From: a virus
IMG/VR virus record: IMGVR_UViG_3300033388_000404
Location: 1 to 32,467 of that record
Strand: one strand, 5' to 3'
Length of the DNA stretch: 32,467 bases
Shown piece after piece: positions 1 through 32,467 of the stretch; positions within the stretch are counted from its first letter, which is position 1; each line of letters starts with the position of its first letter. The notes under the pieces are model-generated. The model searched no databases, was not told the DNA's origin, and was given only the letters and a program-made list of their open reading frames with translations. Position numbers and translations under genes: made by a program.

Positions 1-1
1 A

Positions 2-136
2 GGTTTATTAATTCTTACTTATGTACATAGAGTTGAAGTAAGGCAATATAAGAAGCAAATAAAAGAACTCAAAAAACCACAAAAAGAATTAGTAATTAAA
101 GAGTTAAACAAACTTATTAAATCCTTAGAAGAATGA
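2..136 (+). CDS. C-terminal end of a small, possibly membrane-anchored coiled-coil protein (partial)
   Basis: The frame is open from the left edge and ends at TGA 134-136, giving 44 codons. The visible part begins with a hydrophobic run (GLLILTYV) followed by a strongly Lys/Glu-rich stretch (KKQIKELKK, KELNKLIKSLEE) that should form a helix or coiled coil. This looks like the end of a membrane span with a short cytoplasmic helix, as in many small phage membrane proteins. The stop codon overlaps the ATG of the next gene (ATGA), so the two are probably translationally coupled. The start lies outside the window and no family is recognised. Confidence 0.55.
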   Translation, partial: GLLILTYVHRVEVRQYKKQIKELKKPQKELVIKELNKLIKSLEE

Positions 137-137
137 A
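117..137 (+). repeat. 21-bp direct repeat at a gene junction, copy 1
   Basis: Bases 117-137 are identical to bases 289-309. This copy covers the last codons and TGA stop of the first gene and the ATG of the 55-aa gene. The two copies are 172 bp apart, almost exactly one small gene. Confidence 0.8.
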
Positions 138-300
138 TTATATTACAAAAATGAGTATAGTAGATAAGATTACTTTGCTAAATGAAATAAAAAAAAATCA
201 ATCAACACTTAAAAAACAATGGAGTAATGAGAAAGTAGAATGGTTAGAGCGTTTAATTATACTTCAATTAAAAATATTAGGTAGCAAATTAAATCCTTAG
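133..300 (+). CDS. Small hypothetical protein, 55 aa
   Basis: An ATG at 133-135 overlapping the previous stop opens a 55-codon frame ending at TAG 298-300. The product is Lys/Leu/Ile-rich, starts MNYITKMSIVDKI and is predicted mostly helical (for example VEWLERLIILQLKILG, an amphipathic helix). A second in-frame ATG follows six codons later and could be the true start. The gene sits between two copies of a 21-bp direct repeat that also form its borders. No family is recognised. Support is the tight ATGA junction and the lack of any other gene in this interval. Confidence 0.5.
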   Translation: MNYITKMSIVDKITLLNEIKKNQSTLKKQWSNEKVEWLERLIILQLKILGSKLNP

Positions 301-309
301 AAGAATGAA
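289..309 (+). repeat. 21-bp direct repeat at a gene junction, copy 2
   Basis: Identical to 117-137. Here the repeat covers the end of the 55-aa gene, where the bases are read in a different frame so that the internal TAG (298-300) is the stop, and the ATG (305-307) of the following NUMOD1-like gene. Confidence 0.8.
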
Positions 310-739
310 AAATACTAAAAAGAAAGTATATCAGTATACTAAAGAAGGTAAGTTCTTAAAGCAGTGGGACTGTAAAAGAGAACTTGTTCTTCATTATTTT
401 CCTCAATACAACGGCAATCACCCAGTACTAAGAAATAATGATGTGGAATACCTAAAGCAAGATAACACTGTTATAGCTATCACTAGAATAGGTAGAGATA
501 GAGTGTTAGAATTTGTTAAAAGAAAACTTAATCCTTATGTAAATCGTCCTAAAGGAGGAGGAGAGATATCAGATAAAGGCGTAGAAGTCTTAAATATGGA
601 TAATGAAGTTATCGCTACATTTAAAGACTATGATATAGCCTATAAGATGTTAAACATACCCAAAGGAACACTATTCAATAGACTACAAAAAGCAAAAAGA
701 TTCGGTAAAGACGGATTATTATTTAAATTAAAAGATTAA
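305..739 (+). CDS. NUMOD1-like DNA-binding protein without a nuclease domain
   Basis: The 144-aa protein has two segments matching the NUMOD1 pattern: a short beta hairpin ending in a Gly or Asn turn, then a helix-turn-helix. The first is at about residues 8-30 (VYQYTKEGKFLKQW). The second, clearer one is at about 93-126 (VEVLNMDNEVIATF, then DIAYKMLNIPKGTLFNRL). NUMOD1 modules normally form the DNA-binding tail of HNH or GIY-YIG homing endonucleases. Here no HNH or GIY-YIG catalytic motif is visible and the protein is short, so it is probably a stand-alone DNA-binding protein or a remnant that lost its nuclease. The start ATG follows the previous stop by four bases. The call comes from pattern recognition only. 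Confidence 0.55.
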   Translation: MKNTKKKVYQYTKEGKFLKQWDCKRELVLHYFPQYNGNHPVLRNNDVEYLKQDNTVIAITRIGRDRVLEFVKRKLNPYVNRPKGGGEISDKGVEVLNMDNEVIATFKDYDIAYKMLNIPKGTLFNRLQKAKRFGKDGLLFKLKD

Positions 740-741
740 AA

Positions 742-1266
742 ATGAAATCAAAGACTACATTAAAAAGAGAAGAAAGAATAACTAAATTTTTAGAAGAGTT
801 AAAAGATACTTGCGCTAGAGGCGATGTGTTTAAGTTTGGAGTTAAAGGTAATGAATACGGGTTACATGCTTCGAAGTATAATCATGTTAAAAACACTTAC
901 GTAAAAAGTACTGATATTCCTAAAGTATTTAAATGGAGCACCAGAAAGTCTATAAAAACTATAGCTGAAGAAGTAGCAGCTCCTGTATCTAAGTTTAAAA
1001 TAGTTAAAGCTACTACATTTAAACCTACTAAAACTGTATTAGAAACCCCTAAAGCTATAGGTAAAGAGTTTGATAATCAAATGTCTATGAACTTTGAAGA
1101 AAAGGGAGTAAAGAAAATTGTTAAAAAGATGACTCCTAAAGCTAAAGTAACTATTACTTTAAAAGAAGTACAGGGTAAGAGTGTACGTACAGTAGAGCAT
1201 ACTGTAGATGCATCTAGATTTAACTTATCTGATGTAGAAAGCTCTATTCAGAATTTTGTACTGTGA
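742..1266 (+). CDS. Lys-rich hypothetical protein, 174 aa
   Basis: Starts two bases after the upstream stop and ends in a TGA that overlaps the GTG start of the helicase gene. The protein is very basic, with many Lys-Thr and Lys-Lys pairs. Its N-terminal 80 residues look globular (DVFKFGVKGNEYG, then a basic STRKSIKTIAEE helix). Its middle is a Pro/Thr/Lys-rich linker (about 85-110) and its end is a beta-rich segment (KVTITLKEVQGKSVRTVEH). No known domain is recognised. Basic charge and coupling to an SF2 helicase suggest a nucleic-acid-binding partner, which is an inference from context. Confidence 0.6.
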   Translation: MKSKTTLKREERITKFLEELKDTCARGDVFKFGVKGNEYGLHASKYNHVKNTYVKSTDIPKVFKWSTRKSIKTIAEEVAAPVSKFKIVKATTFKPTKTVLETPKAIGKEFDNQMSMNFEEKGVKKIVKKMTPKAKVTITLKEVQGKSVRTVEHTVDASRFNLSDVESSIQNFVL

Positions 1267-2549
1267 ACAAGAATCTAATTAAAGATAAGATACAAAGAGA
1301 GTGCTTAAACATTTGGTATAAAGCTGGGTGTAAGGGCACTCTCGAATTGCCAACAGGTGTTGGTAAAAGTAGAACAGGTGTACTTGCTATAGAATATATA
1401 TTTAAGATTATTGAAAGTCCTAAGATATTAATACTTACTCCTACTCAAATTATTAGAGATGATGGTTGGAAAGACGAGTTTAAGAAATGGGGCCTTAATA
1501 AACTATATAAGAACATAGAAACATCATGTATACAGACAGCGTGTAAGTTAGAAGGTAATTCATACGACTTAGTCGTAGCAGATGAAATTCATAACTATAT
1601 ACCTGTAGAAGAAGGATATGTTTATTATAAATTCTTTGAAAATAATAATATAGATAGATTACTAGGATTAAGTGCTTCTATAGAAGAAGATTTACTACCT
1701 AAGCTTAATTTAATAGCTCCTATTGTGTACACAATGAGTATTAATAAAGCAGTAGATTTAGGATTAGTATCTCCTTTTAAAGTATTTAATATTCCAGTAG
1801 AACTAACTATGTTTGAACAGTTAGATTACGAAGATGCAGATAAGTTATTTAAGAAAACATTTAGTATCTTTGAACATGATTTAAAACTTATGTTTACTTG
1901 TTTAAAGAATAAGAAAACATTTAGACAACACCTACTATCTTATTTTAATATGACTAACGCCTCTCCGGATGAGAAAGCGTCTTTATTTCAGCAGTATGAT
2001 TCTTACGCATATGTTTGTAATAAAGCAATGAGAGATAGAAAATCAATACTGTACAATGCAGCTAATAAACTAACAATAGTCAAAAACCTATCAGATCTAT
2101 TTAAAGATAAAAAGGGCTTAGTGTTTAGTGAAACAGCAGAATTTGCAGATCAAGTACAGAAATTAATTGGAGATACGTGTGTCTCTGAACATTCAAAAGT
2201 AAAGCCACCTTCTAAACGAAAGAAAAACATAGCTAAATTCCAAGATGGAAGAACTAAAGTAAACAGAATATCTACCGTACGAAGTCTTAATGAGGGCGCT
2301 AATTTAAAAGGAGTAGAGTTTATAATTGTTGCATCAGGAACTAGTAAGCTTAAATCATTTCTACAAAGAACAGGACGTTCTATTAGATTTGAAGACGGTA
2401 AGAATGCTACAGTTATTCGATTGTTTGTTAAAGGCTCACAAGAAGAAAAGTGGATGAGATCATCCCAAGAAGGCTATTTTGTAACAGATATGAATAGCTG
2501 GAAAGACGTTATACCTCATATAGAGAAACGCAATAGACAGAATCCATGA
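1263..2549 (+). CDS. Superfamily 2 DEAD/DEIH-type helicase
   Basis: The 428-aa protein has the ordered motifs of an SF2 helicase: motif I PTGVGKS (residues 30-36), motif Ia around ILTPTQ (56-62), motif II DEIH (107-110), motif III SAS (137-139) and motif VI QRTGRSIR (368-375) with the arginine finger. It would use ATP to translocate on or unwind nucleic acid. The compact two-lobe layout without large insertions resembles phage UvsW-like or type III restriction-like helicases more than Snf2 proteins. The start is GTG at 1263-1265, overlapping the preceding TGA, because there is no upstream in-frame ATG and motif I lies only 30 residues in. It probably works in replication or recombination, such as fork remodelling. 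The exact substrate cannot be told from sequence. Confidence 0.88.
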   Translation: MNKNLIKDKIQRECLNIWYKAGCKGTLELPTGVGKSRTGVLAIEYIFKIIESPKILILTPTQIIRDDGWKDEFKKWGLNKLYKNIETSCIQTACKLEGNSYDLVVADEIHNYIPVEEGYVYYKFFENNNIDRLLGLSASIEEDLLPKLNLIAPIVYTMSINKAVDLGLVSPFKVFNIPVELTMFEQLDYEDADKLFKKTFSIFEHDLKLMFTCLKNKKTFRQHLLSYFNMTNASPDEKASLFQQYDSYAYVCNKAMRDRKSILYNAANKLTIVKNLSDLFKDKKGLVFSETAEFADQVQKLIGDTCVSEHSKVKPPSKRKKNIAKFQDGRTKVNRISTVRSLNEGANLKGVEFIIVASGTSKLKSFLQRTGRSIRFEDGKNATVIRLFVKGSQEEKWMRSSQEGYFVTDMNSWKDVIPHIEKRNRQNP

Positions 2550-2585
2550 AGGAGACTGCTATAATTTAAAAAAGAATAAAATTAA

Positions 2586-2912
2586 ATGAGTGAATTATTA
2601 TTTATCCCAGGCCAAGAAGTAAAATACAAATCTCAAAGCGCTGCGGGAGTAGATATGCGTAAAACAGTAGTAGTAGGATTTCAAGATGTACATGAAAATT
2701 TATGGGAAAGACAATACTGTGATATTACAAAATCTATGCGTCCACGAAGAGTTAATCCTGGAAACGGGGTAGCTGAAGATAGGTATGTAATAGAGCATTT
2801 CTATGGGTGGAACCCAAGTAATCAAAAAGGATTAAATCCTGATTTAGACTTAAGTTTAAACAGGAGATATGAATTTGCTTTTGAATCTGAGTTATCAGAT
2901 ATAGATGCCTAA
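2586..2912 (+). CDS. Hypothetical protein, 108 aa
   Basis: The ATG at 2586 follows a 36-bp AT-rich gap after the helicase. The protein has a beta-strand-rich start (LFIPGQEVKYKS, then TVVVGFQDV) that resembles a small SH3-like barrel, a GWNP segment near residue 74 and an acidic tail (ESELSDIDA). No family is recognised. The last eight bases overlap the start of the zinc-ribbon gene, indicating coupled translation. Confidence 0.6.
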   Translation: MSELLFIPGQEVKYKSQSAAGVDMRKTVVVGFQDVHENLWERQYCDITKSMRPRRVNPGNGVAEDRYVIEHFYGWNPSNQKGLNPDLDLSLNRRYEFAFESELSDIDA

Positions 2913-3105
2913 GTGGAAGTCTAGTAAACTTCCTATCACGGGATGCCCTGTTTGTATAGGTGACGGTCATATTCACGGAGAATATTGCACTACATGTAAT
3001 GGAACAGGGTATTTTGAGACTAAAGGCAATCATGCACTAAATGCAAGTACAATTAACGATAGAATTAGTAAAAGTATAAAAAATGGTAGTACAAATAAGC
3101 GTTGA
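2905..3105 (+). CDS. Small zinc-ribbon protein (DnaJ-type CxxCxGxG)
   Basis: The 66-aa protein carries two Cys pairs, C14-x-x-C17 followed by GDG and C28-x-x-C31 followed by GTG. This spacing and the glycine pattern match half of a DnaJ-type zinc-finger repeat. Such mini-proteins are common in phages and bind one zinc ion; their partners are usually unknown. The start overlaps the previous gene by eight bases and the end overlaps the next by 23 bases. The tail is basic and Asn/Ser-rich (SKSIKNGSTNKR). Zinc binding is well supported by the motif, but the biological role is not known. Confidence 0.7.
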   Translation: MPKWKSSKLPITGCPVCIGDGHIHGEYCTTCNGTGYFETKGNHALNASTINDRISKSIKNGSTNKR

Positions 3106-3658
3106 AGATGCAATTGATGCAGGCCTTACCGGTACCCAGTATATACTATTAGAGATGTTAAGAGTTAGGAATAATAAACTGATTAGAAAGTATATAGATT
3201 TTGATCCTACAGCTAAGCAAGACTTACAAAGACTTAAAGAGCTAGGATTTATTCTTAAACTAGATAAAACAGGATATTTAATTAACCATAAGCTATGCAG
3301 CTCTATACTAGATTTAGAAGATAATCTGTTTTGGGAAGTGTTTAGCACATACCCTTTAAAAGTGTATAATGGTAACGTTACTAGGATTCTTAGGAGTTCT
3401 AGTCCGGATGCTAAAGAGGCCTTAGCGTGTCTTAAAAAGTACAAAAGTAAAGTAAAGACTCTTGTTAAACATAGACATGTAATGAAGTGTTTACAAGCAG
3501 AACTTGCTATGAGAAAGAAGGAAAAGAACCTTGGATATATGAAAAAATTAGTAACCTGGTTAAATCAAAATGCTTGGGAAGAATACGAAAGCATTGCGAC
3601 AGAAGCAGGTAATTCAAACATAATTAATACAGAGATTCATGGCGGAAAGCTTATATAA
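3083..3658 (+). CDS. Probable replication helicase loader / DnaD-like protein
   Basis: The 191-aa protein has an N-terminal region (about 1-70) with the look of a winged helix: TGTQYILLEMLRVRNN, then a helix, then a beta hairpin ending in GFILKLDKTGYLI. Its C-terminal helical region ends in YMKKLVTWLNQNAWEEY (about 152-168), close to the fixed-spacing 'xxxWLNxxxWE' ending seen in phage DnaD-like and replisome-organiser proteins. It overlaps the next gene, a DnaB-type helicase, by 20 bp, which is the classic loader-helicase arrangement. Function would be recruiting or loading the helicase on DNA. Family membership is inferred from these patterns and the position. Confidence 0.6.
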   Translation: MVVQISVEDAIDAGLTGTQYILLEMLRVRNNKLIRKYIDFDPTAKQDLQRLKELGFILKLDKTGYLINHKLCSSILDLEDNLFWEVFSTYPLKVYNGNVTRILRSSSPDAKEALACLKKYKSKVKTLVKHRHVMKCLQAELAMRKKEKNLGYMKKLVTWLNQNAWEEYESIATEAGNSNIINTEIHGGKLI

Positions 3659-4625
3659 AGGCTTACCTGTTAGATCTATTAACCATGTTGCACTAGAAGC
3701 AACTAAGTATATAGATGATAGACGTAAAGGTAATGTTATATCACTTAAAACTCCTTGGAAAAAGTACAATGATGTATCTATGGGCGGTGTAGAGTGGTAT
3801 ACAATGCATACAATAGCAGGAGCTAGTGGTAGTGGTAAGACTGCTATCTTAAACGAACTAGAAACTGGATTAATTGAACTTAACCCTCAAGAAGACCTAG
3901 AAGTACTTAGTTTTAACTTCGAGATGTTAGCTAGAAACTTAGTATCTAGAAAATACTCTAAGCAATTAGGTAGAACAGTGCAACAACTACATAGTGGTTC
4001 TGATGATTATGAAGTTACTGATGATGATTTTCATAAAATCTTAGCAGCTCAAGAAAAAGTCAGAAAGCTACCTATATTCTATGTAGATGAAGCCGGTACA
4101 GTGGAAGATATAAAGCGAACTATAGTAAACTTTGCTAAAAAGAATCCCGATAAAGGCTTAGTAGTTACACTGGATCATGCCGTTTTAGTAAACGGTAAAC
4201 AGGGTGAGATGGAAAGACGGATCTTAGTAGACCTTACTAAGATGTTTAAACAAGCAATGAAGTATTTTGCTAAAATTAACAAGAGGTTTTCTGTAATTCT
4301 ATTATCTCAAATGAATAGAAATATAGAAGAGATGGAACGTATAGGAGAACCTGGACAACAAAACTACCCACAGAAGAGAGATATCTTTGGTGGTGATGCT
4401 TTGTATCAGATGAGTGACGTTGTTATGGTAACAATGAATCCTTTTCAGTTAGGTTTAGAAATGTACGGACCTCATAGATGGACAACTAAAGGAAGGTTGT
4501 ATTGGCATTTCTTAAAAGTTCGTGAAGGTGAACCTGTTATAGGCGCTATGCAGAATAAACTCTTTGTTAATGAAGTAAAAGACTTAGATCTTACTAACCA
4601 AGCAATAGATTTAAACAATGGATAA
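3639..4625 (+). CDS. DnaB-type replicative helicase (RecA-fold ATPase core only)
   Basis: The 328-aa protein shows the RecA-like core of DnaB helicases: Walker A GASGSGKT (61-68), the motif carrying the catalytic glutamate NFEM (93-96), Walker B VVTLDH (175-180), and the SQMNR segment (223-227) matching the SQLNR motif of DnaB. A late GGDALYQMSDVVM segment matches the usual DnaB pattern before the C-terminal strands. It would unwind DNA at the fork as a hexamer. Typical DnaB is about 450-470 aa with an N-terminal helical domain. Here only about 40 residues precede the core, so the primase-binding domain is missing or supplied by another protein. It overlaps both neighbours. Confidence 0.85.
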   Translation: MAESLYKGLPVRSINHVALEATKYIDDRRKGNVISLKTPWKKYNDVSMGGVEWYTMHTIAGASGSGKTAILNELETGLIELNPQEDLEVLSFNFEMLARNLVSRKYSKQLGRTVQQLHSGSDDYEVTDDDFHKILAAQEKVRKLPIFYVDEAGTVEDIKRTIVNFAKKNPDKGLVVTLDHAVLVNGKQGEMERRILVDLTKMFKQAMKYFAKINKRFSVILLSQMNRNIEEMERIGEPGQQNYPQKRDIFGGDALYQMSDVVMVTMNPFQLGLEMYGPHRWTTKGRLYWHFLKVREGEPVIGAMQNKLFVNEVKDLDLTNQAIDLNNG

Positions 4626-5052
4626 AAAAGAAAAAGGACTTAAGTTCGATGGAATAGACGGAGGTGAGATGAAGCTTCGCTATGATTTAATGCCTCCTCA
4701 TGCACTTGAAGGGGTTGTTAAAGTAATAACATACGGTGCTAAAAAGTATGCTCCTAATAACTGGAAATTTGTATCAAAAGACAGGTATATTGCAGCAGCA
4801 TACAGACATTTAGAAGCTTATCGCAAAGGAGAGTATTTAGACGAAGAAAGTAAGCTAGAGCATATTCATCATGCTATGACCTGTTTAACTTTTATATCAG
4901 AGTTAGATAGGTTTGAAGGTAAAAAGCAAGAAGAGTACTTTGATAGAGGTATAATTATTACTAAAAGTAATGTTCAAAAGTCTTCAACAGGGCACGGAGA
5001 GTTGCATATCTATACGCCTATTTCAGAACGTAAAGAAGAAAGTAAAAAGTAA
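4618..5052 (+). CDS. dATP/dGTP diphosphohydrolase-like protein (DUF5664 type)
   Basis: The 144-aa protein has the signature of the phage dATP/dGTP diphosphohydrolase N-terminal family: GLKFDG (7-12), RYDLMPPHALEGV (21-33), TYGAKKYAPNNW (38-49), YRHLEAYRKGE (62-72) and DEESKLEHIHHA (75-86). The Asp/Glu/His residues in the last two helices are the likely metal-binding site of this all-alpha MazG-like fold. Members hydrolyse purine deoxynucleoside triphosphates, and some belong to phages that alter their dNTP pool. No aminoadenine-synthesis gene (PurZ) is seen here, so a base-replacement role is not supported. The C-terminal 40 residues are a charged tail. The gene overlaps the helicase gene by eight bases. 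Confidence 0.75.
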   Translation: MDKKEKGLKFDGIDGGEMKLRYDLMPPHALEGVVKVITYGAKKYAPNNWKFVSKDRYIAAAYRHLEAYRKGEYLDEESKLEHIHHAMTCLTFISELDRFEGKKQEEYFDRGIIITKSNVQKSSTGHGELHIYTPISERKEESKK

Positions 5053-5074
5053 ATAATTAAAATAAAAATAAAAT
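5053..5074 (+). promoter_or_regulatory. A-rich translation leader upstream of the Sak4-like gene
   Basis: The 22-bp gap is almost all A and T and has no Shine-Dalgarno sequence. A-rich unstructured leaders drive translation in Bacteroidota. No promoter element is visible. Confidence 0.35.
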
Positions 5075-5740
5075 ATGAGTAATGCGATTTTAGTATTAGG
5101 AAAGACTGGATCTGGTAAATCTACATCTGTAGAAACACTGAACCCAGAAGAGACATTTATGATTAATGTAGTAGGTAAAGACTTACCGTTTAGAGGAGGT
5201 AAAAAGAAGTATTCTGCAGAGAAGAAAAACTACTTTGAAGCTAGTAACTATGCAAAGATTCTAAATGTAATGAAGAGTGTTAATGATAAAGCTCCTCACA
5301 TTAAGACTTTGATAATAGATGACATGCAGTATATCATGAGTTATGAGTTCATGACTTCTAATACATCTGGATTTGATAAGTTTAATGAGATTGCAGAACA
5401 TATGTTTGCTATCATTAATCTTGCTAAAAACATGAGAGATGATTTAGAAGTTATCTTCTTAGCACATACAGAAGAGAATGTAGACTCTATGGGTCAGAAA
5501 AGTTACAAGATTAAGACTATCGGTAAATTGCTAGACGACAAGATTACTATCGAAGGTCTATTTACTATTGTACTAATGGCTGAGCAAAGAGAAGTAGGTA
5601 TGGAAACACAGTTCGGATTTAGAACTCGTGGTACAGTTAGAGACACTGTAAAGTCTCCAAAAGGTATGTTTGAAGAAGAATACATACCAAATGATTTAAA
5701 ACTTGTTATAGATAAAATTAAAGAATATAACGAAGGATAA
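5075..5740 (+). CDS. Sak4-like P-loop ATPase (single-strand annealing / recombination)
   Basis: The 221-aa protein has Walker A GKTGSGKST (9-17), Walker B TLIIDDM (78-84), and the later pattern of the AAA_24/Sak4 group: VIFLAHTEE, then KIKTIGKLLDDKI, then LFTIVLMAE. Sak4 proteins are short RecA/Rad51-like recombinases of phages that help single-strand annealing together with the phage SSB. That fits well, because an SSB gene follows two genes downstream and a RusA-like resolvase and a PD-(D/E)XK nuclease lie further on. Length matches the family. A plain AAA-type nucleotide-binding protein is the main alternative. Confidence 0.75.
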   Translation: MSNAILVLGKTGSGKSTSVETLNPEETFMINVVGKDLPFRGGKKKYSAEKKNYFEASNYAKILNVMKSVNDKAPHIKTLIIDDMQYIMSYEFMTSNTSGFDKFNEIAEHMFAIINLAKNMRDDLEVIFLAHTEENVDSMGQKSYKIKTIGKLLDDKITIEGLFTIVLMAEQREVGMETQFGFRTRGTVRDTVKSPKGMFEEEYIPNDLKLVIDKIKEYNEG

Positions 5741-5790
5741 TTTAAAAATTAAGAATTAATAAAAACCAAACACATTTAAAAATAAATATT
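5741..5790 (+). promoter_or_regulatory. 50-bp A-rich leader
   Basis: Gap between the Sak4-like gene and the 198-aa gene, almost wholly A and T with several AAATA runs. No TTTG/TAnnTTTG promoter and no Shine-Dalgarno sequence could be found. It is probably a strong translation leader; a promoter is possible but not shown. Confidence 0.35.
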
Positions 5791-6387
5791 ATGCAATTAC
5801 ACGGAAAAGTAGTAAGCCCAAACAGATTAAACTTAAACGGAAACCCAGAAATCTTAGTAAACTCTAAGAGTGGTAGAATTACATTGTCTTCAGCAGTAAC
5901 TTCTAAGTTAGGAGAAGAAGTAGCAATCGGATTCGGATATGATCCAGCTAAAGAGCAAGGACATCCTGTATTCTTGTACGTAACTCAAGACGGATGTAAA
6001 GTAGGTAAAAGCGGTGCAGTATCTAATAAATTTCACGCTACAGAATTAAGAAGTGCGTTTGCAGGAGAAGAAGGAATGACTCCGGAAATTACTAGACTTA
6101 AACTATCTGTAGATATGGAAAACACTGTAGAATACGAAGGTATTACATTGTATCCTGTATCTTTCTCTGAAGCTTTAGCTAACTTAACTAGAACTAAGAA
6201 AGTTAAAGAAGAAGTTAAACCTGAAGCCGTAGCTCCATGTGCAGCTCATGAGATCGCTAATCAAGATTTAGAAGAAAGAGCAGAGTTAGACACAAGAGAA
6301 GAAGATGAAACTACTCCATCTACAGGTAATATGACTAGAAATCAGACACTTTTAGAATCTGAAACAGAATTTAACCCTTACATGTAA
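5791..6387 (+). CDS. Hypothetical protein, 198 aa, between the Sak4-like and SSB genes
   Basis: The first 130 residues look like a globular beta-rich domain (QLHGKVVSPNRLNLNG, SGRITLSSAVTSKLG at 28-42, then VFLYVTQDGCKVG). The remainder is a long acidic, low-complexity tail (NQDLEERAELDTREEDE). The SGRITLSSAVTSKLG segment slightly recalls AbrB-type swapped-hairpin DNA-binding strands, but this is a weak resemblance and I do not assign it. The gene has its own A-rich leaders on both sides, like the SSB gene that follows, which suggests strong expression and a stoichiometric DNA-binding or accessory role. No family is recognised. Confidence 0.7.
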   Translation: MQLHGKVVSPNRLNLNGNPEILVNSKSGRITLSSAVTSKLGEEVAIGFGYDPAKEQGHPVFLYVTQDGCKVGKSGAVSNKFHATELRSAFAGEEGMTPEITRLKLSVDMENTVEYEGITLYPVSFSEALANLTRTKKVKEEVKPEAVAPCAAHEIANQDLEERAELDTREEDETTPSTGNMTRNQTLLESETEFNPYM

Positions 6388-6447
6388 TAAGTACCCAGAA
6401 GTAAATAATAATTAATAGTAAAAAATAAAATCAATAAAATAAATAAT
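6388..6447 (+). promoter_or_regulatory. 60-bp A-rich leader upstream of the SSB gene
   Basis: The longest gap inside the rightward block up to this point. It is almost all A and T, rich in AAATAA runs, and has no Shine-Dalgarno sequence. An A-rich unstructured leader before an abundant protein fits Bacteroidota translation signals. No promoter motif could be identified. Confidence 0.4.
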
Positions 6448-7071
6448 ATGTTAGACTTAAACAACGCAGAAATTAAAGCAGAAGGAAAATCAGGTAAATT
6501 CGACCCATCTAAAATCTTTGGTTACACAGTAGTAGAAGATAATCAAATCGTTAGAACGTTAGACAATGTGTTAATCTCTGGTTTTGAGACAGGAGAAACT
6601 AATACTGGTACTAAGTTTTTAGATATTAAACTTAAAGATACTTTAGGTAACGAAGCTAACATGAGAGAATATGAGCCAGACTCTACTAGACCTGACTTTG
6701 CTAAAAAAAGCACTAGTCAAATTACTAGACTGAAGCATATTCTTACTAAGTATGTACCTGAAGGAACTCCTCTTCCAGCTGCTGCAGATTTCCCTGCGTT
6801 ATGGGAAGGTGTTAAGCAAATGTTAATTGCAAATCAGTGTAACGCTAAGCCAGTTAGACTTAAGTTAGTTTATAATGATAAAGGTTATTTAACTGTGCCT
6901 AAATATGTACCGTTTATGGAACAAATGTCTATTCCTGTAGCAGATTCTAAACTTAGATTGAATCCTGGGTTTGACAGTTTAACTAGACCTATGGCAGATA
7001 AACCAGAAGCAGCATTTGGAGCACCAGCAGGAGCAGATGACGCAACAGATGACGGAGATTTGCCTTTCTAA
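6448..7071 (+). CDS. ssb: Single-stranded DNA-binding protein with acidic C-terminal tip
   Basis: The 207-aa protein ends in DDATDDGDLPF. This is the acidic tip ending in hydrophobic-Pro-Phe that bacterial and phage SSBs use to recruit partners. The body is consistent with an OB fold, with strands around NVLISGFETGETNTGTKFLDI and PVRLKLVYNDKGYLTVPKY, but the OB fold itself cannot be proven by eye. It would coat single-stranded DNA during replication and interact with the Sak4-like ATPase and primase. The gene lies directly before the primase gene, with no gap. The divergent body is usual for Bacteroidota phage SSBs. Confidence 0.75.
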   Translation: MLDLNNAEIKAEGKSGKFDPSKIFGYTVVEDNQIVRTLDNVLISGFETGETNTGTKFLDIKLKDTLGNEANMREYEPDSTRPDFAKKSTSQITRLKHILTKYVPEGTPLPAAADFPALWEGVKQMLIANQCNAKPVRLKLVYNDKGYLTVPKYVPFMEQMSIPVADSKLRLNPGFDSLTRPMADKPEAAFGAPAGADDATDDGDLPF

Positions 7072-7072
7072 G

Positions 7073-8119
7073 ATGATAGACTTAAATAATGCTAATACTG
7101 AAGACGTAGTATCCCGTGACCTTATCTTATCTAGAATAAGTGACGAGCAGATATTTAAGTATTACATTGGTGATTTTAAGTTAAACAAAGCTATGTGTAG
7201 CCCAATAAGGAAGGACTCAGTTCCTTCCTTTGGGTTATTCTATAGTACACATCATCAGAAGTTAATGTTTAAAGATCATGCAACCGGTGCATTCGGGGAT
7301 GCTTTCGACATAGTAAGACATATATTTAGTCTTACATTGTACGAAGCTTGTGTTAAGATTAATATTGATTTTAACCTTGGGTATAGATGCCCAGAAGGAA
7401 GAAAGGCTAAGTACGAGCCTGTCATTAAAGTAGCTAAACGTAATATTGATCTGCCTAACTCTAAACCGTTAGGAGTCAAGACACGTAAATGGAAACACTG
7501 TGATTATAACTATTGGACTGTAAAGTACGATGTTAACGAGAAACAATTAAAGTATTTTAATATACATCCCGTTGACAAAGTATTTTTAGGAAATGAAGTT
7601 ATATGGATTCATAGTGATTCTAACCCAATTTATGCTTATGTTTTTTATAAAGATGGTAAATACACTTACAAGTGCTATAGACCTCTAGAAAAAGATAAAA
7701 GGTATAAGTGGATAAGTAGTACTAATAGAACAGTACTACAAGGATGGGACCAGCTACCAACAACAGGAGATACTTTAATACTTACTAAATCATTAAAAGA
7801 TGTACTTGTATATAGAACTTTAGGGTTCTATGCACTAGCATGTCAGAATGAATTAGGAATGGTAAAGAATACAGTTATTGACGAGTTACGTAATCGCTTT
7901 AAAAGAATCGTTTTAAACAACGATTTTGATTATGCAGGTGTTACGGGAACAAACTTAATGCGAAAGGCTTATGAGCTGCCTTATTTCTTCTTACAAGACT
8001 TTAAAACAAGGTCGAACGGATTTAAAGATATATCCGACTTCAGGGAATGGCACTCCAAAGATGCCTCAATAAAATTAATTAATAATGAACTTAGAAAAAT
8101 ATGGAAATTCTTGTATTAG
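7073..8119 (+). CDS. DnaG-type primase with TOPRIM domain, no zinc ribbon
   Basis: The 348-aa protein has the primase N-terminal element CSPIRKDSVPSFGLFY (42-57) and GAFGDAFDIVRHI (72-84). A TOPRIM-like region follows: LILTKSLKDVL (235-245), NNDFDYAG (282-289) and KDISD (318-322). In textbook TOPRIM the first motif carries a catalytic Glu. Here that place reads TKSLKD, a variant I associate with Bacteroidota phage primases. No Cys/His zinc ribbon is present at the N terminus. I choose ATG 7073 rather than the in-frame ATG at 7016 because the earlier start would overlap the SSB gene by 56 bp and add no primase-like sequence. It would lay RNA primers for the DnaB-type helicase's fork. Confidence 0.82.
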   Translation: MIDLNNANTEDVVSRDLILSRISDEQIFKYYIGDFKLNKAMCSPIRKDSVPSFGLFYSTHHQKLMFKDHATGAFGDAFDIVRHIFSLTLYEACVKINIDFNLGYRCPEGRKAKYEPVIKVAKRNIDLPNSKPLGVKTRKWKHCDYNYWTVKYDVNEKQLKYFNIHPVDKVFLGNEVIWIHSDSNPIYAYVFYKDGKYTYKCYRPLEKDKRYKWISSTNRTVLQGWDQLPTTGDTLILTKSLKDVLVYRTLGFYALACQNELGMVKNTVIDELRNRFKRIVLNNDFDYAGVTGTNLMRKAYELPYFFLQDFKTRSNGFKDISDFREWHSKDASIKLINNELRKIWKFLY

Positions 8120-8442
8120 ATGCAGCGAGAAAACAAATAAATGTAGGAGATAAAGTTATAATAAATAGAGATGGACATCTTAGAACTTCATATGTGTTTA
8201 AAATAGATATAGACGGTAGACATTACTCTAAAGTATTATTATCTACTTTACCTGTTACTCAATATGGGCTTAAAAAAAATGATGGCAGATCTGAGTTACA
8301 TTATGTAAATAATATAAACACACCAGTATATCAGTCTCATCATAGAGACTGGGCTAATGAATATTATAAATATAAACCTGAATTAAAAACTAAAGAATAT
8401 TATTATACAAACACTTTAATAGTAATTAAAAATGAAATGTAA
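8101..8442 (+). CDS. Small beta-barrel-like hypothetical protein, 113 aa
   Basis: The ATG at 8101 overlaps the primase gene by 19 bp. The product has the INVGDKVIINRDG start (residues 14-26) typical of small SH3- or KOW-like barrels, followed by strands (YVFKIDIDGRHYSKVLL). The C-terminal half is Tyr-rich (about ten Tyr in the last 35 residues). No family is recognised. The next gene has a similar opening and overlaps it by 11 bp, so the two may be diverged copies. Confidence 0.6.
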   Translation: MEILVLDAARKQINVGDKVIINRDGHLRTSYVFKIDIDGRHYSKVLLSTLPVTQYGLKKNDGRSELHYVNNINTPVYQSHHRDWANEYYKYKPELKTKEYYYTNTLIVIKNEM

Positions 8443-8707
8443 AGACTCGGCAGGACAAGACTTAGTACCTGGAGATATAGTATGCTCTAGTGCATCAGGT
8501 AGTAAAAATGTACTTCTTTATATATATGTAGGTAAAAAACGAATGTATAAATGCATGCCTTTTCATACAACTATAAATAAACCTTTTTTTAGATATAAAG
8601 AAACAGTAGTAAAAGTAAATATAGAAGAGTTAAAAAAGTCTGATAAACAATACGTAATAAAGTTATTAAAATTAAGAGAAGAAAAATATGGCAATTCAAG
8701 ATATTGA
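8432..8707 (+). CDS. Small beta-barrel-like hypothetical protein, 91 aa
   Basis: Residues 8-32 (GQDLVPGDIVCSSASGS, then VLLYIYVGK) resemble the VGDKV opening of the preceding gene, suggesting a second small SH3-like barrel. The C terminus is a charged helix (IEELKKSDKQYVIKLLKLREEKYG). It overlaps the preceding gene by 11 bp and the rIIA-like gene by 20 bp, so it is part of a coupled series. No function can be assigned. Confidence 0.6.
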   Translation: MKCKDSAGQDLVPGDIVCSSASGSKNVLLYIYVGKKRMYKCMPFHTTINKPFFRYKETVVKVNIEELKKSDKQYVIKLLKLREEKYGNSRY

Positions 8708-10838
8708 AACATCACACGCAGGATCTAGTGCTACTGGATTTAAACGTGAGATAGATAAAGGTGCAATGGGGTTAGTATTAGATACTATTCAAATAACCCA
8801 GTACACTAAACCGGAAGAAAGTACGGTGCGAGAGTTGACTGCAAATGCAGTAGATTCTCAAAGAGAAAAAGAGATAGCTATCTCTATTCTTAAAGGAGAA
8901 AGTACTCCAGAAGATCATTATATCTCTAGAGATGGAGATAAATATAAAGACTCTAATTGGGATAGTTCTTATTATGATTTAAAGTATTTAAATACTGAAA
9001 AGGATAAAGTAGAGTTAGAGTATGTACAGAATGAAGGTACAGGGTACTGTGATCAGTTTATAGTAAGAGACCATGGTGTTGGTCTAGGTATGGATAGACT
9101 AGAGGGTTATTTCTCTATTGGTTATTCAACTAAGCGTAACTCTAAGGGATCTTTAGGTGCATTTGGTTTCGGTAATAAAGTAGCACTATCTACTAGATGT
9201 GATTTCTACACTATTACTACTGTTCATAATGGAAAGAAGTTTAAGTTTAACTGTTATTCTTATAAGATTGATTCTTTGATCGGTAAGTTTAGCGGGAACA
9301 ACATTAACAAATCTATTACATTTAAGAATGGCCAAGAGGTATTCTATGAAGAGACTGATGAAAAGAATTATTCTGAAGTAGTAGTTCCAACTAAGAGACA
9401 TCATAGAATGAAGTATGAACAGGCTGTACAAGCTCAGTTATTATACTTCTCTACTGTAAAGTTTACAGTTGTGCACGAAGATGGATACAGAAGAAGTATA
9501 CCTGTAGCAGCTGACATTCTACATAACTCAGACAGACTAATTATATCTGAAAATAACCAATTTAGTAAACCTCACATAGTTATTGTTAAATCTGAAAAAG
9601 GAGGAGACGGTACTGGTGTATGTTACGGATATATAGATTTCCAGGAGATGGAAATGGAACAGTTATGGGGTAATGTAGGTGTTAAATGTCCTATTAGATC
9701 TGTAATCAGAGATGAAGTTACAGGTAGAGAAACTGTTTTACAAGAAGGTGTAGAAGTAACTCCAAGTAGAGAGACGGTTATATGGTCTGAGCACACTAGA
9801 GCATTTATTAAGAATGCATTTACTGAAGCTGTAGAAGAAGCCACTTCTATGGTAGAAAGTAAGTTAAAAGAAGAAGACTTCTTAAGATGGGTACAGTCCT
9901 GTGCAAGTGTTATTAATGCTAGATCAGGAGGTGATAAAGTATTAACTCAGCTTAGTAAAGTAATAGATACTTCTGGAATTAAACCTAAATTTAAAGATAC
10001 AGGGATTAAATATACGTCTCCTGATATTATGTACAGAGGGTTTAAAGTTCGTATGAATAGAAGTATTTACAATAATGCTAAGAAAAAGTATGAAATACAA
10101 AGAGATCCTATACATTCTTGGTCTGATTTAAATGCAGATAGGGTATATGTGAAAACTACTCGTACTTCAGCTGTTAAAGATGCCTACATTCATACAATAG
10201 CAGGTAGTTTTGTTACTATAGAGCCTATGACAGATGAAGAAATTCATAAAAGATATAGAGAGAATGATACTATATCTGCTAATCTTTCTGACGGTCTATT
10301 TGACAAGCTTATGAATAGTAAAGATACTCTTTGGGACCTTACTATATCTTCTAAGGACGTTAAAACTTATGAAGATATAGAAGTACCAGAAGACTTTAAT
10401 ACTACTTACGAAGAAAAAGAAGAAGAGGCAGCTGTTAAAACTATGAGTGCTGCAGAAAGACGTAAGTTAGAAGCTAAGATTCCTATATATGGTCTTTATA
10501 ATAAAGATGTAGGTTATAGCCAAGGTCCAGATGTAAAGCACTTTGTATGGTCTCAGAAAGACACTAAAATAGTAGATGTTCAAGAAGATTATGCTTTAAT
10601 ATACTACGGTACAGCAGAAGACGATAAGATGCTACATTTAGTTGGATTTTTACTTAGTAATCAACTAGATAATAGATATGATAGTAATATGATCAATGAT
10701 AGAAATAACCACCAATACTTTAATGACGATTTTAAAATAATAAAAATTAGTAAACAAAATGAAAAATACATCAAGCAGTGCAAAAATGCCATCCATGTTA
10801 AAGATTTCTTCCAAAAAACTACAAGTGTCGATGAGTAG
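8688..10838 (+). CDS. rIIA-like GHKL ATPase
   Basis: The 716-aa protein opens with a GHKL (Hsp90, gyrase, histidine kinase) ATP-binding fold: N-box ESTVRELTANAVDSQ (44-58), G1 box VRDHGVGLG (126-134) and G2 box GSLGAFGFG (154-162). The segment before the G2 box, FSIGYSTKRNS, and the overall size match T4 rIIA (about 725 aa). rIIA with rIIB protects a phage against exclusion systems, and rIIA has membrane-associated effects; the molecular mechanism is not settled. An rIIB-like gene lies one gene downstream. The C-terminal 350 residues show no motif I recognise. Ends in TAG 10836-10838, overlapped by the next ATG. Confidence 0.78.
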   Translation: MAIQDIETSHAGSSATGFKREIDKGAMGLVLDTIQITQYTKPEESTVRELTANAVDSQREKEIAISILKGESTPEDHYISRDGDKYKDSNWDSSYYDLKYLNTEKDKVELEYVQNEGTGYCDQFIVRDHGVGLGMDRLEGYFSIGYSTKRNSKGSLGAFGFGNKVALSTRCDFYTITTVHNGKKFKFNCYSYKIDSLIGKFSGNNINKSITFKNGQEVFYEETDEKNYSEVVVPTKRHHRMKYEQAVQAQLLYFSTVKFTVVHEDGYRRSIPVAADILHNSDRLIISENNQFSKPHIVIVKSEKGGDGTGVCYGYIDFQEMEMEQLWGNVGVKCPIRSVIRDEVTGRETVLQEGVEVTPSRETVIWSEHTRAFIKNAFTEAVEEATSMVESKLKEEDFLRWVQSCASVINARSGGDKVLTQLSKVIDTSGIKPKFKDTGIKYTSPDIMYRGFKVRMNRSIYNNAKKKYEIQRDPIHSWSDLNADRVYVKTTRTSAVKDAYIHTIAGSFVTIEPMTDEEIHKRYRENDTISANLSDGLFDKLMNSKDTLWDLTISSKDVKTYEDIEVPEDFNTTYEEKEEEAAVKTMSAAERRKLEAKIPIYGLYNKDVGYSQGPDVKHFVWSQKDTKIVDVQEDYALIYYGTAEDDKMLHLVGFLLSNQLDNRYDSNMINDRNNHQYFNDDFKIIKISKQNEKYIKQCKNAIHVKDFFQKTTSVDE

Positions 10839-11385
10839 TTATTTAGTACAATGGAATACAGCAAGGCTTATAAATAAAGAGTTACCTGATTTAAAGTTTT
10901 TTAATGGATATGAAAATATACATAAAGATTTATATGATGTGTATAAAAGCCTTGTAAAGTATGCAGGTAATTATTCTGATATAAGACAATTAGTAGGTAA
11001 TGCTTATGGAGTAGAAAAAGATATATATGAAGACTGGATAAAATACCTAGATAAGACTTTAGAATTCCAGAAGTTTGTATCAGAAAAGGACGATAATACG
11101 GATCCAAAAGAGATAGCAGATAGAGCTAAACAAGTGTTCGATAATAAGGACGTTGCAGAAGCTTATTCAGCTGATTTACATATACTTAAGCAGTTAGATT
11201 TGCTAGTAGAATATTCGGAATCCGTTAAAAATTTGTTTAACTTTATAAAGCCTTTAGCCTCTAAAGAGCAATGGTGTGTAAAATCAGAAGATAGAGATTT
11301 ATACGAGCCTGAAATAAGACAAGTATTAGAAACTAAAGGATTAGATACCTTTACAGTACCAGAAGAATTATTAATTAACCAATAA
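10831..11385 (+). CDS. Hypothetical protein, 184 aa, between rIIA-like and rIIB-like genes
   Basis: I choose ATG 10831, overlapping the rIIA-like stop by eight bases. An in-frame start at 10759 would overlap by 80 bp and adds only a basic Ser/Lys leader. The protein is helical and acidic (DKTLEFQKFVSEKDDN, KEIADRAKQVFDNKDVAEAY) and has no membrane segment or motif I recognise. Position between the two rII-like genes hints at a partner in the same process, which is an inference from order only. Confidence 0.6.
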   Translation: MSSYLVQWNTARLINKELPDLKFFNGYENIHKDLYDVYKSLVKYAGNYSDIRQLVGNAYGVEKDIYEDWIKYLDKTLEFQKFVSEKDDNTDPKEIADRAKQVFDNKDVAEAYSADLHILKQLDLLVEYSESVKNLFNFIKPLASKEQWCVKSEDRDLYEPEIRQVLETKGLDTFTVPEELLINQ

Positions 11386-11409
11386 AAATAAAAATAAAAA
11401 TTTAAGACT
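11386..11409 (+). promoter_or_regulatory. A-rich leader of the rIIB-like gene
   Basis: The 24-bp gap consists of repeated AAAAT units followed by TTTAAGACT and the ATG. It has no Shine-Dalgarno sequence. The gene it serves is one of few here that does not overlap its upstream neighbour. Confidence 0.35.
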
Positions 11410-12582
11410 ATGATTACAATTAACTTAATGGGAGACTCAATTAACGGATCAGCTAACAACGAACAATTCGGTATTCCTTTTGACCAAGAGAAGTACGATG
11501 CAATGTTAGAGCTTCAAGAAGCAAGTAATAACGCAGCTACTCCTGCTGAATACCAAGAAATCGTTGCAGAGTTTCAAAAGTTACTAGTAGTAGACTATAA
11601 AAAAACAATAGAAAGTATTTGTCCTGAGATACACGTAAATAAAGCTACTGGAAAGCATTATTTAAAAGTAAAAGATAGAGTATCTTCAGTTGCAATGCCA
11701 GAAGCTTTAATAGATAGAATTAAAGACTCTATGGATAAAAAGATTGACTTTACTCCATTAATTAAACTATGGACTAGATGGTTAAGAAATCCTGTATTAA
11801 GGAGAAAGACAGCTGCTGGAACAGGAGAAAGATTTTCAGAAAAGATGTTTAATTATATTAATACTGACTTTACTAATTATGATTTAGTAGATAAATTAAT
11901 ATCTGAAAATGGATTAAGTAGAGATGTAGCTATTGAAAGAGCTACTACTAAGCAAGTAGGAATTACTGTAGAGGGATTACTTAGAACATTTAAAGTCTCT
12001 AGAGAATTACACCATAAATATGCATTAAACGATGACGGAGAAAAGATTCAAGTTCCAAGAAGAGGAGCTCAGTCTATTGACCCTGATACAGGTTTAATTA
12101 CTTATGAAGAGTTAGCTAACGAAGATAGATTATTCGAGCCTGCTGTTCAACGTAACAGCGGAGATGCATTCTACTGTGGAGATGTTAAAGGTCACTTTAT
12201 TAAAGTAGGTAAGTCTCATAGATTAGAATCTTGGAATCAAGTAAATACTAATGATGAAGTATCTTGTGTTAAAGGCCTTCACTGTGGTGGATTAGATTAC
12301 ATTAGAGGATACCAATATGAAGAGACTGAAACTCATAATGTACTAGTAGATCCAATGAATATTGGAGCTGTTCCTTGTGATGAATCAGGAGCTATTAGAG
12401 TATTAGAATACTTTGTATTAGATGCTTTTAGTGGTGTTAACGGTTCTATTTATCATTCTTCTACTTACGCATCTCAATCTGATGAAAAGTGGGAAAAGGA
12501 TAGAGAAGAAGTATTAAAGAACTTTGGAGAATTTAGAGCGGAAGTACAAGATCTACAAGAAGAAATAAATTCTTATGAGTAA
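11410..12582 (+). CDS. rIIB-like protein
   Basis: The 390-aa protein has the C-terminal signature I associate with rIIB-type phage proteins: GLHCGGLDYIRGY (289-301) followed by strands leading to VDPMNIGAVP (313-322) and IRVLEYFVLDAF. A middle region, FTPLIKLWTRWLRNP (114-128), matches the usual 'f..Li..w..NP' segment before a helix-turn-helix. T4 rIIB is about 310 aa, so this version carries an N-terminal extension of about 80-100 residues. It follows the rIIA-like gene by one ORF. The last eight bases overlap the RusA-like gene. Confidence is moderate because the family call rests on short motifs and context. Confidence 0.6.
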   Translation: MITINLMGDSINGSANNEQFGIPFDQEKYDAMLELQEASNNAATPAEYQEIVAEFQKLLVVDYKKTIESICPEIHVNKATGKHYLKVKDRVSSVAMPEALIDRIKDSMDKKIDFTPLIKLWTRWLRNPVLRRKTAAGTGERFSEKMFNYINTDFTNYDLVDKLISENGLSRDVAIERATTKQVGITVEGLLRTFKVSRELHHKYALNDDGEKIQVPRRGAQSIDPDTGLITYEELANEDRLFEPAVQRNSGDAFYCGDVKGHFIKVGKSHRLESWNQVNTNDEVSCVKGLHCGGLDYIRGYQYEETETHNVLVDPMNIGAVPCDESGAIRVLEYFVLDAFSGVNGSIYHSSTYASQSDEKWEKDREEVLKNFGEFRAEVQDLQEEINSYE

Positions 12583-13087
12583 AAAAGCTTCTAAAGAAGT
12601 AATCAGAATTACAATTCCAGAATTTATCACTCATGTGAATAAATCTAAAACTAAATACGTAAAGATAAACGGACAAAACATATATAACGGTAATCTTAAC
12701 CCGTTTACCCGTGCTAAAATGGTAAAACAAATGCACGATTATGTTAAATCTTTTATCAACGAGGAACTACAAGGGCGGGATTTATCTCGCCTTTATCCTT
12801 TATCTATATGCCTAGAAGTACACACTCCTATTAATCATGGGAATATTAGACTACTTAAGTCTGGTATTAGCTGGAAACCCCCAAAAGAGGACTTTGTGGC
12901 TACTTGGGATGCAGATAATTTATGGATTTGGGGAAAAATCTTCAATGATACCTTAACTGAGTTAGGGTACATTGATGATGATTCTGTAAGCTTCGTTACT
13001 GACTCGGGAAGAGTAAAATTTAGAGCAGTTGATGAATATAAAGATCGAAAGCTCGTGTTTGTAATACAACAAGATGATCAATTATGA
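12575..13087 (+). CDS. RusA-like Holliday junction resolvase
   Basis: The 170-aa protein has the RusA active-site pattern: WDADNLWIWGKIFNDTL (111-127) followed by GYIDDDSV (131-138). The acidic residues D112, D114, D125 and those at 134-136, with K121, correspond to the metal-binding carboxylates and lysine of RusA endonucleases, which cut four-way DNA junctions as dimers. RusA itself is about 120 aa. Here about 40 extra N-terminal residues include a basic Lys/Asn stretch. It overlaps the PD-(D/E)XK nuclease gene by four bases (ATGA), so the two are probably co-translated and act on recombination intermediates before packaging. Confidence 0.82.
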   Translation: MSKKASKEVIRITIPEFITHVNKSKTKYVKINGQNIYNGNLNPFTRAKMVKQMHDYVKSFINEELQGRDLSRLYPLSICLEVHTPINHGNIRLLKSGISWKPPKEDFVATWDADNLWIWGKIFNDTLTELGYIDDDSVSFVTDSGRVKFRAVDEYKDRKLVFVIQQDDQL

Positions 13088-14079
13088 CCATAAAAGAAAG
13101 ATATGAAACAGAAACAGTAAGCCATAGTGGACTTATGGCTCTAAGTAAAAGTCCAGTTACGTACAGAAAGTACAAAGAAAAAGAAGATGATACTTCTAAC
13201 AAAGGTATGAACTTAGGTTCAGCTATCCATTGTGATATCCTGGAACCAGAAGAGTTTAGCAATAGATATTTAGTATCTAAATATGAAATCCCTTCAGGTA
13301 AGAATGCAATTTTTGTAGAACAGTTATTTAAATTAAGAAATTCCGGAGATGATACAGTGTCGGAAGCAGCTATACAAAGTGCATTTGAAGCATCAGGCCT
13401 TAAAGGGACTGCAGAAAAAGCATGGGAAAGCTATCAAGGGGTAACAGATTCTGCAAAGAAGCTACAGAACTATTGGAACTATTTATTAGAAAGTGAAGGT
13501 AAGTTTAAATTATCTCCTTCAGATGCAGATATTATTTCTGCATGTAAACAGTCTATAAATAACCATAAGTTTGCTACTGCATTAATTAACGGATATCATT
13601 TCCAAGATGTATATTCAGAGTTGGATATAGTATGGAAACATTCTAACTATGACTTTAAAATGAGATCTATTATAGATAGGCTTATAATAGATGAAGAAAA
13701 TAAATTTGTATATGTAATAGATTTAAAAACTACTGCAAAAAACGTACATGATTTTCTTAAAGCTTATGAAATGTATGGGTACTATAGACAGTTGCCTTTA
13801 TACGCATTAGCTGCGGAGCATTATTGCATAGAGAAAGGTATTGAGCTAGATGCTGATTGGATATTCCAATCTTACATAGTAGCAGTACAAACTACAGGTA
13901 ATCATGAGTGTGCTGTATTTACACCTTCTCAAGGAGATGTGATTAAAGGGATTAAGGATAACCATGAAGCTATGGAAAGAATGAAATGGCATTTTGATAA
14001 CGATAAGTGGGAATTTCCTAGAGAGTATTACGAAGGAGACGGAGTTATAACCTTAAAGATTGATGAAGATAGCGTATAA
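13084..14079 (+). CDS. PD-(D/E)XK exonuclease (RecB/RecE-like)
   Basis: The 331-aa protein has the RecB-type nuclease core: LGSAIHCDILEPEEF (44-58) with the characteristic GxxxH, E179 in YSELDIVW, D198 in IIDRLI, and VIDLKTTAK (211-219) with the D-x-K catalytic pair at 213-215, then the RQLPLYALA helix (235-243) matching the Q-x-x-x-Y motif. Such phage nucleases degrade or resect double-stranded DNA ends for annealing-type recombination. That fits the Sak4-like ATPase and SSB encoded upstream. The gene overlaps the resolvase gene and the next ORF. Confidence 0.85.
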   Translation: MTIKERYETETVSHSGLMALSKSPVTYRKYKEKEDDTSNKGMNLGSAIHCDILEPEEFSNRYLVSKYEIPSGKNAIFVEQLFKLRNSGDDTVSEAAIQSAFEASGLKGTAEKAWESYQGVTDSAKKLQNYWNYLLESEGKFKLSPSDADIISACKQSINNHKFATALINGYHFQDVYSELDIVWKHSNYDFKMRSIIDRLIIDEENKFVYVIDLKTTAKNVHDFLKAYEMYGYYRQLPLYALAAEHYCIEKGIELDADWIFQSYIVAVQTTGNHECAVFTPSQGDVIKGIKDNHEAMERMKWHFDNDKWEFPREYYEGDGVITLKIDEDSV

Positions 14080-14608
14080 TATAACAACTATATTTGCTTT
14101 ACCTTTACTAGGATGGCAAAGAAAGATGTTAGAGCCTTATCTTGTTAATGCTTATATCAAACATGAAGGTGTAGAGCATTTTCAAGAAAATCATGTATTC
14201 ATATTACTGAAAGAAAGCACAGATAAAAAGTATAAGAAAGTAGAAGACACTCTTATAGAAAATAAAAACCATGTGAGTCAGTACTATGTAGACAATGATA
14301 ATGAGTATGTTATGCATGTATTTAAATGTCCTGATGTAATGTTACCGGATTATAAGTTATTTTATAAAGGTAAATATTCCAGGATGAGTAATAGAGCTAA
14401 GGATCTGGTACGAGCCAGTTCTGAAGTAGGAGGTATAACAAGTAAAGTACTAACTCGATCAAAAGAGTTAGCAAAGATTCAAGAAAGGAAGATTGGACAA
14501 GAGCTAAGTGAAGAAGAAGAAGTGTGGTCCAGTATTCACGATAAGAATAACATAATTAAAGAAATATTTACGGACGCAGTGTTTAAACAAATAGAAGCTG
14601 CAAATTAA
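14063..14608 (+). CDS. Hypothetical protein, 181 aa, downstream of the nuclease
   Basis: I choose ATG 14063, with a TTG one codon earlier as an alternative. It overlaps the nuclease gene by 17 bp. The N terminus is hydrophobic (ITTIFALPLLGWQ) but too short and polar on its flanks to call a signal peptide. The middle is beta-rich (YVDNDNEYVMHVFKC) and the last 70 residues are helical and charged (NRAKDLVRASSEVGG, SKELAKIQERKI, SEEEEVWSSIHDK). No family is recognised. Coupling to the nuclease suggests a DNA-processing role, which is inference. Confidence 0.6.
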   Translation: MKIAYNITTIFALPLLGWQRKMLEPYLVNAYIKHEGVEHFQENHVFILLKESTDKKYKKVEDTLIENKNHVSQYYVDNDNEYVMHVFKCPDVMLPDYKLFYKGKYSRMSNRAKDLVRASSEVGGITSKVLTRSKELAKIQERKIGQELSEEEEVWSSIHDKNNIIKEIFTDAVFKQIEAAN

Positions 14609-14619
14609 TTTTAAAAAAG

Positions 14620-14991
14620 ATGATTAACATTAACAACATTGAATTAGGAACAACAATTACAAAAACTACAGAATTCACTGTAATTAAAAAGAACAAGAAA
14701 AGCGTTGTAATTAAAGACTCTAAGGGAGAGACTACAGTAGTAAGAGATAGAGATTACTCTAAGTATGGAATGAGTACTCAAACAGAACAGGCTCCTGTAG
14801 CTAAAAAGACGACTTCTAAGACGACTTCTACTAAATCTCCTAAGTCTTTACCAAGTTTAAGAGGAAGATACCCTAAATGGGCTAATTCTAACCCTAAGAA
14901 AGAGTTTGTAAGATCTGCAAGAGCTGCAGGAAATCCTACTACTGAAACAGCTTACGCAGAGTATAAGACTTTTTTAAAAACTAACAAATAA
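14620..14991 (+). CDS. Hypothetical basic protein with a Lys/Thr/Ser linker, 123 aa
   Basis: Residues 1-48 look like a small beta barrel (ITKTTEFTVIKKNKKSVVIKD). A Lys/Thr/Ser-rich linker follows (KKTTSKTTSTKSPKS, about 62-76), containing a 12-bp tandem duplication. A basic C-terminal helical part ends the protein (RGRYPKWANSNPKKEF). The barrel-linker-basic tail architecture is common in nucleic-acid-binding proteins, but no family is recognised. It is the last gene before a clear terminator hairpin. Confidence 0.6.
   Translation: MININNIELGTTITKTTEFTVIKKNKKSVVIKDSKGETTVVRDRDYSKYGMSTQTEQAPVAKKTTSKTTSTKSPKSLPSLRGRYPKWANSNPKKEFVRSARAAGNPTTETAYAEYKTFLKTNK
14806..14829 (+). repeat. Two tandem in-frame copies of a 12-bp unit
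   Basis: Bases 14806-14817 and 14818-14829 are identical (AAGACGACTTCT) and encode KTTS twice in the linker of the preceding basic protein. It looks like a recent slip-strand duplication. Confidence 0.75.
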
Positions 14992-14997
14992 TCTAAC

Positions 14998-15022
14998 AGG
15001 GGAGTTAATAGCTCCCCTTTAA
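14998..15022 (+). terminator. Rho-independent terminator
   Basis: AGGGGAG (14998-15004) pairs perfectly with CTCCCCT (15012-15018) across a seven-base loop. The following sequence is TT, then AATTTTAATT. GC-rich relative to the surroundings. It separates the recombination genes from the small-ORF cluster and begins seven bases after the preceding stop codon. Confidence 0.75.
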
Positions 15023-15031
15023 TTTTAATTA

Positions 15032-15316
15032 ATGGAGAAATCAACATTAGAAGCAGATTTTATAGAAGAGCTTACAGACTCTAGAAAACCATGTGAGTGT
15101 GGAGTAGAAGATTGTGAAGGTATTATATACTATAAACAAGGAACTAAAGTTAGATACAGAATAGACTTTGATCCTAAAGATGAGTATGAATCTAACGTTT
15201 ACATTTCAATGGTAGATGAAAATGGAGATAAACTAGAAGAAGGAGCGGTGGCATTCAACGGTAGATGTAGAAATAATATGGACTTTGCTAAAGTCTTATC
15301 AATGGTAATAATTTAA
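15032..15316 (+). CDS. Small protein with a possible zinc knuckle, 94 aa
   Basis: The first gene after the terminator. It has a compact Cys cluster, C21-E-C23-(5)-C28 region, reading KPCECGVEDCEG, which could bind metal with one further Cys at the end (GRC). The rest is a beta-rich acidic domain (KVRYRIDFDPKDEYE, VYISMVDENGDKLEEG). No family is recognised. Confidence 0.55.
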   Translation: MEKSTLEADFIEELTDSRKPCECGVEDCEGIIYYKQGTKVRYRIDFDPKDEYESNVYISMVDENGDKLEEGAVAFNGRCRNNMDFAKVLSMVII

Positions 15317-15326
15317 TAAAAACAAC

Positions 15327-15689
15327 ATGGCAAAATCAAAACCAAGAAAGAAGTATATACAAAGAGATGCTGCTGGTCATCCTTTAAATAGTAATACTAA
15401 AAGACATGCAAGATCTATAGGTACTAAACAAATGATGCGTAAAATGCAGATACAGCAAGCTTGTGCAGGACATTCATCTGAAGAGATAGAAATATATATA
15501 GATCATTTAAAAGAAACAAGTAAAGGAACTCTTAAATATGTAACTACTACTTTAGATGATAACGGAGTTCCTGTATCTGGAGAAACTAAACAGATAAAGT
15601 TATGTAGAGGAGATATTAACACTTTAGAAACTACCCTTAGATTAAAGAAAGAAGAAGAAACTAAAGTTAAGTCTTTAGACAATGTCTAG
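15327..15689 (+). CDS. Hypothetical protein, 120 aa
   Basis: The N terminus is strongly basic (MAKSKPRKKYIQRDAAG, then NTKRHARSIGTKQMMRKMQ), so binding to nucleic acid is plausible. The C-terminal half is mixed strand and helix. No family is recognised. Ends in TAG 15687-15689, which overlaps the ATG of a 40-codon frame in the next entry. Confidence 0.6.
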   Translation: MAKSKPRKKYIQRDAAGHPLNSNTKRHARSIGTKQMMRKMQIQQACAGHSSEEIEIYIDHLKETSKGTLKYVTTTLDDNGVPVSGETKQIKLCRGDINTLETTLRLKKEEETKVKSLDNV

Positions 15690-15804
15690 TCACGTTGCTG
15701 ACTTTATTATAACTATTATAGTAATGGCTTGTGTATTGTATATCTATACACAGATTTTTAATAACGGAAGTAATAATCCACCTAGTAATATGAATACTAC
15801 TTAA
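15682..15804 (+). CDS. One-helix membrane microprotein, 40 aa
   Basis: The frame runs from ATG 15682, which overlaps the end of the previous gene by eight bases, to TAA 15802-15804. After a short polar start (MSSHVADF) comes one hydrophobic helix (IITIIVMACVLYIYTQIF), then a polar Asn/Pro/Ser-rich tail. This is a credible single-pass membrane peptide. It could be a spanin-, holin- or host-interaction peptide; sequence alone does not decide. The hydrophobic core and the overlap make it more likely real than chance. Confidence 0.55.
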   Translation: MSSHVADFIITIIVMACVLYIYTQIFNNGSNNPPSNMNTT

Positions 15805-15815
15805 AATTAAATAAC

Positions 15816-16001
15816 ATGGAAATACAATGTGAAGAAATTAAATCAGATACTATAGAAGTACAATTAAGAGCCGTAAAGCCTAATAAAATAATTAGTGTAG
15901 TTATAGCTGAAAAATATGAAATGTGCGAAGTACATTTAAACAAGGCAAAAGCAACTCAATTAAGAGATGAATTAACAAGGTTAATAAAACAAATGCAGTG
16001 A
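15816..16001 (+). CDS. Small hypothetical protein, 61 aa
   Basis: Two Cys residues, beta strands at the start (DTIEVQLRAVKPNKIISVVIAE) and a C-terminal helix rich in charged residues (ATQLRDELTRLIKQMQ). The stop TGA 15999-16001 overlaps the GTG start of the next gene. No family is recognised. Confidence 0.55.
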   Translation: MEIQCEEIKSDTIEVQLRAVKPNKIISVVIAEKYEMCEVHLNKAKATQLRDELTRLIKQMQ

Positions 16002-16312
16002 CAATAGACGATCAAATAAAATTAGCAAAACAAAGAACTTCTCTTTGGGGTATTTTAAATTTAATAGCTAATGAATACGTACTGGAAGTTAAAGATATAT
16101 TAAAACCAAACAAAGACTTAGATGCTATAGAAGCAAGGCAGGTGTTCATAGCTATTTGTTACCATAAATTATTATTTACACAGTCAGAGATTGCTAAAAT
16201 GGTTGGGTTATCTCAGCCACATACATACAGAAACTTAATGCTATTTGATGAAGAACTAGAGTTTGATTCAGAGGCAAAAGAGATTTACACAAGAATTATA
16301 AAAGAAATATAA
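15998..16312 (+). CDS. DnaA domain IV-like helix-turn-helix protein
   Basis: The 104-aa protein resembles the DNA-binding domain IV of the replication initiator DnaA: a helix carrying the segment EARQVFIAICYHKLLFTQS, then a helix-turn-helix, EIAKMVGLSQPHTYRNL. The AAA+ part of DnaA is absent, so it cannot be a full initiator. It could compete for DnaA boxes, act as an origin-binding factor or be a transcriptional regulator. Start is GTG 15998, overlapping the previous stop (GTGA). The match is from pattern only; a generic helix-turn-helix protein remains possible. Confidence 0.6.
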   Translation: MTIDDQIKLAKQRTSLWGILNLIANEYVLEVKDILKPNKDLDAIEARQVFIAICYHKLLFTQSEIAKMVGLSQPHTYRNLMLFDEELEFDSEAKEIYTRIIKEI

Positions 16313-16313
16313 G

Positions 16314-16610
16314 ATGAAAGAATTAAATAAATTAATTTTAGAGTGGGCCAAAGATAAAGGTATCTTAGAAAACGGAAAGCCTTTAGCACAATGGAAAAAG
16401 ACACAAGAGGAAGTTAACGAGTTGTTAGATGCTATAGTAATAAAAGACAAAGAAGAAATTATTGATGCTTTAGGAGACATCTACGTAACAATACTAATTC
16501 AAGCAGAAATGCAAGGTCTAAAGCTAGAGGATTGTATTGCATCCGCTTACAATGTGATAAGTAAAAGAACTGGTAAAATGGTAGACGGTCAATTTGTAAA
16601 AGACAAGTAA
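16314..16610 (+). CDS. MazG-type nucleotide pyrophosphohydrolase
   Basis: The 98-aa protein carries the MazG metal-binding signature: QEEVNELLDA (31-40, E32, E33, E36) and KEEIIDALGDIYV (46-58, E48, D51, D55), a compact EExxE...ExxD...D pattern. These enzymes hydrolyse NTPs or dNTPs to monophosphates and, in phages, can alter the host alarmone or nucleotide pool. It is a single-domain, about 100-aa form. The stop and the next ATG share one base (TAATG), so translation is coupled to the membrane protein downstream. A second, different diphosphohydrolase is encoded at 4618-5052. Confidence 0.8.
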   Translation: MKELNKLILEWAKDKGILENGKPLAQWKKTQEEVNELLDAIVIKDKEEIIDALGDIYVTILIQAEMQGLKLEDCIASAYNVISKRTGKMVDGQFVKDK

Positions 16611-17041
16611 TGAAACTACAATATTTAATAATGTTAATATGGATAGTAGGAGCTCTATTATCAGGATTACTAGAAGCTATTTATTTTCATCGTAGAGATA
16701 AAAATAAAAGCAATAAGATAAAAGGACTAGATATACATGTTTGGTTAAGTATACCCAGGATAATATTAGGCTTAGTTCTATGTTATATTACATACACAGG
16801 ACAAGATAGTACAGATTCTACTTTAAAGCTTCTTAATCTTTGGATAATGGTATGGTCTTTTATATTTGTATTTCCTTTCTTTCATGATGGAATGTACTAT
16901 ACAACTAGAGAATTACTTAAAAAAGGAACTTATCCATTATACTGGGCAGACCAATCTAAAACAACTACAGCTATATTTAGTTTTAGTTTTTTTAATAGAA
17001 CAATTTTCTTTATAGGAGTATTACTAAACTTTCCATATTAA
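16610..17041 (+). CDS. Multi-pass membrane protein, 143 aa
   Basis: The protein has about four hydrophobic segments: LIMLIWIVGALLSGLLEAIYF, at about residues 5-25; an IILGLVLCYITYT helix near 50-64; LNLWIMVWSFIFVFPFFH near 74-93; and IFSFSFFNRTIFFIGVLLNF near the C terminus. Short basic loops lie between. No known family is recognised. It is the last gene of the rightward block and lies directly before the convergent junction. It is coupled to the MazG-type gene by a TAATG junction. Confidence 0.65.
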   Translation: MKLQYLIMLIWIVGALLSGLLEAIYFHRRDKNKSNKIKGLDIHVWLSIPRIILGLVLCYITYTGQDSTDSTLKLLNLWIMVWSFIFVFPFFHDGMYYTTRELLKKGTYPLYWADQSKTTTAIFSFSFFNRTIFFIGVLLNFPY

Positions 17042-17050
17042 GTAAACATA

Positions 17051-17066
17051 CTAACTACATAGTTAG
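17051..17066. repeat. Short inverted repeat in the convergent junction
   Basis: CTAACT (17051-17056) and AGTTAG (17061-17066) are inverted copies around a four-base centre. This is a weak AT-rich hairpin with no T-tract and may be part of the terminator region. Confidence 0.45.
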
Positions 17067-17072
17067 ATAAGA

Positions 17073-17110
17073 GGACAGAAGAGTTACAAACGCTCTTCTG
17101 CCCCCTTTTC
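17073..17110 (+). terminator. Terminator hairpin at the convergent junction
   Basis: CAGAAGAG (17076-17083) pairs perfectly with CTCTTCTG (17093-17100) over a nine-base loop. The stem can extend by GG (17073-17074) against CC past an A-C mismatch. A CCCCC run and TTTT follow. It fits the rightward block best; the leftward side has a less clear T-tract (TCCTCTTAT), so bidirectional use is possible but uncertain. It lies 32 bp after the last rightward stop and 22 bp from the leftward gene's stop. Confidence 0.55.
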
Positions 17111-17122
17111 TGTAAGGCGTTA

Positions 17123-20100
17123 TTAATAATTAATAACTTTATCTGTTTGAGAAGCTACTTTAGCAGGAATATTAACCATTGGAAATACTTTAGACCAATC
17201 TCTTAATAACCTTTCTTCATCATGCGCACTTCTGTTATCTGTTACTTCTACAGCTCCAGTCCCTTCTAATATATAGTTTCCTGAAGTTACAAGAGCTTTT
17301 TCAGCTTTTAGATAAGTATTAATCATAGGAAACGGATTAGATAATATTCTGTTAGCAGAACTAGGACTTAAGAAGAAAGTCATATCTGACTCTAATCTAT
17401 AAAGTTGATTTAACATTATGTTAGTAGCTGGTTTGTTTTCATCATCATCTCCAATAGCTTTAACAAGTACTCCTGCTGCCATAATACCTAAAGTGAATAC
17501 CATTTCAGCCATCATCTTTCTCATGTTAGCTTGATCTACTGCAGATAATCCAGTTAAAGCATCTTTGTTCATCATAGCCATTTTGAATAACGTTTTAACA
17601 CCTTGCTGTGCCGCTGTTCTATAATAACCTTTAGTCTTTCTACCTAAAGCTTCATTATATGCCTCACCTGCAAATCTTCTTTTTACAGACTCTGCTAGCC
17701 AGGATTTGAATTGAAGTCCTGCACGTCCTAGTAAATACCTTTTCATTAATGGGAAAGATGCAGGATCGTAGTTACCATGAACAACCTTGTTCAGCTCTAT
17801 TATATAATCCTGGAATTTCTTGAATTCAGAAAGCTCTCCTTCTTTATTAATATCTCCATTCCATCCTTTATTATCTCCGTACTCATCTACTTTCCAATTA
17901 CCCTCACTATCAAATGCTTCAAATAGAGATGTTTTAGTACCGTCTATTTTAGTAGCAGTTCTTTTTAACATAGAAGCTACCATTAACTGACCTTGTACGA
18001 AGAACTCTGATCGTCTTTGCATTTCGTAAGGAGTAAATTTAGATAATCCTACTTTCTTTTTAGGTCCTCCATTGTAAGCAGTTTCATCTACTTCAAATAA
18101 GATATCAAACTTATCCATTAAAGCAGCTACTTTTTTAGAAGTATCATTAGCAAACCCAGCACTTTTAGCAGTAGAGTTTAACATTATTCTATAAGCTTGC
18201 ATGGCTTGTTTAATGCTAAAATCTTCTCCTCCGGCAGCTTGTATTATGTTAGATATAAGACCAAATGTAATGTTATTAGTAGATGCAAATACGTTATATG
18301 CCATACCTTTTAATTGTGTAACTTTCATAAAAGTATCTGCTAAATCTACAGTAGTTACATGCCTAGCTCCCATTTCTTTTAACTCTTCTTCTATCTCTGC
18401 AGCTCTTTCAGAATGTTCTAGTTCAGTTATGTATCCATTTTCTAATTGATTGTTAAGCCTAGTTAATTCTCTATTAAGCTTAGTTGCTTTAGCAGAATTT
18501 TTTATATCCTTAGTCATCATTAGACCTGTACTTTCTCCTTGCTCTCTTTTATCTCCATATAAAGATGCTCTAATTGCATGATCAGCTGCCTTCTTTAAGT
18601 TAACTAATCCGTCTTTAACTTGGTATAGATTACCATCACTATCATAAGCTTTACCTCCACTAGCATTCATCTTTTGTTCTACAGCCTCATTAAGAAGTCT
18701 TTGCATAAGAAGTACAGTTTCTTCTGTTTTACTCTTATGGTTATAGTTTATAGAAGTCATAGCAAAAGATTGAAGTAACTTACCTAAATCTTTAGATCTT
18801 TCTTCTGGTTTTAGATCGCCTTCTATAAATGATATAGGAATACGTTGGTTTACTTTACCTGTAAATCCATCTCTATCACTACTTACTTTGTTACTAGTAG
18901 GAGAAGTTAATTCATCTACAAGTCCTTCAGCTATATTTCTTAAAGCTCCTTTAAGTCCATCTCTACTGTAAGAATCTAATAAACTTCTTTTAATAATAGG
19001 TAAGAAATTAGCCTGCATAAAAGGTAACTGATGTCTAGGTAAGTTATCCATAAATGATTCCATTCTTCCTTTGTAGAAATTATAGAACTCTTTTAATTCT
19101 GGGTTCTCTTGTATCTCTTTAAATTTAGAATCGTACCAAGTAGAACTTCCGTCTTTATTAAGTACAGATTTTTTAGGAGCCATAAGCACATATTTCCAAC
19201 CTGTAACAGTTACTTTAGGATCTCCATTGACTGCCCCATAAATACTTTTAGGATTATTAGTAATTCTCCAACTAAATAAATCTTTCTGAAGCATCTCTTC
19301 AGTATAACTATCGTCTACTTCTTTTCTAGCCTGGTAAGAGTCTTCAATAGCTTGATAATCTTCTAAATACTTAGAATATCTTCTTTCAGCCTCCTCTATT
19401 AAGTCTTTAGTTTTCTCTTCACCAAACTCAGCTTCTAGCATTTTAATATGCTTTTTAGACTCTGCGTTATTTGCTAAAGATCCATCATCTTTAAATAGTT
19501 TATTAGGGTCTATTATAACTTCATTTTCTTTAGACCAGTTAAAGTATGATAAATAGTTCTTATCTTTTTTAGCGGCTTTACGTTTAGCAGATCTAGTTTT
19601 GTAGTATGTTTCATCATACTCTACTACTAGGCCTCCAGTCCAGTTACCCTTTTCATCTTTCTGTAAAAACTTATCGTATCCATTTCTTTTAAACTCTTCA
19701 GTTTTTTCAAATGCTTTAATAGTGACATCTATAGATTGAGATTCATCATTAAATGCTTTATTAGTATCTCTAATAGATCTTTTTAATTTTTTATCTAAAG
19801 CTTGAATAAACTGATTATCTACAGAAGATAAATCCAATACTAAAGACTTACCTATACTTATATCTTTTATAGTGTTTATATGCGTATCTGATACAAGTCT
19901 AGATAGTTCTTTTTGAGCTTCTCTTATAGCTACACTTTTAGATGCATCTCTTACGTCTTTTAATAAATCATCTGATTTATTATGAATAGCTGCAATAGCT
20001 TCTTTAAATGAACCTCCTTGATCATACTCTTCACTAAATATATCTTTAGCATTTGCCCATACAGATAAAGTATCATAAGCATCGTTTATTTCAGCAGAAC

Positions 20101-23100
20101 TAATAGTAGTTTTACTTAACGTGTTAGATACCCATTCCATGTGAGAATCTGCAATAGCAGTAAGTGTCTTTAAACTGTTATCTAGTTTAAGTCTTTCTAT
20201 TTGATTCTCTAATCTATGTATACTTGCTTGTATAATAGCAGAATCTCCTTTATTCTCACTCATACTATTTTTATAGTTTCTAAGTTTACTTTCTAGCTTA
20301 GATATTAATACTTTAGTTGAATCTTGAATCTCATCAGTATCTAAATTAAAATCTGCTGCAGGTTTTACTTTAGGTTCTAACTTTACATTGTATGCATCTC
20401 CTTTAATTCTACTTCCTTTTTCTTTAGGTATTTTAGTATACATAGCCTTATATTTATCTCCATACTCTTTTTGAAATCTTTTATCTTTAGTATTAAGATT
20501 TTGAGCTTTTTTAAATGCTTGTTCGTATGTCATATTCTTATTAAGGCCAGAACTGTTTAATAGTTTATATTTAGACCTAAATACTCTATTTAGATTTAAA
20601 GGCTTTTTTGAAGAGAACTCAGTAGCAAATAACGAAGCATCAGCAGGCATTGACTTAGATTCATTAGAATTTAAATACCCAGTATTATCCACTAGTATTG
20701 CTGTATTTTTAATAGCTTCTGCTAAAACTGTTCCTTCTATATCATATTTAATACCTAATTTATCTTTAAGGTTAGTAAATAACTTGGCTACAATATCTTT
20801 AAACCTATCTAACACTGTCTTTTTACCAGTAAATTTTATATCAGATAGTATTTTTTGAAACTTATCGTTAGTCATAGTCATAGTAACAAACTCTTTACTG
20901 TTTATTAAACCATAATACTTATGATAAGAAGTACTTTTCATATCTGCTATAGCATCAGCAGCTCCTTTTGCGTCATTGTTTCTTTGAGCTTTTTTCATTC
21001 TATCAAATTGCTCTTTAAACTCATTAAACTCTGCAGCGTCTTCTTTATTTAGCTGTTTTATAGCTATGTTCATTAAAGCTTCTAATGACTTTACAGCTTT
21101 CTTCTGCGCTTCTGTTAAACGTTCACCTCCTCTATTATATTCATTTATAATATGAGAAGTGTAAGCATGTAAAGTTTCATGTAGTAAAGTATCTTCAAAC
21201 TTAGATACATTAGGCATTCTAGTCATATCTATAGTTAACACTGCTACATCCCCTTTCTTTTTACCTCCTGGTAATAAAGATCCTGAACCAGATATCTTTT
21301 TATTACGAAATGTCACATCCGGTAAACTATCCATCTTAGATAATAACATATCAGCTATTGCTCTATTTGCTTTAAATGTAGATTTATCTTTAATGTTATT
21401 TAAAGCTCTAGCAATTCCCTCTTTACCATCTCCATCATTTAATTCATATGATTTAAGCATATTAACATTAGCTTGATCATTAGGAATTCTTTCTTCTGTA
21501 TTTGGAGTGTTAGGAATACTAGTTAGCTTTTGTACAGTACTAACATTTCTAGATGCTAAAATAGATTTAATTTTAGAAGCTTGATAGTTATACTCTGTAA
21601 ACTGCATTTGCTTAGTGCCCCCGGCTGTATCTATTTGAACATAATCCATACCTCCTTTATTGTTAGTAAGCCCTTCATATAATTTAATTTCATTAGTATT
21701 TTCATCTCTTATATGTACAAATCTAGGGTATGATTTAGTTTCTTTACCCATTACATCTTTTTGAGGAATTATATGATTAATATACCCCTCATCTTCATAT
21801 TTACTTTCTGTTAGTCCAGGATATCTAAACCATCTACCTGATGCGCTTGGATGTGCTTCTGGAGTAACAGTTGGATTATGCTGTACATACTGAGTTAAGA
21901 AATTACCAGTTTCACCTCTAGCTCTATCAACAGCTTCTCCAAATCCAATGCTGTTTAAATAAGAAGTAGGTACAAATTTTAAGAAGTTAGTAGCTCCTTG
22001 ACTAGTTGCAGTTAAGTAACTATAAGTAATTAAATCTTTACCTAACTGTCTAGCTTCTAGGCTATCAGATATAAGCATGTCTATCATTCCTTTAATAGCA
22101 TTCTGCTCATCCATTCTAGCTCCTGTAGATGCTACATACTGTACTAAATCTGGCTCTCCTTTTACTTCAGCAGTTCTAGTTTTAATTCTTTGTAGTAAAA
22201 AGTTACTAGCTCCCCAAGTTTTAAAAGCCTCTTCTACTCTAGCAGCTAAAGAAGGATTCTCTTTAGTGTTAATAAGTAACCTTTGTCGTATTAGATCTAT
22301 ATCACCCTCTTCAAATATATTTTGTTTAGTGGTTATAAATCCGTTACGTGCTGTTCTTAATTTCTTTTGAATATCTAAAGGTACTTCTAACTTACCTGTA
22401 ATATTACCATACTCTAATACTGTATTTTGTATATTAGGAAAGAACCTTCCAAACAACTTTTGAGTAAGATATACACCTGATTCTACAGCTGTTCCTATTT
22501 CAGATTCAAGGTCAAATAAAGGACCTATTCCTTGTACTGGTAAACTTCCTCTAAATGTAATTTTATCTCCTTTATCTCTAGCCTCTATTAAATCTTTAGG
22601 AGCTCCTTTAGAATCAGCATTAATCATAGATTGTACAGCAGTTAAGGTTTCTCCTAAATCACTTAACTTTTCAAAGACTGATAACACTTTAAGCTGATTA
22701 GTAGCCCACTTAGCTCCTCCTTCATCCTCTTCTTTAATCATATCTAATAAAAATTCTGGAGTAAGTACAGTCATATCTGAAGATTCTGATGTAGATTGTA
22801 CATACCCTTCTGCCATTTTACTATACTTATTTCTAAGTCTTTCAAATGCTTCTTGTTTTTTATCTGCTACATATTGCTCTATAGTAGAATCATTTAAAGC
22901 TTCCATCTCTTTAACATAGTCTATAACTATTCTCTGAGACATTAATCTAGTTATATATTTAATATCTACATTTTTACCGTTTTTATTTTCTAATTGAGCT
23001 AATGCAGCTGCGGCACCAAATGTATTACCGTTTAAGTTAAGTTTATCTAGACGCTGTTCGTTAGCATTATCTACGGCAGCATTTTGAATATCTGCAATTA

Positions 23101-26100
23101 ACTGACTCTTAGGCCCTCTAGGATTTAAACCAACTCCACTTAATCTATGTAAACTATATTCTCCTATATTAATATATAACTTAGTTTCTATTCCTTTTTT
23201 TATAACAGAATGTCTTACATCTAATCCTTGAATAGTAGCATTAAATGTAGAAGCTAATGAAAGAACACCTACTCCTAATTTACCTGCCCTGTTTTGAATA
23301 AATGTATCTTGCTGGTACTGTCTGGATAACATAGAAGGTGTCTCTTTTCCAGAAGTTCTAATATCATTAATTAAATCTGCTTCTTTTTCTAAAGAATATT
23401 CTCCTTTTACATCTAATGGACTTAACACTCTAGGTAATACTTCTGGGTGAGTTAATACTTTCCAGTGTATATCAATATATTCGTTTTGTAATTCTTTTTT
23501 AAGCTTTGCTTTAGGATCTTTAACTAATTGATATACATCTTCGTTTTCTCCTGATATAACTTCTTTATATTGAGTATCAGCACCTTTAACTAGCTTACCA
23601 TCTTTTACATAGTAATTATAGTTATAAGTAGTCAATTTATCAACATCAAAATCCGATCCCATCTGAGCTGTAATATCATCAGGTACAATAACTAAATCTC
23701 CCATCTGTCTAGGTAAGAACCCTACAATCTCTATAGGTAACATAGAACTGTGCCCTTGGTTAGGGATACGAGCACCGATTAGGTTTAATAAGCTCTTATC
23801 CATTTTAGACTCATCTATGTATGTTTTACCCTCTTTAGTATAAGTATAGTCTTCTATGTTTAAAGTATTACCTTCAGCATCTCTAAAGTAGAAAGGAACT
23901 ATTAATTGAGCACCCTTAACTTTATTTTTACCTTTTCTAACAAACTGTAGACCTTTATCCATGTCTACATCTCCTACCCAAGTAATACCTTGTTTATTAT
24001 TCATACTCATTTCAGACCATTTCTTAGATTTAGTCTTATCAGTAATAAAACCAGCAGATGATCCTTGTACATATGATTTACCTGGCATCTTTTGTTTCAA
24101 GATAGTGTTAGTAATCATAGAAGTCATTAAAGACTCAAACTTATCAGAACTAGAAAGGAAACTAGTAGGTATTTTAAACTTCTTTTTATCTTCTGTAAGT
24201 TCTAACCCTTTAATGTCATTAATAGGAAAGTTTCTAGCTTTTGCCTCTCTTTCTAAAGCTTTTTTAAGTTTACTTAAATTTTCATAGCTATAAAAAACAT
24301 CTGGTAAAAACCCTTTAAGTTTAGAGTTTTTAATTTCTTTCACTCCTATCTTATCTAAAAGCTCTTCTCTACCCATATCGAATAATCTCTTACGGATAGC
24401 TTCTTTTCTTTGCTTAAGTTCTGACATTCCAGGAATATCCTCTATACCTTCAAATAAAAGTTTATTCATCTGAGATACAGTTAATACCTTAGTCTTATCT
24501 TCTTTATATGGCACTTCTTGCTGTATTCTAAATCCATCTCTTTTTAATTGAACAGCTTTACCTGTAAGATCAAACTTATCAGATACGTGATGATCATCCC
24601 ATAAGTCAACCATTCTAGTAGCACCTAGTTTAGAAGCAGATATATAACAAGCTCTCTGGATATCAGCATCTTCCATAGCAGCTCTAAGTTTATCTATTTC
24701 TAGGTCTTGAGTTAACTGTTTAAGTAATGGAAAACTAGAAGACTTAATATAAGTTACTTTATTAATCTTTCTTTTTTTATCCACTTCAGTATGAACATAT
24801 ACTGGCTTCATTGGCTGAAGGACTTTCTTAAGGTCTTCTTTATTTAAAGTGCCTTTATTTGCCTTATCTAATAAATCAGTATATTCAGCATCAGATAACT
24901 TACCATATGCTTTCATAACATCTAAATGCTCTTGAGCTGTAGTGTATTCCTGAGCATCTGCACCTTCAATACTTTTATATGTGCTTATCTTATCTGCATT
25001 ATTATCTAATATTTCTTTATACTCTTCTAAATGAATACTATCTGTTTCTTTATCATTTAAGAATATGTTATTATATACTTTCTTTTCAAAGTTACCATCT
25101 AACCCAGGAGCAATATCCTTGGCAAGACGTTTCTGAACTACAGTCATTGTAGTCTCAACATCATTTTTAAAGTGCATAGCAGGGTCTCCGGATACTAATT
25201 GCATAATATTAGCGTTAGCTATCATGTAGTTTACTTCTAAATCTATAGCTGCATACATAGCAAGCTCTAAGTCAGTTGCTGACCTACCTAGTTTAGACTT
25301 TACACCTCTAAGATAAGTACTATCCATTTTTAATGTAACTTTCTTAGCCTTATCGTCCATAGAGATTATACCACTATCATTAAACTGCTGAAATGTATTC
25401 TTAGATGTCTTTAAAACATAATCATATACTGCTTCAAACATAGCCTCTCTATTTTGTACTGCGTATGTACCATCTTCAAGCTTTAAAAGTGTTGCCATAT
25501 CGTTTAAAAATGGAAAGTGGTAGAATAATAAAGCACCTGTACCTTTCTTAGTTAAATCGTATCCTTTAATTCTATCTTTAGGATCTGCAGGATCTACATA
25601 AGCCTCTATTCTATCTATTTCAGACTGCACTAATTGCCTTAAAGCTTTTTTAGTATCTTTTCCTAATTGTGTCTTTCCTCCCCTTATAGAAATTTGAGTA
25701 TTATGTCTTAAAGAAGTTATAACCGGAGATGTAGTTTTATCTGAAATAGAAGGATATACAAAGTGAGATATCTTTCTAGCATCTACACCCTGCTCTCCTT
25801 GATCTTGATTCTGGAATAATGCAAGTGTTTGTACTAACATTTCTGAATCAGATTGGTTCTTTCTCTTAACACCTTTTTGCCCTGATCTACTTTTCTTTAA
25901 TCCATCTAAATAAGTTAATTTAAATGTATCTCTGAACTTCTTATTGTTCTTTATTTCATTAGCCCATATAGAATTTTTAGCGTAGCTAGTTTCTAATAAT
26001 GAGTCTAAAGTTTCATTTTCTCCATTGTTTTCTAGTAGTCTTCTAAACTGATGAGATATATGAGAATTTAATGAGTAAGAGTATATAGTCTTATCTTCAC

Positions 26101-29100
26101 TGTCTCTATGTGAAGTAGAATGGGCCAGTGAATCAAATTGAACTTTAAGATTAGCTAGTGTTTTTATACTAGTTCCTTCTTTATTAGCTCCTACTAATGG
26201 ATTATTTAATTCTAATAAAGACTCTTCATCTCCTTCTGCTTTATTCTCAGCATTTAAAGCATTACTTAAATGTTTAAATACACCTTCCACAAAATGGTTT
26301 TTAAATGATCTACCTGTTAGCCTTTCAGACTCTTCTTTAAAGAATTCTACAGCCTCTAATGGCATCGTAATACCAATACTTTCTAGAAGTTCTTGAGTTT
26401 CTTTTACATCTAAAGTTTCTTTTAGTTCTTCTACTTTAGCTTCAAACTCTTTAGCTTTCCCAGAATCAATTACTAATGCTCCTTTTACTTCTTTAACTAT
26501 TGGAGATTTCTTTTGATTTTCAAACCACTCGGCTTCAACTCTTTGAGCAGCATCATTTCTGTTAGTACTAATCGGTTGTAATACATATGCTCCTGTTCTT
26601 TTATCTATACTCCATAGTACTGTAACAAATGGATTATATTGCTTAGAGAACGCCACAACAAACTCATTTCTAATCTGGCTAGATGTCTTACTTTTATCAT
26701 CTAATACTTCTATAAGTTTACCTATGTATGGTTTAGTAGCTTTAGTTATATGTAACCTTTCAATCATACTCTCGTAATTAGGCTCTGTTCCAGATAACAT
26801 AGTCTGTAATTCATCATATACAGTATCAAATGGCATAAACTTATGAAGCCCTAATGGATTTCTACCCGGCATAGTCTGTAATGCCAAGAATAACTTAAAT
26901 CTAGCAGATGCAGTATCTTTATGATTAGTCTGGAATGTAGCACCGTCATCAAAGTTTACTTTTTCTAACATAGAATCTACGTTATCGTACCCTTCTAATA
27001 ACTCATCTATAGACTGTGGCTCTTTATTATCATCTATAGTTTGTTTAATACCAAAGATATTAGCCATTTTAACTTTAGAGAACTTAGCAAATTGGTCCCA
27101 GTTTCTCAATACTTTTTTATATTGATCTGATAGTTCATGAGCTTCATCTACAGTTTCTATTCCTAATCCCTTTTTTATTTGAGCTACTATAGGTTCTTTA
27201 CTATTAAACTTACTTGCTAATAGTTCTAACATTTGCTCACGTCTTTCAAACATGTCCTTAGCTACCTTTAAAGAGTCTGCAGCTGAAATACCTGCCTTAT
27301 CCTGCATAGCCTTAGACATAACGTGTATAACAGAATCTACAATCTCTTCCTGTAGGTATGAATTATAAAAAGTATCAGTTTCTTCATCATATACTAACAT
27401 ACCTTGTATGTCGTCTTTCATTAATACTTTAAACTCTTCAGCACGTCCTGCATCATCCGAACTTCTGTCTATAGTGTTAGAGTTTTCTACATCTAAATTA
27501 AGATCAGTATTATCTACATCTAGATTAAAATCATCAATGCCAAATAAATCTCCTGCCTGCTCAAGTACTTTTCTTTGTTCATCTGATAACGTTTCAGAGT
27601 CTCCCTCTGTTCCATCTACAGCAGGTATAGGTTCTTTAGATACCATTTCTTGAGGAGAAGCTTCTGTAAACGATGTACTAAATGTAATTCCAGGATGATC
27701 AAAATAGTTATCTTCAGTTTCATTAATCTTTGAAGCAACTACATCACTTCTTAAATTAGCTTTTAGATATTCATTATACGAACTAAATTGATTTTCATTT
27801 ACTTCACCTTCATTAGATATAGTAACCTCTTCAAACTTGTTTTCTTTATCGTTTATTTTAGATAACTGTACTGATATTAACTTTTTAGTTAAAAACTTTT
27901 TAAAGTCAGCTTCTTGTGATAATAGACCTTCTAAAGTTGTAATAGTTTTAATAGAGCCATTTTGAGATGCAAATAATATTTCTATAGTTTCATTGTTAAC
28001 TAATAAGTTTAAATACTTATTATTTGGATTTAAAGATTTATCTTCTATTGGTTTTTTAAAAGCCTTTTTCCCTTTTTTAGTAACGTGTGTATACTTATTT
28101 AAGAATGTAAATAGACCTTCTCCTGTTTCAATATTAATACCAGACTTTTCAAATACATCATCTATTACATCTGAGTTCTCAAAGAATGCTTTTACAGCAT
28201 TGTATATAGTATCTACTTGAACTTCAGTAGCTCTAGGAGTTTCTACATAAGTAGCCATAAACTTACCGTTAGGAGTAGGTAACATAGCGAATACCATACC
28301 ATTTAACTTTCCTTTTTGTAATGCTTCTTCAAACGCTTCTCCGTTAACAATATCTTTATTAAATGCTTCGTCTTTGTTTATATGAAGACTACCGTTTTTT
28401 ACAATAGCAAACGTTTCTAACTTAGGCATATTTTCTTGAATAGTTTTAGCTTTATAGCCTTTTGTACCCATGTTCACATCTCTTCTTAAATGCCCTACAA
28501 ACTTGTTATTAATTTCAGTTTCTACTGATCTATTTTTTACTATAAATTCTCTTACTTTTAAGTTTAATTCTTGTTGTATTATATGGTTTTCAAAGTATCT
28601 ATTATTTTTATCTTCAGATGTGTGAATATTATCTCTACCTCCCCCTTCTAATAATCTATCCTGGGTAGGAACATATGCAACAATCTTTCCATTTTTTTTA
28701 ATAGCAATAGGTACATTTCCTACATCTTCTACCCCATCTGTAACAAAGTCTGCATACCTTATAGTTACTTCTTTATTATCTTCATCTTTTTCTATCCATG
28801 TAGCTGACTTATCTACTTCTAATGTGATCTTATCTCCAGGTTGAAATTCTACAGCAGACTCTAGCTCCTTAACTAAGTTCTCTTGTTTTTCATTACTTGC
28901 AGCTACTTTTTTACCAGAAGGTGCTTTTATGTAATTTGTAGAAGCATATGCAAATGCACTACCTGCGTCTATAGTTTTAACTATAGTTTGTCCTTTATCT
29001 TCTTCTTTAGACTTATGTAGCTTTTTTAATGTATCGTTTTTACTTGTATCATTTAAATTAACTACTTCTCCATCTTCATACGTCTTAACAACATCTTCTT

Positions 29101-32100
29101 TAGACTCTATAGATTCTTTAGTAGACTCTTCAGCTTCAGTAGGAATCCATTCTTCTTCATTTCTTTCTTCAGTAATAGTTGTATGTATTGTAGTATCTAT
29201 AGCATCTTTTGGGTCTTTTCCTTTAGTAAAGAAAGTATCCATAAACTCTTCGGTCTCTTCCTCTTCTTCAGCTTTTTTATCTGCTTTTTCTTCTGCTTTT
29301 TCTTCTTCAGTTTTTTTATATATATTTTTAATTGGATTTCCTTGTCCATCTACACCATCTTCTATTCCCCTTAAAATTGCGTCTTTTTTAGCTTTATATT
29401 CAGCTACTATCTTTTGCTTTTCTTCTTCAGTTTCTGCAGCTTCTAACTTTTCTGTTTCCTCTTTGCTAAGAGCTTCCATCTCTTGTCCAGGTGTATCTTC
29501 TTCAGTCTTTTTAGGTTCTGCTTTAGGCTCTTTAGTTACTACAGGTTCAGCTTTAGGTTTAGCTTTAGGTTCCAGTGCTTCTAATTCTGCATTATATTTA
29601 GCGTCTATATTTTTACGAGATCTAGATAATCTAGTTAAATCTAAATTACCTTTCTTTATTCCTAAATCTAAAGCCTGTTTAAATATAACTTCAGGAATTA
29701 AACTAATATATGTACCATTACCTGAAATGCTTTTCATCACTTCTTTAGAGATCTCTTCGTTACTTAAGCCTTTTTCTTTTAAATCTAATGCTTTACTTTC
29801 AGCCTCTTCAAGTTCTTCGTTTATTTTTTTATGAAACTGTTCTATAGTTACACCTTTTCTTTTTAAAGTACTAGGAAGTTCTAATTCTGATACTCGTATT
29901 CCTTCTTTTTCAAGTTTTCTTCTTTTTTCTATATCAGCTTTTTTATCTTCTAATGAATCTACTTTAGCTTTAGGTTCTACTTTATCTGCTTTGGGTTCAG
30001 CCTTAGGCTCAGTTTTAGTTACTTCTTTAGTTTCTAATTCTACTTCTTCATCTTCTTTATTGTACTTATCTATTAAGGCACTTCCTTCTTTAGTACCTAT
30101 AGCATTTTTAAGTATATATTCTTTTCTATTCTCTCCTGAAAGAGTTTTAGCTCTAGCTTGTTTTAATTTAGATAAAGTACTTAAAAGTTCTTTTTCTCTT
30201 TTAGCTTCTAAAGACTCTTCAGTATTTTCAGTATCTTTCTTTTTAGAAACTTTACTTTTTAAAGCTTCAAACTTTTCTTTTATAGCAGACCTGCTTTCTT
30301 CTTCTTTAGTAGCTTTTTTATCGTCTTCTATAGCTTTAGCTTTATCTGCTTCTTTTTTATTCATATCAGCTTGCTTCTTCTTAGCGTCAGCTATATGCTT
30401 TGCTCTACCTGCATCAGATGTAAGAAACTCATATTGAAGATCTAATTGTTGTAGACTAGCCATGTCTTCTTCTATAGCTGCTTTAGCTGCCATTAAGTTG
30501 TTTACATCTATCTGATTATCTAATAGTGCGTTTGTTAAAGTTTCTGGTGTGTTTCCTTCTTCTTTTAAATACTCTTCAGTTCTTCTATCACTTTTTATTT
30601 TAATAGCTTTAGCTTTAGTTTCTAATGCTTTTCTTTGTCTTTCTAAGTTTTTTATACTGTGCTGTGTAATGTTATCTTTACCTTGAGGCATACCGTACAC
30701 ATCTTTAAGTACTTGCTTTCCAGAAATAGTTTTAGGATTAGGCCTTTTTAATGTTTCATTGTATTTCTGTTGCTCTGTACTTCTTATTTGTTTTTCTGTA
30801 TCTAGTTTTCTTTTCTTTCTTGAGTTCTTTTTACCTCTAGTATTCTTTTTAGATTTCTTTGTAAACTGACCGCCTTTCATTTTAGAAGGGTCTAAGTTAA
30901 AATCAGTAGCTGGTGGGTTTTTAAGAGATGCTATTTTTTCATTTATACTTTCAATTGCTAAATTAATAGCTTTTATGTTTTTATCAGCTGCTGCAATTTC
31001 TCCTGCAGTCATATCGGTACCCCTAGCTTCTTGTTCTTTTAAAGCATTATCTCTTGCCTTTTCAAACTTAGCTTTATTTAACTCAATTAGGTTTCTTAGC
31101 TTTCTCTTTTGTAAGTGCATACCAAATATATTCTCTGCATAGAAAGAAGCAGATGCTTCCTCATCAAATTCATTATATCTAGCTTGTATGTTTTCAAAGT
31201 CATCTGATAGAGTTTTAATCTCTTTTACTTTATCCTGGGCTCTCTTTTTATAATAGTTATCAGATTCTGGATCAATATCATATCCTAACTTTTCTGCTTG
31301 ATCTGCAGACATATTTGCTATTTCTTCATATATAGCAGACATATGCTCTTGCCCTCCATTAAGGAAAGAATTAAATAAACTGTTGTTAAATAAGTTCTCT
31401 TGAGCTTCTTGGTACTCTCTAGAGCCCCTATCTCCAGATGCATTTTTTAAGTTTTCTTGATTCCTTTGGTACTCATCTATATTCTTAATTAAGAAGTTCT
31501 TCTGGCTATTGAATATAGTTTCTTCTTGTTCTTTATTAGCTTTACCTGTTTTACGTAAAGATGTAACCATATGCTGGCCTCCACCACCTACTGCACCCAG
31601 GATACCAGCTAGAGCCGCTTCTTCTGTACCTAAAGCGTTTACGATAGCTTCTCCCATACTTTTAGCGCTGCTTATACCTAGAACATCTTCTCCTTGAAAA
31701 GTACCAGCAGCTGTAGCCGCTTCGTTTACAAGTTCTTCTAAACTCTCCTGTCCCATTTCAGATAGAGTAGTTTGTAATAAAGGACTAGTGTTATCAGCAT
31801 CTTTAAGTTCTAAACCTTTAAGTCTCTTTTGCCAAGTAGGTATATCATCAGAACCTTTTAATAAGGCTTTGTTCATTCTTTTAGTACTCTTAAGGTTACG
31901 CATTAACGCACCTGCAGAAGTAAAGTTTAAAGCGGAATTTACTACGGTGTTCATTCTAACAGCAGTGGCCGCTGCCTCGCCTGCTACTTTTTTAGCTTTA
32001 GCTGGATCGTTATACTTATCCATAGCTTTAGCGTATACATCTTTATATACTTCAGCACCTCCCATAGCACCTTCAACGTATGCAAGAGATGCAGCGGTTC

Positions 32101-32467
32101 CTGTTTGAGCAGCTACATTAGCAGTTTTAGCTAATGCTGCAGTTCCTTTAGCTATCCCTTCTGCTGTTTTATATCTTTTAACAAAAGCAGGTGCTTTCAT
32201 TAAAGCTTTAGCCATTGCTCCTGTACCTTTAGCTAAAAGGCTTCCAACTCCTGCACCGGTAACAGCAAATTCTCCAATAGACTTAACTAGACCTTCACCG
32301 TTTTCTACCCACCATGCAAAGTCTCCTAAGTCAAATACTTCATTAGGATTCTCTCTATATACAGGCATTGCTTCATCTAAAGCCTGTGTTCCTTTTTGAG
32401 CAAAGTCAGTAAGGAAGTTAGCATAGTCTCCACCTTCTCCAGTTAATGTTTTATAATGAGCTTCAAA
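17123..32467 (-). CDS. Giant multi-domain virion-type protein with RNA polymerase and metallopeptidase motifs (partial)
   Basis: One uninterrupted leftward frame of 15,345 bases. The frame stays open past the Met at 32366-32368 for 33 more codons of coding-like sequence up to the window edge, so the true start is outside. Residues below count from that Met. N-terminal: Gly/Ala-rich hydrophobic segments (about 30-64, 74-103, 245-264). About 270-1100: Lys/Glu-rich coiled-coil and low-complexity sequence with EPKAEPK-like linkers. About 2867-2910: an R-I-P element then DFDVD, as in the beta-prime active site of RNA polymerase. 3730-3734: HETLH, zinc metallopeptidase. About 4010-4400: charged helices and coiled coils. 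Near the C terminus: one hydrophobic helix (VFTLGIMAAGVLVKAIG). The layout fits a packaged, injected crAss-like transcription protein. Domain borders, other than the named motifs, are estimates. Confidence 0.92.
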   Translation of the reverse strand, partial: FEAHYKTLTGEGGDYANFLTDFAQKGTQALDEAMPVYRENPNEVFDLGDFAWWVENGEGLVKSIGEFAVTGAGVGSLLAKGTGAMAKALMKAPAFVKRYKTAEGIAKGTAALAKTANVAAQTGTAASLAYVEGAMGGAEVYKDVYAKAMDKYNDPAKAKKVAGEAAATAVRMNTVVNSALNFTSAGALMRNLKSTKRMNKALLKGSDDIPTWQKRLKGLELKDADNTSPLLQTTLSEMGQESLEELVNEAATAAGTFQGEDVLGISSAKSMGEAIVNALGTEEAALAGILGAVGGGGQHMVTSLRKTGKANKEQEETIFNSQKNFLIKNIDEYQRNQENLKNASGDRGSREYQEAQENLFNNSLFNSFLNGGQEHMSAIYEEIANMSADQAEKLGYDIDPESDNYYKKRAQDKVKEIKTLSDDFENIQARYNEFDEEASASFYAENIFGMHLQKRKLRNLIELNKAKFEKARDNALKEQEARGTDMTAGEIAAADKNIKAINLAIESINEKIASLKNPPATDFNLDPSKMKGGQFTKKSKKNTRGKKNSRKKRKLDTEKQIRSTEQQKYNETLKRPNPKTISGKQVLKDVYGMPQGKDNITQHSIKNLERQRKALETKAKAIKIKSDRRTEEYLKEEGNTPETLTNALLDNQIDVNNLMAAKAAIEEDMASLQQLDLQYEFLTSDAGRAKHIADAKKKQADMNKKEADKAKAIEDDKKATKEEESRSAIKEKFEALKSKVSKKKDTENTEESLEAKREKELLSTLSKLKQARAKTLSGENRKEYILKNAIGTKEGSALIDKYNKEDEEVELETKEVTKTEPKAEPKADKVEPKAKVDSLEDKKADIEKRRKLEKEGIRVSELELPSTLKRKGVTIEQFHKKINEELEEAESKALDLKEKGLSNEEISKEVMKSISGNGTYISLIPEVIFKQALDLGIKKGNLDLTRLSRSRKNIDAKYNAELEALEPKAKPKAEPVVTKEPKAEPKKTEEDTPGQEMEALSKEETEKLEAAETEEEKQKIVAEYKAKKDAILRGIEDGVDGQGNPIKNIYKKTEEEKAEEKADKKAEEEEETEEFMDTFFTKGKDPKDAIDTTIHTTITEERNEEEWIPTEAEESTKESIESKEDVVKTYEDGEVVNLNDTSKNDTLKKLHKSKEEDKGQTIVKTIDAGSAFAYASTNYIKAPSGKKVAASNEKQENLVKELESAVEFQPGDKITLEVDKSATWIEKDEDNKEVTIRYADFVTDGVEDVGNVPIAIKKNGKIVAYVPTQDRLLEGGGRDNIHTSEDKNNRYFENHIIQQELNLKVREFIVKNRSVETEINNKFVGHLRRDVNMGTKGYKAKTIQENMPKLETFAIVKNGSLHINKDEAFNKDIVNGEAFEEALQKGKLNGMVFAMLPTPNGKFMATYVETPRATEVQVDTIYNAVKAFFENSDVIDDVFEKSGINIETGEGLFTFLNKYTHVTKKGKKAFKKPIEDKSLNPNNKYLNLLVNNETIEILFASQNGSIKTITTLEGLLSQEADFKKFLTKKLISVQLSKINDKENKFEEVTISNEGEVNENQFSSYNEYLKANLRSDVVASKINETEDNYFDHPGITFSTSFTEASPQEMVSKEPIPAVDGTEGDSETLSDEQRKVLEQAGDLFGIDDFNLDVDNTDLNLDVENSNTIDRSSDDAGRAEEFKVLMKDDIQGMLVYDEETDTFYNSYLQEEIVDSVIHVMSKAMQDKAGISAADSLKVAKDMFERREQMLELLASKFNSKEPIVAQIKKGLGIETVDEAHELSDQYKKVLRNWDQFAKFSKVKMANIFGIKQTIDDNKEPQSIDELLEGYDNVDSMLEKVNFDDGATFQTNHKDTASARFKLFLALQTMPGRNPLGLHKFMPFDTVYDELQTMLSGTEPNYESMIERLHITKATKPYIGKLIEVLDDKSKTSSQIRNEFVVAFSKQYNPFVTVLWSIDKRTGAYVLQPISTNRNDAAQRVEAEWFENQKKSPIVKEVKGALVIDSGKAKEFEAKVEELKETLDVKETQELLESIGITMPLEAVEFFKEESERLTGRSFKNHFVEGVFKHLSNALNAENKAEGDEESLLELNNPLVGANKEGTSIKTLANLKVQFDSLAHSTSHRDSEDKTIYSYSLNSHISHQFRRLLENNGENETLDSLLETSYAKNSIWANEIKNNKKFRDTFKLTYLDGLKKSRSGQKGVKRKNQSDSEMLVQTLALFQNQDQGEQGVDARKISHFVYPSISDKTTSPVITSLRHNTQISIRGGKTQLGKDTKKALRQLVQSEIDRIEAYVDPADPKDRIKGYDLTKKGTGALLFYHFPFLNDMATLLKLEDGTYAVQNREAMFEAVYDYVLKTSKNTFQQFNDSGIISMDDKAKKVTLKMDSTYLRGVKSKLGRSATDLELAMYAAIDLEVNYMIANANIMQLVSGDPAMHFKNDVETTMTVVQKRLAKDIAPGLDGNFEKKVYNNIFLNDKETDSIHLEEYKEILDNNADKISTYKSIEGADAQEYTTAQEHLDVMKAYGKLSDAEYTDLLDKANKGTLNKEDLKKVLQPMKPVYVHTEVDKKRKINKVTYIKSSSFPLLKQLTQDLEIDKLRAAMEDADIQRACYISASKLGATRMVDLWDDHHVSDKFDLTGKAVQLKRDGFRIQQEVPYKEDKTKVLTVSQMNKLLFEGIEDIPGMSELKQRKEAIRKRLFDMGREELLDKIGVKEIKNSKLKGFLPDVFYSYENLSKLKKALEREAKARNFPINDIKGLELTEDKKKFKIPTSFLSSSDKFESLMTSMITNTILKQKMPGKSYVQGSSAGFITDKTKSKKWSEMSMNNKQGITWVGDVDMDKGLQFVRKGKNKVKGAQLIVPFYFRDAEGNTLNIEDYTYTKEGKTYIDESKMDKSLLNLIGARIPNQGHSSMLPIEIVGFLPRQMGDLVIVPDDITAQMGSDFDVDKLTTYNYNYYVKDGKLVKGADTQYKEVISGENEDVYQLVKDPKAKLKKELQNEYIDIHWKVLTHPEVLPRVLSPLDVKGEYSLEKEADLINDIRTSGKETPSMLSRQYQQDTFIQNRAGKLGVGVLSLASTFNATIQGLDVRHSVIKKGIETKLYINIGEYSLHRLSGVGLNPRGPKSQLIADIQNAAVDNANEQRLDKLNLNGNTFGAAAALAQLENKNGKNVDIKYITRLMSQRIVIDYVKEMEALNDSTIEQYVADKKQEAFERLRNKYSKMAEGYVQSTSESSDMTVLTPEFLLDMIKEEDEGGAKWATNQLKVLSVFEKLSDLGETLTAVQSMINADSKGAPKDLIEARDKGDKITFRGSLPVQGIGPLFDLESEIGTAVESGVYLTQKLFGRFFPNIQNTVLEYGNITGKLEVPLDIQKKLRTARNGFITTKQNIFEEGDIDLIRQRLLINTKENPSLAARVEEAFKTWGASNFLLQRIKTRTAEVKGEPDLVQYVASTGARMDEQNAIKGMIDMLISDSLEARQLGKDLITYSYLTATSQGATNFLKFVPTSYLNSIGFGEAVDRARGETGNFLTQYVQHNPTVTPEAHPSASGRWFRYPGLTESKYEDEGYINHIIPQKDVMGKETKSYPRFVHIRDENTNEIKLYEGLTNNKGGMDYVQIDTAGGTKQMQFTEYNYQASKIKSILASRNVSTVQKLTSIPNTPNTEERIPNDQANVNMLKSYELNDGDGKEGIARALNNIKDKSTFKANRAIADMLLSKMDSLPDVTFRNKKISGSGSLLPGGKKKGDVAVLTIDMTRMPNVSKFEDTLLHETLHAYTSHIINEYNRGGERLTEAQKKAVKSLEALMNIAIKQLNKEDAAEFNEFKEQFDRMKKAQRNNDAKGAADAIADMKSTSYHKYYGLINSKEFVTMTMTNDKFQKILSDIKFTGKKTVLDRFKDIVAKLFTNLKDKLGIKYDIEGTVLAEAIKNTAILVDNTGYLNSNESKSMPADASLFATEFSSKKPLNLNRVFRSKYKLLNSSGLNKNMTYEQAFKKAQNLNTKDKRFQKEYGDKYKAMYTKIPKEKGSRIKGDAYNVKLEPKVKPAADFNLDTDEIQDSTKVLISKLESKLRNYKNSMSENKGDSAIIQASIHRLENQIERLKLDNSLKTLTAIADSHMEWVSNTLSKTTISSAEINDAYDTLSVWANAKDIFSEEYDQGGSFKEAIAAIHNKSDDLLKDVRDASKSVAIREAQKELSRLVSDTHINTIKDISIGKSLVLDLSSVDNQFIQALDKKLKRSIRDTNKAFNDESQSIDVTIKAFEKTEEFKRNGYDKFLQKDEKGNWTGGLVVEYDETYYKTRSAKRKAAKKDKNYLSYFNWSKENEVIIDPNKLFKDDGSLANNAESKKHIKMLEAEFGEEKTKDLIEEAERRYSKYLEDYQAIEDSYQARKEVDDSYTEEMLQKDLFSWRITNNPKSIYGAVNGDPKVTVTGWKYVLMAPKKSVLNKDGSSTWYDSKFKEIQENPELKEFYNFYKGRMESFMDNLPRHQLPFMQANFLPIIKRSLLDSYSRDGLKGALRNIAEGLVDELTSPTSNKVSSDRDGFTGKVNQRIPISFIEGDLKPEERSKDLGKLLQSFAMTSINYNHKSKTEETVLLMQRLLNEAVEQKMNASGGKAYDSDGNLYQVKDGLVNLKKAADHAIRASLYGDKREQGESTGLMMTKDIKNSAKATKLNRELTRLNNQLENGYITELEHSERAAEIEEELKEMGARHVTTVDLADTFMKVTQLKGMAYNVFASTNNITFGLISNIIQAAGGEDFSIKQAMQAYRIMLNSTAKSAGFANDTSKKVAALMDKFDILFEVDETAYNGGPKKKVGLSKFTPYEMQRRSEFFVQGQLMVASMLKRTATKIDGTKTSLFEAFDSEGNWKVDEYGDNKGWNGDINKEGELSEFKKFQDYIIELNKVVHGNYDPASFPLMKRYLLGRAGLQFKSWLAESVKRRFAGEAYNEALGRKTKGYYRTAAQQGVKTLFKMAMMNKDALTGLSAVDQANMRKMMAEMVFTLGIMAAGVLVKAIGDDDENKPATNIMLNQLYRLESDMTFFLSPSSANRILSNPFPMINTYLKAEKALVTSGNYILEGTGAVEVTDNRSAHDEERLLRDWSKVFPMVNIPAKVASQTDKVINY
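20339..20353 (-). repeat. DFNLD linker motif, copy 3
   Basis: DFNLD at residues 4006-4010 (KPAADFNLDTDEIQDS), between the metallopeptidase region and the C-terminal coiled-coil region. Confidence 0.6.
21167..21181 (-). other. Zinc metallopeptidase motif HETLH
   Basis: HETLH (residues 3730-3734) follows a strand (VLTIDMTRM) and a helix start (FEDTLLHETLHAY), as in zincin peptidases. About 95 residues later NSKEFVTMTMT offers a Glu (20891-20893) as the likely third zinc ligand, a spacing common in phage and mobile-element polyvalent proteins. Confidence 0.65.
23639..23653 (-). other. RNA polymerase beta-prime-like active-site motif DFDVD
   Basis: Asp residues 2906, 2908 and 2910 (counted from the Met at 32366-32368) form the D-x-D-x-D metal-binding loop. 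Upstream, ARIPNQGHSSMLPIEIVGF parallels the RAP segment and following strand of E. coli beta-prime. The distance from the Arg (23768-23770) to the first Asp is 39 residues, against 35 in E. coli (R425 to D460). The Gly of the classic DFDGD is replaced by Val. Confidence 0.75.
27518..27532 (-). repeat. DFNLD linker motif, copy 2
   Basis: DFNLD at residues 1613-1617 (FGIDDFNLDVDNTD). A close variant, DLNLD, follows four residues later (27491-27505), giving a local double copy in an acidic linker. Confidence 0.6.
29497..30030 (-). repeat. Low-complexity EPKAEPK-type repeats in the giant protein
   Basis: The coding strand repeats the pattern E-P-K-A in two clusters, near 29960-30030 (TEPKAEPKADKVEPKAKV) and near 29497-29580 (EPKAKPKAEPVV, KEPKAEPKK). 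These should form extended, stiff linkers between helical segments. Confidence 0.65.
30890..30904 (-). repeat. DFNLD linker motif, copy 1
   Basis: DFNLD at residues 489-493, in a Pro/Ala linker (NPPATDFNLDPSKMKGG) just before a very basic Lys/Arg stretch. Confidence 0.6.

Follow-up and report, generated by a model that had tools for sequence, protein, structure and literature searches.

The closest described systems to the locus analyzed here are the virion RNA polymerases (RNAPs) of crAss-like phages, which are dominant in the human gut virome. In phi14:2 this cargo is encoded in three ORFs in the order g067-g066-g065 (1,797, 2,180, and 1,421 aa), all annotated as virion proteins from mass spectrometry (MS). 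In crAss001 there are also three proteins, gp47, gp50 (the RNAP), and gp49, with the gp47 gene on the opposite strand, and MS found all three in the virion (PMC10172136). The crAss001 tail has constrictions under 50 Å, so the cargo must partly unfold, and disulfides stabilise the tail (PMC10172136). How three huge proteins exit in order through a channel of less than 50 Å and then cooperate in the host is left open by that study. The size of a giant crAss RNAP alone is not new: RNAP genes of these phages reach ~6,000 aa (reviewed in PMC10136315), their multidomain transcription blocks have been published (PMC7886860), and there is a published precedent for fusion of a virion RNAP (vRNAP) to large proteins (PMC10770324).

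Annotated phages join two of the three portions, and the combination varies. The giant RNAP proteins of p-crAssphage (gp44/gp45), cr273_1 (gp35/gp36), and cr1_1 (gp076/gp077) range from 4,000 to 5,800 aa. A long upstream part is fused to the RNAP in cr273_1 gp35 (5,794 aa), cr1_1, cr4_1, and FpV4, and the RNAP is fused to the gp49-type part in p-crAss gp44 (4,070 aa). Read with table 11, the giant ORFs of cr273_1 (L009) and cr4_1 (L010) are interrupted by 36-38 in-frame standard stops, which is expected if a phage has reassigned stop codons. Gp32 of the Fipvunavirus FpV4 (4,287 aa), which scored highest among annotated homologues (25% over about 1,500 aa), holds the RNAP and a zincin region in one long protein, as in our locus; its gp49-type part is separate (gp33), and the split carries ...NCN and MAC. 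The gp96 protein (TMP-vRNAP) of Thermus phage P23-45, 5,002 aa long, also combines an RNAP with a metallopeptidase and membrane parts (PMC10770324). It too has no Cys, but it is the tape measure of a long-tailed phage, with an N-terminal and only remotely related RNAP. The vRNAP of phage N4 is a T7-type single-subunit RNAP of unrelated fold. Although this protein (gp50) is likewise giant, virion-packed, injected, and Cys-free, it is one protein with no joints; the absence of Cys from the vRNAPs of N4-like phages has been attributed to passage through the tail or periplasm (PMC3715699, PMC3915230).

The window analyzed here is the whole 32,467-nucleotide contig of IMG/VR record IMGVR_UViG_3300033388_000404. 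Its primase matches place it among the crAss-like phages. The plus-strand neighbors form a replication block (DnaB-type helicase, Sak4-like ATPase, primase, and PDDEXK nuclease), and the transcription block is convergent with it, as in Crassvirales and as for the early genes of phi14:2. Placement in Crassvirales rests on the primase and this layout; the crAss MCP, portal, TerL, and tail ring proteins are not on the 32 kb contig. The replication block also holds RIIA-like (HATPase) and RIIB-like genes (8688-10838 and 11410-12582, plus strand).

The minus strand carries one open frame at exactly 17123-32467, 5,114 codons and a stop. Base composition predicts 451 stops in it (probability of none ~1e-205), and the other five frames contain 161-858 stops each, so the stop-free stretch of 15,345 bases in the preliminary description, which gave no strand, is real. 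The ORF is truncated where its 5' end runs off the contig edge, with ~140-150 N-terminal residues estimated to be absent by alignment to the closest loci (L012). A Pfam scan of the ORF gave no RNAP domain above cut-off, and its sole PHROGs match was phrog_16227, 'virion structural protein'. The features are as follows.

17123..32467, minus strand: giant ORF, a near-certain fusion of crAss001 gp47-, gp50-, and gp49-type virion cargo (HMM)
31568..32431, minus strand: region A, residues 13-300, Gly/Ala-rich N-terminal region (iterated HMM, E 1e-22 to 4e-64)
29018..31270, minus strand: highly charged linker, residues 400-1150 (composition)
27599..29038, minus strand: conserved C-terminal part of the gp47-type portion, residues 1144-1623 (aligned to L012 ORF1 974-1481)
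27131..27598, minus strand: fused joint 1, residues 1624-1779, no Cys, DFNLD at 1646 (alignment to L012/L013)
25727..27025, minus strand: region B, N-terminal part of a gp66/gp50-type RNAP, residues 1815-2247 (HMM)
24647..24649, minus strand: sole Cys codon of the giant ORF, C2607 (sequence)
23177..25024, minus strand: region C, RNAP catalytic core, residues 2482-3097 (iterated HMM, profile, model)
23762..23770, minus strand: RIP element, residues 2900-2902, R and P invariant in 54/54 relatives
23639..23653, minus strand: DFDVD catalytic motif, residues 2939-2943, three Asp invariant in 54/54 relatives
21851..22714, minus strand: region D, C-terminal part of a gp66-type RNAP, residues 3252-3539 (HMM)
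20768..21265, minus strand: region Z, zincin-like, residues 3735-3900 (HMM, conserved HETLH)
20222..20725, minus strand: fused joint 2, residues 3915-4082, no Cys, DFNLD at 4039 (alignment to L012/L013)
17168..19270, minus strand: region E, gp49/g065-type RNAP-associated portion, residues 4400-5100 (HMM)
30904-30890, 27532-27518, and 20353-20339, minus strand: DFNLD at residues 522, 1646, and 4039, possible processing or docking motif
7016..8119, plus strand: DNA primase (listed matches are crAss-like phages; the tally includes Flavobacterium (Fipvunavirus) phages)

The middle third of the giant ORF is, with near certainty, a crAss-like, single-chain virion RNAP of the gp66 type. The ORF matched phi14:2 gp66, the crAss-like virion RNAP whose structure has been solved (PDB 6vr4_A), in a single-sequence phmmer search (E 1.9e-26), and a 54-member profile aligned with 6vr4 along about 1,130 positions (E 3.5e-203), showing homology. 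Region B corresponds to gp66 201-668 (E 3e-63) and region D to gp66 1718-2008 (E 4e-37). A model of the core (residues 2380-3540; pLDDT 86.3, pTM 0.85) superimposed on residues 871-2015 of 6vr4 with Z 28.3 and rmsd 2.7 Å over 966 residues, an alignment that predicts two double-psi barrels in one chain. The next structural matches were the RNAi polymerases QDE-1 and RDR2 (Z about 11-16), with the RNAPs of phages P74/P32/P23-45 at Z 9-10.5. The R-x-P element and DFDVD motif first pointed out in the preliminary description are both present, RIP 39 residues upstream of DFDVD, and the block that holds them is conserved across the crAss-like RNAPs compared, phi14:2 gp66 among them. Residues R2900, P2902, D2939, D2941, D2943, K2944, K2554, K2575, and K2613 are identical in 54/54 aligned relatives. 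Neither outcome that had been named as fatal to the polymerase claim, no barrel at DFDVD in a confident model or an Asp triad that varies among homologues, was found. The polymerase does lie inside a far longer protein, as had been claimed, but crAss RNAPs of longer or similar size were already known. Because it sits mid-chain (residues 1815-3539), within gp47/gp50/gp49-type cargo, the protein is not of the tape-measure-fused vRNAP type. By analogy with its homologues the enzyme would be packaged in the virion and act on early genes (PMC10172136, PMC10136315).

It is almost certain that the giant ORF as a whole is a three-way fusion of the gp47, gp50 (RNAP), and gp49 types. Regions A, B-C-D, Z, and E are colinear with gp47/gp50/gp49 of crAss001 and g067/g066/g065 of phi14:2; the correspondence to g067 is one of gene position, as region A matched gp47-type proteins and not g067 itself. 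Region A is common to crAss001 gp47, p-crAss gp45, cr85_056, and Dulem41_A (iterated HMM), and Gly/Ala make up 30% of the N-terminal ~200 residues. It is followed by a stretch (residues 401-1200) in which D/E/K/R amount to 37-44%. Region E matches FpV4 gp33 (E 8e-129) and crAss001 gp49 (E 5e-105). The preliminary description had missed that the three fused parts make up the full set of RNAP cargo proteins, as well as the cysteine pattern described below.

Region Z contains HETLH (HExxH) at residues 3763-3767 (window 21181-21167). In 37 relatives the E and second H of this motif are invariant and the first H is conserved in at least 90%; E200 (alignment numbering; window residue 3859) is nearly invariant and is a possible third ligand. 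In phi14:2 the region forms the N-terminal part of g065, and in FpV4 the C-terminal end of gp32 (iterated HMM). A PDB fold search with a model of the zincin region (pLDDT 77) gave no match with E under 0.001. Of the protease-like and membrane-active parts proposed earlier, the former finds a counterpart in this conserved HExxH adjoining the RNAP, but the latter is weak, as a single segment, residues 4987-5005, has a mean hydropathy above 1.4 over 19 residues.

A single-sequence query matched none of the IMG/VR relatives, and an alignment query gave 80 loci. The arrangement seen most often among them joins A-B-C-D-Z and leaves E as its own ORF. Complete single-ORF chains of 4,739-5,646 aa occur in eight other contigs (L020, L026, L032, L039, L055, L065, L079, and L088). 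In the window's nearest rows on an 85-row core tree, L012 and L013, the chain is split into three ORFs, and at both joints that are fused in the window these relatives show a stop and then a new start. Fusion is labile at both joints, with at least 10 state changes on the tree at joint 1 (a count that takes in the break inside the RNAP of L059, L064, and L067, joint 1 being scored as fused by length alone where region A was undetected) and at least 13 at joint 2. In most phages with split genes the neighbors adjoin, with overlapping or near-touching ends. One locus has a 164-aa ORF at the joint between the RNAP and gp49-type genes (L085:13901-14392).

The split relatives carry a terminal Cys at nearly every inner end and are otherwise nearly Cys-free. 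The window chain has one Cys in 5,114 codons, and none occurs across the 41,092 residues of the eight other complete fusions, where about 271 would be expected; the window's own plus-strand genes contain 1.0% Cys. In 75 de-duplicated loci, all downstream proteins at splits (71/71) begin with M.{1,4}C, counted from inferred start codons, and 63 of 71 upstream proteins have a Cys within the last four residues. At the outer ends of the chain the N-terminal pattern is found in 0/46 first proteins and the C-terminal pattern in 0/59 last proteins. Control ORFs from the same contigs show these patterns in 17/213 and 19/213 cases, and Fisher values for such counts ignore kinship among loci and are not exact. 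Internal Cys of chain proteins number 70 in 393,607 residues (0.018%) versus 0.66% in control ORFs. The two cultured phages exhibit the same distribution. The only Cys of the three phi14:2 proteins are C1797 of g067 (the last residue), C3 and C2179 (of 2180) of g066, and C3 of g065, all at inner ends, unlike the window, where one ORF lacks Cys at the joints. In crAss001 the only Cys of gp47 is C2339 of 2341 and that of gp49 is C5.

Gut loci added once the rule had been framed (L092-L118) conform by inspection, apart from L117, which is frame-broken and uninformative. The RNAP block of L117 is broken into several frames, with one break inside GSDFDVD, by assembly error or recoding. The RNAP ORFs of L092-L118 are richer in internal Cys (up to 24 per ORF), and Cys depletion is thus looser in gut crAss lineages. 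The gp47-type proteins of crAss001 and L101 still end in Cys although their genes are not on the RNAP strand; gene adjacency is therefore not the cause. The eight upstream ends (of 71) that have no Cys among the final four residues mostly carry one slightly further in; the RNAP of L068 and the first ORF of L086 have no Cys near the C-terminal end.

Additional splits follow the same pattern. In L053 (about 10960-11440), L059 (11062-11538), L064 (11011-11504), and L067 (11017-11502) the virion RNAP gene is interrupted between regions B and C by an inserted gene for a ferritin-like protein of about 157 aa (Pfam Ferritin E about 3e-12 in the two loci tested), and the new RNAP ends carry Cys on both sides. 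The unsplit relative L023 has a single terminal Cys, besides one residue before the likely start. An intron at this RNAP-internal break was considered and rejected, since Rfam gave no match and the break contains the ferritin-like gene. L069 encodes a further chain member of 1,168 aa, placed between the RNAP and E and missed by the HMMs, with exactly two Cys, one per end (MASC... and ...NCK). The N-termini of downstream proteins (L012-L118) show recurring small modules, CPN..EW, CxY..G..Y, and CSI..NGKES..L[FY], which differ between related phages and resemble docking domains. Where the chain is in three ORFs, its two modules usually belong to different types (small numbers, with hand-drawn classes), and different modules at each joint would be needed for correct order.

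Full fusion in some phages and Cys only at the joints in split relatives, phi14:2 and crAss001 included, point to one continuous threaded chain. We consider it probable that the complete virion RNAP cargo is here held in one chain, that its continuity is under selection, and that Cys joints stand in for the peptide bond elsewhere. Cargo order would be the gp47-type part, the gp66/gp50-type two-barrel RNAP, the zincin-like region, and the gp49-type part. Its virion homologues in phi14:2 and crAss001 suggest that the chain would be packaged in the head and pass into the host by threading, in a partly unfolded state, through the narrow tail; the core would then transcribe early genes there. Selection appears to keep the chain continuous. 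Where the cargo is split, the terminal Cys may pair head-to-tail in the virion as disulfides or another Cys-Cys link, so that the pieces would leave as one ordered chain and be freed by reduction in the host cytoplasm. In the fused form a peptide bond would replace the joint disulfide, and the joint Cys are absent. If stray Cys do harm in such a chain, those confined to inner ends probably serve a purpose, and head-to-tail joining is the simplest one, explaining their absence from outer ends and fused joints. Delivery as a single chain with Cys joints is, on these grounds, fairly likely. We also lean towards the more general view that crAss-like cargo is ejected as one covalent chain, in which fusion and disulfide joints formed in the virion and reduced in the host would be interchangeable. 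Virions assemble in the cytoplasm, a reducing compartment, and cargo disulfides would therefore have to form late. Our literature search found no reported disulfide between crAss cargo proteins; Bayfield et al. analyzed reduced and non-reduced crAss001 virions by MS, and we found no statement there on cargo links. Nor did we find mention of the Cys rule, in a search that excludes Yutin 2018 and Drobysheva 2021. If the proposed joining is real, it would be a reversible linkage of giant proteins for delivery, for which we found no earlier description.

Terminal Cys might instead serve metal binding, lipid attachment, homodimer disulfides, or non-covalent docking, with the RNAP proteins exiting separately. 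The recurring N-terminal modules of the downstream proteins could indeed dock unaided. One Cys per end, the usual number, is however insufficient for a metal site, and neither homodimers nor lipid attachment would predict Cys on both partners of a joint and never at outer ends. A new split, at the ferritin-like insert, also comes with a new Cys pair, and we regard these other roles as unlikely.

The giant ORF could also be a polyprotein, cut at its linkers by the zincin-like region or a virion protease before or after packaging, the fusion then having no mechanical meaning. Its linkers are long, charged, and poorly conserved, the identical DFNLD occurs in three of them, including both fused joints, and the HExxH of region Z keeps its E and second H throughout the relatives. 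But relatives lack DFNLD at the corresponding places, on which ground we rejected it as a general cleavage motif, and the zincin region has no detectable match among solved structures. Cleavage would moreover leave the restriction of Cys to the inner ends of split relatives unexplained, which makes a polyprotein quite improbable.

Reading the Cys codons as a junction signal, in RNA or for translation coupling, would suit the adjoining or overlapping ends of most split genes, but TGT and TGC both occur at joints, the spacing varies (1-4 residues from the start, 0-3 from the stop), and the opposite-strand genes of crAss001 and L101 still end in Cys; largely because of these last cases we rejected this explanation, which has very little chance of being right. 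A fortuitous DFDVD, or an RNAP fold that is absent or inactive, would fit the Pfam result but runs against the 6vr4 profile match, the confident model, and the invariant catalytic residues, and its probability is close to nil.

Large ORFs of 650-970 aa are found just upstream of the block, for example L039:2-2902 and L053:546-3251, and are mostly Cys-free. Upstream ORFs of the L039:2-2902 type occupy the position of crAss cargo C2.
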